A stretch of DNA of 64,000 nt from Synechococcus sp. A18-25c. Its GTDB lineage: Bacteria > Cyanobacteriota > Cyanobacteriia > PCC-6307 > Cyanobiaceae. Of the stretch, positions 1 through 64,000 are shown one piece after another (the first letter of the stretch is position 1; each line of letters starts with the position of its first letter). The notes beneath the pieces were generated by a model. The model did no database searches. It saw only the letters and a list, made by a program, of their open reading frames with translations, and was not told the DNA's origin. The DNA lies in the NCBI RefSeq assembly GCF_014280035.1, contig NZ_CP047957.1, positions 1,984,001-2,048,000 of the forward strand. The letters are read 5' to 3'. The translations under genes were made by a program, and so were the position numbers.

Positions 1-1011
1 CTTGCGGCGTTGCTGGATCGCGGCATTGGCGATCCAGCCGGCTGGTTGCATCCCGTGGTGGTGATGGGGTGGGGCATCAAACAGATGCGTCTACGGGCCG
101 AGAGTTGGGCGACGGACAGCCCTCTCAAGCTGTCGATCGCCGGTGTCTTGATCACCGTCACGCTGGTGCTGACCAGCGGGTTCTGTGGTTGGCTCTTGGA
201 ACAAATTGTGCTGAGACCACTGCTGCTGGGAGAGAGTGACGGCGGCCATGGCTGGATCAACAGCATCGCCAGCGTGTGCTGGGTTCTGGGACTGGCCAGT
301 GCACTGGCCGGAAAAAGCCTGGAAGACGGAGTTCGCGTTGTGCTTTTAGCGCTTCCTGCCGACCCCAGTGAGGAGCCTCTCGAGGCCCGTCAACGCCTGA
401 GCTGGATCGTGGGACGTGACACCACGGAGCTCAACGTGAATGAAATCCTGCGCGCCACAGCGGAAACGGCGAGTGAAAATGCCGTGGATGGTCTATTCGC
501 CCCCATGTTCTGGATGCTCGTGGGGGCTGGCTTCTGGTCAGCAGGACTGATCAACGCGCCGGGGCCGCTCGCTCTGGCCTGGGCGTTCAAAGCAGCCAGC
601 ACGTTGGATTCCATGTTGGGGTATCGCAAGGGACGCCTGCGCTGGCTGGGCACCGCGGGTGCACGTCTGGACGATTGCCTCACATGGATCCCCTGCCGAC
701 TGGTGATGCTGACGCTGCCGCTGGTGAGTCAGCCCATCGGTCGGTGGGCCTCACTCGTCATGGCTGCAGAACACGAGGGGCAACATGACCCTTCTCCCAA
801 TGCAGGGCGCTCCGAAGCGATCTATGCCCACTGCGCAGAAGTGCAACTCGGAGGGCGAAACCGATACGGAGCGCGCTGGGTCGACAAACCATTGCTCGGT
901 GGTAGCTACCAGAGCCCCACTAAAGACAATGTGGAAGCCATCCTCAATCTCACCAGGAGATTGGAAGTGCTTTGGCTGCTGATGGCCGTGGGATGCAATC
1001 TCTGGATCTAA
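1..1011 (+). CDS. cobD: Adenosylcobinamide-phosphate synthase CobD/CbiB (5' end outside window)
   Basis: Membrane enzyme of the late cobalamin pathway that attaches the aminopropanol arm to adenosylcobyric acid. The reading frame is open from base 1, and the first in-frame start-like codon (TTG at 10) falls inside the conserved GDP-x-W-x-HPVV N-terminal motif, so the true start lies upstream of the window. The family motif ETASENAVDG is present near residue 157, followed by hydrophobic segments and the conserved stretch FKAASTLDSMLGYR. Only a few N-terminal residues seem to be missing. It converges on the sugar transferase gene at 1054. Assignment rests on motif recognition and is firm. Confidence 0.93.
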   Translation, partial: LAALLDRGIGDPAGWLHPVVVMGWGIKQMRLRAESWATDSPLKLSIAGVLITVTLVLTSGFCGWLLEQIVLRPLLLGESDGGHGWINSIASVCWVLGLASALAGKSLEDGVRVVLLALPADPSEEPLEARQRLSWIVGRDTTELNVNEILRATAETASENAVDGLFAPMFWMLVGAGFWSAGLINAPGPLALAWAFKAASTLDSMLGYRKGRLRWLGTAGARLDDCLTWIPCRLVMLTLPLVSQPIGRWASLVMAAEHEGQHDPSPNAGRSEAIYAHCAEVQLGGRNRYGARWVDKPLLGGSYQSPTKDNVEAILNLTRRLEVLWLLMAVGCNLWI

Positions 1012-1053
1012 GAAGCCGATGTCAGCCCGAGAGATCGGGGGACACCATGCTGA

Positions 1054-1812
1054 TCAGTAAGCACCTCGATCCATTGGGAGGAGCAACACGCCAAACGTGC
1101 GCAGGATGATGGCCAGGTCGAGCAAAACTGAACGACCACGGGCATAGGCCAGATCCAAGCGAACACGTTTTGGGTAGCTGAGGTTGTTGCGTCCACTCAC
1201 CTGCCACAAGCCGGTCAACCCCGGTCGCACTGACAACACCTCATCCATATATTCGCCATAACGCTCGATCTCTTTGGCAACAATCGGGCGGGGGCCAACC
1301 ACACTCATCTCACCGCGCAAAACATTCAGAAACTGAGGAAGCTCATCCAGGCTGGAGCGCCGTAGGAAACGACCGATTGGGGTTATTCGTGGGTCATCGC
1401 GCAGCTTGAAATCACGCTCAAATTCCTCGCGCAGGGAGGGAGATCGCTCGAGCACTTGGGCTAATACAGCGTCTGCATCAGGGCGCATGGTGCGGAACTT
1501 GATGCAACCGAAGCGGCGGTAACCCCGTCCGACACGCTTTTGCACGTAAAAAACAGGACCCGGAGAGCTGAGCTTGACCAGACCAACGAGGAGAAGAAAA
1601 AGGGGGGAGCCAATCCCGAGAACAGCCAAAGAGAACAACACATCTCCGGCTCGCTTCAGGGAACGACCCAGGCGACTTTGACGGCGCACCAGCGAAACAG
1701 CCGGAAGACTCGAAGGAGGCGCCGAGATCAACTGAAGATGACGTCTGGATGCCTGACGCTTCAGCTTGCTACGAGACGTCGGAAGACTATTGCGACGCAA
1801 GGAACTCACCAA
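1054..1812 (-). CDS. Polyprenyl-phosphate sugar phosphotransferase (WcaJ/WbaP catalytic type)
   Basis: Initiating transferase that moves a sugar-1-phosphate from a nucleotide sugar onto undecaprenyl phosphate to start exopolysaccharide or O-antigen assembly at the inner membrane. Visible features are a basic N-terminus of about 50 residues, one hydrophobic hairpin (residues about 57-80), and the bacterial sugar transferase core with KFRTM, DELPQ, VGPRP and the GLTGLWQVSGR block. At 252 aa it is the short form, without the multi-spanning N-terminal half found in WbaP. The start is TTG at 1812 or GTG at 1809, with GGGAG about ten bases upstream; an in-frame stop lies just before it. The acceptor sugar cannot be read from the sequence. 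Confidence 0.88.
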   Translation of the reverse strand: MVSSLRRNSLPTSRSKLKRQASRRHLQLISAPPSSLPAVSLVRRQSRLGRSLKRAGDVLFSLAVLGIGSPLFLLLVGLVKLSSPGPVFYVQKRVGRGYRRFGCIKFRTMRPDADAVLAQVLERSPSLREEFERDFKLRDDPRITPIGRFLRRSSLDELPQFLNVLRGEMSVVGPRPIVAKEIERYGEYMDEVLSVRPGLTGLWQVSGRNNLSYPKRVRLDLAYARGRSVLLDLAIILRTFGVLLLPMDRGAY

Positions 1813-2844
1813 AAAACAGTCGCTCCCGTCTCACACCAATCAACTGCAACGGCGTCCATCCGTCAGCGGAGGAGGGTCAGAAAGCGCAACGGCACAGGCG
1901 AAAAGCCAACCAAGACCAAGATCCAACAAGGTCTCAAAACGCGACCGCATAATCAAGAAGTTTCTCAGGCCGTTGCCGTCAGGCGCCCGGATCACGAAGC
2001 TTGGCGCATGGCTACTACCAGCAACTCCCTGAACGGGCTCCTCGACGAATCCCTCGCAGAACCCCCCATCGGAGAAACCGATCATTTCCACTGGCATGCC
2101 ACTCCTGTAGGGATTGCTGCGCTGTGGCAAGGAGACCACGCTCCACCGACACCACCCTTCAATGAAGCATTGACGGAAGGCCTCAAAGTTGGCCTAGACC
2201 TCAGCCGCGAAGAAAGAGAATTTCATCAAGTGACAAAAGGGTTGGTCCTTCTCTTTCATTCCTAATCAACAGCCAACCATTCCTAACAAGCGAACAACAA
2301 GACCAAACCTCTCATTTGATCAAAACGAAAACACAAATAAATTAATTGAAAGAAAAGAATCATGAAGGGCATCAATCAAGTTGCCATGGGGTCACAGCAA
2401 GCGCTTTGATGAGCACTGAAAGTGACGATGAAACCACACAAACCCAACAACCACCGCAGTCAGCAGAGACAAAGAAATTAGGCTGATCAGTGGCAACAGA
2501 CAGACGAGTGCACGAAAGACCGCACAACAGTTGAAAACAGAAATTCAAAACGTAAGGCACTGAAAAGAAGCCGATAAATCAATCAAACAGATAACAATCC
2601 AAGCAAAAAGGAAAACAAAGGCTGTCAGCTCGAAAAAACAACTCGTGAGATCACAGATAAAATATTAGAAAAAACAAACGTCTCAATGGCAAAGCCAACA
2701 ATCGCCTAGAGCCAAAGGAATGCCCCCATCGCTGAAGAAGCAAAAGGATCAGGCAAAACGGAAAACAAATGAAAAGGCAAAATAAGTCTTAAGACAAAAT
2801 CAAACAAAGAAATCACTTCTAAAATAAAAAAAAGAGAAGTGATC
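1813..2844. other. Intergenic stretch with no supported gene
   Basis: About 1 kb between the divergent sugar transferase and the first multicopper oxidase. Base composition drops from GC-rich (to about 2200) to strongly A-rich (2260-2840), marking the left edge of the accessory block. Minus-strand open frames near 1840-2139 and a plus-strand frame across 1540-2265 have no recognisable domain and no ribosome binding site, and I do not call them. The promoter of the multicopper oxidase gene must lie in the A-rich part, but I cannot place it. Confidence 0.5.
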
Positions 2845-5800
2845 ATGACCAAATTCGTTAATCTACTTAATGCGAAAACAATTGGAAGTGGGAACAATCA
2901 AGCATGGTCGAGACGTGCACTCTCGGAATACCTGAAAAGGATCACTCCTCTGGATCCAGGGTGGAAAGAGTTAGACGATCTGCTGAGAAATAATTTCCAA
3001 AACAGTGACTACCTCAATGTGCTTCCACAGCATCTAGAGAAGATTCCAATCAACAGCGGTTGGCTTGATTGGCAGGCTGCGAACGCACAATATGAGCAAG
3101 GTCGATACAGCCAAACCAATCAAAGCGGAACCTTTTTTTCTAGCTGGGGTCCCAAATACAATGAGGTCAATATTGATTTATCAATTGCAGGCCACGACAG
3201 AATAACAATTGACGGGTTCGGCGAGATCAGAACGCGCGATGAATTTTCAAGAAGCATCTATGACAACGAGTTCTGGTTGTACAACGAACAAACTCCAGGG
3301 CCAGTCATCGTTGCAGATCCAGGTGACACCATTCGAGTCAAACTGAAGAATAACTTAGATGTAGAGGCCCAAACAAAACAATGGAATCCCCAAGCTGATC
3401 GTACAAATCTCCATTTGCATGGCTCACACGTATCACCCAAGGGAAAGGGTGATAACGTAATGATTGCCGTGGAAAATGGTGATAGCCAAGAGTATATCTA
3501 CCAAATCCCAGAAAATCATCCAAGCGGTTTGCTCTGGATGCATCCACATCTGCATGGCACAACATCATTATCGTTAGCAGGTGGAGCTGCATTGCCGGTC
3601 TTTATCCTGCCGGACGAAAAAGATACCAACAATTTAAAAGACTATGATCCAACAACATCGAATATCCATCTTCTAAGCCTTCAGTCATGGGCTGTTGAAC
3701 AAGAAATTAATCCCAATGTAGAACCAGGAGAAAACAATTGGGAAAACACGAAACAAATGCCACCAAGGTTGTTCAAGGACAACGGTAAAAGCTTTTATAA
3801 GTATGGGTCGGCCCCATTCAATGGAAACAATTATCAGCCGTTGGCATTCTTTACGGATAATGACTATTGGGCACCCGGTGGTGCCACTTATGCAGATTAC
3901 GTAGCCGCCAAAACAACAGAAAATCTCATCCACACCGTGAATGGGCAATATAATCCCACGATCAATGCAAAAACAAATGAGTGGGTCACCTTTGGTTTCC
4001 TGAATTTCTCACTCAATTCAAGCCATGTGATTCAGCTTGTTCATGCCGACGAGGAGGGTAACTTAAGCTTAGAATCTCCCAACCTATTGGGAATCGATTC
4101 TGATATTTCGCGTTGGGCATCAGAGTATGACACGTCTGTATCGACTCTCCCAGGACTAGCGCCAGGTGGAAGGATAACAATCCAGCATTCATTTGATAAG
4201 CCAGGAAGTTATTATTTTATTAGTAATGCAAGCAAAGAGGTTCTCGGAGATTTAGCTCCAAACGAAACAAATAGACCAAAGAATTCAAGCGAAACATATC
4301 TTGGATACAACGACGGATTTCAGATCACGCCATCCCAGGTGTTGGCAACAGTGGATGTCTCGAGTGCAGCCGTCGAAGAATCAAAACAACCGAAAGCCTG
4401 GGACTATCTCGATGAACAGAGAGATCACGCACTAGGCCTCAAAGAAGAAGCAGCATCAAAAGGCGTGAATCGAACACGAGAATTTGTTTGGAACACAAAC
4501 GCGCTCGAAATCGAAACTGAAAAAGAACGCAAAACGATGATAGGTCCGGATGGCGAAACTTACATTGATCCTGGATACAATGATCCAGAAGACTGGGAAG
4601 GTGTATGGACAATTAATCAACAATATTGGACGCACAAAGCGACACAAAGTCCAACCATTACCATTGCAATGTTGGACACATTGGAGAGATGGTCACTGGT
4701 CAACAGTTCGAAATCCTCCAAGCGGGATACATACCCCAAAGAGAACCCCAGAACCGAAATCCAAATAGGGCAATCACATCCATTTCACCTCCACCAAAAT
4801 GAATTCATTGTCGAATCGATCAACGGCTTAAAGGTAGGGGCAACGCCCAATCAAAATGAGGTTGGAGATGCCTACGTCGGTGACTCACTGGTCGATGTCT
4901 ATCAAATGGGGCCAGCCTATGCAAAAGGAAGTACAACACCAGACAACCCATTTGGAACACCAATGATACTGGACGAGGACGGAAATTATATCGACGGCAA
5001 TGGAACAAATTGGGGAAATAAAGTGGAGGGCTACTTAACGAATTCAAAAACAGACATCTTAATTCGCTTCGAAGATTTTACAGGCTTATTTGTCGATCAC
5101 TGTCATTTATTATTCCATGAGGATGGGGGCATGATGGTGCCAGTATTGACCATCCTCAATACCAACGACAGCTGGATTACGAGTGGTTCAGCAAATAATA
5201 ATAGCATTCAAATATCGCTTGGTTCAAATAGGGAAAATATAGTCAACTTTCAACCATTTAGCGAAACACAATCAACAGGTGTGAATGTCGCTAATGGTGA
5301 TATCAATGCCTTGAACTTTGTGCCTGGACCAAAGGCAAAAACAGTTCACGTCAGCGATAATATCGAAGATATTGCTGTGATTGAAGCCACATCGTCTACG
5401 ACAGGAGAATTCAAATTAAATGTCTTCGACGGTCAGAGTGCAAAAGATTTCTATGCAGCCAAGCTGTTGAACAATAACGTCAACGTTGATTCGATTCAAA
5501 AGCTCAAAGAATTGAAAATCATTGCAAAGAATCCTCGCAACGGACAAAATCTTAAATCCTCAATTGCAGTAGGCGATATCAACGGAGATGGTTATGACGA
5601 AATCGTTGTTGGCATCTCAGGCAATGGATACGAGCCAGAAATACGTGTTTATAGTGGCGAAACCTTTAAAGAACTATATTGCCTGACACCGTTCGATGGT
5701 GCAATTAGTAATGGTATTGACATAGAAATTGGAGATCTCAACGGAGACAACTATGGGGATATTATTGTCAGCCAATTAGAGGGTGGTCAAGGACTAGTCG

Positions 5801-6408
5801 ATGGTTTCGACGGCAAGAAATTAACAGACAACAACGCAACTGGCATCAGTCCAAAGATGTTATCTGAAATGAGCAAACTCTGGAAAGAGTCATTTAATCC
5901 ACATGGGAAAACAAAGAATGGAATACGCATAGCGGTTGGCTATTCACTCCCGGACGAACAACCAACAGCTTCTGACTATAAGTTCACGGCAAATATGCAC
6001 AATCAAACTTTTTTGGCAAATTTAACCACATTAGAAGTCAAATCCGATGCGAAAACAACTTTTAAAAATTGGCTATATGACTCAAAAGAAGGTGCGCATG
6101 CTGGTCATGGTGTCGAGGACAAACAATCAGCGCACAACATGATGAATGATCAGATCACAGACTATTTTGAAAGTCAACAACCCCGCGAAATAATCAGTAA
6201 TGGTATATTCGACCTCGGTGGAAGTTATAATAATCTTGAATTTCATTATTTCGATATTAACTCGAGTCAAAGAGGGGAGGGTGGCCTTCTGTTGACGCAA
6301 GCAAATGGAGGTCATGCACTGCTCCATCTCAAAACTGCAGAGATGAATAGTTCGGACGATTTTGATTTCGATGCCTTTACCTGGTCAGGCAAAGTTGTGG
6401 ATTTTTAA
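2845..6408 (+). CDS. Large multicopper oxidase with C-terminal FG-GAP/VCBS-type repeats
   Basis: Laccase-like enzyme predicted to oxidise phenols or metal ions one electron at a time while reducing O2 to water. All four copper-binding motifs are present: HLHG near residue 190, HPHLHG near 233, HPFHLH near 645, and HCHLLFHEDGGMM near 752, with Met as likely axial type-1 ligand. After the oxidase (about residues 1-780) come two calcium-loop repeats (GDINGDGYDE and GDLNGDNYGD) and a tail with a His/Met cluster (AHAGHG, then AHNMM). No N-terminal signal peptide is visible, so type I secretion through the C-terminus is an inference. ATG 2845 is preferred over GTG 2839 because GAGAAG sits five bases before it. 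The substrate is unknown. At 1188 aa it is about twice the usual laccase length. Confidence 0.9.
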   Translation: MTKFVNLLNAKTIGSGNNQAWSRRALSEYLKRITPLDPGWKELDDLLRNNFQNSDYLNVLPQHLEKIPINSGWLDWQAANAQYEQGRYSQTNQSGTFFSSWGPKYNEVNIDLSIAGHDRITIDGFGEIRTRDEFSRSIYDNEFWLYNEQTPGPVIVADPGDTIRVKLKNNLDVEAQTKQWNPQADRTNLHLHGSHVSPKGKGDNVMIAVENGDSQEYIYQIPENHPSGLLWMHPHLHGTTSLSLAGGAALPVFILPDEKDTNNLKDYDPTTSNIHLLSLQSWAVEQEINPNVEPGENNWENTKQMPPRLFKDNGKSFYKYGSAPFNGNNYQPLAFFTDNDYWAPGGATYADYVAAKTTENLIHTVNGQYNPTINAKTNEWVTFGFLNFSLNSSHVIQLVHADEEGNLSLESPNLLGIDSDISRWASEYDTSVSTLPGLAPGGRITIQHSFDKPGSYYFISNASKEVLGDLAPNETNRPKNSSETYLGYNDGFQITPSQVLATVDVSSAAVEESKQPKAWDYLDEQRDHALGLKEEAASKGVNRTREFVWNTNALEIETEKERKTMIGPDGETYIDPGYNDPEDWEGVWTINQQYWTHKATQSPTITIAMLDTLERWSLVNSSKSSKRDTYPKENPRTEIQIGQSHPFHLHQNEFIVESINGLKVGATPNQNEVGDAYVGDSLVDVYQMGPAYAKGSTTPDNPFGTPMILDEDGNYIDGNGTNWGNKVEGYLTNSKTDILIRFEDFTGLFVDHCHLLFHEDGGMMVPVLTILNTNDSWITSGSANNNSIQISLGSNRENIVNFQPFSETQSTGVNVANGDINALNFVPGPKAKTVHVSDNIEDIAVIEATSSTTGEFKLNVFDGQSAKDFYAAKLLNNNVNVDSIQKLKELKIIAKNPRNGQNLKSSIAVGDINGDGYDEIVVGISGNGYEPEIRVYSGETFKELYCLTPFDGAISNGIDIEIGDLNGDNYGDIIVSQLEGGQGLVDGFDGKKLTDNNATGISPKMLSEMSKLWKESFNPHGKTKNGIRIAVGYSLPDEQPTASDYKFTANMHNQTFLANLTTLEVKSDAKTTFKNWLYDSKEGAHAGHGVEDKQSAHNMMNDQITDYFESQQPREIISNGIFDLGGSYNNLEFHYFDINSSQRGEGGLLLTQANGGHALLHLKTAEMNSSDDFDFDAFTWSGKVVDF

Positions 6409-6454
6409 CTTCAGTACTCGCTGGGGAACTAAAAAGGTTCGTCTGCTGAATGCA

Positions 6455-6823
6455 CTAAATAGAAAACCCATTGTCAATCACACAAAAAGTGGCCTCCATG
6501 CCGAGGGTTTTCATTTCTGATTTCATCTTTAAAGTGTCATCGTCGTTGGCAACGATGACAAGATTTTCAAGCTCTAACATTGAGAAAAATTCATCTAAAA
6601 GATCTTTTACTGTTTCCAGATGAGCATGAAAGGCGTCAAAGTTGATATAACTTTCTCTCAAAAATAAATGTGAATCATTATAAGCTGCAGTAAACAGAAG
6701 TGTCCCAGTTTCATGATGACCGCGATTAATAATTTCATCAGTGAGTTGCTTGACCGATGACATCATCCCTTCCTTAACGCGGAAAAGTGGGTAGACGCTG
6801 ATAAAGGTATCGGCTCGTTTCAT
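6455..6823 (-). CDS. Small ABM-fold protein (antibiotic biosynthesis monooxygenase-like), first copy
   Basis: A 122-aa protein with the pattern of the dimeric alpha-beta barrel ABM family: an N-terminal beta strand, a helix (MMSSVKQLTDEII), then the family-typical stretch RESYINFDAFHAHLET, followed by the region that packs the second strand pair. ABM proteins include quinol monooxygenases of the YgiN type, which need no cofactor, but many members have no known activity. It is the last gene of the minus-strand run that starts with the MFS transporter, and lies downstream of a second ABM-like gene with a 215-bp gap. Activity is not shown by sequence; membership is moderately sure. Confidence 0.6.
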   Translation of the reverse strand: MKRADTFISVYPLFRVKEGMMSSVKQLTDEIINRGHHETGTLLFTAAYNDSHLFLRESYINFDAFHAHLETVKDLLDEFFSMLELENLVIVANDDDTLKMKSEMKTLGMEATFCVIDNGFSI

Positions 6824-6877
6824 GAATCAAAATCAATTCAATCACACTGTAGACACAACAGGTCCAGGAGAACATTC

Positions 6878-7009
6878 ATGAGGATTTCAAAACTCCACAA
6901 AAATTTGTTTAGCGATATGAACGAAAAAATTCATCGGATGGCAACCGAGAAGCAAGAGCCGGTTATTCTAATCAGCAATCTGCCAGCCTTCATAGAAACA
7001 CACCCATGA
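6878..7009 (+). CDS. Possible small protein of 43 aa with strong ribosome binding site
   Basis: A short reading frame starting at ATG 6878 with AGGAG seven bases upstream (6866-6870), an unusually good Shine-Dalgarno site for this AT-rich block. The peptide is basic at its N-terminus and ends in a hydrophobic patch (PVILISNLPAFI). It lies on the strand opposite to, and between, the two ABM-like genes. No family is recognised. It could be a real small protein or a chance frame; the ribosome binding site is the only support. Confidence 0.35.
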   Translation: MRISKLHKNLFSDMNEKIHRMATEKQEPVILISNLPAFIETHP

Positions 7010-7038
7010 AGGCATTGATCGATTTAAATGAAAATAGT

Positions 7039-7419
7039 TTACCGATAAAATCCTTGAAAAGAAGTCATTTTTACTGGAGATAGTGCGCTGAGTGCGCTCG
7101 ACAACTCATCACTTGGAAACCCGTAAGCAACAACCTTAACGGGGGTCAACAGTCCCATGAAATCCGATCCGAACATATCGCCGAAGGCCTTCATATGGAG
7201 AAGAGCCTGAGCGGAGTTGGAGTAACGCTCGTAGACATGAACTTCGTCGTGGGCAGCACTAGCACTGAATTCAAAATTAGTGGTGTCAGGCTCATTCGAC
7301 TGAAAATACTCAGTCATTTTTGCGGCAAGTGCTGTAATTTCTGAGAATGAATCAGGATTGCAAGAGCAGGTGATCGTCCAAGACACCCAAGTATTGGAAT
7401 CAGAAGAGATGAGAGTCAT
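7039..7419 (-). CDS. Small ABM-fold protein (antibiotic biosynthesis monooxygenase-like), second copy
   Basis: A 126-aa protein with the ABM arrangement: strand (VSWTITCSCNP), helix (DSFSEITALAAKM), strand pair (FEFSASAAHDEVHVYERY), then the helix with SNSAQALLHMKAF, and a final strand (VKVVAYG). The VYERYSNSAQALLH segment is the clearest family signature. It follows the GMC oxidoreductase gene by only 35 bases, so the two are probably co-transcribed. It shares its fold with the neighbouring 122-aa protein but little direct identity, suggesting an old duplication or separate recruitment. A quinol or reactive-carbonyl oxidising role is possible but unproven. Confidence 0.65.
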   Translation of the reverse strand: MTLISSDSNTWVSWTITCSCNPDSFSEITALAAKMTEYFQSNEPDTTNFEFSASAAHDEVHVYERYSNSAQALLHMKAFGDMFGSDFMGLLTPVKVVAYGFPSDELSSALSALSPVKMTSFQGFYR

Positions 7420-7454
7420 TTGAAAGAAGAATTTAGGTGATGAAATTGAAAAAA

Positions 7455-9002
7455 CTAGTGACCGGCCCTGATTAGATCAACAAGTCTTTCAGCGATGGCA
7501 TAGCAAGTGAGCATTGGATTGCGAGAAACATGGTCTGGAATGATGGAGCAATCAACAACTCGCAAAGAGGTGCATTCGTGCACTTTTAAGTATTGATCAA
7601 CGACAGCATGATTATCCGTAGCAGGCCCCATTTTGCATGTGCCAACGGCATGCCATATTGTGGCAGATCGATCAGTAATGTATTGCTCAATAAACTTGGT
7701 ATCATTAACCATATCATCGGTTAAAACGGCTATTCCATCAGAAATATCCTTGAGTGCACCTGTGGTGAGTAACTCATAGCCGCGTCGCACACCGTCAACC
7801 ATCTTGCGCATATCTTCTGCATGTGAATTCAAGCGATGGTCAATGCGGGGTTGCTGATTGGGATCAGACGATTGCAATGTGACACGACCACGCGACTCAG
7901 GACGATTAATCACAATTCCTGTGCCAAACATCAGGCCACGCGTTGGATCAGCACCAGGAAAGCGTTCGGCACCCAATTTGCCAAGACAATAGATTTGCAT
8001 GTCATTGATATGGCTGCTGCCGGGAGCCGTGTAATGAATCACCATTTGAACATCGTCATCAGTCTCATTCACGATCCCAGGCTTTGGATACGAAGCAACA
8101 ACGGCAAGCGAGTGATCAATCAGATTGCTACCAACCCCTTGGAGATTATTAACACAGTCAATCTTCAGCCGATCCAGATCATCAACAGGACCGACACCTG
8201 AGCGAAGGAGAATGGAAGGAGAATTAATCGTACCAGCACTCAAGATCACTTCACCGCCAAAAATACTTTCCACCGAATTATCTGCATGAATCACTTCAAC
8301 GCCGATTGCTTGCTTACCAGAGAAAAGAACCTTATTGACCATCGTTCGATCCTTGATCGTCAGATTCGGTCGTGATTGAGCATCCAAAAGATAAGCAATC
8401 GAGCTCGACACACGCAGTGAACCATCACCAGCTCGATTCATGGGAATAGGGCCTACACCGTCATAACCATTTGGATGATTATGATCTGGCACCCAAGCAT
8501 ATCCGTCAGCCATCGCAGACTCTTTAAATGAAGCGACGACAGGAGAATATTGATCTGGCTTAAAGCGCTGGATGGGAATCTTACCGGAACTCCCGTGATA
8601 AGAAGCATATCCAAAATCAATATCATTTTCGATTCGTTTATACATGGGTAGGATATCTTCCCAGTCCCAACCAGTGTTACCAGCTGCGGCCCAAGCCCTG
8701 AAATCTTGCGGGAGGCCCCGGAGAGAAATCACACCATTAACAGCAGAGCAGCCACCACTGACTTTCCCTCGCGCATAGGGAAAGTCGCGTCCGGGAGTAA
8801 CCTGAGTGATGTAGTGCCAATCATGGGCGTCAACAGACACTGCCCGAGAATCCAAAAGGTCGCGAGGAGTGTCTTCAATGGAGGTGAAATGGGGGCCGGC
8901 CTCCAGAAGCAATACCTTGATATTCTCATCTTCTGTTAACCGAGAGGCAATAACAGCCCCAGCGGTTCCAGCACCAACAATTATATAGTCGAACGTCTTC
9001 AT
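7455..9002 (-). CDS. GMC-family FAD oxidoreductase (choline dehydrogenase / aryl-alcohol oxidase-like)
   Basis: Flavoprotein that oxidises an alcohol to an aldehyde or ketone, passing electrons to O2 or a quinone. The N-terminal FAD motif GAGTAGAVIASRL, the ARGKVSGGCSAVNG signature 1, and the GTINSPSILLRSGVGP signature 2 are all visible. The catalytic pair appears as His451 (WHAVGTCKMG) and Asn495 (RNPMLTC). Length (515 aa) is normal for the family. No signal peptide is seen. It lies 81 bases downstream of the giant multicopper oxidase and 35 bases before an ABM-like gene, so it probably belongs to one transcript with them. The substrate is not identifiable; choline is unlikely to be certain because no betaine genes are nearby. 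Confidence 0.9.
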   Translation of the reverse strand: MKTFDYIIVGAGTAGAVIASRLTEDENIKVLLLEAGPHFTSIEDTPRDLLDSRAVSVDAHDWHYITQVTPGRDFPYARGKVSGGCSAVNGVISLRGLPQDFRAWAAAGNTGWDWEDILPMYKRIENDIDFGYASYHGSSGKIPIQRFKPDQYSPVVASFKESAMADGYAWVPDHNHPNGYDGVGPIPMNRAGDGSLRVSSSIAYLLDAQSRPNLTIKDRTMVNKVLFSGKQAIGVEVIHADNSVESIFGGEVILSAGTINSPSILLRSGVGPVDDLDRLKIDCVNNLQGVGSNLIDHSLAVVASYPKPGIVNETDDDVQMVIHYTAPGSSHINDMQIYCLGKLGAERFPGADPTRGLMFGTGIVINRPESRGRVTLQSSDPNQQPRIDHRLNSHAEDMRKMVDGVRRGYELLTTGALKDISDGIAVLTDDMVNDTKFIEQYITDRSATIWHAVGTCKMGPATDNHAVVDQYLKVHECTSLRVVDCSIIPDHVSRNPMLTCYAIAERLVDLIRAGH

Positions 9003-9083
9003 GAAAAAAGAAAGCTCTATATTTACACTTTAGTCAAGTCCATATAGGCAGCGAACGAGAATTCAAGATTTTTTTATAATGGG

Positions 9084-12000
9084 TCAAAAGAAGCCAGTAT
9101 CTGAGATTGGGGATCCACTCAAAGATGTCAGAACATCGTCTCTATATTGAGCAAAGGTAGAATCAGCTTCCTCCCAATTACTGACTGATCCAGATTCAAG
9201 AATAAGATTCGATAGTTCGTTAAATGATGATTCTTTGCCAACAAAACCTTGACCAAAGTTACCATCGACTACGGCATTCGTCCCCCATTGAATTTGGGAC
9301 CACTTGCTTGCAGCTGATAGCAAAGCGATTCGATAAGTATCAAGACCATTAGTCGATCGTAAAATAGCCATTGGCAAATCAGTTTTCAACAATCCATTCT
9401 TCACCGCAGAGTTCCAAGTGGATAACTCAACGGAAGTAGGTTTTCTGTCATAAAGTGTTTTGAATACCTTTTTTGTAATTGATTTAGAAGACATGTCATC
9501 AAGACTCTCTCCATAAAAGGATTCAACCTGAACAGAATAGTCATCGAGTATTCGATCAATAAGTGCACGAGAGGATAACTCTGATCCATCATTGCCCACT
9601 GATAGTGTGGCCAAATCGCTTGGTTTGATCATCGTATTGGTATAAGCTTGATAAGCCAAGAGCGTGAGATTGATGCGTTGTTCAGCGTCGACAACAGGAT
9701 CAGACACCACTGACCCAAACAATGGATAATTCTGCGTCGGCTGAGTGATGCCAATTAAGTCGTCTACATTCACAAGGTTGATACCCTGAAGATTCAAATA
9801 CAAATCTTGCGTACTATTCGCAATATTCATAGAGCTGGATGGATTACCAATAAAATATTCTCCATCAGATACACCTTGACTAATGACCAAATGATCTTCA
9901 ATGATCAACGCACCGTTGGCAAGTGCACCTGCAAACGTAGGCGTTGCAGACGTCATACCAGACTCGAGCGATTGATGATTCGTCAAGCTCAACATAAATG
10001 CACCCCCAACTTGATTGACACCCTCTAAAGAAGCTGACGACATCTGATGAGCACTATGGTCATCTTCAGAATGCATTGAAGCGCCAGCCATATCATCTTC
10101 TCCACTCATCTTGGCCTCGTCGGATTGAGTTGAACCTGTAGCAATGAAGTTTCCCGAATTAAGTTGAAAGGTGAGTACTTCACTTTGGCCTGATTTTGAT
10201 TCAGCCGTAACAATGAGGTTTTCAATTGCGGATTGAGAATAACTATTGAAGCCTGAGCTGATGGAAAGTGACTTAAGATCGTCGAAACAGCATGTTGATG
10301 TGGGTGTATATTCAATATCCGACAAAATATCAGTATCGGGTAAATATCCACCTTCAAATTGACCAGTTTGGTTGAGTAGAGAAACTGATGCTCCGTCAAG
10401 AATGCGGATTCTCAGAACACTCTGATCAACGTAAGCGAACGCATAATCATCAAAATTATCTAAATTATAGTCTCCAACACCCACAGCAGTTGAAGCACTG
10501 GAAAGCTTGATAGAACTGGCATTAGAAACATTTTCCCAAGGGCGATAACTATAAAGATTTGTCCAGTCGTAGCTATCATCTTTAGCTTGCCAGCCCACCA
10601 ATTCCAGGTCAGAAAGTTTTACTTGGTAATCTTTATCTGGTGACTTGACAAATCCAGCAGTAACCAAATCTCGCTTGCCGTCACCAGTAAAGTCACTGTT
10701 AAAAGCCCAAGGAGACAACGTTGAATCCTCATAAGGTCTAAAGGAAGACAGCAAATTAGATCGTTGGCCATTCTTCAATGAAGATCCATCATAGATACGC
10801 ACTTGGCCCGAAGAATTATCATCTCCGCTAAATGACAAGATAATATCCTGAACAAAATCATTAGAAATATCTCCTACCTGAGCTCGCTTGAGCTTATTCT
10901 TCAGTTCTAACTTTAAATCAAGAGTCACTTGATCAAGAGAATCAGCCTCACGTAAAACAAGACCCTTCTCATTCAAGCGAAATGATTCAGCAGGAATTAT
11001 CCAGCTAGAATCAGTGTTCTCAATAATAGAAACAACTTGCATCATTCCAGCATCTTCATGCTCAAGCAAGTGACAATGATGAACGTAAGTGCCAAGAAAA
11101 TCTTGGAATAACATTCTAATTATTGTCTCATTATAGCCCGTTGTATATAGATTATCCGATGAATTAGGATTCAGAGACTCTTCAATCGGAACAAATTCGC
11201 CGACGAGTGGGTCGAGCTTATGGTGAACTCCTGCGCTATCAACAAAATTAAATCCTGAAGAATTAAGCTGAGTGACGTCCTCTAAATTACGCTTATTAGG
11301 CAATTCGTTATCACTTTGTTTCACTTGATAATCATTAACATGGATATGAAAGGGGTGAGATGTAAAGAAGCCACCATTCGGAGCACTCTTACCTCCCCAA
11401 TTCCAATTGCGCAGCGACCACTCTTCCATTGTTCCAAGCTGAGCAATCACCAATGGCCCTTGAGGAAAAACATGGTCATTAATGAGGTCAGGGCTGACAT
11501 AACCAAGCCAAGGATTATCAATAGACGTTTTAATAATTTCATTCTTATTGACAGCCAAACCAGTATTCGCACGCTCAGCAACTGCCTTTTGAGTAGGGAT
11601 ATCCCGTTGGTCTTCAGGTCCCACTAATTGCAAAATTTGCCAATTGAACTGGCGTTGACGTGTCGGCTTCCAATCTTTTTCAAATAAGTCAACGCTGGGA
11701 ATCGCATCCGCTGAATAGTCTTCACTGCGCGTTTGTGGGGTTATCTTCTGAACATCAATTTGCTGGTTAGCCTCATTGATAAAGGCATCCAAAGCTGGAG
11801 TATTGATTAATGGAGAATCATCGTTAACTTGAAAAGTTGCTATCGCACCAGGTCCAGAATTCGGGTTAGAAAAATCCGTGTTTTCGGATGAAAGTTCGGC
11901 ATATTTATCAGACTGCCAACGCAAGTTGTTGATATCAAACTTTTGACCATTCTTTCCCTCAAAACTATAGGTACTGATTAATTCTGATTTGCCAGCCGGC

Positions 12001-13490
12001 AGATTAACGAGCAAATCAATTCTTTTCCCAGAGGGCAAGGAAATCAGATTCGATGCCTGTTCATATGAGATTGCTTGCTGAGAATTTTGAGCTTGTTGAT
12101 AACCTAAGACACCCTGGGTCGCAGGACGGATCTGAGGATAAGTATGTCCATCTTCACCATAAATGTAGAGTGGCAGCTGAACCCAAGAGCCGTCACTTTG
12201 CTGATGTCGTATTGCTAAATTCATATAGTAATTATTGTCTTGATTACTTAAACTAAATGACTGCCAACCTCCAGAATTCATATTAACTTCTGGTTGGTAC
12301 TCACCATTGATCGTAAACATACTGGCCCGATTAGCAGCCAGTCCTTCTGTGCCAAGGATATTGCCATTCACTGCAGCAAGTTGATAGTCGCCTGATGTTT
12401 GATCGATGCCAACCTGCATCGTCTTGATCACACCTAAGTTTCTAGGTACGTCTTTAAACGCAGGGATTAAACTTAAGGGATCCCCAACCTGCATAAATCC
12501 TGAAAGACCGCCATACACTTGTGTATTAACAGCAGGGTGGAAATGGGGGTGATACCAGTAAGAACCCCTCCCATGATCTTCGGGGATATTAATGATTGTT
12601 GTCCAATCTTGACCCGTTGTATATCGACCAACCACATTATCTCCAAATCCAGTGGGCGTTACATGGCCACCATGCATATGAAAATTGGTGCTGTCCATGG
12701 CACCAGCCATCGAGCCACCATTCAACCCATAAGAATTATTCTCAACCAAGGACGCCATTTGAGCTTGCATCCCAGTCAAGCCTGCAATATTGATGTTGTT
12801 GTCAAATTCCAGTTCTAAAGTCTCACCAGGCTTAATCATTAAGACGGGGCCTGGATAAGATGTTCCTTTGCCCTTTAAACCATAGGTATAGAGCATTGAT
12901 GGATACCAAAGAGGAGGTGTTTCCTCAGAGGCTCCGCTCAATACCGCCAGATTTTTGAGGAGTGAGTTACTATCAAAATCAGATAGAATCTTATCAATCT
13001 CTTTATCGTTACTCCATAGCTCTTCAGGATAATAATTTTCCTTCTTTAATACCTCTGTATAAAGCGTACTAGTTGTCGACGAGGTATCGGCCCAGAATCC
13101 AGTTTGATTGGCTGCTTGATCGTAACCAAATCCTTTGTATCCAATATATGTCAGTGCTTCTAGGAGCTCATTGTTGGTGTAAACACCCCATCCACCCGTT
13201 GGGGGAGTGCTTGTTATCGATTTCAGATATTGATTGAAAATGCTATTTTCATCGTCCTTGTTCGTCAACTGAGGAATCAGCCAGTCTTTAACAAATTTGC
13301 TTACATTTTTAATACCAACCGGATCTGTCGTGATTTCAAGCGATGCCGCAAGAGAACCATTGGAGGTGCCATTATCACTGACATAAAATCCGTTACTATC
13401 CTGTCCCAGGGTAAACCCTGATGATAAAAGTACATTTGGCATCCCATCTTGGTCGACGGGATAAAGGGAGCCGATACGATACTGACTCAC
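9084..13490 (-). CDS. Giant multicopper oxidase with FG-GAP repeats and DUF4214-like C-terminus
   Basis: A 1468-aa laccase-type protein. The copper motifs are intact: HMHG near residue 271, HPHFH near 313, HPFHIH near 711, and HCHLLEHEDAGMM near 805. The oxidase occupies about residues 200-840. Three integrin-type calcium-loop repeats follow (GDISNDFVQD, DFTGDGKRD, GDYNLDNFDD), then a Met/His/Asp-rich segment with MAGASMHSEDDHSAHQM, and finally a DUF4214-like helical domain (KTLYDRKPTSVELSTWNSAVKNG). There is no N-terminal signal peptide; long acidic proteins of this kind with DUF4214 are commonly exported by type I systems, so secretion is inferred. The start is GTG 13490 and has no clear ribosome binding site. 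The 200-residue N-terminal region has no recognised domain. Confidence 0.88.
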   Translation of the reverse strand: MSQYRIGSLYPVDQDGMPNVLLSSGFTLGQDSNGFYVSDNGTSNGSLAASLEITTDPVGIKNVSKFVKDWLIPQLTNKDDENSIFNQYLKSITSTPPTGGWGVYTNNELLEALTYIGYKGFGYDQAANQTGFWADTSSTTSTLYTEVLKKENYYPEELWSNDKEIDKILSDFDSNSLLKNLAVLSGASEETPPLWYPSMLYTYGLKGKGTSYPGPVLMIKPGETLELEFDNNINIAGLTGMQAQMASLVENNSYGLNGGSMAGAMDSTNFHMHGGHVTPTGFGDNVVGRYTTGQDWTTIINIPEDHGRGSYWYHPHFHPAVNTQVYGGLSGFMQVGDPLSLIPAFKDVPRNLGVIKTMQVGIDQTSGDYQLAAVNGNILGTEGLAANRASMFTINGEYQPEVNMNSGGWQSFSLSNQDNNYYMNLAIRHQQSDGSWVQLPLYIYGEDGHTYPQIRPATQGVLGYQQAQNSQQAISYEQASNLISLPSGKRIDLLVNLPAGKSELISTYSFEGKNGQKFDINNLRWQSDKYAELSSENTDFSNPNSGPGAIATFQVNDDSPLINTPALDAFINEANQQIDVQKITPQTRSEDYSADAIPSVDLFEKDWKPTRQRQFNWQILQLVGPEDQRDIPTQKAVAERANTGLAVNKNEIIKTSIDNPWLGYVSPDLINDHVFPQGPLVIAQLGTMEEWSLRNWNWGGKSAPNGGFFTSHPFHIHVNDYQVKQSDNELPNKRNLEDVTQLNSSGFNFVDSAGVHHKLDPLVGEFVPIEESLNPNSSDNLYTTGYNETIIRMLFQDFLGTYVHHCHLLEHEDAGMMQVVSIIENTDSSWIIPAESFRLNEKGLVLREADSLDQVTLDLKLELKNKLKRAQVGDISNDFVQDIILSFSGDDNSSGQVRIYDGSSLKNGQRSNLLSSFRPYEDSTLSPWAFNSDFTGDGKRDLVTAGFVKSPDKDYQVKLSDLELVGWQAKDDSYDWTNLYSYRPWENVSNASSIKLSSASTAVGVGDYNLDNFDDYAFAYVDQSVLRIRILDGASVSLLNQTGQFEGGYLPDTDILSDIEYTPTSTCCFDDLKSLSISSGFNSYSQSAIENLIVTAESKSGQSEVLTFQLNSGNFIATGSTQSDEAKMSGEDDMAGASMHSEDDHSAHQMSSASLEGVNQVGGAFMLSLTNHQSLESGMTSATPTFAGALANGALIIEDHLVISQGVSDGEYFIGNPSSSMNIANSTQDLYLNLQGINLVNVDDLIGITQPTQNYPLFGSVVSDPVVDAEQRINLTLLAYQAYTNTMIKPSDLATLSVGNDGSELSSRALIDRILDDYSVQVESFYGESLDDMSSKSITKKVFKTLYDRKPTSVELSTWNSAVKNGLLKTDLPMAILRSTNGLDTYRIALLSAASKWSQIQWGTNAVVDGNFGQGFVGKESSFNELSNLILESGSVSNWEEADSTFAQYRDDVLTSLSGSPISDTGFF

Positions 13491-13605
13491 AACTGGAAAT
13501 CACAGTGAATAATTCCACCGTAGCCAGCATGAATCTTTAATCACATGATTTAATCATGACTTAAGAAAATAATGAAGTTAGTTCAAAAGCTCTTTTCTTT
13601 GAGAA

Positions 13606-14856
13606 CTAGAGACTTTGTTTCTTGAACGAGTACGCAGTGATTGACATGAGAACAAGATTGATCACAACCAGTGCAAGACCTACATAAAAAATCATTGGCA
13701 CTGAGAAAGTTGATATGTATCCAGCTATGAATGTCATTGATACAAATCCAATACTCAACAAAAAGCTGAATAAAGCCCATGCAGGTCGGACGACATGAGG
13801 ACCAACAACTTCCGTGAGTCGAGCAACAATTAAGCCAATATATGCTCCGTTCCAAAAAGCAAAGAGAAAAGCTCCAAAATTAACAATCGATAAGACTGGT
13901 GTAAAAACAAATAGACAAGTTCCAAACGTTCCAATTGCAACAGACGTGAGAAGAACTGAGTCTGTTGGGATTTTCTTTGGCACTAATCCCGCGATGATCG
14001 CGCCTAAGGTATACCCAAATCCCACTAATGCAAATGAGTTGCTTGCAACTTCACTTGACACTTTAAAAACCGAAGTAACGTAAAGTGGCTGGTACGTCAA
14101 AATTGAAACCTGAGAAGCTCCATAGAGAAGCGTTGTTAATGCAAAAATCTTTAAAGCGGGCGACCAATCGATTCCTCGCGAGACACTTTTACCATCATTC
14201 GTATTGCTCTGACTCGTTGGCGAAGGCGAATTGGTCGCTGCTTGATGTGAAAGTTTTTCGTCTCTCTCCTCAATCAATCCTCTTGAAATCAACATCCAAA
14301 TTGGAATTGCAAAAAGGATGGAAAATAAGCCCGTAAAGTCCCAAGCTGCAACTGGGGAATTTTTGACAAAAAATGGGAGCAAAACTGAATCTAGAAGTGG
14401 TGCGATTCCTGCCCCTGCAAAAATGATCCCCATGGCTAACCGTTTTTGATCAGGATGCAACTTTCGAGTACCAAAGCCGGGCAAGCCTGTCACGAGGTGA
14501 GCGCAACCCCAGCCAGAAATTAAACGCCAAATCGTATTCCATCCCATCGAAGGAAATAGTGGTTCAATAAAAAATATTGCAACACAAACGATCAAAGCGA
14601 TTCGAATCATCCTTAGGGACTGATCCTCTCTTTTGATTCTCGTCTGATGGACGCAACCAGCAAGATACCCGGCTAGATTTAATCCTACAAGTTGACCAAT
14701 ATTATCTGAATTGATCCATTTGGCTTCAACCATCATATTGCCCAGAACAGCTAATTCTGTTCTCTGTAGTCCAACTCCAATCGCGAGCGCAGACGAAGCT
14801 GCTATCACTCCTAAATAGTCGTAAGACGACTCTTTCATTTTAGTCAGATGAGCCAT
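13606..14856 (-). CDS. MFS transporter, YbfB/YjiJ-like
   Basis: A 416-aa inner-membrane protein with about twelve hydrophobic segments split by a hydrophilic loop near residues 205-235 (rich in Ser, Asn, Gln), the usual two-times-six MFS layout. The first half carries GVGLQRTELAVLGNMM and the RLISGWGCAHL segment typical of the YbfB/YjiJ branch. It starts the minus-strand run that continues with the giant multicopper oxidase 115 bases downstream, and so may import a substrate or export a product of that oxidative cassette. ATG 14856 is taken as start; ATG 14838 is an alternative. The transported compound is unknown. Confidence 0.85.
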   Translation of the reverse strand: MAHLTKMKESSYDYLGVIAASSALAIGVGLQRTELAVLGNMMVEAKWINSDNIGQLVGLNLAGYLAGCVHQTRIKREDQSLRMIRIALIVCVAIFFIEPLFPSMGWNTIWRLISGWGCAHLVTGLPGFGTRKLHPDQKRLAMGIIFAGAGIAPLLDSVLLPFFVKNSPVAAWDFTGLFSILFAIPIWMLISRGLIEERDEKLSHQAATNSPSPTSQSNTNDGKSVSRGIDWSPALKIFALTTLLYGASQVSILTYQPLYVTSVFKVSSEVASNSFALVGFGYTLGAIIAGLVPKKIPTDSVLLTSVAIGTFGTCLFVFTPVLSIVNFGAFLFAFWNGAYIGLIVARLTEVVGPHVVRPAWALFSFLLSIGFVSMTFIAGYISTFSVPMIFYVGLALVVINLVLMSITAYSFKKQSL

Positions 14857-16648
14857 CTCAACAGAATCGATTCGACGATCAGGGGGGTTGGTCGCGATTG
14901 AGAGGGAGCAATCGGGTTTGCCTTAATTACTCCGTTTATCATTCACCTTATAAACTTATACAAATAAAAATAACTGTCAAACCAATTCTTGAAAGATTTA
15001 ATTAATCTGTTGCGTTAGATGACAGAACCTGCCGAAGGCCTGAGCAACAGTAGGATTCAGAAACCCACAAAGACAGAAAATCGAGAGGATTGAAGTTGCT
15101 TGAATTACAGCGATTGATGCACACCACAGAAGAGTCATTGTGTTGGAACAAACAGCACTGACTAGATTTATGTCCGTTCAGTCAACCTGTTGAGATCAAC
15201 ACATTTGAGAATTAGAACAGCAATGACTGCAACCATTCGGCACATCATTCATCTCTCGTTCTCACAGTCAAAGTCTTACCCCTAACACATCAGAACGAAG
15301 AGGTAGACCGCTTCCCTTGAGATCTTCCTCATAACAACTGATCAAAGTAATGGAAACCCCATTGATCAGTTACTCAAAACGGAGAGAGTGTTTGTCGATT
15401 TAATACTCTGACGCACCTCAGCGAACCAACATGAATTTATTTTCCGAGATCGTAGGTTAATACCTTAATACTTACCCAAATACCATTTCGAGACAATCCA
15501 CGAATGCCTGCAAGCCACACGTCTCAGGACGAAAATCGGTCTGAAGCGTTTGGTGTTGTGCGCAATTAAGTCAGGTCGATCACAACGCAGTAGAGGTTCG
15601 ATGAGACACAAAAAATTAGTAAGAAAAAAATATTTATAAGATTTTGCTTATGGCGTTAAAACGAGATCGATCAAAAGTCATGAGACCTTCTGAACCCTGG
15701 GGGTCAAACACCCATGTTTTTTCTGAAATGCTAACGAAACCCGCAGCACCTAGGACGATTGCCGAATTCTTTTCTCACCTCTGAACTTTGGTCGGTGCAG
15801 GGGTAAGAGCAACCTGAGGCAGCTTAGGCATTCTCCGCCTCAGAACCTTATGCCCATTGCACATAAGAATCAAGAATTATTAGTACAAATTTACTGTAAA
15901 TTCTACTACGCACTATTGATGATTGATCGACCTGGCATCAACTGGGTATGGCGGTTTCATTGGATTACACAGCATGGTTCCGTGACCCTAAAGTGTTGTT
16001 GGAACGTAGAATGGAATAGCCAAACGAGAATAACCCCTGCTGAAGGAGCGAAGACACGTTCCTCAGGAGGTCGAGCAAACCTAGCGGACAAAATCGCTAT
16101 TGGGTACCTCAACAAAATCCTGATCACTCGGGACTGATTTGCTCTCCTTATGAGCTTGAGCCAAGCACTCTTCACTAATAGGTAGCAAATCAAAAGATGG
16201 AACACTCTTTTGGGATTAATTGCCTCTATGCGTCAAACAATAGGCGTCTGACTGATCAGTCCTTTTTTTGAAAGTTAGTAATGTGCATCCACATCAGAGC
16301 TGTTGGATGGATGGGAATATCGGTATTTGAGAACCCCCGTCTTGACGAACGCCCCCTCTAAAAGTGCATATTCGTTCTGCTCCCCTTTTCATGCATAGAC
16401 GGGGGCACTAACGACTAAACAAGACAAGCGGAGTGACGGGTGAATACCCTGCCTTCTCATGACTCTCTTAGGCTATAGTCGTCTCAGACTATTTAGATCA
16501 CGCGATCAACTGGCGCAGTCGTAACATAATTGGTGTGAAAGGCATTATTTGACTTAATGATAAATCAATTCCATTCTTGAGTTGTATTCCGCTAGCTCCT
16601 TTAATATGTACACCAATGGCATCTGGTTTGACATGACGAGAAGGAGCT
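14857..16648. other. Long AT-rich intergenic region, no supported gene
   Basis: Almost 1.8 kb without a convincing coding frame on either strand. Frames near 15850-16137 (plus) and 15957-16205 (minus) have no recognisable domain, poor codon character and no ribosome binding site. Structured elements are present: a short imperfect hairpin followed by a T run at about 15697-15725 (a weak terminator candidate on the plus strand), a self-complementary GACTGATCAGTC followed by seven T at about 16252-16270, and the long-range inverted repeat at 16334-16405 listed separately. The region could hold small RNAs or decayed mobile DNA. Confidence 0.5.
16334..16405. repeat. Perfect 9-bp inverted repeat with 54-bp spacer
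   Basis: CCCCCGTCT at 16334-16342 is matched by AGACGGGGG at 16397-16405. The GC-rich arms stand out in an AT-rich surrounding. The arms could close a hairpin in a small RNA, or be remains of a mobile element end; neither is proven. Confidence 0.5.
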
Positions 16649-16690
16649 ATGGATATTGAAAACAATGAATTGTCTGCTTTAGTGGGCTAA
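16649..16690 (+). CDS. Possible 13-aa leader peptide before the TPR gene
   Basis: ATG 16649 begins a 13-codon frame ending at TAA 16688-16690, directly before the TPR gene. A GAAGGAG sequence (16640-16646) lies upstream, but with only two bases of spacing, shorter than usual. The peptide is MDIENNELSALVG. It might couple translation to the next gene, which has a TTG at 16692 and an ATG at 16713. The evidence is thin and it may be a chance frame. Confidence 0.2.
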   Translation: MDIENNELSALVG

Positions 16691-16712
16691 ATTGTGCCAA
16701 AGTAGCCTAAGC

Positions 16713-19700
16713 ATGGAAGCAGTTGACCCCAACAGTATTCGAGAATACTCGACATCTGGACGTCACCAGGAGTGTCTAAAGGCTTGCCAACAGCTCCTCC
16801 AGAGCGAACCCGCGAGCCCATTACCCTGGAAGTACGCAGGCAAATCACTTCTTTCCCTAGGACAATTCGAGAAAGCTCAACAGTGTCTAGCAAAGGCGCA
16901 TCAGATCGACAATCAAGACCCTGAGGTTGTAAAAGATATTGGAAATATTTTTAACGCTCTCAAAAATGACGCGGAAGCGATAAGACTCTATAAAGTAGCT
17001 CTTTCAATCGACCAGAATTATGCACCAGCGATTAACAATCTTGGTTTGATTGCTAAACGGCAGGGTGACTTATTCGCCGCTCAGCAGTTAGTTAAAAGGG
17101 CTTGTGATCTAGATCAATCGTTCGCTCCATACCACATGAACCTGGGCATCATTTACAAGGACCTTGGCAACCTTGATCAGGCTTTTGCTTACACTCTCAA
17201 ATCGATAGAGCTCAAAGCTGATAATCCCGATGCCCACTTGAACCTGGGCGGTATTTACAAAGATCTCGGCAACCTAGATCAAGCACTTGCTTCCACCCTC
17301 AAATCCCTAGAACTCAATTCTTATAACCCCACTGCCCACATGAATCTGGGCAGTATTTACAAAGACCTTGGCAATCTTGATCAGGCTCTTGCCTCCACTC
17401 TTAAATCCCTAGAGCTCAATCCTGATAATCCTGATGCTCACATGAACCTTGGAACTATTTATAAAGATATCGGAAGCCTTGATAAGGCTCTTGCCTCCAC
17501 TCTTCAATCCCTAGAGCTCAAACCTAATAACCCCACTGCCTACATGAACCTGGGCGGTATTTACAAAGACCTTGGCAATCTTGATCAGGCTCTCGCCTCC
17601 ACTCTTCAATCCCTAGAGCTCAAACCTAATAACCCCACTGCCCACATGAACCTGGGCGGTATTTACAAAGATCTCGGCAACCTAGATCAAGCACTTGCTT
17701 CCACCCTCAAATCCCTAGAGCTCAAACCTGATAACCCCGATGTTCACATGAATCTGGGCAGCATCTACAAAGACCTTGGCAATCTTGATCAGGCTCTCGC
17801 CTCCACTCTTCAATCCCTAGAGCTCAAACCTGATAACCCCGATGCCCACATGAATCTGGGCAGCATCTACAAAGACCTTGGCAATCTTGATCAGGCTCTC
17901 GCCTCCACTCTTCAATCCCTAGAGCTCAAACCTGATAACCCCGATGCCCATATGAATCTGGGCAGCATCTGCAAAGACCTCGGCAATCTTGATCAGGCTC
18001 TTGCCTCCACCCTCAAATCCCTACAGCTCAAACCTAATAACCCCACTGCCCACATGAACCTGGGCGGTATTTACAAAGATCTCGGCAACCTAGATCAAGC
18101 ACTTGCTTCCACCCTCAAATCCCTAGAGCTCAAACCTGATAACCCAATTGCACAAATGAACCTGGGCGGTATTTACAAAGACCTTGACAATCTTGATCAG
18201 GCTCTTGCCCCCACTCTCAAATCCCTAGAGCTCAAACCTAATAACCCAACTGCCCACATGAATCTGGGCAGCATCTACAAAGACCTTGGCAATCTTGATC
18301 AGGCTCTTGCTTCCACCCTCAAATCCCTAGAGCTCAAACCTGATAACCCCGATGCCCACATGAATCTGGGCAGCATCTACAAAGACCTTAGCAATCTTGA
18401 TCAGGCTCTCGCCTCCACTCTTCAATCCCTAGAGCTCAAACCTGATAACCCCGATGCCCATATGAATCTGGGCAGCATCTACAAAGACCTTGGCAATCTT
18501 GATCAGGCTCTCGCCTCCACTCTTCAATCCCTAGAGCTCAAACCTAATAACCCCACTGCCCACATGAACCTGGGCGGTATTTACAAAGATCTCGGCAACC
18601 TAGATCAAGCACTTGCTTCCACCCTCAAATCCCTAGAGCTCAAACCTGATAACCCCGATGTTCACATGAATCTGGGCAGCATCTACAAAGACCTTGGCAA
18701 TCTTGATCAGGCTCTCGCCTCCACTCTTAAATCCCTAGAGCTCAAACCTGATAACCCCGATACCCACATGAATCTGGGCAGCATCTACAAAGACCTTGGC
18801 AATCTTGATCAGGCTCTTGCTTCCACCCTCAAATCCCTAGAGCTCAAACCTGATAACCCCGATGCCCACATGAATCTGGGCAGCGTCTACAAAAACCTTG
18901 GCAATCTTGATCAGGCTCTCGCCTCCACTGTCAAATCCCTAGAGCTCAAACCTGATAATCCCGATACTCACTTAAACCTTGGCAGTATTTACAAAGATCT
19001 CGGCAACCTTGATCAGGCTGTAGCTTCCACTCTCAAATCCATAGAGCTTAAGCCTGATAACCCCACAGCACACATGCACCTTGGAATGACATATGAAGTC
19101 TTGAACAAGTTAGATCTCGCTCTCTGCAGCTATACAAACTCAGCGAATTACAACAAGGAATTCTTTGAAGAAGATTGCTTAACAAGCCTTGTATCTTCAG
19201 CGCTTATCCTCCTACAGTTGAACAAGATAGATTGCGCTAAAACAACCCTCAGGGAAGCGATAGCTCAAGCCAAGCAGAAAAGGAATTACCCAAAGAAAAG
19301 TTCTCTAACAAATGAAATTCACAACAGCGGTTTTATTTCATATCTTGAAAAACTAATTCCTGAAGTCCCAGCCTTAGATAATCATATAAAATCACAAATA
19401 CTTCACCTTGGAGAAAGTCATTGCCTGGCATTTACCAATCAGAAAATAAAAATTGAAGGGAAAGATTTTGCAATCAAGCCATCACTTATTAAGGGTGCGA
19501 AGGCATTCCATCTTACTGAAAATTCAAAATCACTCTCACACATTATTTCTTTTACAAAACGAGTAGAGGCAAATATTGAAATGTATAAATATATTTTTCT
19601 TTCATTTGGCGAGATTGATTGTCGAGCAGATGAAGGCATAGTAACTTACTGTAAGAAAACTGAAAAAAAAATAGAACATGTAGCAATGATTACAGCTGAT

Positions 19701-20015
19701 AGCTACTTCGAATGGACAGCTAATGTCCTTTCTAAGTGCATTAAAAAGCTTGTTTATTTTGGCGTGCCAGCACCGCAAAAAATAGACCCGCATTCACGCA
19801 GCATAGCCTTGGACGATAAGAGGAGGCTTCGTGCGATAAGGACTTTCAATGATTCACTAATGAAAAAATGTGCAGAGTCTGGCATTCTTTTCGCGGATAT
19901 ATTTACTATTACCAAAGATGAAGACGGATTTAATAATAACGAATGGATGATCGACAGGATACACCTTCATCCAAAAGTATTACCAGTAATAGTTGAAAAA
20001 TTAAAGCTGAGCTAG
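16713..20015 (+). CDS. Tandem TPR protein with C-terminal SGNH-like domain
   Basis: A 1100-aa protein. Residues 1-138 hold about four diverged TPR units, then 19 nearly identical 34-residue units with consensus AHMNLGSIYKDLGNLDQALA plus STLKSLELKPDNPD, one more diverged unit, and a C-terminal domain of about 200 residues. That domain shows an SGNH-hydrolase-like order: GESH near residue 897, FGEIDCR near 964, and DRIHLHP near 1080 (His as possible catalytic base). The standard GDS serine block is replaced by GESH, so activity is uncertain. TPR arrays bind proteins; a role in polysaccharide or protein modification is possible. ATG 16713 is preferred over TTG 16692, both with weak ribosome binding sites. 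No signal peptide is seen. Confidence 0.85.
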   Translation: MEAVDPNSIREYSTSGRHQECLKACQQLLQSEPASPLPWKYAGKSLLSLGQFEKAQQCLAKAHQIDNQDPEVVKDIGNIFNALKNDAEAIRLYKVALSIDQNYAPAINNLGLIAKRQGDLFAAQQLVKRACDLDQSFAPYHMNLGIIYKDLGNLDQAFAYTLKSIELKADNPDAHLNLGGIYKDLGNLDQALASTLKSLELNSYNPTAHMNLGSIYKDLGNLDQALASTLKSLELNPDNPDAHMNLGTIYKDIGSLDKALASTLQSLELKPNNPTAYMNLGGIYKDLGNLDQALASTLQSLELKPNNPTAHMNLGGIYKDLGNLDQALASTLKSLELKPDNPDVHMNLGSIYKDLGNLDQALASTLQSLELKPDNPDAHMNLGSIYKDLGNLDQALASTLQSLELKPDNPDAHMNLGSICKDLGNLDQALASTLKSLQLKPNNPTAHMNLGGIYKDLGNLDQALASTLKSLELKPDNPIAQMNLGGIYKDLDNLDQALAPTLKSLELKPNNPTAHMNLGSIYKDLGNLDQALASTLKSLELKPDNPDAHMNLGSIYKDLSNLDQALASTLQSLELKPDNPDAHMNLGSIYKDLGNLDQALASTLQSLELKPNNPTAHMNLGGIYKDLGNLDQALASTLKSLELKPDNPDVHMNLGSIYKDLGNLDQALASTLKSLELKPDNPDTHMNLGSIYKDLGNLDQALASTLKSLELKPDNPDAHMNLGSVYKNLGNLDQALASTVKSLELKPDNPDTHLNLGSIYKDLGNLDQAVASTLKSIELKPDNPTAHMHLGMTYEVLNKLDLALCSYTNSANYNKEFFEEDCLTSLVSSALILLQLNKIDCAKTTLREAIAQAKQKRNYPKKSSLTNEIHNSGFISYLEKLIPEVPALDNHIKSQILHLGESHCLAFTNQKIKIEGKDFAIKPSLIKGAKAFHLTENSKSLSHIISFTKRVEANIEMYKYIFLSFGEIDCRADEGIVTYCKKTEKKIEHVAMITADSYFEWTANVLSKCIKKLVYFGVPAPQKIDPHSRSIALDDKRRLRAIRTFNDSLMKKCAESGILFADIFTITKDEDGFNNNEWMIDRIHLHPKVLPVIVEKLKLS
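17127..19064 (+). repeat. Array of 19 tandem 102-bp repeats inside the TPR gene
   Basis: Nineteen head-to-tail copies of a 102-bp unit (34 codons), many identical at the nucleotide level including silent positions. A segment of roughly 160-180 bp around 17641 recurs almost unchanged near 18559, exactly 918 bp (nine units) later, showing that blocks of repeats were copied as groups. This is expansion by unequal recombination, not a CRISPR array: there are no spacers. Confidence 0.95.
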
Positions 20016-20775
20016 GCGTCAAAGCATGAAATCAATCCGTGCATTTCACACTAGGCTCATTAGCTCCCGCACAGCTCAATCTTTGCAGAACAGTTACTTT
20101 GTGGCGATATAAGGAATAAAGCTACTAAATCAGACGGTAATAATAGACTTATATTGCAAATTTGATCTACACGTTCGCCAAAATAGATGTATTATCATTT
20201 TCTTCGTGAAATAAATAGAAGGAAGTAATCAAGGCATGTTCGATTAGCATTCAAATCAACTAATCGCTTCACAAAAAACTTTTTAGCTGTGCTATGTGCT
20301 GCATTTAAACATGTTGGTGTAGTCATAGAGGAAGCAGGACTTAGGCACCCCAATACCTTCTCATGTGATTAGACCTTCTGCAGTCATAGCATCACACCAA
20401 GCATTGGTGAAATTCTTAGGTTCTTCCAATAATTGCAATGGTCATATCGCTGCAGTCACCAGTCTCACTTTCCCTATTTTCATGCGGAAAGTCGTCATAA
20501 TTACGACACCCCATAACTTCGATTTGATAAAAAAGGGGCTGAGATAAACATTGCTTTTAATTGAATGGTAGCACCAATCACATTGTCAAGATGAAGAGCT
20601 ATTAAAGAGGCAGAAATGATTAGACCACTTACAACAATTCTCATTCGTTAAAGAAACGCCAAAATCAAACTAACAATCACAAAACCATAAAACTTTCATT
20701 CTGCTGTCTGTGCGAAATATTCTTTAGCGATAACCGTCATGACTATGATCGTTAGATTTATGTAATTAAACCTTG
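20016..20775. other. AT-rich intergenic region, nothing recognised
   Basis: About 760 bases between the TPR gene and the integrase remnant. A plus-strand frame of 60 codons near 20365 has no ribosome binding site or known domain. I see no tRNA, terminator or clear repeat. Given the decayed integrase alongside, this is probably leftover island DNA. Confidence 0.45.
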
Positions 20776-21993
20776 TTACTCCATTAGGGCAAAAGACCCA
20801 CCAACAATCAACTCGCATCGTTCTTCCATCATCTGACTCTTGTCATAGGCACCCCAGATCTTGTCTCCAAAGGTGTGAACCATCTGCCTTTGGATAATTT
20901 CGTGATCAACTTTGAGTACCTCCTGCCCTGCAGTGAAAGCAAGATGCCTGAACCCATGAGCAGTGGTCAGACCCTTGTATTTCATGTTCTTGAGGTAGTT
21001 GTTCAAGTAATCCTGATGGACATGCGGGACGTCCTCCCTCTAGGACTGAAGAAAACTTACTCCTGCTCTCAGTTCAATGAAAAGAGTCTCTTCAACACGT
21101 CCTAGGCGGATCCGTCAAAGTAATTTGGTGCTGCGATCCTATCTTCATTCGTTCCGCAGGAATCGACCACAGGTCCTTCTTCAGGTTGAACTCCTCACAG
21201 CGAGCAGGAGTGAGTGTGTAAACAAAGAAGTAGGTTATCACCAGAAACTTGACCGCAAGCAGGGTCACGACCGGTGCGCCTGGATCATTGCGCTCCAGGT
21301 CTTCAAAGAACTTTGGCAACTGCCCTCACTCCAAGAAAGGGTTGGCAGTTGGTTTGTGCTTTGTCTTCGCCTACTTCGACCCCATAGCGGGGTTAGCCGG
21401 TTGCATCCAACCCTGTCAATTGCGTAGTCGAACAACCCCCTCATCAACATCAGGCACTTGCCGGACTGATAGAGCGACCCTCTCCTCTCGATCGATTCCT
21501 TCAGGGACAACACCTGCGGCCTTCCCCCATTGCTCCACTCCAAACGGTTCACAGGAGTGTCAGGACCAAGGACAGGCAACACCTGGTTGTAGAGCATGTT
21601 GCGATAGTCCTTGACCGTGCTGGGTTTGTTCTTGATTCGCTCCAGGAAACCCTCTGCCGCTTTGATCAATGAAGAGTTGATCGCCTGCTTGATCAGCTCT
21701 CTCCTGCTCTCTGACTTCAGAAGACGAGGGTTTTCACCTGCCTTACTGAGCACATCCAGTCGTACTCGCTCATCCCCTGCCTGCTTCAGCGACCACTTCC
21801 CTGGACCCTTCCCATAGACACCGATTTAATACCAACGCTGCTGCCCTTTGCGACATGGCGGGAAGTAGTATTGACTGAAAAAATGCTTCCAACCACTTAG
21901 GCAAACCTCTACGAAAAGTGCATTTCTGCAAGAAAGCTTGTATTTCCTCTCTCGCGGGTGGAGAGCCCCGAGATCGCTTACCATTACTGGCAT
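20776..21993 (-). pseudogene. Decayed tyrosine integrase (phage/P4-type) next to tRNA-Ser
   Basis: Remains of a site-specific recombinase of about 400 codons. The frame begins at ATG 21993 and runs in order through an N-terminal arm (HFFSQYYFPPC), the core-binding domain (NKPSTVKDYRNMLYNQVLP, MRGLFDYAIDRVGCN), and a catalytic half with the SIPAERMK segment, the HxxR box in TAHGFRHLAF and the tyrosine region GAYDKSQMMEER. Lesions that I can place: stop TAA at 21826-21828, loss of one base near 21399, stops at 21371-21373 and 21326-21328, another frame change near 21100, and stop at 21040-21042. The original frame resumes for the last 76 codons. It cannot make an active enzyme. Its 5' end faces the 3' end of the tRNA gene, the usual arrangement of an integrated element. 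Confidence 0.88.
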
Positions 21994-22162
21994 TTTGCTC
22001 AACCTATTACCTATTTATACCCTAAGACTCAAATTTTTACCCTACTATTAAATCCAGACGTATACGTTCAGTGGTTAACGACTATGTTCTTTTGAATCCC
22101 CAACTTCCTTTACTTGGCAGTCGATCATGGAAAACGACGACCCTTCATAGAAGTACATAAAA

Positions 22163-22249
22163 CGGAGAGGGTGGGATTCGAACCCACGAGGGTGTGACCC
22201 CTACACGATTTCGAGTCGTGCGCAATCAACCGGACTCTGCCACCTCTCC
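22163..22249 (-). tRNA. tRNA-Ser (anticodon CGA)
   Basis: An 87-nt class II tRNA. The acceptor stem GGAGAGG pairs with CCTCTCC, the discriminator base is G as expected for serine, the anticodon stem CACGA/TCGTG encloses loop CTCGAAA with anticodon CGA (reads UCG), a long variable arm follows, and the T loop is GTTCGAATC. The 3' CCA is not encoded. The integrase remnant lies immediately beyond its 3' end, so this tRNA was probably an attachment site. I found no second copy of the tRNA 3' end in the window. Confidence 0.97.
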
Positions 22250-22268
22250 CTGCGCATTAGGCGCTTCC

Positions 22269-24182
22269 TTATTGTAGATGCACGACCCCATCTGTTCCTG
22301 ACGATGACACGTGAACGGGTCGCAAATCCAATCGACGCAAGACCTTTATCCGCTGCCCAACCCGCACCCTCAAGATGCGCCCCGTTGGATCTGCCAGGGC
22401 GAGGCTCAAGCCATCACTCTGCAGGCGCTGACCATGCACCAAGGGCAGTCGGCCCTGTTGTTCCGCCTGGAGCGTGTGAGTGATGGTGCTCCAACAGACA
22501 CGTTGATCCGTCCCCACGGGATCCAGCACGGCCACCCAATCCAATCGCTGGTGCCCCATCCCCTGACTGAGTCGTTCCGCCTGATGGCAACTCAGGGCAT
22601 CACCATGGGTCGCCACCAGCGCAGCCCTGCCGCGATGGCGCAGCAACAGCCACTGACGCCCCCACTGCTCCACATGGATCCAACGATCCTGCAATCGCTC
22701 ACCCGCTTGTACGCCTACCACGATCAGAAACAACGGTGCCAAGCGCCAACGCCAACGCCGCAGGGACGGCAACACCCAAGGCAGGCAGGCCGGGAGCAAC
22801 AACATCAGCAACCATGGAGACATCCGGCCGACGAGCAGCTGGGCCCAGGGCCAGTGGCGAATCCACAGCACCAACGCGATCAGGACTCCCGCCAGCTGCT
22901 GCACAGGCCAAATCAACACGGGCAGCAGCAGTGATGTGATCGATGCCGGCAGGAGCAGCACCATCAGGGCCATCACCATCGATGCAAGCGTGAGTGGTGA
23001 TAGCAGAGGTGCCGCCAGCAGATTGCTCGAAACGGCATAGAGAGGAATAGCTCCGAAATGGAACAACTGCAGCGGCAAAGTCCAAAGCAGTGCCGCCATC
23101 GGCACGGACAGGAGGGGTACCAGAGGCGCGATGGACGGCGGGCACCAGCCGCACAACTGCTGCTCAATGGGGCCAGCGGAGATCACCAGCCCGGCAGTGG
23201 CGGCGGCACTGAGTTGAAACCCGATCGAGCGTGCCCAGGGCGGATGCACCAGCAGCATCACCACCAGGGTGATCAGCAACACACCCAGGGGTCGGCTGCG
23301 ATGGCCACCCTCTCGGATCAGCAACGCCGCAGCACCCATCAGCACCGCTCGCACCACCGAAGCTTGGGCACCGGCCAGCGCCAGAAAGAGAACCATGGCT
23401 GCCACGCCAGCTCCCAATCGACACGCCACTGGCCAGCGACGCGTGCAAACCACTGTGGTGCCCAGCAACACCGACAGGTGAAAGCCTGACGCCGCCAAGG
23501 CATGGGACAACCCAGCGACTCTGAACCCGTCACGCAAGCACTCAGGCAGAGACACCTGAGCACTGCCGAGAACCAGCGCCGCCAGCAAACTGCCTCGCTC
23601 TTCACCGGCGCTTTCAATGAACCAGAGGGCAATGCGCCGTCGCGCATCGGCTAAGGGAGTCGCGTCCTGATGCAACAACCGGATGGCATCGGTTCGCAAG
23701 CGACTCCAACAGCCCTGAGCGGCCAGTCGTTGAGAAACATCCGAGAGCAAGGGATGGGCAGATGGCTGCGGCCTGGTTAAGGGTCCGCGAACTTCGATCC
23801 AGGCCCCTTCCAGCAAAGGCTGTTCACAGTCTTCAAGTGTGAGTTCAGAGCGGCCATGACGGACCACGCCATCGACGCGGCTGACCTCCAGCAAGGCTCT
23901 GCAGCTTTGATCCCGAATAGGCGCATCAGCTCGAATGCGACCGATCAGCTGCACCACAGGCGCAGGACCATCCACGGGAATCAGCTGAGCCGGATCGCTG
24001 CTGTGAGGACGAGGTACCGAGGCCATCCCGCATCGGCTGCCGGCCAGACCGAGCACCAATGCGAAAGCCAACAGCTGCTGAGGCGTTCGCCGCCAGCGGC
24101 GCGCCCATCCGGCCAACCCCAACATCAGAAGGATGGCCAGCGCGATGCCCTGGGCCGGGAATCGCACCTGAGCCGCCCCCAT
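22269..24182 (-). CDS. comEC: ComEC/Rec2-family DNA uptake channel protein
   Basis: Inner-membrane protein that carries single-stranded DNA into the cell during natural transformation. The N-terminus has hydrophobic segments, followed by a soluble OB-like region (residues about 75-185), then the competence domain with the signature AGLSHALAASGFHLSVLLG near residue 227, and multiple membrane spans to about residue 490. The C-terminal 140 residues occupy the place of the metallo-beta-lactamase-like domain, but I do not see its HxHxDH metal motif, so that domain appears reduced or degenerate. At 637 aa it is shorter than the Bacillus protein. It lies 84 bp downstream of glyQ and reads in the same direction. 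Confidence 0.85.
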   Translation of the reverse strand: MGAAQVRFPAQGIALAILLMLGLAGWARRWRRTPQQLLAFALVLGLAGSRCGMASVPRPHSSDPAQLIPVDGPAPVVQLIGRIRADAPIRDQSCRALLEVSRVDGVVRHGRSELTLEDCEQPLLEGAWIEVRGPLTRPQPSAHPLLSDVSQRLAAQGCWSRLRTDAIRLLHQDATPLADARRRIALWFIESAGEERGSLLAALVLGSAQVSLPECLRDGFRVAGLSHALAASGFHLSVLLGTTVVCTRRWPVACRLGAGVAAMVLFLALAGAQASVVRAVLMGAAALLIREGGHRSRPLGVLLITLVVMLLVHPPWARSIGFQLSAAATAGLVISAGPIEQQLCGWCPPSIAPLVPLLSVPMAALLWTLPLQLFHFGAIPLYAVSSNLLAAPLLSPLTLASMVMALMVLLLPASITSLLLPVLIWPVQQLAGVLIALVLWIRHWPWAQLLVGRMSPWLLMLLLPACLPWVLPSLRRWRWRLAPLFLIVVGVQAGERLQDRWIHVEQWGRQWLLLRHRGRAALVATHGDALSCHQAERLSQGMGHQRLDWVAVLDPVGTDQRVCWSTITHTLQAEQQGRLPLVHGQRLQSDGLSLALADPTGRILRVRVGQRIKVLRRLDLRPVHVSSSGTDGVVHLQ

Positions 24183-24227
24183 GCAGGCGAGAAGTAACAG
24201 AAGGGCGCCAGAGACAGCCGGATTGAT

Positions 24228-24250
24228 GCATCACCCACGCAAGGTGATGC
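24228..24250. other. Intercistronic hairpin between glyQ and comEC
   Basis: GCATCACC (24228-24235) and GGTGATGC (24243-24250) form a perfect 8-bp stem with a 7-base loop. There is no T run on either side, so it is not a standard intrinsic terminator. It could protect an mRNA end or lower read-through into comEC. Confidence 0.45.
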
Positions 24251-24266
24251 CAGGGTTCCCCGTGGA

Positions 24267-25154
24267 TCAGGCCACCGTCGCTGCTTCCCGCTTCAGCAGC
24301 GGGAATCCCAAGGCTTCCCGTTCCGCCAACCAAGCTTCCGCCACCTTGCGAGCCAGGTTGCGGATGCGACCAATGGTGGCCGTGCGCTCGGTCACCGAAA
24401 TCACGCCTCGGGCCTCCAGCAGGTTGAAGGTGTGGCTGCACTTAAGGACGAAGTCCAACGCTGGTGCCGGCAGGTTCTTGTTGATGAGATCTGCCGCTTC
24501 CGCTTCATAAATGGCGAACAACTGTTTGAGACGCTCCGGATTGGAGGCCTCGAAATTGAAATGACACTGACCCTTCTCAAAAGGCAGCCAGATGTCGCCA
24601 TAACTGCGCTCAGCGTTCCAGCTGAGATCCCAGATGCTCTCGACATCTTGGAGGTACATCGCCAGGCGCTCAAGGCCATAGGTGATTTCAATCGACACCG
24701 GCTTGCAGTCCAGACCACCGCACTGCTGGAAATAGGTGAACTGGGTGACCTCCATGCCATCCAGCCACACCTCCCAGCCCACACCCCAGGCGCCAAGCGT
24801 GGGGGACTCCCAGTTGTCTTCAACAAAACGGATGTCGTGATCCGCTGCCCGAATGCCTAAAGCCTCAAGAGAGGCGAGGTAGGTCTCCTGAATTCCATCG
24901 GGCGATGGCTTGATCAGCACCTGATATTGGAAATAGTGCTGCGCCCGGTTGGGGTTGTCGCCGTAACGACCATCGGTGGGACGACGACAGGGCTCTGGAT
25001 AGGCCACTGCCCAAGGTTCAGGACCAATGGCTCGCAACACCGTGTGAGGGCTCATGGTTCCGGCTCCTTTCTCGGTGTCATAGGGCTGCAACAACAGGCA
25101 CCCCTGTTCAGACCAGAAACGGTTGAGGGTGCTGATGATGTCCTGGAAATGCAT
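24267..25154 (-). CDS. glyQ: Glycyl-tRNA synthetase alpha subunit
   Basis: Catalytic subunit of the bacterial alpha2-beta2 glycyl-tRNA synthetase, which charges tRNA-Gly. The chosen ATG 25154 gives the conserved N-terminus [31 protein letters not shown] and 295 aa, normal for the family. Class II motifs follow: [40 protein letters not shown], and the [21 protein letters not shown] block. The frame is open further upstream to 25325, but that extension is low-complexity and not family-like. The beta subunit gene is not in this window. Confidence 0.96.
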
Positions 25155-26033
25155 ATGTCGATCTTTCAAAAATGTTGTGGAAGTGATTGAGGTGTGAACT
25201 CTTGGAGCCTTTTTGTAATCAGAGTGAAAACTCCCAGTATGGCGAATGGAACCTGATAATGCATTTGTTGATGCCAGCAGATCAGTCCCACCATTTGTCT
25301 GAGCAAAGGAAAATTCATTTCTCACTAAAAACCAATGGCAAAACCGTGAAGGCTCGCGGGGACACCCATTGGATTTGCAATAATAGCCTAGCCCCTGAAG
25401 GACACATTCTTAAGTTAGTAGCAGCCCGCATGCACTTAATTACATTAAGAAGGAAATAATTAGGAAGCCATCATTATACTAAGCAGAAAGTCTTACCAAG
25501 TCAAATACCAAAAGTCTACGGACATAATCATTCAGTCTCAAATTTGTTTGCCCGAACATAAATTATCGAGAGAGAACAAAGCAAATCCGTTAAATTCCAA
25601 CAAATTAAAGGGATGTGGTTTGACCGAATACTGCAAGACCTTTTCACCTATTGCAATCCATCAGAAAACGTGATTGACGCACAAATTTAGAGAGATCCCA
25701 ATAAAGCTAGAAGCTCACAATCCCCAACTAACCTTACAAAACAAACCTAATTAGTACTATGTACATCCTTAGAACATTAAACTACGCTTATGAAATCTAC
25801 CCTAGACTTCGAATACTACTTAATTGCAGCCCATTGCTAATCGTCTTACATCGCTACAACACATATTATGGGATATCCAAAGAGCCAAAAGCGTTAGCAT
25901 TCGAATTGAATCAAAAAAAAAGAAAACAATATATCTAGATGAAAAAGCTTCAGATCAGAATATCTAGCGAGAATAAAGTGGCCTGGGTAAATAAGTTGTT
26001 CATTATTGCGGCAACTTATAATTTCATAGAAAT
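25155..26033. other. AT-rich intergenic region at the left edge of the sugar operon
   Basis: About 880 bases between the 5' end of glyQ and the 3' end of the sugar operon. It contains the glyQ promoter region but no credible open frame, tRNA or strong terminator that I can see. The composition change at about 25200 marks the island boundary. Confidence 0.45.
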
Positions 26034-27077
26034 CTAGAATATTTTAAAATCTGAAACAAATTCATCTTTTTCCGATATATAGCCCAATTGGAAAACAGGG
26101 TCATTAGCATCATCAACTACCAGATCACCGGCACTTCCAGGGAAACCACCACTCACAAAATGGACATAATTCTCGAATCTACTTAAACACTTCTTAGGCC
26201 CAAACAAATTTGGTGATATATAATTATCAAGTAGGCAATAATTGGACAAGAAGCCAACTAGTTCTCTGGAAATATCCAAACGAAAATAATTTAACTGTTG
26301 CATCCGAGGAAGTAAAGCAAGTGCCGAAGAGGAAAGAGAATTTTTTCCTACGTCCAGGATCGTCGAACTTCCTCTAGGCAAAAATTGCAGATGCTTAGGA
26401 AGTATAAAATTATTTGCACTTGCGGATAAAACGACACAAGACGATGATGCAAAAGCTGAATCCAGAGAAGTAGCTTGTATAGCAGACGCTATAGTATATT
26501 TACTTTTTATACAATTTATTGCAGATACTATACTTGCTGAGCGAGCAATATCTCGAGAAAATATATGGACACTTGCTCCCTCCTCAACAAGACCAAGAGC
26601 AATTTTGAAGCCAATGCTTCCTGGCCCAATAAGTGTTATTCGAGAACCGCTTAAATCACCATTTTTCAGAGACCTCAGAGTATTTAAAGCCGACTCTGAA
26701 GTAATACGACTGGGCGACCAAGGTATTATTTTATCCTTCGGAAAGATAATATATGCTGATGAAAGTAAATTTGAATACAAGCATGTTGAACTCTCTACAC
26801 TAGTGTCATCCAAGAAAAAAGGATGCTTTTTTTCCGTATCTACTACAACGTAATCGCAGTGAGCGTTAATTAAAGAACCAATTAGCTCTAGCTCATTTTG
26901 AGAAATATTAACAAGCGACAAGGATATAAAGGACTTGGTTCTCCGTATACCTCCAAAATAAGATCCGGGAGAATGTTCATTACTAGAGGATAAAACAACA
27001 AAAAAAGAAGCGTTTATACTCTGAGAGTACGAAGAGATTATTTTCAAACGATTTAAGAGATCGGTACTTTCAATCAT
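26034..27077 (-). CDS. Rossmann-fold NAD(P)-dependent dehydrogenase-like protein, function unknown
   Basis: A 347-aa protein and the last gene of the sugar operon. The middle shows a dinucleotide-binding fold resembling D-2-hydroxyacid dehydrogenases or their relatives: ITLIGPGSIGFKIALGLVEEG near residue 150, followed by an acidic or basic sugar-binding turn (HIFSRD). The N-terminal 140 residues are not recognised, and no clear catalytic His/Glu pair is visible. Its start ATG overlaps the stop of the preceding fusion gene by four bases, so translation is coupled. A role in reducing or oxidising a precursor of the surface sugar is a contextual guess only. Confidence 0.6.
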   Translation of the reverse strand: MIESTDLLNRLKIISSYSQSINASFFVVLSSSNEHSPGSYFGGIRRTKSFISLSLVNISQNELELIGSLINAHCDYVVVDTEKKHPFFLDDTSVESSTCLYSNLLSSAYIIFPKDKIIPWSPSRITSESALNTLRSLKNGDLSGSRITLIGPGSIGFKIALGLVEEGASVHIFSRDIARSASIVSAINCIKSKYTIASAIQATSLDSAFASSSCVVLSASANNFILPKHLQFLPRGSSTILDVGKNSLSSSALALLPRMQQLNYFRLDISRELVGFLSNYCLLDNYISPNLFGPKKCLSRFENYVHFVSGGFPGSAGDLVVDDANDPVFQLGYISEKDEFVSDFKIF

Positions 27078-29491
27078 CGAAAATCAGCATTTAGCTTGGT
27101 GATAGGTTGTCCCGCAGCGATAAAAGCTGTCGCTATCAACTTGTTATCAGTACCGACTGTTAAAGGACAAATTCCAACCGGGGGAGACATTGATATTGTA
27201 TTTTCCAAAGAAATAACATCGCCCTCATGGATATTCATCAAAGCATGCAAAGACTTTTTCTGGGTCCTCCAAGTTTCATACTCTTCAGGAATGACCCCAA
27301 AGGAATCTTCTCCACCAATCAGAAAAGATTCATCGATAATATTTTTTAAATCCATTAGTTGTTCATTTGTCTTAGATATAAGTTGATCGGGACCCGGAAG
27401 ATTGGAATCCAATGTAAAATGAACCTCTAATGCGCTTGCACCCATATGAATCGCATTTATAGGTGCTGCTATACCAACCGTATGATCAGAATAACCGAAC
27501 TTAAATCCTAGTGACTTAAGAAATGCAATGGAACGCATGTTGACAGATGAAAGAGGAGTTGGATAACTAGAGTTACAATACAAAAATGTTACATCATGTA
27601 TGGAGTTTTTATATAAACTAGCTACAGCCTCTACATCTTTTTTCGAAGACATACCCGTTGATATAAATAAGTTTAATGGCGAATAGTGATCAATCAAACG
27701 ACGGTGAAGGTGAATATTATTAAGGTCCATTGATGCAACTTTTATATGCCCCAGCCCAGTTGAAAGTAAGAACTCTAAACTTGAATTATCAAAAGCAGTG
27801 CACATAGGGATTTTACCGTATGACCTTATTAATTCAAAACATCGAACAACATCTGATTGGTTAATCTGACAACGATCTAAGAGCTCGAGTATATTTTCAT
27901 CTTGATCCTGTGCAGACTCAACATGATTGAGTTCCCTTACAGATGATCCAATACGATTCGAGGCCTCATAAAGCTGAAGCTTGACAATGTCTGCCGAAGA
28001 GCAGGCATTACGTACAAGATCATCTAATAAACTAAGACTGCCATTATGGTTAATGCCAACCTCAGCAATAATAAGAGGTTTATTTGATCGTTTTGAGCTC
28101 GGCTTATGAATACCGGATGATACAATATTACTAGAAAAATATTGACGAGTTAAAGATTTTTGGCCTTCGTCACAAAGAAGGTCTGAAGCAAGTTCTTTTG
28201 CTTGACAAAATATGACCTGCATATCATTATAAGCAAAATTTGCACCAGTGCCAATTAGCTCAAGATTTTTGATTCCAGAAAGAAATGAATTGGTTGACTT
28301 AAGTTCTAGCTTGTTTTTATGCGTCTGCAACGGATAAACATACGGCTCTATATTAACACTTGTTAGATTAGGTTTTCCAAATCTGGACAAGATAGATGTT
28401 AAGGATAAGGAGTCAATTGTCCTCTCTACAATCGTATCTAAAAAACTTTGAACATCTGGCGAAGTAAAATCTGTTGTAAATGTTGACTCTGCAATAATAT
28501 AAGTCCGATCCTTTTTATAAGACAAATTTAAAGCTGGGCACAGTTTTGTAGGTTCTGTAATACGATTAAAGCATATCGAAGGATCTGAAAAATATAACCA
28601 GTGATATGGATCAGGAATAATTGAATTATGGCCTTCATATGATAGATAAACGCTCGCAATTCCTCTAAAAGTAAGATTACATTCATAATTTAAAAAGGAA
28701 GCCAAAGTAGTTAAAGGCAAAGTACTTATGACAACATCATCTGGATCAAGCGCAAGAGAATTGTGATCGGCAAAGTGTAGAGCTTTAATGCGGCCTGAGT
28801 CTAATTCTAGACCGGTTATTTTATGTTCAAATAGCACAGAAGAGTTATTTTTTTTATTAATTAAGGACGATATGTTTTCAAATAAATAACCCGTGCCTCT
28901 TGAGGAAACCCCGCAAAATTGATCTCCGAAAAATGGCTCGGTTCTATTTACTCTCCTGATTCTTTTAGGTGCCCAATCAGGAAGCAACAATTCAGGAGAA
29001 ACTCCCCAAACCTTCTCGGGATAAACCTTGAAAAAGTTTTCAGCGATTGTAGGTCCAACTAAACCGGTAACATATTCATAAAATGATTTTGATTTAGAAC
29101 AGAGTAAATCATCGGGATAATACTGGAGATCAGAGATTAATTCTTCTAATTCGGTTCCAGACCAGTAGGAAGATGAAATCAATTGACTAGTGTTGATAGG
29201 ATAATCAAATAAGTAATCAGTTTCATTTTTTAATTTATAGTTGGCGGCAAAGTATTGTTTTTCAAAAAGACTGTTTTCCAGAAGTCTTTGCCAATCTTCC
29301 CAAATCCACTTCAGTGGCGTGTGTAAAATATGTGGGCCAGTATCAACAATAAAATTATTCCACTCCCAGGAACGCGCCATACCACCTGGAATTGATTGCT
29401 TTTCGTATACACTTACTTTTGAACCATGTTGATTAAGGTAATAAGCAAGAGAAAGCCCTGCTGGACCAGCACCAAGTATATGAAATCTCAT
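27074..29491 (-). CDS. Fusion: FAD-dependent oxidoreductase plus NeuB-type sialate synthase with SAF domain
   Basis: A single 805-aa frame with two enzymes. Residues 1 to about 455 are a FAD protein of the amine oxidase / UDP-galactopyranose mutase-like group: GAGPAGLSLAYYL, EKQSIPGGMARSWEW and the C-terminal FAD contact GTGANFAYNDMQV. From about residue 470 a NeuB domain begins (IIAEVGINHNGS), with KLQLYEAS, GYSDHTVG and EVHFTLDSNLPGPD; the two His that bind the metal in NeuB are kept, while the usual EKH and GPDH are EVH and GPDQ. The last 65 residues (KSLHALMNIHEGDVI) match the SAF antifreeze-like domain. NeuB condenses phosphoenolpyruvate with a six-carbon sugar to a nonulosonic acid. The linked oxidoreductase probably handles its substrate or product. 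Confidence 0.85.
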   Translation of the reverse strand: MRFHILGAGPAGLSLAYYLNQHGSKVSVYEKQSIPGGMARSWEWNNFIVDTGPHILHTPLKWIWEDWQRLLENSLFEKQYFAANYKLKNETDYLFDYPINTSQLISSSYWSGTELEELISDLQYYPDDLLCSKSKSFYEYVTGLVGPTIAENFFKVYPEKVWGVSPELLLPDWAPKRIRRVNRTEPFFGDQFCGVSSRGTGYLFENISSLINKKNNSSVLFEHKITGLELDSGRIKALHFADHNSLALDPDDVVISTLPLTTLASFLNYECNLTFRGIASVYLSYEGHNSIIPDPYHWLYFSDPSICFNRITEPTKLCPALNLSYKKDRTYIIAESTFTTDFTSPDVQSFLDTIVERTIDSLSLTSILSRFGKPNLTSVNIEPYVYPLQTHKNKLELKSTNSFLSGIKNLELIGTGANFAYNDMQVIFCQAKELASDLLCDEGQKSLTRQYFSSNIVSSGIHKPSSKRSNKPLIIAEVGINHNGSLSLLDDLVRNACSSADIVKLQLYEASNRIGSSVRELNHVESAQDQDENILELLDRCQINQSDVVRCFELIRSYGKIPMCTAFDNSSLEFLLSTGLGHIKVASMDLNNIHLHRRLIDHYSPLNLFISTGMSSKKDVEAVASLYKNSIHDVTFLYCNSSYPTPLSSVNMRSIAFLKSLGFKFGYSDHTVGIAAPINAIHMGASALEVHFTLDSNLPGPDQLISKTNEQLMDLKNIIDESFLIGGEDSFGVIPEEYETWRTQKKSLHALMNIHEGDVISLENTISMSPPVGICPLTVGTDNKLIATAFIAAGQPITKLNADFR

Positions 29492-29497
29492 GACTAA

Positions 29498-30262
29498 TCA
29501 ACAAGTAAATCCACCATCAACCATTATATCGGCACCATTAAGAGACGTAGGAGAGTCGAACACAATCCATTGCAATGTCTTGAGCGCGTCGTTAACTGGC
29601 ACTAATTTAGATTGTGGTGATAGTTTGTGATAGGCCGATACAAAGTCGCTATTTTGGTTTGACTGAATCCCACCAAATGAAACACAGTTACATCTTCCAG
29701 AAAAGCGGGCTAAGTATCTTGCTGCTTGCTTAACCAACGGTATTTGAGCACTTTTGCCAGCTGAATACGCGACAGGCTTATAAATATCACCAGTTTTAGA
29801 GTAAAGCACAGGATTGGGAATAGTATAAGTATATATTGATCCTATCATTATAACATGAGAGGCCTGAAGACCATGCTTATCAAGTAGATGGAGTAGATTA
29901 TACGACGAACCGCATGTTATATTCAATGACATACAAAACTGATTTGGCAATAGAGAAAAAGGAGATGGAAACTTTTCTACAATTCCCTCGCTAGTGACAG
30001 GAAAATCTTTTGCAACAAAATTGATGAATGTGATTTCACCTGCTAAGTCGAGGGGTAAATCATTAATATAGTCTGATAACACAACATCTGCTTCGACTAG
30101 CTTCAAATTAGAAGTATTTAATTCAGCCAAGCTATTAAGAGACGATATGTTAATATCTACTGCAATAATTGTAAGGTCCTTATCCAGGCGTGCAAGACAA
30201 ACTTCTACAAACTTTTTTCCCAAAAATCCTCCGGCGCCAAGAACAACAAGAGTTGATATCAT
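29498..30262 (-). CDS. Short-chain dehydrogenase/reductase in the sugar operon (PtmA-like)
   Basis: A 254-aa SDR with a nucleotide-binding GAGGFLGKKFVE at the N-terminus, an acidic residue closing the second strand (AVDIN, suggesting NAD preference), a serine region (MIGSIYTY) and the catalytic YSAGK near residue 169. The C-terminal MVDGGFTC is typical of classical SDRs that resemble flagellin-modification PtmA proteins. It reads in the same direction as its neighbours, with a 4-base overlap with the cytidylyltransferase and a 6-base gap to the fusion gene. Substrate not deducible; a sugar nucleotide or nonulosonate precursor is likely from context. Confidence 0.82.
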   Translation of the reverse strand: MISTLVVLGAGGFLGKKFVEVCLARLDKDLTIIAVDINISSLNSLAELNTSNLKLVEADVVLSDYINDLPLDLAGEITFINFVAKDFPVTSEGIVEKFPSPFSLLPNQFCMSLNITCGSSYNLLHLLDKHGLQASHVIMIGSIYTYTIPNPVLYSKTGDIYKPVAYSAGKSAQIPLVKQAARYLARFSGRCNCVSFGGIQSNQNSDFVSAYHKLSPQSKLVPVNDALKTLQWIVFDSPTSLNGADIMVDGGFTC

Positions 30263-31005
30263 TGGATCCAGCCCTGATCGAAAGAGTATTGTGAATTTAA
30301 GCGAGATAACCCTTGATTTCTATAGATTTCAACAAATGAAGGTAGTGGTGCATGGATATCCTTTGCTGTTTCTAATAAAATTTTAAGTACTTCAAGGTCT
30401 TCTTGATAATCTAAAGTTATCCGAACATCAGAGTAATTTTCACCACTAGCTGGTGCAAGTAGTAATCTCTTGATTCCAGATAATCGACCATCCCACAAAG
30501 GGAAAGTAACATGTTCGCGATCTTTGGGAGAATCAAAAAAATTACTTACCTTGATAAGCGTAGACTTAGAAAACACCTCAATATCACTACCATTACAAAA
30601 TTTCGAAAGGTTTGCAGGCGTATACGTAGATACATATTCATAGCTGCCTTCAAAATAAGTTTTAACGGCAAGATCGAGTAATTTAGGATCGACTAGAGGA
30701 CAGTCACTTGTGACGCGCACAATTACACAATCTTCGTATTCATCCAAAGCGCTTAAATGTCGTGATACTAAATCATTAAGAGAACCTCTATGGTATTTGT
30801 AACATGATTCCTCGAGATACTTTACAAGAGCATTACTTGACTGGTCTGAGGGCACTATAAATTTAAAATCATCCAACATAGATGACTTTTGCAAGCGTTT
30901 ATAGATCAAGTCTAATGATGTGAGATTTTTGTATATTGGGATAAGAACTTTTCCAGGCAATCTCGTAGATGTTTTTCTGGCCTGAGAGAGACAAATGACA
31001 TTCAT
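30259..31005 (-). CDS. Cytidylyltransferase-like sugar nucleotide synthase (SpsF/NeuA type)
   Basis: A 248-aa nucleotidyltransferase predicted to activate a nonulosonic-acid-type sugar with CTP. The N-terminal motif QARKTSTRLPGKVL is the classic nucleotide-binding loop of the CMP-sugar synthetase/SpsF family. The metal-binding segment VRVTSDCPLVDPKLLD and RITLDYQEDLEVL (acidic pair) are also visible. It is placed 3 bases from the aminotransferase and overlaps the SDR by 4 bases. Sequence groups it with spore-coat SpsF-type enzymes rather than classical NeuA; the exact nucleotide sugar is open. Confidence 0.85.
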   Translation of the reverse strand: MNVICLSQARKTSTRLPGKVLIPIYKNLTSLDLIYKRLQKSSMLDDFKFIVPSDQSSNALVKYLEESCYKYHRGSLNDLVSRHLSALDEYEDCVIVRVTSDCPLVDPKLLDLAVKTYFEGSYEYVSTYTPANLSKFCNGSDIEVFSKSTLIKVSNFFDSPKDREHVTFPLWDGRLSGIKRLLLAPASGENYSDVRITLDYQEDLEVLKILLETAKDIHAPLPSFVEIYRNQGLSRLNSQYSFDQGWIQ

Positions 31006-31008
31006 TAT

Positions 31009-32331
31009 TTAAAGGGATTGAGTACGAGAAAAACCATTCTCTATAGTGCCTATATTTAAAAGCTCTTTATTAAGTAAATGCTTATTGTAAGTCAAATCAT
31101 AAGAAAATTTATTAATAACAGTGCCAAATACTCTTTCAAATGACTTGGTTTCAAAAGGCGTATGCGCCAAAGATGGATAAACTGTTGTACTAAAAAGATA
31201 CCCTTCATGAGCCATCCTAGAACAAATCAATGACTTTAACTCCAAAGAAGAAAAACTTTGGTGTGTAAATTGAAAACTAATCATTGTCGTCAAAGAATTG
31301 ATTTTATATTCAATTTTATTTTTATCTAACACATTTATAATAGAAGAGCGGATGGCGGAGCCATTTTGTTGAATCTTTTTAAACATTTGATTCCAATTTG
31401 ATAACACCTTGAGTGTTGCACATCCTGCTGCTAGGCCAATTTGTTCTGTCCAGTGTGTGCTGCTTGCAAAACATTCTTCACAGGTTGTGCGATATTTTTG
31501 CTGTGCTGCAACAGCCGAGATGGCATAGCCATTGCCTAAAGATTTTCCAATGACAAAAAAATCGGGAATTAATTTGATTTGACGGCATGCAAGCTTTGTT
31601 GAAAATCTAAATCCGCTAGTTACTTCATCCGAAATTAAAATGCCTCCTTTTCTTTGAAATTCATTTAAATATTCAGCTACATCATGACCTAATATTTCGT
31701 ATCTTGCACTCTCAAATATTATAATACCAGGGTCATAAACTTGACACGCGTTTTTTAAATCTGCAAGGTTCTGTGCATTAACTGCTTGAGAATATTGAGA
31801 ATATGCATCTGGTACACCTTGAGTATTTAGACCTGGCAAAAAAATTGATTCGAATTTATCTGGACTGGAAATATTTGCGCTTAAATACCAATCATGCCAA
31901 CCGTGATAGCCACAAACAAGGACTCTTGGATTAGATGCTACAGAACGTGCATACCTAATACATAATGAAAGTGCTTCACCACCACCTCTTAAAAATTTCC
32001 AAACAAAATCGCCTTCAAAGAATTGATTAAGTAACTCAGCCAACTCAACTTCGTATGGAGACAATAGTGTGGTTAGAGGTGCCCTGAAAACCGATGAAGG
32101 CATAAAAGAATTATGCATTCTGTTTTGATACCCTAAGAGATTACAACCTATAGAAAACTCACTAAAATCTCTATACCATCGATTGTCAACCGATTTTATT
32201 TTGCAACCTTTAGCCTTAACGTAATAGGAGGGCCATACTTTTGAGCAATACCGAGAAGGTCGCTTGGAAAGCAAGCCACAACCACCAATTATTGTTTGGC
32301 AAGCTCTGTTCCAATATGAAATTCCTTCCAA
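31009..32331 (-). CDS. Class III aminotransferase, glutamate-1-semialdehyde aminomutase-like
   Basis: A 440-aa PLP enzyme related to GSA 2,1-aminomutase but of the subgroup found next to SpsF genes. Visible marks are the N-terminal GLLSKRPSRY segment, the glycine-rich FLRGGGEALSLCIRYAR, the ISDEVTSGFRF aspartate region and the PLP lysine near residue 262 in VIGKSLGNGYAIS. The GSA core gene of the chlorophyll pathway is expected elsewhere, so this copy is probably specialised for amino sugar formation. No ATG fits the N-terminus; TTG 32331 is the likely start and an in-frame TAA lies three codons upstream. Confidence 0.83.
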   Translation of the reverse strand: MEGISYWNRACQTIIGGCGLLSKRPSRYCSKVWPSYYVKAKGCKIKSVDNRWYRDFSEFSIGCNLLGYQNRMHNSFMPSSVFRAPLTTLLSPYEVELAELLNQFFEGDFVWKFLRGGGEALSLCIRYARSVASNPRVLVCGYHGWHDWYLSANISSPDKFESIFLPGLNTQGVPDAYSQYSQAVNAQNLADLKNACQVYDPGIIIFESARYEILGHDVAEYLNEFQRKGGILISDEVTSGFRFSTKLACRQIKLIPDFFVIGKSLGNGYAISAVAAQQKYRTTCEECFASSTHWTEQIGLAAGCATLKVLSNWNQMFKKIQQNGSAIRSSIINVLDKNKIEYKINSLTTMISFQFTHQSFSSLELKSLICSRMAHEGYLFSTTVYPSLAHTPFETKSFERVFGTVINKFSYDLTYNKHLLNKELLNIGTIENGFSRTQSL

Positions 32332-32556
32332 AGTCCATTAGATCATGTGATTGTATAATACCAGATAAACTTTCCTCTCGCGAAGCCATTGTAACATTCA
32401 ATGCAAACCCAAAGTCGAGGAGGTTTGAAGAAAGATTCTATATTTTTAAAATTTTAAATTCCCTATACCTACAAATACCGTGAAAATAAAAATCTACGAT
32501 TGTGAAGCAATAGGTATTCAAAACATTCCGCATTAGATGCATGATAAAGCTTTATA

Positions 32557-33657
32557 TTATCGCTTAAATCCATATACTTCTACAATACTAGAATGAGAGC
32601 CCATCTGAACCAGCTTTCTTACATGACTCTGATCAAGTATGCATTCTTCGTCATTTTTAATCACATCCCAACCCTGATCTGGTATTTTTATTTCATCAAT
32701 TGTTCGTTTACTGCCATCTCGTTCAGATCTAAATCTGCGATTTCTTGAATAAAAGCATTCGGGCTGAATGGTCTTAAAAATTAAATCTAAGTATTCATTT
32801 AAATATTTCGGACTCATCTCTAAGAAACTCTCTGAGTTGATTGTCAGCGATATTGGCTCGGGATAATCATTTAATAACTTGAATTTATCAGATGGAACTA
32901 ATAAGATCGAAGAAGTGCTAGAGTTTTTATATTCAATGGCTTGTTTTTTTAACTTCTCGGAAGAGTCAACAAAAACACAATTCACATCTGGAAGCAGTGA
33001 TTCTAAATAAAAACAGCTAACCACTAGTGAACTAGGTATGTCTACAATTATATAATTTATTTTTATCTCTTTCTTGAGAAGTGTATTGGTGATGGTTTGA
33101 CAGAGGTTACCATAACCAGCCCCTATTTCTAAAATGTTGATAGTGTTCATTTTTAAATCAAGTGCATTTTTTTTAATTAAATTAGAAGTCATAACTGCCG
33201 ATTTTACAGATCCCCAAGATGCGACAACATCTTGACCTGTAGCAGGCATCTGACAATTAAAATGGGGAATTGCTCCAATGCTCGTAAACGGCACAAGATA
33301 GTCCCAAAAATCGGGACAATATGTGTTAACTCTATCAATTAATGCGAGTTCTTCAGTGAATGAGGGGTCAAACTCGGATAAGTTCTTGATGGATTGAAGA
33401 AATTGACTTTTAGTAGCCTCTTGCCCAAGCAGTATTCTGAAAATAAGGCCACTAAATTGCAACGTATTTTGATCCCAGGACTCCAAAAAACCACCATGTA
33501 TTGGTAACGAGGAAAAAATCGGCAAAGTTGATTTTACCAATTCAGGCAGTTTTGCAATCACAAAATCAGCATTATTCCACAGAAAGCCATATTCCTGAAC
33601 AGAATTATTCTTATTAACAATATATTTGATTATTTGATCAATAGAATTTGAATTCAT
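32557..33657 (-). CDS. Putative sugar O-methyltransferase (NanM-like)
   Basis: First gene of the sugar operon, about 366 aa. The SAM-binding region reads INILEIGAGYGNLCQTI near residue 185, with the following IDIPSS-like strand (IVDIPSS) fitting a class I methyltransferase. The overall layout, with a long N-terminal part and a C-terminal FYSRNRR segment, resembles the putative sugar O-methyltransferase family named after NanM, which sits in sialic-acid-like gene clusters. ATG 33657 is preferred to the in-frame TTG 33675. It is separated from the aminotransferase by about 225 bases, so an internal promoter there is possible. Confidence 0.75.
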   Translation of the reverse strand: MNSNSIDQIIKYIVNKNNSVQEYGFLWNNADFVIAKLPELVKSTLPIFSSLPIHGGFLESWDQNTLQFSGLIFRILLGQEATKSQFLQSIKNLSEFDPSFTEELALIDRVNTYCPDFWDYLVPFTSIGAIPHFNCQMPATGQDVVASWGSVKSAVMTSNLIKKNALDLKMNTINILEIGAGYGNLCQTITNTLLKKEIKINYIIVDIPSSLVVSCFYLESLLPDVNCVFVDSSEKLKKQAIEYKNSSTSSILLVPSDKFKLLNDYPEPISLTINSESFLEMSPKYLNEYLDLIFKTIQPECFYSRNRRFRSERDGSKRTIDEIKIPDQGWDVIKNDEECILDQSHVRKLVQMGSHSSIVEVYGFKR

Positions 33658-33999
33658 CTTGTGCTTGCAGTACAATCTAACTGTACCACATCCAGAACAG
33701 CACTAAGTTAGTTGAATTTCCAAAGGCCTTGAAAAGGTGTTAAAATTAAATATTAGCAGGAAGTTGTTATTTCCAATCTGCAATGCCAGCCTAACCTACT
33801 TTATTTACTTGCTCGCGCCTAATTTTACAACTAATCTTTTTGAGTAACAAACCATAAGTAACTATGTTTTTTCTTTAATTCAAATTTCAAAAACTGACTA
33901 AGTGTTTACAGCTAGATCAACCAGCGATGTAATTGCAAATTGTTTACTTTGTTTTAAATATATTTAAGCTCTACTTTTTACTTTTTCAAAAAATATTTA
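33658..33999. other. AT-rich intergenic region upstream of the sugar operon
   Basis: About 340 bases, strongly AT-rich, ending sharply at the GC-rich core near 34010. It probably holds the operon promoter (reading leftward) and possibly the 3' end of the next core transcript. No gene or clear terminator seen. Confidence 0.45.
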
Positions 34000-34347
34000 T
34001 CAGCTCAAGGAGAGGCAACGGTGCAAGTGGGCAATAGCGTGGTGACGGTGCGGGTGACTGCGGCCCGGCCCCATCGTTCCCAGCCAAAAGCTGCCATCCC
34101 CCTGAAACACCAGCACAGGCTTGCAGGCCCCCTTGCCATGGGTCTCCAACAAGGACATGCACAGCTTTTCAGCCACCTCGGCCCCTCTGGGGCGCGATCG
34201 CAGGCGACGCAAGACCGGATCCACCTGAGAGAACGAAACAAAGGTGGCTTTCTGCGAGTCAGTCACCAGAATCATCCCGTCGAGCCACTGGACTTCGTCG
34301 AGCAGATCCTCAATGGAAGGCAGCAGAGACGGCAGCGGAAAGGCCAA
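34000..34347 (-). CDS. Conserved hypothetical protein, 115 aa
   Basis: Soluble protein with core-genome composition. It starts at TTG 34347 with a strong GGGGGAG ribosome binding site five bases upstream, which decides the start. It contains SQKATFVSFSQVDPVLRR, a conserved-looking LVFQGDGSFWLGTMGP segment, and a His-rich end (HPHRHHAIAHLH). No family is recognised. It lies at the right border of the sugar island and reads toward it. Confidence 0.6.
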   Translation of the reverse strand: MAFPLPSLLPSIEDLLDEVQWLDGMILVTDSQKATFVSFSQVDPVLRRLRSRPRGAEVAEKLCMSLLETHGKGACKPVLVFQGDGSFWLGTMGPGRSHPHRHHAIAHLHRCLSLS

Positions 34348-34431
34348 GTGACTCCCCCTGTTTCTTAATCATTTCTTTCTAGTTCATCGGTCTCACTTGT
34401 CGCAAGCAAGACCACGTGAGTCAGTAAGCTC

Positions 34432-35133
34432 TCACGCCTTGACGATCAGCAGCCCCATCAGGCCACCAGCAACAGGACGATGGCGTGCCTGCTGGAAGCC
34501 GGCCTGCAGGGCGAGAGCTTCCTGTTCCGATCCGTTGGGGAAGCGCGCAAGGCTGGCCTCCAGGTAGGCGTAATGCTCTTCCAGACCCGCGCGAGCCGCG
34601 ACTGGCACCACCACGCGCCGCAGATAAGTGCGCTGAAATGCTGCAGCCGTAGACCCTGGCGGCAATCGGTTGAAATCCAACAGACCGGCTCTGCCATCGG
34701 CACGCAAGACCCGGCGCAACTCCTTCAGACCCGCAGAAGGATCAGACAGGTTACGCAAGCCATAGGCCATCACCGCGCCGTCAGCACTGGCATCTGGCAG
34801 GTCAAGCGCCAGGGCATCACCCTGCCTCCACACAACAGGCAACCAGGGTTCCCGGGCAGAACGACCGGCGGCAACCGCAAGAGGTGCTGCTGCTGCATCC
34901 ACACCGATCACCTCACCACCCGGCCGCAGACGCCGGCCCAGCGCCAAAGCCAGATCCCCCGTGCCACAACAAAGATCCAACCAGCGCTCTCCAGGCTGCG
35001 GAGACAACTGCAACACCATCTGGCGCTTCCACTGCCGATGCAATCCAAAACTCAACCAGTCATTGAGACGGTCGTATGTGGGCGCAGCGTCATTGAAGAG
35101 CTGTTCGACAGCCTCCGCATCACCAGGTTTCAC
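34432..35133 (-). CDS. menG: Demethylphylloquinone methyltransferase, UbiE/MenG family
   Basis: SAM-dependent C-methyltransferase that completes the quinone ring of phylloquinone (cofactor of photosystem I) in cyanobacteria. Motifs are NDAAPTYDRLNDWLSFGLHRQWKR, the SAM loop LDLCCGTGDLALAL, GVDAAAAPL, and the family signature YGLRNLSDPSAGLKELRRVL. The true start is GTG 35133, whose GTGA overlaps the stop of the upstream small membrane protein gene; an open extension to 35265 lies within that gene and is not used. The 233-aa length matches the family. Confidence 0.92.
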   Translation of the reverse strand: MKPGDAEAVEQLFNDAAPTYDRLNDWLSFGLHRQWKRQMVLQLSPQPGERWLDLCCGTGDLALALGRRLRPGGEVIGVDAAAAPLAVAAGRSAREPWLPVVWRQGDALALDLPDASADGAVMAYGLRNLSDPSAGLKELRRVLRADGRAGLLDFNRLPPGSTAAAFQRTYLRRVVVPVAARAGLEEHYAYLEASLARFPNGSEQEALALQAGFQQARHRPVAGGLMGLLIVKA

Positions 35134-35387
35134 AACGTCAAACCGTTGAGTGCCATCACCATCACCGTGGCCAGCCCCACAGCCGCTGAACACACCAAAC
35201 AGCCCGCCAACATCAGCGAGAACTCGCGTTGATCCACCGCGGACTGCATGAGCTGAAGAGCCCATGCCACCAAAGCGATCACTACCAGCACCAACAGCAC
35301 ACCGAGAGGAAGTGTCCAGCTGGAGGGAATCAAAGGCTGCGCCGCAGGCAGCCCAACATCCTCGAAAGTGGTTGACGCGACAAGCAC
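35130..35387 (-). CDS. Small membrane protein, function unknown
   Basis: An 85-aa protein with two hydrophobic spans, LGVLLVLVVIALVAWALQL (about residues 28-46) and a second from about residue 57 to 80, linked by a charged loop QSAVDQREFS. GTG 35387 is the start. It lies between hisF and menG on the same strand, and its stop overlaps the menG start by four bases, so its expression is tied to menG. No family recognised. Confidence 0.7.
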   Translation of the reverse strand: MLVASTTFEDVGLPAAQPLIPSSWTLPLGVLLVLVVIALVAWALQLMQSAVDQREFSLMLAGCLVCSAAVGLATVMVMALNGLTL

Positions 35388-35437
35388 CGTGTAAACGAGG
35401 TCAGACTGCGTTATTCGCTACAGATTAAGGAGAAAGT

Positions 35438-36217
35438 TCAAGGTTCCAGTGGTCGCACGGTCAACCCGCGACGAAGCAGATCCGATTTGATTTGTTCCAC
35501 GGTGAGCACGCCATCGTGAAGAAGGGAAGCCAAAAGCGCTGCAGAAGCCTGACCACCCGCAGGACCAGGGTCAAGAGCTTGCGCAATGTGATCCAGACAC
35601 CCTGCACCGCCAGATGCGATCACAGGCACAGGCACCGCCTGCGCCACCGCACGGGTGAGCGCCAAGTCGTATCCGGCTTGGGTGCCATCCCCATCCATCG
35701 ACGTGAGCAGAATCTCCCCCGCCCCGAGATCAGCCGCACGGCGCGCCCACTCGACCACATCCAGACCGGTGTTCTCACGCCCACCTTTGACGTAGACATC
35801 CCATCCGCCCGCATCGCGGCGACGTGCATCGATCGCCACCACGATGCATTGGCAGCCGAAACGATCCGCGCCTTCCTGCACCAGCTCAGGACGTCGCACC
35901 GCTGACGAATTCAGACTGACTTTGTCGGCACCGGCACGGAGCAGCTCCGTGATGCCCTCAACCGATCCGATGCCGCCTCCGACCGTGAAGGGAATCGTGA
36001 CCTGCTCCGATGTGCGTCGCACCAGGTCCACCAGGGTGGCCCGACCTTCATGGCTGGCGGCGATATCGAGAAACACCAACTCATCCGCACCAGCCTGGCT
36101 GTAGCGGCAGGCGAGTTCGACCGGGTCGCCTGCATCGCGAAGGCCGACAAAATTGACGCCCTTCACCACCCGTCCTTCGGCGACATCCAGGCAGGGGATT
36201 AGGCGGAGAGCGACCAT
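35438..36217 (-). CDS. hisF: Imidazole glycerol phosphate synthase cyclase subunit
   Basis: Makes imidazole glycerol phosphate and AICAR from PRFAR and ammonia, linking histidine and purine synthesis. A (beta-alpha)8 barrel protein of 259 aa with the catalytic Asp11 in [14 protein letters not shown] and the second catalytic Asp near residue 131 in VVAIDARR. The phosphate loops PFTVGGGIG and PVIASGGAG are intact, and the TSMDGDGT stretch is characteristic of HisF. ATG 36217 is the start; the gene is divergent from petP with a 53-base gap. Confidence 0.96.
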
Positions 36218-36270
36218 AGCGTTCGAGATATGGCTGTTAGGGTGCAGCCTCTCTCCAAGCCTCGCAGGCC

Positions 36271-36534
36271 ATGCTGGGAAGTCTGATCAAGCGGTTCACC
36301 GGATCGGAGCCTCTGCCGACCCCACAGCTCGACTCCATCGAGGTGGGCAGCAAGGTCCGTGTCACCCGCGTGCGTGACCGGATTCCCCAGGGCATGGTTG
36401 ACCTGCTGAAGACTGATGCCTTCGGCACCGTGACCGAATTCCGCACAGTTGACGGCAAAGGGATCGGCGTCGTCGTCGAGCTCAGCGACGGCTCCAGCTC
36501 CTGGTTTTTCGAAGACGAAATCGTCGCAGCCTGA
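36271..36534 (+). CDS. petP: Cytochrome b6f complex subunit PetP-like protein (DUF2862)
   Basis: An 87-aa protein matching the small SH3-like PetP/DUF2862 family, a peripheral subunit of the cyanobacterial cytochrome b6f complex that affects linear electron flow. Key stretches are [22 protein letters not shown] and the C-terminal [17 protein letters not shown]. It is followed by chlG 11 bases later, placing it in a short photosynthesis-related operon. Assignment is from family resemblance and context. Confidence 0.8.
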
Positions 36535-36545
36535 GGTTCGAATCT

Positions 36546-37499
36546 GTGAGTGACGCGCGTCAGCTGCTCGGCATGAAGGGTGCCAGCGGCACCACCAATC
36601 TTTGGAAGCTGCGCTTGCAGCTGATGAAACCGGTCACCTGGATTCCTCTGATCTGGGGCGTGGTGTGTGGAGCAGCGGCGAGTGGGCATTACGAATGGCG
36701 CCTCGACCACGTCTTGGCTGCGGTGGCCTGCATGGTGATGAGTGGTCCCCTGTTGGCCGGCTACACGCAAACCATCAACGACTATTACGACCGCGAGATC
36801 GACGCGATCAACGAGCCCTACCGACCAATTCCGTCCGGAGCGATTCCCCTCGGTCAGGTCAAATTGCAGATCTGGGCTCTGCTACTGGCTGGCCTAGCTG
36901 TGGCCTGGGGCCTTGATGTTTGGGCACAGCACACCACGCCGGTGCTGTTCTTGCTGGCTCTCGGCGGTTCGTTTGTGAGCTACATCTACTCAGCTCCGCC
37001 GCTCAAGCTCAAGCAGAACGGATGGCTGGGTAACTACGCCCTCGGAGCGAGCTACATCGCACTTCCCTGGTGGGCCGGACAAGCGTTGTTCGGTCAACTC
37101 ACCTGGACGACAGCGATCCTCACGCTTGCTTACAGCTTGGCGGGTCTCGGCATCGCGGTTGTCAATGACTTCAAAAGCGTTGAGGGTGACCGTGAACTGG
37201 GCCTGCAGTCGCTTCCTGTTGCATTCGGAATTCAGCGCGCAAGCTGGATCAGCGCTGGAATGATCGACCTTTTTCAGCTGTTGATGGTTGCGGTGCTGAT
37301 CGCCATCGGTCAGCATTTCGCTGCCGTTCTTCTCGTGCTGCTGATTGTGCCCCAGATCACCTTTCAGGACATCTGGCTGCTGCGTGATCCCGTGGCCTAC
37401 GACGTGAAATACCAGGCCAGTGCACAACCTTTCCTGGTGCTCGGCATGCTCGTCACCGCATTGGCGGTTGGGCACAGCCCTCTCACACAAGGCATGTGA
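36546..37499 (+). CDS. chlG: Chlorophyll synthase
   Basis: Prenyltransferase of the UbiA superfamily that attaches the phytyl or geranylgeranyl tail to chlorophyllide, the last step of chlorophyll a formation, in the thylakoid or plasma membrane. Visible are QLMKPVTWIPLIWGVVCGAA at the N-terminus, the prenyl-diphosphate/Mg motif NDYYDREIDAINEPYRPIPSGAI, and the second NDFKSVEGDRELGLQSLP. About eight to nine membrane spans. GTG 36546 is the start. The stop overlaps the GTG of the following penicillin-binding protein gene by three bases. Confidence 0.96.
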   Translation: MSDARQLLGMKGASGTTNLWKLRLQLMKPVTWIPLIWGVVCGAAASGHYEWRLDHVLAAVACMVMSGPLLAGYTQTINDYYDREIDAINEPYRPIPSGAIPLGQVKLQIWALLLAGLAVAWGLDVWAQHTTPVLFLLALGGSFVSYIYSAPPLKLKQNGWLGNYALGASYIALPWWAGQALFGQLTWTTAILTLAYSLAGLGIAVVNDFKSVEGDRELGLQSLPVAFGIQRASWISAGMIDLFQLLMVAVLIAIGQHFAAVLLVLLIVPQITFQDIWLLRDPVAYDVKYQASAQPFLVLGMLVTALAVGHSPLTQGM

Positions 37500-39508
37500 A
37501 TCGAACCCGTCTTCACTGGTTGCTGATCGGCGGCTCTGCCGTCGTTATCGGCAGTGGTGTGGCCTTGGCGCAAGCGGCTGTGGTGCGAGCTGTGGATGCC
37601 ACCTTGCCTGATGCCCGTGCCGTCAGCCGTTTCAGCCGACCCGGCACCATCACGCTGCTCGCCAGCAATGGCGCTGTGATCCAGAAGCTGGGACCGGCGA
37701 CACGCGAAAAAATCGAACCCGGCCAGATGCCGCTGCTCGTGAAGCAGGCCTTCATCGCAGCGGAGGATCGACGCTTTTATGACCATAACGGTGTTGATCT
37801 CTGGGGCATCGGGCGCGCCCTGGTGAGAAATGTCCGTCAGGGTGCCGTGCGTGAGGGCGCTAGCACGATCACCCAGCAGCTGGCCCGCACGGTGTTTCTC
37901 AGCCAAGACCGCACTCTCACCCGCAAGCTCAAGGAGGCGGCGCTGGCCTTCAAGCTCGAACGCCAGTTGAGCAAGGAGCAGATCCTCGAGCAATACCTCA
38001 ACTACGTGTATCTCGGCTCAAGCGCCTACGGCCTGTCCGATGCCGCGTGGGTGTACTTCTCCAAGACCCCCGACCAACTCAACTTGCAGGAGGCCGCCCT
38101 GATCGCCGGTTTGCCTCCAGCTCCCTCGGTGTATTCACCCCTGGTCAACCCTGAATTAGCCCTTGAGCGGCGGGGAATCGTGCTCGATCGGATGCAAAAG
38201 GCCGGTTTCATCACCAAGGACGAGAGAGATCAAGCCAAAAACAGCCCTCTGGATCTCAAACCGGCAATCCCCAAATACTTCAACAGCGCAGCCCCCTTCT
38301 TCACCAGTTGGGTGGCGCAACAGTTACCGCAGCTGCTGACACCCGAACAACTCGAGGTGGGTGGACTGAAAATCCGCACCAGTCTCAACCTCGATTGGCA
38401 GAAGAAAGCGCAGGAGGTCGTGCGCCAATACGCCCCGTTCAACACCGAAGGCGCGATCGTGTCGATCGAACCAGGCACCGGTCTGGTGCGGGTGATGGTG
38501 GGCGGAAAGAGCTTCAGCAGCAGTCAATTCAACCGTGCCACCCAGGCGCTGCGCTCTCCAGGTTCCACCTTCAAGCTCTTTCCTTATACCGCTGCTATCG
38601 CGGCCGGCGTGAAGCCAGATGACACCTTCATGGATGCCCCCCGCTGCTGGTCGGGCTACTGCCCCAAGAATTTCGGCAACAAATACTTCGGCAAGATCTC
38701 ATTGGCTGAAGCACTCAAGAATTCCTTGAACACAGTGGCGGTTCAGCTCCAAGACAAGGTGGGCTTCGACGCCATCATCGCCACGGCCAATCAGCTGGGA
38801 ATCGGCAATCAGCGTCCCCTCGGCAAGTACTACCCGATGGCGATCGGGGCCTACGAGCAGACCGTTCTGGACATGACCACCGCCTATGCCGCGGTCGCCA
38901 ATCGGGGCGTCTACATCAAACCGATGGCACTGGAGGAAATCCGCGGACCAGAAGGCAATGTGCTGTGGAGTCGACGCGTGGATGGAGAGAAAGGCCGTCG
39001 AGCCATAGACAGTGACGTTGCGGATGCCATGAATTGGATGCTGCAGCGCGTGGTGACAGGCGGAACAGGTGTTGCAGCACGGCTGGATGACCGCCCCGTG
39101 GCTGGCAAAACAGGCACCTCGGAAGGGGCGCGTGACCTCTGGTTCATCGGATCCATTCCGCAGCTCACCACGGCCGTGTGGTTCGGCTACGACAACAATG
39201 CTGAGACCAAAAGCACAAGCGGAGAAGCAGCCTGGGCCTGGAAACAATTCATGAATGAGGTGAAGGGCAGCTACGCCATTCAGAACTTCCCACCCAAACC
39301 AGTGCTCACCCGCAGCTTCGAAGACCGGCGCCGTCAAGGGAGCCAACGCGTCGCCGATGGCGAGCAGGATGGCGAGGAGACCGACACCGATCCCGATGTG
39401 TTCAGCAGCGGCGAGGAGCCGCCCGAGGGCACAACCCCCCCGCGTTATGTGGCTCCAGCTGGCGGGCCTCCGGTGGACGAATTCTTCAGGCCCCTACCGG
39501 TGCAGTGA
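37496..39508 (+). CDS. Class A penicillin-binding protein (transglycosylase/transpeptidase)
   Basis: Bifunctional cell wall enzyme of 670 aa, anchored by an N-terminal hydrophobic span (about residues 8-27). The GT51 domain shows AAEDRRFYDHNGVDLWGIGRA and the STITQQLART motif with the catalytic Glu in AEDRRF. The transpeptidase domain has the active-site SxxK as STFK in SPGSTFKLFPY, SLN in KNSLNTVAV, and KTG in VAGKTGTSEGA. The C-terminus ends in an acidic, Pro-rich tail. It is translationally coupled to chlG. Its last 23 bases overlap the 3' end of the convergent rsmB gene. Confidence 0.95.
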   Translation: MNRTRLHWLLIGGSAVVIGSGVALAQAAVVRAVDATLPDARAVSRFSRPGTITLLASNGAVIQKLGPATREKIEPGQMPLLVKQAFIAAEDRRFYDHNGVDLWGIGRALVRNVRQGAVREGASTITQQLARTVFLSQDRTLTRKLKEAALAFKLERQLSKEQILEQYLNYVYLGSSAYGLSDAAWVYFSKTPDQLNLQEAALIAGLPPAPSVYSPLVNPELALERRGIVLDRMQKAGFITKDERDQAKNSPLDLKPAIPKYFNSAAPFFTSWVAQQLPQLLTPEQLEVGGLKIRTSLNLDWQKKAQEVVRQYAPFNTEGAIVSIEPGTGLVRVMVGGKSFSSSQFNRATQALRSPGSTFKLFPYTAAIAAGVKPDDTFMDAPRCWSGYCPKNFGNKYFGKISLAEALKNSLNTVAVQLQDKVGFDAIIATANQLGIGNQRPLGKYYPMAIGAYEQTVLDMTTAYAAVANRGVYIKPMALEEIRGPEGNVLWSRRVDGEKGRRAIDSDVADAMNWMLQRVVTGGTGVAARLDDRPVAGKTGTSEGARDLWFIGSIPQLTTAVWFGYDNNAETKSTSGEAAWAWKQFMNEVKGSYAIQNFPPKPVLTRSFEDRRRQGSQRVADGEQDGEETDTDPDVFSSGEEPPEGTTPPRYVAPAGGPPVDEFFRPLPVQ

Positions 39509-40829
39509 TGACTGCAGCGTAAAAGCCATCACCGCCTGAGGGATCCGGCCAGCGTTGCTGCTCGGACTCGAGGCTGAGCTCAGGATGGCGCTGCAACCAA
39601 CCGTGAATCTGCCGGGTATTTTCATCCGGGTGAATGGTGCAGGTGGCGTAAACAAAACGTCCACCGGGAGCGAGCAAGGGCAACAAGCCATCCAGCAACC
39701 CTGCTTGCAAGGGCAGCAACTCCGCCACCGATTCGGCCGTGACACGCCAGCGCGCATCGGGATGACGGGACAGCGTGCCCAATCCAGAACAGGGAGCATC
39801 CAGCAGGATGCGCTCGAACATGCCTTCCCATTGCGGGCGCTCCTTGAGGAGCGACGCAGCGTCCGCCGCGAGGGCGTGGATGCTGCTGCAACCAAGGCGA
39901 GCCGCATTGGCGGCCACCCGCTGCAGGCGACCAGGAGAGCGATCCACGGCCCAGATTTCACCGTGATCACCCATCAACTCAGCCAGGTGTGTGGCCTTAC
40001 CACCTGGAGCAGCACAAGCGTCCAGCACCCGCTGCCCGGGCAGTGCAGCCAGAAGTGGTGCCACCCACTGCGCCGCCCGATCCTGAACACACCAGTGCCC
40101 CATGTCGTAGCCAGGCCATTGACGCAGATCGCCGGAGGGCTGTAACACCCGCAGTCCATGGGAACAGCCTTCAATCGCCGCCGTAGCGATGCCGTTTGCG
40201 GCCAGCGAGGCCGACACCTGCTCAGGAGTGGAACGCAGACGATTGACCCGCAGATCGAGCGGAGGCACTTGATTGCAGGCCCGCGCCACCTGCTGCGCCT
40301 GCTCAGGGCCGCACCACTGCAGCAGCTCTCGACTGAACCACCGGGGCAGTGATTGGTCTTGAGCTAGACGATCCGCTGGTGTCTCCGGCACCGGCAGGCC
40401 CGCACCAGCCTCATGGGCTCGCAGTGCTGCCCGAAGCAGCCCATTCACCACCGGCGCAAGGCGCGCCAGCTTGGTGGTCTTGGCCAATTCCACGCTGGTG
40501 TTCACCGCAGCAGCCGCTGGGATGCGCTCCATCCGCAGCAGCTGATAAAGGCCGATGTGGAGCAACCAACGCAGCCGTGGGGGCTGCTTACGAGCCGGCA
40601 CTTTGCCGAGCTTGTCAATCCAGGCATCCAGCCACTGACGCCAACGAATGGCGCCGTAGGCCAGTTCGGTGGCCAGACCGCGGTCCGCAACACCAAGCGG
40701 ACGATGCCGCAAGGCACGCTCGAGCGCCACATCGGCATAGGCCCCAGCGGCCACAGCCTCCAGAACGTCCCAAGCCAAACGCCTGGAGGCGAGGCCGGGA
40801 GCATCAGATCGAGACGGCGACTCACTCAC
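39486..40829 (-). CDS. rsmB: 16S rRNA m5C967 methyltransferase
   Basis: Methylates C967 of 16S rRNA using SAM. The N-terminal NusB-like RNA-binding region (SRRLAWDVLEAVAAGAYADVALE through about residue 130) is followed by the Rossmann methyltransferase with LDACAAPGGKATHLAELM, the IRLDAPCSGLG catalytic Cys region (ILLDAPCSGLGTLSRHPD) and the second Cys in FVYATCTIHPDEN. GTG 40829 is taken as start; it overlaps the end of the upstream alkyltransferase-like gene by eight bases. The open frame reaches TTG 40847, less favoured. Confidence 0.95.
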   Translation of the reverse strand: MSESPSRSDAPGLASRRLAWDVLEAVAAGAYADVALERALRHRPLGVADRGLATELAYGAIRWRQWLDAWIDKLGKVPARKQPPRLRWLLHIGLYQLLRMERIPAAAAVNTSVELAKTTKLARLAPVVNGLLRAALRAHEAGAGLPVPETPADRLAQDQSLPRWFSRELLQWCGPEQAQQVARACNQVPPLDLRVNRLRSTPEQVSASLAANGIATAAIEGCSHGLRVLQPSGDLRQWPGYDMGHWCVQDRAAQWVAPLLAALPGQRVLDACAAPGGKATHLAELMGDHGEIWAVDRSPGRLQRVAANAARLGCSSIHALAADAASLLKERPQWEGMFERILLDAPCSGLGTLSRHPDARWRVTAESVAELLPLQAGLLDGLLPLLAPGGRFVYATCTIHPDENTRQIHGWLQRHPELSLESEQQRWPDPSGGDGFYAAVITAPVGA

Positions 40830-41217
40830 GCGTCGGAGACGGCACAACCTCCAGACCTAGCGCCTCGGCAATTTGATCGGGGTCTGGGGCCCACAGACAC
40901 TGCTTCAGGGGCAAACGGCCGTCCTCATCCACAGGAATTCCTTCGGCCAACAACAAATCACGCTGCATCCAGTCTGATCCTTCCCGGCTCAGACTCATGG
41001 AGATGCGCCCTTGGGCATTCACCACACGCTGCCAGGGAATCGAAGAAGGCAAGCTGAGCCGACGCAAGGCCCAGCCCACCTGCCGCGCACAGCCGTAGGC
41101 GCCAATCCAGTCAGCCACTTGTCCATAGGTCGCCAATCGACCAGGAGGGATCAGTGCCACAGCTGCCAGCACGCGGCTATCAAAAGTCGACGGCCGAGCG
41201 GGGACGTCAGCCGCCAT
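40822..41217 (-). CDS. Alkyltransferase-like protein (ATL), MGMT C-terminal domain without the active Cys
   Basis: A 131-aa protein of the O6-alkylguanine-DNA alkyltransferase fold. The helix-turn-helix (AALIPPGRLATYGQVADWIGA) and arginine finger region (QVGWALRRLS) are conserved. Where MGMT has PCHRV, this has IPWQRVVNAQG: the acceptor Cys is Trp, the defining change of ATL proteins, which bind alkylated guanine and flag it for nucleotide excision repair rather than repairing it directly. It overlaps rsmB downstream and the glycine-zipper gene upstream, forming a tight minus-strand operon. Confidence 0.88.
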   Translation of the reverse strand: MAADVPARPSTFDSRVLAAVALIPPGRLATYGQVADWIGAYGCARQVGWALRRLSLPSSIPWQRVVNAQGRISMSLSREGSDWMQRDLLLAEGIPVDEDGRLPLKQCLWAPDPDQIAEALGLEVVPSPTRE

Positions 41218-41524
41218 CCACCTGACAACCGATCAGGGCACCGGCTGCACCACCCACGGGGACGCCGATCCACCGGCCATCGCCCCGGGAGAGTGCCGCA
41301 CCCAGGCCAGCTCCCAGCAAGCCGCCGATCACGCTTCCCTCCAGACAGCTGTTGGTGTCTGCATTGGGAGTCACAAGCAACGTCTGTCGATTTCGACCGT
41401 AGCTCTGGTCGTAGTCATCCACCTGCATTGGTTGCACGTTGGCCCAGCGCGGCGTCGCGGTGGCAGGAAGGCCCGCTGTCACTGACAGTGCTGTCGCAAA
41501 GCTGGCGAAGACAATCCGTTTCAT
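41207..41524 (-). CDS. Exported glycine-zipper protein
   Basis: A small protein of 105 aa. ATG 41524 is chosen because it begins a signal peptide (KRIVFASFATALSVTAGLPATATP). The mature part has a Cys and then the glycine zipper GSVIGGLLGAGLGAALSRGDGR plus VGGAAGALIGCQ, as in SlyB/17-kDa-type outer-membrane proteins. The frame is open upstream to 41605 but lacks signal-peptide character there. The stop overlaps the start of the ATL gene by eleven bases. Likely an envelope protein of unknown role. Confidence 0.72.
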   Translation of the reverse strand: MKRIVFASFATALSVTAGLPATATPRWANVQPMQVDDYDQSYGRNRQTLLVTPNADTNSCLEGSVIGGLLGAGLGAALSRGDGRWIGVPVGGAAGALIGCQVDGG

Positions 41525-41665
41525 CAAGGCACCGTTCAACGTCCTCTCCATCTTTCTGAGGGAATCTGCCGCCAGGTGACTGAACCTCAACGCGCTTGCA
41601 TCCACATGTGACCGATCGGGGATTGCATAGCCTCAAAGGAGAGTCTCGACGGATCCAATCGGCTG

Positions 41666-42355
41666 ATGCCTCTGCTTCCCCGACGCTTTGAGCGGTTGCG
41701 CTCCGTGCTCAATCAACGGATGGCCGACCTCACTGTGCTGGTGGAACACGTGGAGAAGCCCCACAACCTTTCTGCGATCTTGCGCAGCTGTGATGCGGTC
41801 GGCGTTTTAGAAGCGCACGCCGTCAGCTTTAGTGGTCGCCCGCGCACGTTCAACAGCACCGCCCAGGGAAGCCAGCGCTGGGTGCCGCTGCATGACCATG
41901 CCGACATCGGCAGCGCCATCAGCCACCTCAAACAGCGAGGCTTTCGGTTATTCGGGACCAACCTGAGCGTGGATGCCCGCGACTATCGCGACTGCGATTT
42001 CACCGGCCCCTGCGCCTTCGTGCTCGGTGCCGAGAAATGGGGTCTGACCGAGGAGGCCACCGCTCTGATGGACCAGGCGGTGTACATCCCGATGCGTGGC
42101 ATGGTGCAGTCGCTGAACGTCTCCGTGGCCACAGCCACCCTGCTGTTCGAAGCGCTGCGACAACGACAGGTGGCGGGTCTGGCCCCGCAGAACGGAGAAG
42201 GCATCCCCGCTGGTGATTACGACACGCTGCTGTTCGAATGGTGTTATCCCGAGGTGGCCATCTGGTGCCGCGAGCAGGGTCGCCCCTACCCCGCGTTGGG
42301 GGATGAGGGCGAGATTCTTGAAGAGCTGCCTCGCACCACCAAATTGCGCTGCTAA
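41666..42355 (+). CDS. trmH: tRNA (guanosine-18-2'-O-)-methyltransferase
   Basis: SpoU-family enzyme that methylates G18 in the D-loop of tRNA. A 229-aa trefoil-knot (SPOUT) protein with motif 1 VEKPHNLSAILRSCDAVGV, motif 2 FVLGAEKWGLTEEA and motif 3 IPMRGMVQSLNVSVATATLLFEA. The C-terminal part carries ITTR-like RNA-binding basics. It reads divergently from the glycine-zipper gene and converges on the small membrane protein at 42368. Confidence 0.95.
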   Translation: MPLLPRRFERLRSVLNQRMADLTVLVEHVEKPHNLSAILRSCDAVGVLEAHAVSFSGRPRTFNSTAQGSQRWVPLHDHADIGSAISHLKQRGFRLFGTNLSVDARDYRDCDFTGPCAFVLGAEKWGLTEEATALMDQAVYIPMRGMVQSLNVSVATATLLFEALRQRQVAGLAPQNGEGIPAGDYDTLLFEWCYPEVAIWCREQGRPYPALGDEGEILEELPRTTKLRC

Positions 42356-42367
42356 GCGAAACTGCCC

Positions 42368-42628
42368 TCAGAAGGGCATCAACACATCCTTGCTGCCCTG
42401 GGTGCGCTCCATCACAGGGTGATTGCGTCGGGCTGCCGGAAGGCGGAGCGCAAACACCAAGGCCAGGATTTCCAGGGGCAAGCTGCGGCCGATGAACAGC
42501 ACCACCAAACCGAGGGCAATCGCAAGCATCTGCTCCAGCAGACCGATCACGTCATCGGGATTGCTGCGGCCCGACATCCAAAGTGTCGACATCAGAAGCA
42601 GCAACACAACGGTGGCCCAGAACGGCAT
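42368..42628 (-). CDS. Small two-span membrane protein, unknown
   Basis: An 86-aa protein with two hydrophobic spans (ATVVLLLLMSTLWM and MLAIALGLVVLFIG) and a basic end (LRLPAARRNHPVMERTQGS). It starts at ATG 42628, 20 bases downstream of the ABC permease gene on the same strand. Core-like composition supports it as a real gene. No function is visible. Confidence 0.6.
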   Translation of the reverse strand: MPFWATVVLLLLMSTLWMSGRSNPDDVIGLLEQMLAIALGLVVLFIGRSLPLEILALVFALRLPAARRNHPVMERTQGSKDVLMPF

Positions 42629-42648
42629 GGCCCAACTGATTCCTTTCC

Positions 42649-43533
42649 TTATTTTGCAGCGTCTCGGCCGGTGCTGCTAACCCAAGCTTCCAGACCCTCA
42701 CCCAGGAACGACAGACCCAGCACCAAAACGAACATCGCCAAGCCGGGATAGAGGGCTGTCCACCAGATTCCGGTGGGCACGGCTGCCAGCGCCAGGTTGA
42801 GGTCACTGCCCCATTCCGGAACCGTTTCAGGCAATCCCAGACCAAGGAAACCAAGGCCTCCCAGCACCAGCACCGCATCGGCGGCATTGAGGGTGAGCAA
42901 CACCGGAACCGAGGTGATCACATTGCGCAGCAGATAACGGCGCAAGATCCAAACCGGTCCAGCCCCAAGGGTGCGTGCTGCTTCAACGAACAACTCCGCT
43001 TTCACCTGGGCGGTCTGGTTGCGCACCACACGGAAGTACTGCGGGATATACACCACACACAGCGCTGCAGCCGCATTGGGGATGCCGCGGCCCAGCAAAA
43101 AAGCCAGCACCACCGACAGCAACAGCACCGGCAAGGTGTAAAGGGTGTCCATCAACAGCACCAGAACCCGGTCCACCACGCCGCCGAGATAGCCGCTCAC
43201 CATCCCCAAGGGCACACCGATCATCAAGGCAAACGCCACCGCCAGCAGCACCACCTGCAGGGCGACGCCACTGCCCTGAAGCGTGCGCACACACACATCA
43301 CGTCCGAGTCGATCGGTGCCGCACCAGTGCTGGGGCGATGGTGCGGCGTAGATGGGGTTGTCGAGGCCGGCATTGGGATCCGGCAGCCAACCGGCCGACA
43401 GCATGAGGGGGGTGATGACAGCCACGAGGACATAGATCGCCACGATCACCAAACCCCAGCGCGCCATGCGGGCCGAGAGGCTGGGACGGACAAGGCCAAG
43501 GGGTGACGAGGCGAAGCTCAAGAACGCAGCCAA
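42649..43533 (-). CDS. ABC transporter permease, peptide/nickel (DppC) type
   Basis: Inner-membrane half of a binding-protein-dependent importer, 294 aa with about six spans. The family layout is clear: HWCGTDRLGRDVCVRTLQGSGVAL after the first span, GVVDRVLVLLMDTLYTLPVLLLSVVLA, and the EAA loop EAARTLGAGPVWILRRYLLRNV near residue 190. TTG 43533 is the start. The partner permease and ATPase genes are not beside it in this window. Substrate could be oligopeptides or nickel, not decidable here. Confidence 0.88.
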   Translation of the reverse strand: MAAFLSFASSPLGLVRPSLSARMARWGLVIVAIYVLVAVITPLMLSAGWLPDPNAGLDNPIYAAPSPQHWCGTDRLGRDVCVRTLQGSGVALQVVLLAVAFALMIGVPLGMVSGYLGGVVDRVLVLLMDTLYTLPVLLLSVVLAFLLGRGIPNAAAALCVVYIPQYFRVVRNQTAQVKAELFVEAARTLGAGPVWILRRYLLRNVITSVPVLLTLNAADAVLVLGGLGFLGLGLPETVPEWGSDLNLALAAVPTGIWWTALYPGLAMFVLVLGLSFLGEGLEAWVSSTGRDAAK

Positions 43534-43584
43534 TCTGCTGCGCGCATTCTTGCCCGGCTTGGCATTCTTGATCAGGATTGGGCG

Positions 43585-45012
43585 ATGAAGCAGTCCAGCC
43601 GGTGGCGCTCACGTTTGACGGGCTCCATGCTCGGCCAATTGCAGCTTGCGACTTATGCCGCCGTGCTGCTGGGGTTCACGGGTGCCACCACCACCGGGTT
43701 GTGGTTGAGCGAACGCAACCAAAAGCGACTGGGGGAGGCCGAATTGCTGGCAGCAGCGAATGCCCTAACGCGCTCGTGGTCATCCGAGGACCTGGGCGAT
43801 GTCGCCACGATGCAGGCCATGCTCAAGCATCACTCCAGCCGGCGAACCCATCTCTGGCTGGAGCAATCCAACGGCATGTTGATCACGCCGCCTCAGGGAG
43901 ACACCCCCATCCCCGTGGAACTGTTGCCGGCCGCCATGGCCGCGAACCCACAGCGCCGCAGCGGCCAGGTGGACGTGATCACCGTGAATGGGCGCGAATA
44001 CCTCACCCTGCTCACGCGGCACGTGACCGACGGGCCCTGGCTCTGGAGCAGCACCGAAATCACCAGTGTGGGCACGGCCCAGAGCGAATATCTGGCCTGG
44101 ATGATCGTGATCTGGGGCGGATCCTTAGGGGCCTCCTTGCTGCTAGTGAGCGTTTTGGTGAAGCGGATCACGCGCCCCCTTCAGGAGCTCAGCGCTCGCA
44201 GTGCAGAGCTGACCGCCGATGCACTCAACCATGCTGGTCTGCCGGTTCCCAAGGGCCCTGCGGAACTCACCCAGCTCACCCTGACCTACAACGCGCTGAC
44301 GCAACGACTGGCGCAGTCATGGAGCCAGCAACGCCAGTTCGTCAGTGCCGTAAGCCACGAATTGCAAACCCCACTGACCCTGGTGTCGGGCTCCATCAGG
44401 CGGGTGATACGCAAGGCGCCGAACCTGGAGCCACCACTGGCCCAACGGCTCCGGGATGCGGAGGACGAGACCCGCGGCATGCAGCAGCTGCTCAACGACC
44501 TACTGGATCTCTCCCGCAGTGATTCAGGACGCTTGCAGGTGAAACAGGAGCCGGTGGCCCTGCGGCCTTTGCTGGACACGGTGGTACGCGTCCAGGCCCA
44601 GACCCTGGATCGCACGATTCAACTCGAGCTACCGACTCACAACAACGATGCATCCGAGCCGTCGGAACGCGCCTTAGGGGATGAGGCTCGACTGCATCAG
44701 GTGCTGCTCAATCTGATTCAGAACGCGCACAAATATTCCCCACCCGAACTGCCCATCCAGTTGCGCCTGCTGAAGCACCACCACGCCGTCATTCTTGAGG
44801 TAGAAGACCTCGGCATCGGCATTCCGCACGCGGATCAAGCGCAGATCTTCGATCGCTTCCACCGCGGGTCGAACACGGCTGGCCAGACTGGAAGCGGCAT
44901 CGGATTGTCCGTGGTGCAACTGCTGGTGAACGCCATGGGTGGCAGCATTTCAGTGGCAAGCGAGCCAGGCATGGGCAGCTGCTTCCGGATCCAACTGCAG
45001 GAGGCACCGTGA
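43585..45012 (+). CDS. Sensor histidine kinase (HAMP-type), first of three
   Basis: A 475-aa membrane sensor with an N-terminal span (about residues 15-38), a periplasmic domain of about 125 residues, a second span (WMIVIWGGSLGASLLLVSVLV), HAMP (KRITRPLQELSARSAEL), the phospho-acceptor His in VSAVSHELQTPLTLVSG near residue 259, and an ATPase end with NLIQNAHKYSP (N box), DLGIGIP (G1), FDRFHRG and TGSGIGLSVVQLL. It reads away from the ABC permease. The following small gene overlaps its stop by four bases. No regulator gene is adjacent on its strand; the sensed signal is unknown. Confidence 0.93.
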   Translation: MKQSSRWRSRLTGSMLGQLQLATYAAVLLGFTGATTTGLWLSERNQKRLGEAELLAAANALTRSWSSEDLGDVATMQAMLKHHSSRRTHLWLEQSNGMLITPPQGDTPIPVELLPAAMAANPQRRSGQVDVITVNGREYLTLLTRHVTDGPWLWSSTEITSVGTAQSEYLAWMIVIWGGSLGASLLLVSVLVKRITRPLQELSARSAELTADALNHAGLPVPKGPAELTQLTLTYNALTQRLAQSWSQQRQFVSAVSHELQTPLTLVSGSIRRVIRKAPNLEPPLAQRLRDAEDETRGMQQLLNDLLDLSRSDSGRLQVKQEPVALRPLLDTVVRVQAQTLDRTIQLELPTHNNDASEPSERALGDEARLHQVLLNLIQNAHKYSPPELPIQLRLLKHHHAVILEVEDLGIGIPHADQAQIFDRFHRGSNTAGQTGSGIGLSVVQLLVNAMGGSISVASEPGMGSCFRIQLQEAP

Positions 45013-45374
45013 TTCCCTATCTGATCGTGGTGTCGCTGCTGGTGCCAGCGAACCTGTGGGCCGCGATCACACCGCACCTCCACAGTGATCTGAGCATGCG
45101 ACTGCTGCATGGCATCAGCACTGCCGTGCTGTTGCCACCGCTCTGGAGCCTTTGGCGGCAACGTCAGCGCGTGCAGAAACTACCGGCCGTGTTGCTGGCA
45201 AGCTTCGCGGTGGTGCTGGTGGTGGTGAACTGCCAAATCACGGTGAAGGGCATGGGCGTGCAATACGGCTGGGTCGATCATCTCTTCCTGGCCATGGCCT
45301 GCGTCGCCGTGCTGGGGTTTTACCTGCTCAGCGAGCCGGACTCGCCGCAGCAGCGGGAGCAGCGCACTCCTTAA
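45009..45374 (+). CDS. Small multi-span membrane protein coupled to the sensor kinase
   Basis: A 121-aa protein with about four hydrophobic spans: IPYLIVVSLLVPANLWAAI, LLHGISTAVLLPPLWSLW, LPAVLLASFAVVLVVVNC, and HLFLAMACVAVLGFYLL. GTG 45009 overlaps the kinase stop (GTGA). The last 47 bases overlap the 3' end of the opposite-strand kinase gene at 45328. Might assist the upstream sensor. No family recognised. Confidence 0.65.
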   Translation: MIPYLIVVSLLVPANLWAAITPHLHSDLSMRLLHGISTAVLLPPLWSLWRQRQRVQKLPAVLLASFAVVLVVVNCQITVKGMGVQYGWVDHLFLAMACVAVLGFYLLSEPDSPQQREQRTP

Positions 45375-46827
45375 GAGCAAGCACGAACACAGCTCCACCG
45401 CCCTCCGCATCCTCCACACCCACACTGCCGCCCATCTGCTCGACCAGGGTCTTCACTACCGCCAGGCCGATGCCTGTGCCTGGGATGTCCGCTTTGTTGC
45501 GGCCACGCCGGAAGCGCTCAAACACCTGATCCCGCTCATCGCTGGGCACGCCAGGTCCATGATCGCGAACGCTCAGCAATACCACCGACTGCTGGCACCG
45601 ACAGCCGATCTCAACTGGTGACTCGGGAGGGCTGTATTTGCAGGCGTTTTCCATGAGATTCACCAGACACTGCACCACCCGGTCGCGATCGGCGAGAGCG
45701 TGGATCGTGTCGGGATCGAGGTTTTCCGGAAGACAAAGCTTGAAGCGATGTTCGCCGGATCCTTCGCAGAGGGCGATGGCCTGGTGCACGGCATCGCCGA
45801 TGCACAGCGGCTGCAAATCCATCTGCAGATGGCCCATCTCCGCGCGGGTCAGGGCCAGCAGGTCCGTCACTAGGCGCCCCAGCCGGCGACTTTCCTCTTC
45901 AACAATGGCGAGCTGGTGGCGCTGATCGTCGCTGAGATTGTCGGCTCGGCGCAAGAGACGTCGGCTGTAACCGGCAATCAAGGTGATGGGATTGCGCAAT
46001 TCATGGCTAACCGTGCTGGCGAATTGCTTCTGTCGATCGAACGATTCCGCCAGACGATCCAGCAGGTTGTTGAAGGCCATCGCCAAGGGCTGAAGCTCGT
46101 CCGGTTGCTGCTCAGGTTGGAAGCGCTGCTGCTGCAAAGAATTTGAACGCACCGATGCCAGCGATTCGCCGAAGCGCTTGAGCGGATCCAAGCCGCGCCG
46201 GATGCCGCCTCGGTTGATCAGGATCGACACCAACGAGGCCAACACCGCTGCCAGCAACAACAACCCGTTGAGTTGCCGTTGAAACGCGACCGCATCGCTC
46301 ACATCGCGGAGCAGATGAAACCGCCACGGCGTACCGCCCCAGTTGATCTCCTCGCTGCTGAGCATGTAGCTGCGATCGTCATACTCAAACAGCTGAGGAG
46401 CCATGCTCTGGACTGATCGCGACTCAGCCTGGAGCAACAACCCTGGGCTCGACGCCAACCGATCGTTGTGACTGGACTGCGGCATCACCAGGCTGGCAGG
46501 AAAGCCATCGGGATGCCCCCAAAGCACCAGGTCGAACGAGGAGAAATCGCTGAGGATCCTTCTAAGCGCTTGAGAATCCTGTTGATCCTCACTGCTGCGC
46601 AGCAGTCGTTCTGCCCTGCGCATGGTCTGCAGTTGGCGTTGATAGCGCTGCTCTCGGAACAGTTGCAGATTCACCGCCAGCAGCAGGCCATACCCCAACA
46701 ACAGCGCCATCACCCCGGTGCGCTCCAGTCGGCGTTGGATTGAGCGAGTCGAGGCGGTCGCCGCTGATCGGCGCCAAGGCATGAACCCAAAGGAGCAACG
46801 CTCCCTCAGTCCAGCGATCAAGCGCAT
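45328..46827 (-). CDS. Sensor histidine kinase, second of three
   Basis: A roughly 500-aa sensor. ATG 46827 is chosen because GGGGGAGGA lies just upstream, six bases away. There is a first span near residues 40-58 (MALLLGYGLLLAVNLQL), an extracytoplasmic region, a second span (LLLLAAVLASLVSILI), HAMP, then the phospho-acceptor His in ASTVSHELRNPITLIAGYSR near residue 275, the N box NLMENACKYSP, DHGPGVP, FERFRRG and GTGIGLAVVKTL. It is convergent with the small membrane gene, sharing 47 bases of 3' end. No response regulator is next to it; the nearest is at 49008. Confidence 0.93.
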   Translation of the reverse strand: MRLIAGLRERCSFGFMPWRRSAATASTRSIQRRLERTGVMALLLGYGLLLAVNLQLFREQRYQRQLQTMRRAERLLRSSEDQQDSQALRRILSDFSSFDLVLWGHPDGFPASLVMPQSSHNDRLASSPGLLLQAESRSVQSMAPQLFEYDDRSYMLSSEEINWGGTPWRFHLLRDVSDAVAFQRQLNGLLLLAAVLASLVSILINRGGIRRGLDPLKRFGESLASVRSNSLQQQRFQPEQQPDELQPLAMAFNNLLDRLAESFDRQKQFASTVSHELRNPITLIAGYSRRLLRRADNLSDDQRHQLAIVEEESRRLGRLVTDLLALTRAEMGHLQMDLQPLCIGDAVHQAIALCEGSGEHRFKLCLPENLDPDTIHALADRDRVVQCLVNLMENACKYSPPESPVEIGCRCQQSVVLLSVRDHGPGVPSDERDQVFERFRRGRNKADIPGTGIGLAVVKTLVEQMGGSVGVEDAEGGGAVFVLALKECAAPAAAASPAR

Positions 46828-46875
46828 GGTTGTCCTCCCCCATTCAGGGGATGCGCAGCCCCTATCCATTCCAGC

Positions 46876-47475
46876 TCAGGCCGCAAGGCGGCGACGCAAA
46901 ATGCGGCTTCCCCCAGACGCTGCCGGCAGCTCCTGTTGGATCTCCAATTCCAGAACGGGAAGAAACGGGTGCTGGTGCACCTGGAAACCAACGCCGGAGT
47001 CTTGGGGAAGTGCATCCAGCAGAACTCGGTTCTGGAAGGCTCCCTGAAGAGTAGGCACGCCCTCGAGGCTGTAACCAGGGCCGCAGCGCATCAGCACCTG
47101 ACCGCGCCAGATACGGTCGGGAGCCGGTCCAACGGCATAGACGATCACCCGATCGCCACGGGCCTGAGGATCGTGAGCTTGGGTGGCAATGGCGAGCACG
47201 GGCCGTCGTCCTGCCATGGGGCAGGGCCACCGCATCGAAAGCGGCGGATCCACCATCCAGCCGTGGGCCAAGGCCAGTTCCGCGCGGATCAGCTCGAGGC
47301 TGCGTTGCTGCCGGCTCGTTTCACGCAAGCTTTGCGCCATGGCCTGCCCCAAGCGCAGGTCTGCACCAATGAGCCGGAGCAGCAGGGCAAACAACAGGCT
47401 GCCGAGGCTGAGGGCCAACATCAGCTCCAGCAGGGTGAATCCCATGGTCTTGATCGGCCGCACACGCCATCGCAT
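46876..47475 (-). CDS. Minor pseudopilin, GspJ/PilW-like
   Basis: A 199-aa prepilin. The N-terminus MRWRVRPIKTMG precedes the cleavage site, followed by FTLLELMLALSLGSLLFALLLRL with Glu at position 5 of the mature form, the type IV pilin N-methylation motif. The rest is a soluble domain with two Cys-poor regions typical of J-type minor pseudopilins. It is the last of four minus-strand pilus genes with 4-base spacing to the preceding one. A role in pilus priming or DNA uptake (with ComEC) is inferred. Confidence 0.8.
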   Translation of the reverse strand: MRWRVRPIKTMGFTLLELMLALSLGSLLFALLLRLIGADLRLGQAMAQSLRETSRQQRSLELIRAELALAHGWMVDPPLSMRWPCPMAGRRPVLAIATQAHDPQARGDRVIVYAVGPAPDRIWRGQVLMRCGPGYSLEGVPTLQGAFQNRVLLDALPQDSGVGFQVHQHPFLPVLELEIQQELPAASGGSRILRRRLAA

Positions 47476-47479
47476 CGGC

Positions 47480-48019
47480 TCAAGCCTCCTGCGGATCGGG
47501 CAGGCAACGCCGACTGCTGAGACGTTGCCCTTGCACTGGCGGGCCTCCTTGGTAGTGGCCGAGCCTGCTCACCCCCAGGGGAAGACTCACCACCAAACAA
47601 CGGGTGTGATCCAGGCGCCCGTGGCTCAACACCGTGGTGCCGCCATCCAGCAGCAGCCCGTTGGCCGTCACGCGCACAACGGCCGGCAAGTTGGTGTGCA
47701 ACAGGATCGGTCCCTGGTGGAGGGCCTCCTGCAACGCCACAGACACTCCAGGACAGGACGGCAATCCACCCGGAAGCGCCTCCTGCTCTGGGGCACTCCA
47801 AGCATCACGCTTCAATGCAATGCCGCAGGCCATCTGCTCCCGTCGCGCCACTGAGCGGGCCCGCTCCAAACCAAGCAACAGACGACGGGCGGCGGCATCG
47901 AGCTGCAACCGATCACGGTCGCTTCCGCTGGTGACCAAGGGAAGCGACGCCGTCACTCCCAGCAAAGCCACCACGCAGAGCAGCTCAATCAACGTGAATC
48001 CGGTCTGAGAACGGGTCAT
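47480..48019 (-). CDS. Minor pseudopilin, GspH/FimT-like
   Basis: Prepilin of about 180 aa. ATG 48019 overlaps the stop of the upstream gene (ATGA), so this start is preferred over ATG 48028. The leader MTRSQTG is followed by FTLIELLCVVALLGVTASLP, with Glu at mature position 5. The C-terminal half contains Cys pairs (CGIALK, LPSCPGVS) that may form a disulfide loop. FimT-type proteins bind DNA and help transformation in some bacteria; that is family knowledge, not proven here. Confidence 0.85.
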   Translation of the reverse strand: MTRSQTGFTLIELLCVVALLGVTASLPLVTSGSDRDRLQLDAAARRLLLGLERARSVARREQMACGIALKRDAWSAPEQEALPGGLPSCPGVSVALQEALHQGPILLHTNLPAVVRVTANGLLLDGGTTVLSHGRLDHTRCLVVSLPLGVSRLGHYQGGPPVQGQRLSSRRCLPDPQEA

Positions 48020-48429
48020 GACCGGCACAGTCCAAAAGCAGCAGGGCTGAGCAGCTGACGGCGCCGGATCAGCACGGAACCGTCGTCATCCACCAGCGCG
48101 AGCTCCTGCCAGAGGCCGCGCAGCTGGGAATCCTGCGTCCATTGGCGTGTGATCCCCTCGGGCAAGGGCAACGCGGCATCGGCTGCGGCAGCAACGGCGA
48201 GCGCATCCCAGTGGCAGGGCGCCACTGCCGTCATGAGCTGCACGTTGTTTGCCGCGTGTTGGGCGAGCCAGCGGTGACTGGCGAGACGCAGCATCTCCAG
48301 ATCAGCCGCCTTGCGCTCCATCGATGCGGTGTCGTGCACCAACGCCGCCGCTTGGTTCCATACACCGAGTGCAGCTGTGCTGCTGATGCCAACCAGCACG
48401 GACGACACCATCACTTCCACCAAGCTCAT
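48016..48429 (-). CDS. Minor pseudopilin, PilV/GspI-like, without leader Gly
   Basis: A 137-aa protein whose first residues MSLVEVMVSSVLVGISSTAALG match the mature N-terminus of a type IV pilin (Glu at position 5) but begin directly at Met, with no leader and no Gly before it. The start is strongly indicated because ATG 48429 overlaps the upstream stop (ATGA). The C-terminal region carries two Cys. If correct, it is either not processed by prepilin peptidase or starts further upstream in another way. Middle gene of the minus-strand pilus operon. Confidence 0.75.
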   Translation of the reverse strand: MSLVEVMVSSVLVGISSTAALGVWNQAAALVHDTASMERKAADLEMLRLASHRWLAQHAANNVQLMTAVAPCHWDALAVAAAADAALPLPEGITRQWTQDSQLRGLWQELALVDDDGSVLIRRRQLLSPAAFGLCRS

Positions 48430-48935
48430 GACGCCCCCCTGGCTTGCCCACGGCCCAGCAGCTGGGGTTGCGACACAGCCATCACTGCAGGGCCGGCTGG
48501 GTCCAACTGCAGTTGAAACCGGGCAGCGCGACCATCGACCAGGCGCAGATCCAGCTGACCGCGGTCATGGTCCGCACGCCAGGCCACCAACTGCCAGCGC
48601 TGATCGTTCACCCGTCCGTGACGCAAACGATCGGGGTCGGCATGCATGCAATCACCGCTGGGCTGATGCCATTGGTCGGAGGATTGCAACAGCAGGCAGG
48701 CCTGCCAACCACGGGCGCCTGCGACAAAGGCCTGGGCCGCGGACTGGAGCTGATCGAGCGCCTGCAGCCTGCGCAGGCTGGCCTGATGGCGCCAATGGCC
48801 TTGCAGGGAGAGCGTGTGAATCGAGGCACTCCCGAGCAGCAACACCGCAGATGCCGTCATTGCCAGTGGCATCACGAAGCCACTGCGTCGTTGCAACGCC
48901 AACCGCTCTCTTAATCGAGGAATCACCAACGACAC
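48426..48935 (-). CDS. Minor pseudopilin or PilX-like membrane protein
   Basis: About 169 aa from GTG 48935. The N-terminal LQRRSGFVMPLAMTASAVLLLGSASIHTLSL looks like a prepilin segment (cleavage after SG), but lacks the usual Glu at position 5 (Leu instead), as in PilX-like or K-type pseudopilins. The open frame continues upstream to 49268, but that part is the antisense of the regulator gene at 49008 and is rejected. First gene of the minus-strand pilus operon, overlapped by the next gene. Confidence 0.65.
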   Translation of the reverse strand: MSLVIPRLRERLALQRRSGFVMPLAMTASAVLLLGSASIHTLSLQGHWRHQASLRRLQALDQLQSAAQAFVAGARGWQACLLLQSSDQWHQPSGDCMHADPDRLRHGRVNDQRWQLVAWRADHDRGQLDLRLVDGRAARFQLQLDPAGPAVMAVSQPQLLGRGQARGAS

Positions 48936-49007
48936 AACCCGAAAACACGACTGGCGGAAGCATTCCCCGCCAACCGCCCATAAGGTGAAAACACCCACGC
49001 GCACGCC

Positions 49008-49715
49008 ATGGCTGATGCTGCCGCGAGCCGGCTGCTGATCGTCGATGACGATCCCGAATTGCTGCAGCTGCTGCGCGACGAGCTCAGCGAGAGCGGTTGG
49101 GACTGCCAAGTCGCCAACTGCGGCGGTGATGCGCTGTTGCTGCTCCGTCAGGAGCGCTTCGATCTGGTGGTGCTGGACTGGACCCTGCCCGATTTCGATG
49201 GCATCGAGATCTGCCGACGCCTGCGCAGCAGCGGCGACACCATCCCCGTGCTGATGCTCACGGCCCACGACGATGTGGATGAGCGGGTGCAGGCTTTGGA
49301 CCTGGGGGTCGACGACTACCTCACCAAACCGTTCGAGCTGAAGGAATTGCAGGCCCGCGTGCGTGCCCAGCTGCGGCGCAGCAACTACAGCACCAGCGAA
49401 CCAGCACTAAAGAGCCTCAGCCTGGGGGACCTGCGCATCGATCTGCTCTCACGGGAGGTGCGCCGAGGTGAGAAGCAGCTGAAGCTGTCGCAGCGGGAAT
49501 TCGATCTGCTGGCCTATCTCGTGCAACACCACGATCAGGTGCAACCCCGGCAGACCATCCTGGACAACGTGTGGGGAGCACCGTTCGTGGGCGATCCCAA
49601 CACCTTGGATGTCTACATGGGCTATCTGCGCCGGAAGGTGGAAAGTTCTGGCCAGCCAACGCTGCTGCATACCATTCGCGGCGTCGGCTTCATGGCTCGG
49701 GTGGAGCCAACCTGA
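49008..49715 (+). CDS. OmpR-family response regulator
   Basis: A 235-aa regulator. The receiver domain shows the acidic pocket IVDDDPELL, the phospho-acceptor Asp in VVLDWTLPDFDG near residue 60, LMLTAHDD and the conserved Lys in DYLTKPFEL. The C-terminal winged helix (residues about 135-232) ends with VYMGYLRRKVE and TIRGVGF as in OmpR/PhoB proteins. It converges on a histidine kinase gene with a 26-base overlap and diverges from the minus-strand pilus genes, which it may control. Confidence 0.94.
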   Translation: MADAAASRLLIVDDDPELLQLLRDELSESGWDCQVANCGGDALLLLRQERFDLVVLDWTLPDFDGIEICRRLRSSGDTIPVLMLTAHDDVDERVQALDLGVDDYLTKPFELKELQARVRAQLRRSNYSTSEPALKSLSLGDLRIDLLSREVRRGEKQLKLSQREFDLLAYLVQHHDQVQPRQTILDNVWGAPFVGDPNTLDVYMGYLRRKVESSGQPTLLHTIRGVGFMARVEPT

Positions 49716-50976
49716 AGCGCAGCTGCAGATCAGCGCCGCCGCCGGGTGCCTCGGCGATCACCAAAGCACCATCCATGGCCCTCATCCATGCCTCCACCAG
49801 AGCCAGGCCAATGCCCGTGCCACGGGTTCCCGCTGCAGTGCTGCCGCGCCTGAACCGCTGCAGCACCAACGCCCGCTCGGTTTCAGGAATACCGGGCCCT
49901 TGGTCGAGCACATGCATCACGAGCTGATCGCCGTCGTGTTGCGCCTGCAGCTGAATCGCTCCGGAGGCGTAGGCCTGTGCATTACCCACCAACTCCTGCA
50001 GGCATTGCTGCAGACGATCGGCATCCGCCCACAACGCAGGCAATGGTGCCGCCGCAGGTTGGGGCAGTTGGAGACGTCCAGCCGACGATGTCGACAACGT
50101 TTCGTAAATCTGGAGCAGCTGCGCTTCTGGATCCAGAGCACAGACATGCAACTGAACACGCCCGGCATCAATCAAGGCCAGATCCCGCAACACCCGCAGC
50201 AAGCGAGTCATGCGCAGGGCTTCCGCGCTGACCCGGTCGGCAGAGCGCTGGGCAGACTCCGGCAAGGACTGACGCTGCAGGCGCTGGGCATGGCCCGAAA
50301 TCACCGTGATCGGGGTGCGCAGCTCATGGGCGACACCATCCACAAATGCACGCTCCCGCTTCCAGGCAGCGGCCAACCGTTGCTGCAGGTTGTTGAACGC
50401 AATGGCCATCGAGCGCAATTCCTCAGGCTGAGCTGCAGGATCCAGCAGGTGTTCACCGAGGTTGTCGGCCTCCAGGCGCTGCAGCTGCTGATCCAACTGA
50501 TCGAGGGGAACCACCAGGCCACGACGCAGCACGGGGCGCAACAACAACGACGTGAACAGAATCGATACGCCCGCTGCCGCCACGAGCAGCAGTTGAGTTC
50601 TGCGCTCCTGTTCAAGAGACCCAGATACGTTCTGACGCAGCTCCAGCCAGCGCTGTTCACCACTGGGCAACTGCACCGCCCGCCGGCTCACCAGCCATTG
50701 CTCTCCAGAGGAAGCAGGCTGAATGCGGGGCGGCTTGTCTACTCCCTGGGCAAGCAGCGACACCTCCAGACCAATCCCTTTCCACGCCTCGGGGACCGGT
50801 TGGCCAGCAGAAACCTGTTCAACGAGGGCCTGAATCAAATCGCGATGCTGCAGACGGCGTTGCAGATCCGAGAGCGCACCGTTGAGGCCCAGCAACAGGG
50901 TGTAGCCAGCAATCACCGTGAGCACGGCCGTGGACTGAAGCCACCCTCTTAATGACCGCAGCGGCTGGTGAGTCAA
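49690..50976 (-). CDS. Sensor histidine kinase, third of three
   Basis: A 428-aa kinase with a first span near residues 12-30, a periplasmic portion to about 150, a second span (LLLVAAAGVSILFTSLLLRP), HAMP, the phospho-acceptor His in FVDGVAHELRTPITVISGHAQ near residue 232, a weak N box (LVGNAQAYASG), DQGPGIP and GTGIGLALVEAWM. It overlaps the 3' end of the regulator gene by 26 bases in convergent layout, which makes them likely partners. The region reading to the right is the main pilin locus. Confidence 0.92.
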   Translation of the reverse strand: MTHQPLRSLRGWLQSTAVLTVIAGYTLLLGLNGALSDLQRRLQHRDLIQALVEQVSAGQPVPEAWKGIGLEVSLLAQGVDKPPRIQPASSGEQWLVSRRAVQLPSGEQRWLELRQNVSGSLEQERRTQLLLVAAAGVSILFTSLLLRPVLRRGLVVPLDQLDQQLQRLEADNLGEHLLDPAAQPEELRSMAIAFNNLQQRLAAAWKRERAFVDGVAHELRTPITVISGHAQRLQRQSLPESAQRSADRVSAEALRMTRLLRVLRDLALIDAGRVQLHVCALDPEAQLLQIYETLSTSSAGRLQLPQPAAAPLPALWADADRLQQCLQELVGNAQAYASGAIQLQAQHDGDQLVMHVLDQGPGIPETERALVLQRFRRGSTAAGTRGTGIGLALVEAWMRAMDGALVIAEAPGGGADLQLRFRLAPPEP

Positions 50977-51110
50977 CGGCTGAGAAGAACCCTAAGAACC
51001 TTCTTAGGAAGCTTTAGCCGTTCATTCCTGTACGGACCATGAGAAAGGGAGATGGTGAATCTGTGAGCACCACAGGTGCCAAAACCATTCATCCAATCCA
51101 CAGACCAGCC

Positions 51111-51584
51111 ATGACCACTCTCAACAGCCGGCTCAAGCTGGCCATGCTCAACCGCAAAAAAGGACGCAATCTGCTCGAAAAAGGCTTCACCCTCGTGGAG
51201 CTGATGATCGTGATTGTGATTGTTGGCATTCTGTCTGGAGTTGCACTACCGAATTTCCTAAATCAAGCGAATAAAGCCAAAGCCACAGAATGCACATCCC
51301 AGATTGGATCTGTTCTATCAACCTATGGTGCGGATGCTGTGGGAGACAAAGCTGAAGCGAAGACAAGTGCTGACGCAGTCGTCACCGCATTTGTAGCAAG
51401 TTCTGACTATTGCAACATCAGCACACCAACAGTAGCCGCCAATGGAGTGTTCAGCATTTCAGCACTAGGAAAAGGAGATCTCGACGGCGAATATTTCGCC
51501 GAAGCCTGCGTTAACCCAGCCACCGGAGAAAGACAAGTCATCACATCAACAGAAGCAGCTCCTACCGCCCCAACCTGCGTGTAA
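51111..51584 (+). CDS. pilA: Type IV pilin (major pilin-like, PilA)
   Basis: Prepilin with a long leader (MTTLNSRLKLAMLNRKKGRNLLEKG) and mature start FTLVELMIVIVIVGILSGVALPNFL, with Glu at position 5 and Pro near 22, the classical major pilin N-terminus. The C-terminal domain has four Cys (ATECTS, DYCNIS, EACVNP, PTCV) that may form two disulfides. ATG 51111 is preferred to the upstream in-frame start near 51039 because it gives a normal leader. A strong terminator follows directly, so pilA can be expressed alone at high level, as expected for a structural pilin. Confidence 0.9.
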   Translation: MTTLNSRLKLAMLNRKKGRNLLEKGFTLVELMIVIVIVGILSGVALPNFLNQANKAKATECTSQIGSVLSTYGADAVGDKAEAKTSADAVVTAFVASSDYCNISTPTVAANGVFSISALGKGDLDGEYFAEACVNPATGERQVITSTEAAPTAPTCV

Positions 51585-51602
51585 TCAAAAGCTTAAATCA
51601 AC

Positions 51603-51630
51603 AAAAGCGGCCCTTCGGGGCCGCTTTTTT
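51603..51630 (+). terminator. Rho-independent terminator after pilA
   Basis: A perfect 7-bp GC stem (GCGGCCC with GGGCCGC) closed by a TTCG tetraloop, followed by six T. It lies 19 bases after the pilA stop and separates the pilin from the minor pilin operon. Confidence 0.97.
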
Positions 51631-51751
51631 GTCAAGATGACATCATCAACAGACTCGCCTAAGAAATTTCTAGAGATAGTCACACCTAACACTCAGACAA
51701 ACGGGTCAAAGACAAGCAAGAATGAATAAAGATCAGTAGTGAAAGAACGTC

Positions 51752-52264
51752 ATGCCAAAGAAAACTACGGGAGGATTTACACTCACAGAACTACTCACTG
51801 CGGTCAGCATCCTAGGAATCTTAACATCAATTAGTTTGCCAATATTTAGCAACCAAGTCACTAAAACCAGGCAAGGCGAAGCAGAAGCAATGCTAATCCA
51901 GCTCCAAATCAGCACGATGGCCTACATCGATGAATTCATGATCCCGCCGACTCACTGGGGAGACCTGAGCCGGATCTCGACAATCCTGACCGAAAGCGGT
52001 CCAATTGAAGCAAGCACAAGAGATGCAAAAGCCGGAGGTGCACTTTCAGAAGAAATCACCATACCCAGCGGCAAATACAAGATCAAAGCGACAACCGGAA
52101 GCAACTTTGTGTTTGAAGCCATCTCACAGCAGGAATCCCACAAAGACGAGAACTTGTTCAATGTGATTGGCTGCATCAACACAGAAAATGGTGCAGCAGA
52201 TATGATCCGAGGAAACGAAACAACTGCAGATCAAAGCTTGTTGACATGCAATGCAAGTACCTAA
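51752..52264 (+). CDS. Minor pilin/pseudopilin
   Basis: A 170-aa prepilin with short leader MPKKTTGG and mature start FTLTELLTAVSILGILTSISLP (Glu at position 5). The soluble part contains two Cys near the end (IGCINTENG, LLTCNAST). It reads in series with five more pilus genes; the next gene start lies 14 bases inside its 3' end. It may be a tip-complex subunit. Confidence 0.85.
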   Translation: MPKKTTGGFTLTELLTAVSILGILTSISLPIFSNQVTKTRQGEAEAMLIQLQISTMAYIDEFMIPPTHWGDLSRISTILTESGPIEASTRDAKAGGALSEEITIPSGKYKIKATTGSNFVFEAISQQESHKDENLFNVIGCINTENGAADMIRGNETTADQSLLTCNAST

Positions 52265-54236
52265 AACCATGAACCATTTAATCAAAAATGGAAGAGTCCA
52301 ATCAGCGCCAAAACAAGAGCGGGGCGTCGCCCTGCTGCTCTCATTGATGATGGGCACTTTGCTGATTGCTGGAACAAGCGCATTGGTGCTGCGTCAAATC
52401 ATGGCCAGAAAACTGGGAGCATCGGAGAGCTACCAACAGCTCGCCGAAAATGCTGCCATGACTGGGTTGAACCGGATCATGGGTGAACTCAACAATCCCA
52501 ACGGCAACGAATACCTCGGATACCTGTATGCACTCCAACATCACAATGGTGCCGATCCTTCAAATCCAGACGATGATCAATGGGGTTGGATGAACCCGGG
52601 CAGCGATGCATTCCCGATTTCAGGAGTCTGCACCGAAACGCTAGATGCTGAAGCACAACCACAGAGAATCACCATTGACCCAGACACTCAACAGACGGCA
52701 TCACCGGAAGTTTCCATCCAACAACCACAACAAATCACAAGCCTACGAGAACAAGACTTGGGCAACATCCAAACCTATTACCGCTTGCGCTCTTACAAAG
52801 TGGAGCTATCGAACAACACGAATGTGAACGGCGCAGCAGGTGAATTACAGATTGAAGGAATTGTCAAGCGTTCTGGATCTGACAATACATCTCAGGATGT
52901 TGCCAAGTCTCTCTTGCTCAGAACAATCTATGTTCGTTCAGCAGTGGCTGGCGACCAAGACTGGTCAGTGATTGCTGCGAAACATATGTCACTGGGAAAC
53001 ACTGAAATCAACGGTCCAGGACTGGTCACACTCAATCTTGACGAGAACAACCTGAGTACTTTTCAAAACAATGGAGGCTGCGACAGAAGGCTAGAGACTA
53101 TCAATGCCGCATCCGGCGCTCTCACCATCGATCAAGTATGGCCGAAAAAGAACAACGAGCTGCCCAGCGGAAATACACTCTTTCGAATCAACAGAGAAGA
53201 GTTTTCAAATCTACAATCAGTCGATACAATTCCAACTGAGACCAACAATATCAGAATCTGGGCATTCGATGATTCACCAGACATCAGCCAGAATTTCAGC
53301 ATTGTAAATGAAGACGACGAGGATAATCCAATGATGGGCTCCATCAACGCATCAGCTCTCCCATGCGGAGATGTGGTTTGTACACGGCCGCATGTGATGC
53401 CACAAGAATTCAAGAATTATCAATACAGGCCAGAACAACAACTCAACCAATACATCAACAATCAAAATCAAAGCGGCCTACAACCAAGCCAAACCAACTT
53501 TGACACCTCTGTACAATCAGTTGGCTCACCATACTCCAAACCGACTGGGATCAACACTTCAGGCGACACTCTTCTCCTCACAGAGAATGACTTGTGCACC
53601 AATAGTAGCCAGGAGAAGGAATGCCACGTTTATATCGAACGACTCAATCTCAGCACCAAGAGAGTGCGCTTTGAGGCCAAAAGTAGACCAATCATCCTGC
53701 ATCTAGAGCCACCTGAAGCCTGCGACCAGGATCAAAGTCGATGCTGGTCGAGCCTGGCCACCTATCAAATCAAAGTCACTGGAACCAGCGAGCTCTGCGC
53801 CTACACAGCAAGTTCTTCACAGTGCGCAGAAGAGCAACCCGATCAATTCGTCATCACAGCAGACACTTCTCGGCAAACAAGCACAACCTGTCCAAGCACG
53901 CTTGCCCCAAATTCTGCCTATCCCTATTCCAATTACAACACTGTCGTGGCGTTTGAGGGAAAGAGTTTGCCTGCAGCATTAATCAAACTCTCACAAGGAG
54001 CAATTTACGCAATTGATAGCAGAAGCGAGAATGAATCAAGCTTCAATGGCTTGTTGTGGGCCAATACAGTCTGTGCTAACAATCTCAACCTCACAACTGA
54101 TAATAATGGAACGTCATTCGTCAACCAAGCGAATGAAACATGGGGATGGCTGCAAAACAAAGGATTTTCGGGTTACGGCCGAGAAGTTTATCGAGGAATT
54201 CGCGGGAGCAAGTTGGACACCTTCATTCGCTGGTGA
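52251..54236 (+). CDS. Large PilX-like pseudopilin, 661 aa
   Basis: A long pilus-locus protein. The prepilin-like N-terminus ERG then VALLLSLMMGTLLIAGTSALVLRQIM lacks Glu at position 5, as in PilX/K-type subunits. The remaining 600 residues are a large, acidic, Asn/Gln-rich extracellular region with scattered Cys (GVCTETLDA, GGCDRRLE, CGDVVCTRP, CTNSSQEKEC, CDQDQSRC) and no recognised domain. The start may be ATG 52251 (overlapping the previous gene) or ATG 52269. Such a bulky subunit is expected at a pilus tip, not in the shaft. Confidence 0.7.
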   Translation: MQVPKTMNHLIKNGRVQSAPKQERGVALLLSLMMGTLLIAGTSALVLRQIMARKLGASESYQQLAENAAMTGLNRIMGELNNPNGNEYLGYLYALQHHNGADPSNPDDDQWGWMNPGSDAFPISGVCTETLDAEAQPQRITIDPDTQQTASPEVSIQQPQQITSLREQDLGNIQTYYRLRSYKVELSNNTNVNGAAGELQIEGIVKRSGSDNTSQDVAKSLLLRTIYVRSAVAGDQDWSVIAAKHMSLGNTEINGPGLVTLNLDENNLSTFQNNGGCDRRLETINAASGALTIDQVWPKKNNELPSGNTLFRINREEFSNLQSVDTIPTETNNIRIWAFDDSPDISQNFSIVNEDDEDNPMMGSINASALPCGDVVCTRPHVMPQEFKNYQYRPEQQLNQYINNQNQSGLQPSQTNFDTSVQSVGSPYSKPTGINTSGDTLLLTENDLCTNSSQEKECHVYIERLNLSTKRVRFEAKSRPIILHLEPPEACDQDQSRCWSSLATYQIKVTGTSELCAYTASSSQCAEEQPDQFVITADTSRQTSTTCPSTLAPNSAYPYSNYNTVVAFEGKSLPAALIKLSQGAIYAIDSRSENESSFNGLLWANTVCANNLNLTTDNNGTSFVNQANETWGWLQNKGFSGYGREVYRGIRGSKLDTFIRW

Positions 54237-54364
54237 TCACGATTCATTCATTTAGACCATTAACAGGGATTACTCAGACAATACCAATTCACATGATCGA
54301 TAAATCGCATACAGTTAAATGAAGCACCTCAATCATTCCAATGATCTCTCAGCGATAGGTGAAT

Positions 54365-54880
54365 ATGGCCTTAAGCCGCTCATACGCTCACAAACGCCAC
54401 AAGTCCCACGGCTTCACGTTGGTGGAAGTCTTGGTAGCTGGTGTGATCATGGCAGCAGCTATGGCAGCCTTTGCGCGGTTCAACATGGTCGCACTCGCCA
54501 ACAGTCGGTCGCAAGAAATACGCGCCAATCTCGAAATGGTAATCAACAATGACGCACAAGAGCTGCAGCGATATGACACACAACTCTCCTATGCATCACT
54601 CAGCGATCCCGATGCGGCCTGCGCCAACCCGTTGGAATATCTCGCTCAGCATCTCACAGAACAAGCACCCGCGCCTGTCAGTCCAGTTCCAGGATTCAAC
54701 ATCACAAGAGAATTTATCCATGACATACAAATCAGTGCCTACACCCTTTATACAAAATATACTTTTAAAAACGACACAAACATCTCTTCCTTAGCCCTAG
54801 GACCCGAGCACAGAGTCTTCGAAATCAGTCCAAACTTTGCAGCACAGTGCATTACACTTCAGAGCACCAACGTCCCATGA
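54365..54880 (+). CDS. Minor pseudopilin, PilV-like
   Basis: A roughly 171-aa prepilin with a basic leader (ALSRSYAHKRHKSHG) and mature start FTLVEVLVAGVIMAAAMAAFARFNMV. GTG 54359 is an alternative start. The C-terminal half has Cys at AACANPL and AQCITL. It overlaps the next prepilin gene by four bases (ATGA), proving co-translation within this operon. Confidence 0.85.
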   Translation: MALSRSYAHKRHKSHGFTLVEVLVAGVIMAAAMAAFARFNMVALANSRSQEIRANLEMVINNDAQELQRYDTQLSYASLSDPDAACANPLEYLAQHLTEQAPAPVSPVPGFNITREFIHDIQISAYTLYTKYTFKNDTNISSLALGPEHRVFEISPNFAAQCITLQSTNVP

Positions 54881-55569
54881 AATACACCAGAAAGATTATT
54901 AAACAGTCCAATGGCTTTACATTGACGGAAATGATTGTGGCAATGCTCATTGTTGGGCTCACCACAACCTGGGCGATGCCACAATTCACCAAGAGACTTC
55001 AACAATCAGAAATTGATCATTATCAGAACCAAGTAGAGGCAGGTTTTTATAGCCTGCGCGCAAAAATTGGCCGAACAAAATCATCCTGTGAAATCAATAT
55101 GCCTGCAGAAACGTTCAACAACTATCTCCCACCCGACAAAACACTTGAATTCACAACATCAAGTGGTGCCATCACCAACAGTGATCGCTTGAACTGCTGC
55201 AATACTGAGATCTTGTCACTATCAAACACAACCAATCCCTGCCTCGACGGACCACTCATTCCAAAATCCGTGGGGGGGCCCTTTCGATTCTTAGTTACAG
55301 AACGAAATGGCAGTGAAAACATCCGAATACGATTGGATATCTACGACGAAAAAGCAAAAACATTTGGACCTGTTCGATATCACGAATTAACCCCACCCGG
55401 AACCACCGCTAGCGGAAGTATTTTATTGGTCCGACTTCAACATTCCAAAGACCTCGAACGCGAAAGACCGCAATTAATTGAGCGGTGCCTGATGATTTTA
55501 CCAACTGGAACCATCAAGCGAGGGAACTGGTCGCCAACAAGCTCTCAATGCATCCTTTACGGACAATAA
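54877..55569 (+). CDS. Minor pseudopilin, 230 aa
   Basis: Prepilin with ATG 54877 overlapping the previous stop. The leader KYTRKIIKQSNG precedes FTLTEMIVAMLIVGLTTTWAMP with Glu at mature position 5. A long soluble part carries a CC pair (NCCNTE), TNPCLDG and SQCILYG near the end. No further domain is recognised. It is separated by about 140 bases from the VWA fusion gene. Confidence 0.82.
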   Translation: MKYTRKIIKQSNGFTLTEMIVAMLIVGLTTTWAMPQFTKRLQQSEIDHYQNQVEAGFYSLRAKIGRTKSSCEINMPAETFNNYLPPDKTLEFTTSSGAITNSDRLNCCNTEILSLSNTTNPCLDGPLIPKSVGGPFRFLVTERNGSENIRIRLDIYDEKAKTFGPVRYHELTPPGTTASGSILLVRLQHSKDLERERPQLIERCLMILPTGTIKRGNWSPTSSQCILYGQ

Positions 55570-55708
55570 CCCTTTCGTAAAAGCACAATCACGAAATTCT
55601 CAGACAAAGCTTTTAAAACCCTCACAACAACAGAGACCAGCCTGGAGACACTGATAAAAGGAAAAGATCCCGATCCCTACAAATCGGAGCACTGCCATCA
55701 GCAAGGCC

Positions 55709-57346
55709 ATGAAATCATTTCGCTCGTTCATACCAACCCAGCGACGCAGACCATGGAGGCGTCAACCAAAGCGGCAGTCACAAGGCTTTGGTCTAAATGA
55801 ATTAATGATCTCACTTGCGGCGGGAACGCTGATCGTGAGTGCTTCAGGTGTTGCGCTACGCAGCACCGGCTCAATGCTGGATCAGTCGACAAATCTGACA
55901 ACGCTTAGGCAGAACAAAGTCAATGGGTTACGCCTGATGCGAGCAGAAATCGAACGAAGCGACCATCTCTTACTTCCAGAGGGAACAAAAGCAGGAACAG
56001 TGCTTGACCTGAATCATGCGGACTATCAAAGCACCATTCAAGAATGTAAGGCCCAAGCAGGGGAAGTGATTACTGTAAATGGCAGTACAGAAGGAGATAT
56101 CAAGTTCACGCCATTCTTTGGTGTGATGATGAATAACTCGAAGCCGATCCTCTACGGAATCAGCCTCGATAGCAGTGGACGTTCCTACAACCTACAACGC
56201 TGCGGTGTGCCCATTGGCATTGACGGAAGCTACTCCGATGCAAGCGAAACATTCCTTGCGAGTGTCGTCACACACATCAAACCAACATCATGTGATGAAG
56301 ACAGCTCCAGCGATTGTGAAGCAAAGACGCTACAAGACACACTAAACAATATGCAAGTAGCATTTACAGGCACACTTCATTCAGGCAACAGAAGCAACAA
56401 GGAACCTCATTTCCACATTCAATCTGACGAGCACTATAAATTGATCAAGATTGTCGACAGCTCGGTGCGAACGCCTCGGTATAACGATGAGAATGCCAGC
56501 GAATCTCCACTCTACTTCACTGCATTTGCCCGTGCAGACAAGCAATGGTTCCAAACAGCTGATGGTGAATCTAATTCTGGAAATTATGGTCTTTGGAGCA
56601 TCAACCCCAATCAAGATGATGGGACTGATGGATCAGATACTGCCATCCAAGCAGGCTCGTTCTTTCCACCCATCACCAGCAAGAATGTTCGGTTCGTGGT
56701 GGATGGATCAGGGTCCATGTCAGCCTGCGTGATGTGGGCTGAGGGATACGATCGACGCCGCACCTTCTACGACCCAGGCCAAGGCTATTTCACAACCAGC
56801 AGAATCTGCGCACTCACAAGAATGGAAGCACTGATCGCAGAATTGACAGCCATTCTGGAGCTTCTCCCCGATGACACCAAAGTGGGTGTTCGCGCATTCA
56901 GTTCCAGTGGCTATGCCAATCACAAACGCTGGACTGCATTTGGCAATGGGTTGACGAGTCTCAATCAGGTCAAGGATGGACAAACAGCACGTCAATCCGT
57001 GATCACCTTTGTGAACACACTCGATGATGACTCGCCAACCCGATGGGGTGGCACCGACCCTTGGGACGCCATGCAAGCAGCCTTTGATGATGAAGAGACT
57101 GATACGTTGTATTTCCTCTCAGACGGGAAACCCAACAAAGATCGTCGAGGTGGCAGTTGGCGCAGAAGCGATTACGAAAGAACAGCTGATTATTACGCTG
57201 ATCTCAACCAAAATCGCACTCATAATGGTGAGAGCAGACCTCTTGAAGTCAACACCACATCGCTCGGATTGAGATCAGAGTGGATGGAAATGCTTTCAGC
57301 AAAAACAAGTGGTCTCTACAACGAGGTCAACGAGGACAACCTTTGA
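55709..57346 (+). CDS. Prepilin fused to a von Willebrand factor A domain (likely pilus-tip adhesin)
   Basis: A 545-aa protein. The N-terminus is a prepilin signal with a basic leader ending QSQG and mature start FGLNELMISLAAGTLIVSASG (Glu at position 5). From about residue 325 a VWA domain begins: RFVVDGSGSMSA is the MIDAS DxSxS motif, the MIDAS Thr is in RWGGTDPWDAM near residue 448, and the Asp in LYFLSDGKPN near 471 completes the metal site. VWA-bearing pilus subunits act as tip adhesins in other bacteria. It ends the pilin locus, convergent with lepA. Confidence 0.88.
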   Translation: MKSFRSFIPTQRRRPWRRQPKRQSQGFGLNELMISLAAGTLIVSASGVALRSTGSMLDQSTNLTTLRQNKVNGLRLMRAEIERSDHLLLPEGTKAGTVLDLNHADYQSTIQECKAQAGEVITVNGSTEGDIKFTPFFGVMMNNSKPILYGISLDSSGRSYNLQRCGVPIGIDGSYSDASETFLASVVTHIKPTSCDEDSSSDCEAKTLQDTLNNMQVAFTGTLHSGNRSNKEPHFHIQSDEHYKLIKIVDSSVRTPRYNDENASESPLYFTAFARADKQWFQTADGESNSGNYGLWSINPNQDDGTDGSDTAIQAGSFFPPITSKNVRFVVDGSGSMSACVMWAEGYDRRRTFYDPGQGYFTTSRICALTRMEALIAELTAILELLPDDTKVGVRAFSSSGYANHKRWTAFGNGLTSLNQVKDGQTARQSVITFVNTLDDDSPTRWGGTDPWDAMQAAFDDEETDTLYFLSDGKPNKDRRGGSWRRSDYERTADYYADLNQNRTHNGESRPLEVNTTSLGLRSEWMEMLSAKTSGLYNEVNEDNL

Positions 57347-57365
57347 GCGCGACTGTTCATCACTG

Positions 57366-59180
57366 TCAAGGACTCTGATTCAACTTCAGCACCGCCATGA
57401 AGGCCTCCTGCGGCACATCCACCTTGCCCATGGCCTTCATGCGCTTCTTGCCCTTGGCCTGTTTCTTCAGCAGTTTCTTCTTCCGGGAGATGTCACCGCC
57501 GTAGCACTTCGCCAACACGTCTTTGCGCATGGCACTGATGCTGGTGGAAGCAATGATGCGGCTGCCGATGGAAGCCTGCAAGGGAATCTTGAACTGCTGG
57601 CGGGGAATCAGCTCCTTGAGCTTTTCCACCAGACCCTTACCCACGTTGTAGGCCTTGTCGCGGTGCACGATCGTGGTGAGAGGATCCGCCCGCTCGCCGT
57701 TGATCAACACATCCAAGCGCACCAGTTCGTTCTTGCGGTAGCCAATCAGGTGGTATTCCATCGAGGCATAGCCCTGGGTGCGCGTCTTCATCTGATCGAA
57801 GAAGTCGGTCACCACTTCCGCCAGCGGTAGTTCGTAAATCAGCGTCACCCGATCGGTGGTGATGTATTTCATGTCGACGTACTCACCGCGCCGCTCCTGG
57901 CAGAGCCCCATCAGCGCGCCGTTGTAGTCGTTCGGCGCATAGATCTCCATGCGCACATAGGGCTCTTCGATCGATTCACGCTGCTGCGGATCCGGAAGCG
58001 TGGCCGGGTTGTCGATCATCACCTCCGAACCGTCAACCAGGTTCACCTTGTAGATCACCGACGGTGCCGTGACGATCAGATCCAGGTCGTATTCGCGCTC
58101 GAGACGCTCCTGCACAATCTCCATGTGCAGGAGGCCCAGGAAGCCGCAGCGGAAACCGAAGCCCATGGCACTGCTGGTTTCAGGCTCGAACTGCAAGGCC
58201 GCATCTGAGAGCTGCAGCTTGTCGAGCGCTTCGCGCAGATCCGGGTACTGATCGGCCTCTGTGGGGAACAGGCCGCAGAACACCATCGGCTTGGCCTCGG
58301 TGTAACCGGGCAGCGGCGCATCGGCCGGGGCATTCACCAACGTGATCGTGTCGCCCACACGCGCATCCGCCACCGCCTTGATCGACGCCGCCAGGTAACC
58401 CACCTCACCGGCGTGCAGCTCATCCACCTTCCGCTGATCGGGCGCCATGATCCCGATCTCATCGAGTTCATAGGTTTTCTTGCTCGCCATCAACAGCACC
58501 TTGTCTTTGCAGTTGATGCTTCCGCTCATCACGCGGTAATACACAATTACGCCCCGATAGGGGTCGTAATAGGAATCGAAGATCAGCGCCTTGGTGGGCT
58601 CCTCCACCGTGTCGGCCGGTGGGGGCACCTTGTCGACCACGGCCTGCAAAATCTCAGGCACACCAAGGCCGGTCTTGGCCGAACAGGGAATGGCGTTGCT
58701 GCAATCCAGACCGATGATCGCCTCGATCTCCTCTTTGATGCGGTCAGGTTCCGCCCCGGGTAGATCGATCTTGTTGAGCACCGGAATGATCTCCAGATCG
58801 TTCTCCAGGGCCAGGTACACATTGGCCAAGGTCTGCGCCTCCACGCCCTGGCTGGCATCCACCACCAGCAAAGCGCCCTCGCAGGCCTGGAGGCTACGGC
58901 TCACCTCATAGGAGAAGTCGACGTGCCCGGGGGTGTCGATCAAGTTGAGGGTGTAAGTCTCCCCATCAGCGGCGGTGTAGTTCATCCGCGCCGCCTGGAG
59001 CTTGATCGTGATGCCGCGCTCCCGCTCCAGATCCATGTTGTCCAGGAACTGGTCCTGCATGTCGCGATTGGCCACCGTGCCGGTGTCTTGCAGGAGCCGG
59101 TCCGCCAGCGTCGACTTGCCGTGGTCGATGTGGGCGATGATGCAGAAATTGCGGATCCTTGAGACGGGAGCGTCGGTCAT
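57366..59180 (-). CDS. lepA: Elongation factor 4 (LepA) back-translocase
   Basis: Ribosome-bound GTPase, 604 aa. G1 is [10 protein letters not shown], the switch I region carries RGITIK, G3 is DTPGHVDF and G4 NKIDLPG. The C-terminal LepA domain has [37 protein letters not shown] and the basic end [18 protein letters not shown] 59180 ([10 protein letters not shown]) gives the standard N-terminus; an in-frame extension to 59213 is not favoured. Convergent with the VWA gene, with a 19-base gap. Confidence 0.97.
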
Positions 59181-59331
59181 GCGATTGGCGGGATCCCGGC
59201 TCGGGCTAATCAATTCGTTGAGACGATCCTAGGGAGCAACCCGCAGGTCCCACGGGCGAAGCCTGCAGCCGCTCATCAAGGCCTGAACAGACCACCACCA
59301 GCCTCTTCAATGATGTGAGGAAGACCCGTTC

Positions 59332-59670
59332 GTGATGCCCTCCCCCTGGCTGCTGCTGTTGCTAGCGATCAGTGCCGAAGTGGTGGGCACCTCCTGCCTG
59401 AAGCTCTCGGAGGGGTTCAGCCGACCAGGGCCAACCATTGTTGTGCTGGCGGCCTATGGCGTCTCGATGACCTTGATGTCGCGGGTGGTGCAGGTGCTGC
59501 CGATCGGCCTCACCTACGCCCTCTGGAGTGGGATCGGCATCGTGGCCATCGTGTTGATCGGGATGCTGGCCTACAACCAGATGCCCAGCCCAGCGCAATT
59601 GATCGGCATGGGGCTGATCACCGCCGGGGTGATGATCGTCAATCTGTCGGGTTCGATGAAGAACGGCTGA
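59332..59670 (+). CDS. Small multidrug resistance (SMR) transporter
   Basis: A 112-aa four-span protein of the EmrE/SugE family. The catalytic membrane Glu is at residue 16 in LLAISAEVVGTSCLKLSEGF, followed by the conserved YALWSGIGIVAIVLIGMLAYNQ and the C-terminal GLITAGVMIVNLSG. GTG 59332 is used because AGGAAG lies eight bases upstream; ATG 59335 is possible. It exchanges protons for lipophilic cations or guanidinium in known members. It precedes a TVP38-type gene on the same strand. Confidence 0.9.
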   Translation: MMPSPWLLLLLAISAEVVGTSCLKLSEGFSRPGPTIVVLAAYGVSMTLMSRVVQVLPIGLTYALWSGIGIVAIVLIGMLAYNQMPSPAQLIGMGLITAGVMIVNLSGSMKNG

Positions 59671-59723
59671 ACCAGACCCCCCTTCCATGGGAGCCTCAGC
59701 AACAGTTTTGAGGTGACATCCCC

Positions 59724-60377
59724 ATGCAGCGTTGGCGTCGTTGGCTGCTGATCGCGGTCGTGGTGGCTGGCCTCGCCGTGTTGTTCCACCTCATCCATGT
59801 GCATGGGTTGGAACCCATCCGCGCCCAGGTAGAGCAACTGGGGGTGTGGGCTCCGTTGGGGATCGTGGTGCTGCGTGGCATCAGCATCCTGTTGCCCGCC
59901 CTGCCGAGCACGGCCTACTCGCTGCTGGCCGGAGCGTTGCTGGGCTTCCAGTCGGGCTTCATCACGATCGTGCTTTGCGACCTGATCTTCTGCCAGGCGG
60001 CATTCCTGCTCGCACAGGTGTACGGCCGGGGACCGGTGCGGCGCCTCGTGGGCGAGAAAGCGATGACGACCATCGAAAACTTCGGACGCAACCAGCTGGA
60101 GGGCAATCCCTTCCTGCTAACGGGGATGCTGATGACCGGGTTCTTTGATTTCGTGAGCTACGCCGCTGGCCTCAGCGGAACCCGCTGGCGTGGCTTTGCC
60201 CTCCCACTGCTGTTCAGCGTGCTGTTGAGCACGGCCCCGATCGTTGCCCTGGGCGCCGGCATCTTCCAGGACGGCCAGAAACTGCTGATCGGAGGCGTGC
60301 TGGGAGTGTTTGCCCTGGCCTTGGTGGCGGGCCTGGTCAAGCGTCGCACCCGCAACAATGCGAAATCAGGTGTTTAG
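59724..60377 (+). CDS. TVP38/TMEM64-family (DedA-like) membrane protein
   Basis: A 217-aa protein with about five to six spans. The family core G(F)xxG is seen as [30 protein letters not shown], and the [33 protein letters not shown] stretch is the second SNARE-associated half. These proteins act in lipid scrambling or membrane homeostasis. The start ATG 59724 is 53 bases after the SMR gene. The last 12 bases overlap mqo on the other strand. Confidence 0.88.
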
Positions 60378-61847
60378 CCCCAGCAGGGCATCGCTGCGCT
60401 GACGCGTGTTGACCAGCAATTGAGCGTCAGCGTTGAGGTCTTGTCCATAACTGGGGATCAGGGCGTTGAGGCGCTGCTGCCAGCCATCGCTGGCCAATTG
60501 AGAGGCAAAACAGCGTTCCAGCACCTCCAGCATGATTCGCACCGAAGTGCTGGCCCCCGGTGATGCCCCCAACAGGGCCGCCAACGATCCATCGGCAGCC
60601 GTCACCACTTCAGTGCCCATCTGCAGCTTTCCGCCGTCTTGCGTGCGCTTGATGATCTGCACCCGCTGGCCGGCCACGGACAGGCTCCAATCCGCATCGC
60701 GGGCTTCCGGCAGGAAGGCACGCAAGGCCTCCATCCGGTCTGTCTCGCTCTGGCGCAGTTGGTTGATCAAATACTTCACCAGCGACAGGTTGTTGACCCC
60801 CACCTGCAGCATCGGCAGCAGGTTGGTGGCACGCACCGAGAGCGGCAGATCGAGCAGCGAACCGGTCTTCAGGAATTTGCTGCTGAATCCTGCGTACGGC
60901 CCAAACAGCAGCGAGCGCTGACCATCGATCCAGCGGGTGTCGAGATGGGGCACCGACATCGGCGGCGCACCCACCTTCGCTTTGCCATAAACCTTGGCGT
61001 GATGTCGTTCCACCAATGCCGATTTGCCACACACCAACCACTGACCACTCACCGGGAAACCGGCGTAGTCAGCCGCCTCCGGGATGCCGCTGCTCTGCAG
61101 CAACGGCAAGGCTCCACCGCCTGCACCGAGAAACACAAAGGGGGCTTGAACGGAGCGGCGACCGGAGGGACCTTTGAGCTCCACCTGCCAATCGCCGGAG
61201 GTCATCGCTGGGGTGCGCAGCCGATTCAGCCCCTGCACGCTGGTGCCGAAGCACACCTCCAGCGCACCAGCAGTCTGCAGGGGCTGCAACAACGCCTGGG
61301 TGAGCGAGCCGAAATCCAGATCAACTCCCCGTTCAATCCGCGTTGCCGCCAAAGGCTGATCGCGCCGGCGACCCTCCATCACCAGAGGCATCCAATCGGC
61401 GATTTCAGAGGCATCCACACTCCACTGCATGGCAGAGAAGGCAGGGAGCTGACTGAGCTGTTGATGCCGCTGCTGCAGGAAAGCCACATCGTCGTGCCCC
61501 CACACCAGGCTCAGATGCGGCACCTGGTGAAGAAAGCTGGCTGGGTCCAGCAGCCCCTTTGCGGCAAGCGATGCCCAAAACTCCAAGCTGCGCTCAAAAG
61601 CAGCATTGATGGAGAGCGCTTTAGCCGTGGCCACTGATCCGTCGGGCTGTTGCGGCGTGTAATTGAGTTCACAGTTGGCCGCGTGACCGGTGCCGGCGTT
61701 GTTCACCGCTGCACTGCTTTCCAAGGCAGGGCCCTCCAGGCGCTCCACCAGCAGCAAGCGCAGCCCTGGGTCGAGTGCATGCAGTAGCGACGCCAGGGTG
61801 GAACTCATGATTCCCGCGCCCACGAGCACAGCGTCGTAACGGTCCAT
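60366..61847 (-). CDS. mqo: Malate:quinone oxidoreductase
   Basis: FAD-dependent membrane-associated enzyme that oxidises malate to oxaloacetate and reduces quinone. The 493-aa sequence has the FAD motif [40 protein letters not shown], and the [21 protein letters not shown] region; the C-terminal [19 protein letters not shown] and [14 protein letters not shown] are also family-typical. ATG 61847. Its 3' end overlaps the TVP38 gene. It reads divergently from the nfu gene. Confidence 0.94.
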
Positions 61848-61930
61848 GGCAGCGGCGGGTCCTGAGTCCTAAGGCTATGAATCCGCCAGGACGCACGGCT
61901 GCCTACGCTGAATTCAGATTCGAGTCCGTC

Positions 61931-62176
61931 ATGAGCACCGAAACGATGCCTCTCACCAGCGAGAACGTGGAGAAGGTGCTCGATGAGCTGCGTCCATTCC
62001 TGATGGCCGATGGCGGCAATGTGGAGGTGGTGGAGATCGACGGTCCTGTGGTGAAAGTGCGCCTGCAGGGTGCCTGCGGCAGCTGCCCCAGCAGCACGAT
62101 GACGCTGAAGATGGGCATCGAGCGCAAAATGCGTGAAGCGATCCCCGAAGTGAGTGAAGTGGTGCAGGTGCTTTGA
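61931..62176 (+). CDS. nfu: NifU-like Fe-S scaffold protein (Nfu)
   Basis: Small scaffold, 81 aa from ATG 61931, equal to the C-terminal domain of NifU. The Cys pair CGSC (Cys49 and Cys52) binds a 4Fe-4S cluster, in the conserved [21 protein letters not shown] stretch. In cyanobacteria this protein delivers clusters, including those of photosystem I. The frame is open upstream to 61877, but the short form is the family length. The next gene begins three bases after its stop. Confidence 0.93.
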
Positions 62177-62179
62177 GCC

Positions 62180-62476
62180 CTGGACCGACTCTTTGTCTAT
62201 GGAAGCCTCAAAGCGGGAGGTGAAGCGCATCACCTGCTCGATGGCTGCACAAGAGAAGCCGACGGATTGCTGAGCCAGGCCAGGTTGATCGTCCAGAACG
62301 GTTACCCAATGCTCATCCCTGGCACTGGATCAGTGCATGGCCAGGTGTATCGGATCCCACCAGAGCGATGGCCGGGCTTGCACGCCTGGGAAGGAGTCCC
62401 CACCGACTACGCCTGTGGGCGCCGCCAGTTGGACGACGGTCGCTGGGTGTGGGTGTATCAGCAGCCCAATCATTAA
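62180..62476 (+). CDS. Gamma-glutamylcyclotransferase-fold (GGCT/AIG2-like) protein with non-standard start
   Basis: About 98 aa. The family begins with LFVYGSLKAGGEAHHLL, whose first codons have no ATG, GTG or TTG between the upstream in-frame TGA (the nfu stop) and TTG 62267, which would cut off the YGSLK motif. CTG 62180, three bases after the nfu stop, is the best candidate; translational coupling to nfu is likely. The conserved RWPGLHAWEGVP carries the Glu expected in this fold, and VYRIPPERW matches AIG2-like proteins. Conventional gene callers would truncate it. Confidence 0.72.
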   Translation: MDRLFVYGSLKAGGEAHHLLDGCTREADGLLSQARLIVQNGYPMLIPGTGSVHGQVYRIPPERWPGLHAWEGVPTDYACGRRQLDDGRWVWVYQQPNH

Positions 62477-62521
62477 CGCCAGCGGTCAAGCGATCATGGG
62501 GACTGGATCGCACATCCAACC

Positions 62522-63718
62522 TTGAGAGACCTCTGCCCTGCCCTGGCAAACAAGACCTACTTCAATTACGGCGGTCAAGGTCCTCTACCGACACCTTCGC
62601 TGGACGCGATCACAGCCAGCTGGACACGCATCCAGGAACTAGGACCCTTCACAGCAGAGATCTGGCCTTACATCAGCAAAGAGGTCAACAGCACGCGCGG
62701 CCAGCTCGCCCGAATCTGCGGGGTCCCGCCTCATCGACTGGCCCTCAGCGAAAACGTCACCACCGGATGCGTTTTGCCGCTCTGGGGATTGCCTCTCAAA
62801 CAGGGTGATCAAATCCTGATCAGCGACTGTGAGCATCCAGGAGTGGTGAGCGCCTGCCATGAATTCGCCCGGCGTCTCCAACTCACGATCGCAACCCTGC
62901 CGGTGAAACATCTGCGCGGTGGTCGCGACGGGCAACAGCAAACCGATGAGGCCCTGCTCAGCGGCCTAGAGGAACACCTCAGCCCGAAGACTCGGCTGGT
63001 GGTGCTGTCTCATCTGCTCTGGAACACCGGGCAAGTGATGCCGATTCGAGCCGTGGCCGAACGACTGGAGCAACACCCTGCTCACCCCTACCTGCTGGTG
63101 GATGCCGCCCAGAGCGTGGGTCAGATTCCCGTGTCTGACGCCGCATCAGCCGCAGACATCTATGCCTTCACCGGTCACAAGTGGGCCTGCGGGCCTGAGG
63201 GTCTTGGCGGCTTGGCCCTGTCTGAGCGCATGCTGACCGAAGCCAACCCCACGATCATTGGCTGGCGCAGCCTTCAAGACGAGAGCCGCGCCATTGCCGG
63301 TGACCCGGATCCGTTCCATCACGACAGCCGCCGTTTTGAGGTGGCCACCAGCTGCGTTCCCCTGATGACCGGGCTGCGCCGTTCCCTGGAGGTGCTCGAT
63401 CAAGAGGGATCTGCTGAGGAGCGCCTGCAACGCATCACGTCGCTCAGCGCCACGCTCTGGAACGCGCTCGATGCCATCCCAGGGGTGACACCGGTCCTGG
63501 ATGGACCACCGCCCGCTGGCCTGGTGAGCTTTCAGATCAGCCAGGGAGCAACTCAGATCGATCCCGCCGCGGTAGTGCAACGCCTCGGCGCAGATCAGCT
63601 GTGGATTCGCGATCTGGCGGATCCCTCCTGCTTACGCGCCTGCACGCACATCTGCACCACGGTCGAAGAGCTCGAACGTCTCACCAACGCTGTGAGCAAG
63701 GAAGCCACCCCCTGCTGA
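62522..63718 (+). CDS. Class V aminotransferase (cysteine lyase / NifS-like)
   Basis: PLP enzyme of 398 aa in the NifS/isopenicillin epimerase group. Features: NYGGQGPLPTPSLDAI near the start, the cofactor Asp in LVDAAQSVGQIP, and the PLP Lys in YAFTGHKWACGPEG. It resembles the cyanobacterial cysteine/cystine C-S lyase. TTG 62522 is the start, 45 bases after the GGCT gene. Position next to an Fe-S scaffold gene fits sulfur mobilisation, but this is context only. Confidence 0.85.
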   Translation: MRDLCPALANKTYFNYGGQGPLPTPSLDAITASWTRIQELGPFTAEIWPYISKEVNSTRGQLARICGVPPHRLALSENVTTGCVLPLWGLPLKQGDQILISDCEHPGVVSACHEFARRLQLTIATLPVKHLRGGRDGQQQTDEALLSGLEEHLSPKTRLVVLSHLLWNTGQVMPIRAVAERLEQHPAHPYLLVDAAQSVGQIPVSDAASAADIYAFTGHKWACGPEGLGGLALSERMLTEANPTIIGWRSLQDESRAIAGDPDPFHHDSRRFEVATSCVPLMTGLRRSLEVLDQEGSAEERLQRITSLSATLWNALDAIPGVTPVLDGPPPAGLVSFQISQGATQIDPAAVVQRLGADQLWIRDLADPSCLRACTHICTTVEELERLTNAVSKEATPC

Positions 63719-64000
63719 TCAGCCCCAGCAGCGAAGGGCTTTTTCCGCCTCTTCTCGATCGTCAAAATGCACCTTTTCGGTGCCCAGGATCTGATAATCC
63801 TCGTGCCCCTTCCCGGCAATCAACACCAGATCGCCAGGTCCTGATGCCGCGATCGCCTGGGCAATCGCCACGGCGCGATCAACTTCCACCACGCGATCAG
63901 CATCCAACGGCAGACCCTGCACCACATCCATGAGGATCTGTTGCGGATCCTCTGTCCGAGGATTGTCCGAGGTCACCACCACTACATCGGCCAACTCCGC
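63719..64000 (-). CDS. murE: MurE ligase, C-terminal fragment (5' part outside window)
   Basis: UDP-MurNAc-tripeptide synthetase that adds meso-diaminopimelate to the wall precursor. The frame runs off the right edge at base 64000. The visible part carries [19 protein letters not shown] with the DNPR motif that marks meso-DAP specificity, the phosphate-site [13 protein letters not shown], and the C-terminal [15 protein letters not shown]. Its stop is immediately beside the stop of the convergent aminotransferase gene. Confidence 0.95.

Follow-up and report, generated by a model that had tools for sequence, protein, structure and literature searches.

The window, which is the whole stretch of 64,000 nucleotides that we analysed, carries a cassette of six genes (MCO1, ABM2, ABM1, GMC, MCO2 and MFS) whose recurring core is the GMC-ABM1 pair together with MFS and MCO2. 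The cassette is a rare accessory set that has probably spread among picocyanobacteria by horizontal transfer, and its host is a complete 2.51 Mb Synechococcus-type genome (G000, the window genome). It spans 2839-14856 of the window, and each gene is an open frame. The features are as follows.

2839..6408, + strand: MCO1, multicopper oxidase of 1189 aa, with FG-GAP repeats at about residues 907-978
3412..3555, + strand: MCO1 copper motifs, pair 1 (HLHG ... WMHPHLH)
4777..5133, + strand: MCO1 copper motifs, pair 2 (HPFHLH ... HCHLLFHEDGGM)
6455..6823, - strand: ABM2, 122 aa, predicted ABM (ferredoxin-like) fold, without a Pfam match
7039..7419, - strand: ABM1, ABM-type protein of 126 aa
7455..9002, - strand: GMC, FAD-type GMC oxidoreductase of 515 aa, His451/Asn495
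9084..13490, - strand: MCO2, multicopper oxidase of 1468 aa, C-terminus GFF, Met/His-rich stretch in the tail
12537..12680, - strand: MCO2 copper motifs, pair 1 (HMHG ... WYHPHFH)
11043..11357, - strand: MCO2 copper motifs, pair 2 (HPFHIH ... HCHLLEHEDAGM)
9993..10112, - strand: MCO2 Met/His-rich stretch, residues 1127-1166 (8 of 40; 0 of 500 tail shuffles reach 8)
13606..14856, - strand: MFS transporter of 416 aa, MFS_4 (YbfB-like) family

The start at 2845 given in the original prediction is an in-frame ATG inside the MCO1 frame 2839..6408. The AT-rich block with two multicopper oxidases, a GMC oxidoreductase, two ABM-type proteins and an MFS transporter that the original prediction had described is indeed present, with a GC content of 42.6% compared to 50.9% for the whole window. 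Since MCO1 lies on the opposite strand and is convergent with the other five genes, the six genes cannot form one transcription unit, and a single six-gene operon was therefore ruled out. Neither the promoter scan (26 sites vs 29.6 in shuffles) nor the terminator scan (15 vs 13.2) rose above shuffles.

Proteins were classified as multicopper oxidases if they carried the four motifs HxH(G), HxH, HxxHxH and HCHxxxHxxxxM. All four were located both in MCO1 (HLHG at residue 192, WMHPHLH at 233, HPFHLH at 647, HCHLLFHEDGGM at 754) and in MCO2 (HMHG at 271, WYHPHFH at 312, HPFHIH at 712, HCHLLEHEDAGM at 805), which agrees with the claim that the copper motifs of both are complete. The motif Cys and His are kept in all 13 of the MCO2 sequences that span them. 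Cu-oxidase_2 and Cu-oxidase_3 were above Pfam cut-offs in both proteins; the cupredoxin fold is putative from Pfam, and AlphaFold modelled the MCO2 core with a pLDDT of 26.4. The matches of the two proteins in NCBIfam and the PDB include CueO, PhsA (phenoxazinone synthase, for MCO2), CotA and Thermus laccase, among other laccases. However, the NCBIfam names were rejected, as the scores were far under the curated cut-offs (MCO1 against CueO, 54.7 of 525 bits; MCO2 against PhsA, 41.8 of 950 bits). Multicopper oxidases are usually about 500 aa long. Although MCO1 and MCO2 share all four copper motifs with the CueO/CopA and CotA types, they are more than twice the usual length and have additional N- and C-terminal regions. 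The C-terminal GFF is found in 13 of 14 MCO2, and no paralogue of the last 188 residues of MCO2 turned up in the rest of the genome at E 0.01. A Met/His-rich tail was found in all six MCO2 examined (6 of 14, chosen post hoc) and in both MCO1 copies of the congener G021 (0 of 500 shuffles each), and the Met/His content of the window MCO1 tail is within chance (168 of 500 shuffles). No N-terminal signal was visible by eye in MCO1, MCO2 or GMC. MCO1 and MCO2 are candidate substrates of type 1 secretion, which uses a C-terminal signal and a dedicated transporter.

The claim of a GMC oxidoreductase with a His/Asn pair held as well. GMC_oxred_N and GMC_oxred_C were above the Pfam cut-off, and an alignment to HMF oxidase places H451 and N495 at its WHA histidine and distal asparagine, which we take to be the positions of the catalytic His and Asn. 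Among solved structures, the sequence is closest to alcohol, HMF and choline oxidases. The cassette enzyme has the GMC domains and the aligned pair in common with these, but identities of at least 71% were seen only to four cassette orthologues of the family draw. The NCBIfam names choline dehydrogenase (358.6 of 605 bits) and MftG (358.3 of 387.45 bits) were rejected as under cut-off. The MFS transporter was likewise identified correctly, with MFS_4 and MFS_1 above Pfam cut-offs.

The description of the two small proteins as ABM-like is weak by the window sequence alone and becomes firmer with the ABM1 orthologues and with the profile and model of ABM2. The window ABM1 matches ABM (PF03992) at E 0.035 and 14.7 bits (cut-off 23.1), and five of six ABM1 orthologues match it at E of 0.1 or less (best 6.9e-5); a profile search of the PDB with ABM1 found no chain. 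The ABM2 profile, in turn, matches 3mcs (E 0.00035) and MupZ 6fxd (E 0.0022). The predicted model of ABM2 (pLDDT 81) matches MupZ at 8.0e-10, several structures titled antibiotic biosynthesis monooxygenase, SnoaB, a WhiE protein and LsrG, and ABM2 is thus predicted to have an ABM (ferredoxin-like) fold. The predicted fold of ABM2 is shared with the ABM family (MupZ, SnoaB, LsrG), the sequence similarity of both ABM1 and ABM2 to this family is weak, and a profile comparison of the two did not support a close relation (probability 0.5%). Having an ABM fold is not proof of monooxygenase activity; LsrG, within the same fold group, is not known to be an oxygenase.

The expectation that the genes are co-conserved was borne out in part, and the condition under which the original prediction would fail, a lack of co-conservation in any other genome, does not apply. 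All six occur in the same order in the congener G021, where MCO1 is present twice and GMC has the highest identity to that of the window (96%), but elsewhere only partial sets were found. Three genomes of other genera also carry the GMC-ABM1 pair, clustered with MCO2 in two of them and with OprB plus MFS genes in two: G342 has MFS, OprB, MCO2, GMC (77%) and ABM1 in line, G322 has MCO2 (interrupted by the contig end), GMC (77-78%) and ABM1, and G368 has OprB, MFS, GMC (71%) and ABM1, with MCO2 on a separate contig. A further contig, L064, carries GMC (94%), ABM1, ABM2 and a partial MCO1. Because the core that recurs is GMC-ABM1 with MFS and MCO2, searching for neighbourhoods with all six families is too strict. 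ABM1 adjoins GMC in each of the six loci that have both (window, L043, L061, L062, L063, L064). GMC orthologues occur in 5 of 400 family genomes, strong ABM1 matches occur in the same five, and all of these carriers are inside the set of 14 genomes (of 400) with MCO2, which has a chance of 2.4e-8 under an independence of genomes that does not in fact apply. Apart from the window genome, only G021 and contig L064 showed MCO1 and ABM2, and full-length MCO1 was seen only in the window genome and G021 (119 relatives searched for MCO1; ABM2, like MFS, noted as a neighbour of other cassette genes); both genes look optional. Two more distant GMC relatives (61% and 50%) have DJ-1/PfpI genes nearby, and their loci had no blastp match to the cassette multicopper oxidases, ABM-type proteins or MFS.

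Between G000 and G021, dN/dS was 0.026 for GMC and 0.027 for ABM1, the lowest among the measured cassette genes, 0.054 for MFS, 0.113 for MCO2, and 0.097 and 0.108 for MCO1. The conserved order in other genomes and the purifying selection on the five genes with measurable dN/dS support the idea of a cassette. However, control genes are under similar selection (0.03-0.21), so the low values show function and not a common pathway. Phage or plasmid cargo was unsupported: MCO2 matched none of the 50,697 phage records and had no plasmid match covering 80% (145 records with partial matches), a pattern scan of viral contigs for GMC found nothing, and the plasmid matches of GMC (1217 records) were all below 60% identity.

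New here is that MCO2 splits into two lineages (tree of 13 of 14 rows, with the G322 fragment left out and five rows flagged for unlike composition). The first belongs to the GMC/ABM1 genomes, and most genomes of the second carry an MNIO enzyme (PF05114). MNIO occurs in none of the five GMC genomes and in eight of the nine other MCO2 genomes (p 0.003, kinship ignored), where the count includes a fragmentary G193 match containing a stop, and the completeness of G322, G342 and G368 (89, 68 and 68%) bears on the absences; the mutual exclusion of MNIO and GMC among MCO2 genomes is thus weak. In five genomes MNIO is close to MCO2 and has a DUF2063-type partner. An MFS gene lies between MCO2 and this pair in G304 and G316, and the MNIO/DUF2063/MFS locus of G025 also has two Coq4-family genes. 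In G025 a Cu/Zn SOD gene is found 1.7 kb from MCO2. These loci resemble bufferin-type clusters in having PF05114 above cut-off and an adjoining DUF2063-type gene, but differ in that a multicopper oxidase of 1459-1545 aa is encoded close by, and no common short Cys-rich precursor was clear by eye. MCO2 might be one secreted copper oxidase with two alternative partner systems (GMC/ABM1 and MNIO/DUF2063), and in the second lineage MNIO would modify the giant oxidase itself and not a short peptide, as the genes are 29-154 bases apart in G129, G144 and G330 with no clear precursor between them; we regard this as very unlikely. Our literature search found nothing joining MNIO with a multicopper oxidase, and the main text of the MNIO landscape paper has neither "multicopper" nor "cyanobact" (PMC12452194).

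The explanation of the cassette that we tentatively favour, at somewhat less than even confidence, is copper-dependent extracellular oxidation of phenolics followed by OprB/MFS uptake and cytosolic oxidation by GMC and the ABM-type proteins. We infer the following steps and their order. The large copper oxidases (MCO2, with MCO1 as an extra) would be secreted and would oxidise a small aromatic substrate of phenolic or quinol type outside the cell. The product would cross the outer membrane, possibly through the OprB porin encoded in the cluster of two relatives, and the MFS transporter would carry it across the inner membrane. GMC would then oxidise an alcohol or aldehyde group in the cytosol, and the aromatic or quinoid product may be the substrate of ABM1 (and ABM2). 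A phenolic substrate class is plausible from OprB beside MFS in these two relatives and from a cupin-ABM fusion in the G368 cluster. The latter, a 999 aa protein, matches 4hl9 (5.5e-5) and 2xl7, the copper cupin CucA (Sll1785), in its cupin region (0.0032), but unlike CucA it has this length and an additional ABM domain; among the 14 MCO2 genomes it occurs only in G368, in two copies, and is absent from the window. The cassettes of G000 and G021 contain no porin, and no aromatic ring-cleavage family was found by Pfam among the six cassette proteins. Lignin and humic auxiliary enzyme sets (laccase with GMC of the aryl-alcohol or HMF oxidase type) also combine a copper oxidase and a GMC flavoenzyme, but the cassette differs in its multicopper oxidases of 1189 and 1468 aa and its picocyanobacterial host. 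In one study of Pandoraea sp. ISTKB grown on kraft lignin or vanillic acid, the expressed proteins include a laccase, a GMC oxidoreductase and an ABM protein, which are given there as entries of a whole-proteome table (ABM ratio -1.87) and not as one cassette (PMC5987411). Our literature search found nothing combining Synechococcus, multicopper oxidase and GMC oxidoreductase, and among the matches listed there was no title on the cassette.

The MNIO and DUF2063-type genes beside the other MCO2 lineage point to peptide or copper chemistry, against the phenolic reading. The GMC and ABM-type proteins could instead make or modify a small aromatic or quinoid metabolite that MFS exports and the secreted oxidases oxidise or polymerise outside, as a pigment, signal, defence compound or metallophore. 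The matches of ABM2 to MupZ of Pseudomonas fluorescens (its best by structure), SnoaB and the WhiE protein place ABM folds of antibiotic and polyketide tailoring near, and the MNIO/DUF2063 pair, of RiPP-modifying type, near the sister-lineage MCO2 would fit such a route, as would the intervening MFS and the Coq4-family genes. However, no scaffold-building family (PKS, NRPS) was found by Pfam among the six cassette proteins, OprB beside MFS suits uptake at least equally, and we consider this possible but rather unlikely.

The multicopper oxidases might also act as cuprous (or Mn) oxidases in cell protection or copper acquisition, with GMC and the ABM-type proteins as redox partners. Mn or Cu, which the original prediction also named, may thus be the substrate. 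The Met/His-rich tails of the MCO2 examined and of the G021 MCO1 copies are consistent with this, as are the Cu/Zn SOD gene, the weak likeness of the G368 cupin to the copper cupin CucA (PDB 2XL7; PMC4192464) and the makers of copper chelators within the MNIO superfamily (PMC12452194). But GMC and ABM have no obvious metal-handling role, the window MCO1 tail does not exceed chance, and no copper pump or chaperone family was found by Pfam among the six proteins, so that metal handling seems unlikely to us. Co-location without a common pathway, since islands gather accessory genes, is quite improbable for the cassette. In its favour, the block is AT-rich, MCO1 is convergent to the other genes, and of the 119 relatives searched only G000 and G021 have full-length MCO1 relatives. 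Against it, other genera have GMC-ABM1 together with MCO2 and/or MFS amid differing flanking genes, and the GMC carriers are a subset of the MCO2 carriers. These results largely refute a loose island for GMC-ABM1-MCO2-MFS, and it may still apply to MCO1 and ABM2.

If the phenolic reading is true, some photosynthetic picocyanobacteria would hold a transferable kit to oxidise and import aromatic dissolved organic matter, and mixotrophy on phenolic carbon would become directly testable in strains. The two MCO2 lineages with their differing partners are also a natural experiment on the maturation and use of a giant, probably exported copper oxidase.

All six genes proposed by the original prediction as an oxidative cassette (window 2839-14856) are open frames in the order it gave, on the single contig of the window genome (2,511,360 bases, completeness 99.95%). 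MFS, MCO2, GMC, ABM1 and ABM2 lie on the minus strand, separated in turn by about 115, 81, 35 and 215 bases; MCO1 opposes them on the plus strand. Pfam cut-offs are exceeded by MCO1, MCO2, GMC and MFS, whereas the two ABM assignments depended on additional analysis. The block has a G+C content of 0.43 compared to 0.51 for the whole window; the corresponding values are 0.42, 0.45, 0.49 and 0.50 in the relatives G021, G368, G322 and G342, with flanks of 0.56-0.68, so that the block is lower in G+C than its surroundings in every genome measured. Elsewhere in the window, a 1107 aa protein containing numerous near-identical TPR units is found at 16692-20015, a stretch of strong compositional skew (GC skew of -0.32 between 17 and 19 kb). 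An AT-rich region at 26034-33675 resembles a nonulosonic-acid surface sugar cluster; its genes encode NeuB-family, cytidylyltransferase, aminotransferase and reductase proteins.

GMC matches at E 1e-60 or better were present in 8 of 119 relatives: the window genome itself (G000), the congener G021 (96%) and six at 33-36% identity. The G021 genes follow the same order as in the window, with MCO1 in two copies (69% and 77%), beside the same sugar transferase and CobD genes. We then considered 400 family genomes, where the ABM1, GMC and MCO2 searches were treated as one draw because group size and quality tally were identical. ABM1 gave 23 matches, five of them strong (G000, G021, G322, G342 and G368); the remaining 18 are weak (28-34% identity over part), all within genus g18, where these proteins are mostly open frames of about 126 aa. 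GMC gave seven matches, five at 71-100% in the same genomes as the strong ABM1 and two at 34%. MCO2 was found in 14 genomes, including all five. In a phylum draw of 386 genomes, evidently without the other four carriers, the window and a single GMC match of 36% were the sole hits with E of 1e-80 or lower. Arrangements outside G021 are as follows.

G342: MFS, OprB porin, MCO2, GMC and ABM1 in succession on a single strand, reaching near the contig end
G322: MCO2, truncated at the edge of the contig, GMC and ABM1 in succession
G368: cupin-ABM, OprB and MFS on one strand, GMC and ABM1 on the other, MCO2 on a separate contig
3.4 kb contig under a proteobacterial MAG: GMC (94%), ABM1 (85%), ABM2 (71%) and partial MCO1 (48% over 225 residues)

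The last is likely a case of wrong binning. The observation behind the original prediction is correct, and at the level of gene content the cassette proposal withstands its refuting condition of no co-conservation in any other genome, with six genes in G021 and the GMC-ABM1 pair in G322, G342 and G368. Non-cyanobacterial GMC relatives occur in a Competibacteraceae MAG (61%, locus L068) and an Acidimicrobiia MAG (50%, L069), both with DJ-1/PfpI genes nearby; blastp gave no match to the cassette MCOs, ABMs or MFS in these two loci. A SnoaL-like gene adjoins GMC in L069.

Between the window genome and G021, dN/dS was 0.026 for GMC, 0.027 for ABM1, 0.054 for MFS, 0.113 for MCO2 and 0.097 and 0.108 for MCO1, with three control genes at 0.03-0.21; synonymous change in ABM2 was saturated.

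Of the 14 genomes with MCO2, eight contained MNIO (PF05114): none of the five with GMC/ABM1 and eight of the nine without, the exception being G356, which lacks both. MNIO and a DUF2063-type partner gene (assigned by Pfam for G304 and G129 and from similarity for G316, G330 and G144) are close to MCO2 in these five genomes (loci L078, L079, L080, L081, L082). An MFS gene lies between MCO2 and the pair in G304 and G316, the latter also having an amine-oxidase-family gene there, and MCO2 and MNIO are 29 bases apart in G129. No shared short precursor was apparent by eye among the short Cys-containing frames of the MNIO-MCO2 loci. In a tree of 13 MCO2 proteins, four from GMC genomes were split from the eight of MNIO genomes with support 100/100; G356 falls on the MNIO side and G368 in the GMC group, although its MCO2 sits outside its cluster. 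This suggests, but does not prove, two MCO2 lineages that may have different partners, since three of the GMC genomes are incomplete. Separately, L100:2677-9024 of G025, distant from the MCO2 of that genome, contains MNIO, DUF2063-type, two Coq4-family and one MFS gene.

Both window MCOs have complete copper motifs; for MCO2, all 13 proteins that span these motifs keep their histidines and cysteine. An alignment of GMC with HMF oxidase covers the His and Asn positions, which we take to be catalytic. No N-terminal signal is visible by eye in MCO1 or MCO2. The acidity of the two MCOs (pI 4.76 and 4.45), a C-terminal GFF in 13 of 14 MCO2 and Met/His-rich tails in the six MCO2 tested and both G021 MCO1 copies, unlike the window MCO1, would fit exported copper proteins. 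Judged by eye, GMC, ABM1 and ABM2 would be cytosolic.

The component families are already known, and the combination was not found in open-licence literature among the matches listed. MCOs are O2-reducing oxidases of phenols or metals, GMC enzymes oxidize alcohols and aldehydes, and the ABM family covers both monooxygenases of quinols and aromatic polyketides and non-oxygenases; our proposal follows from this family knowledge. OprB beside MFS in two relatives may offer a route through both membranes. In G368 the cupin-ABM protein, which bears a weak resemblance to the copper cupin CucA, would bring an ABM domain alongside a possible metal site. Its two copies are 41-44% identical.

L063:3593-6592: cupin-ABM protein, 999 aa
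L099:7944-10802: second copy, about 950 aa, in the vicinity of genes for a lipoprotein-like protein of the ABM family and a member of the dienelactone hydrolase family

Taken together, the features of the MCOs, GMC, the ABM proteins, OprB/MFS and cupin-ABM favour an aromatic chemistry that may operate on both sides of the envelope.
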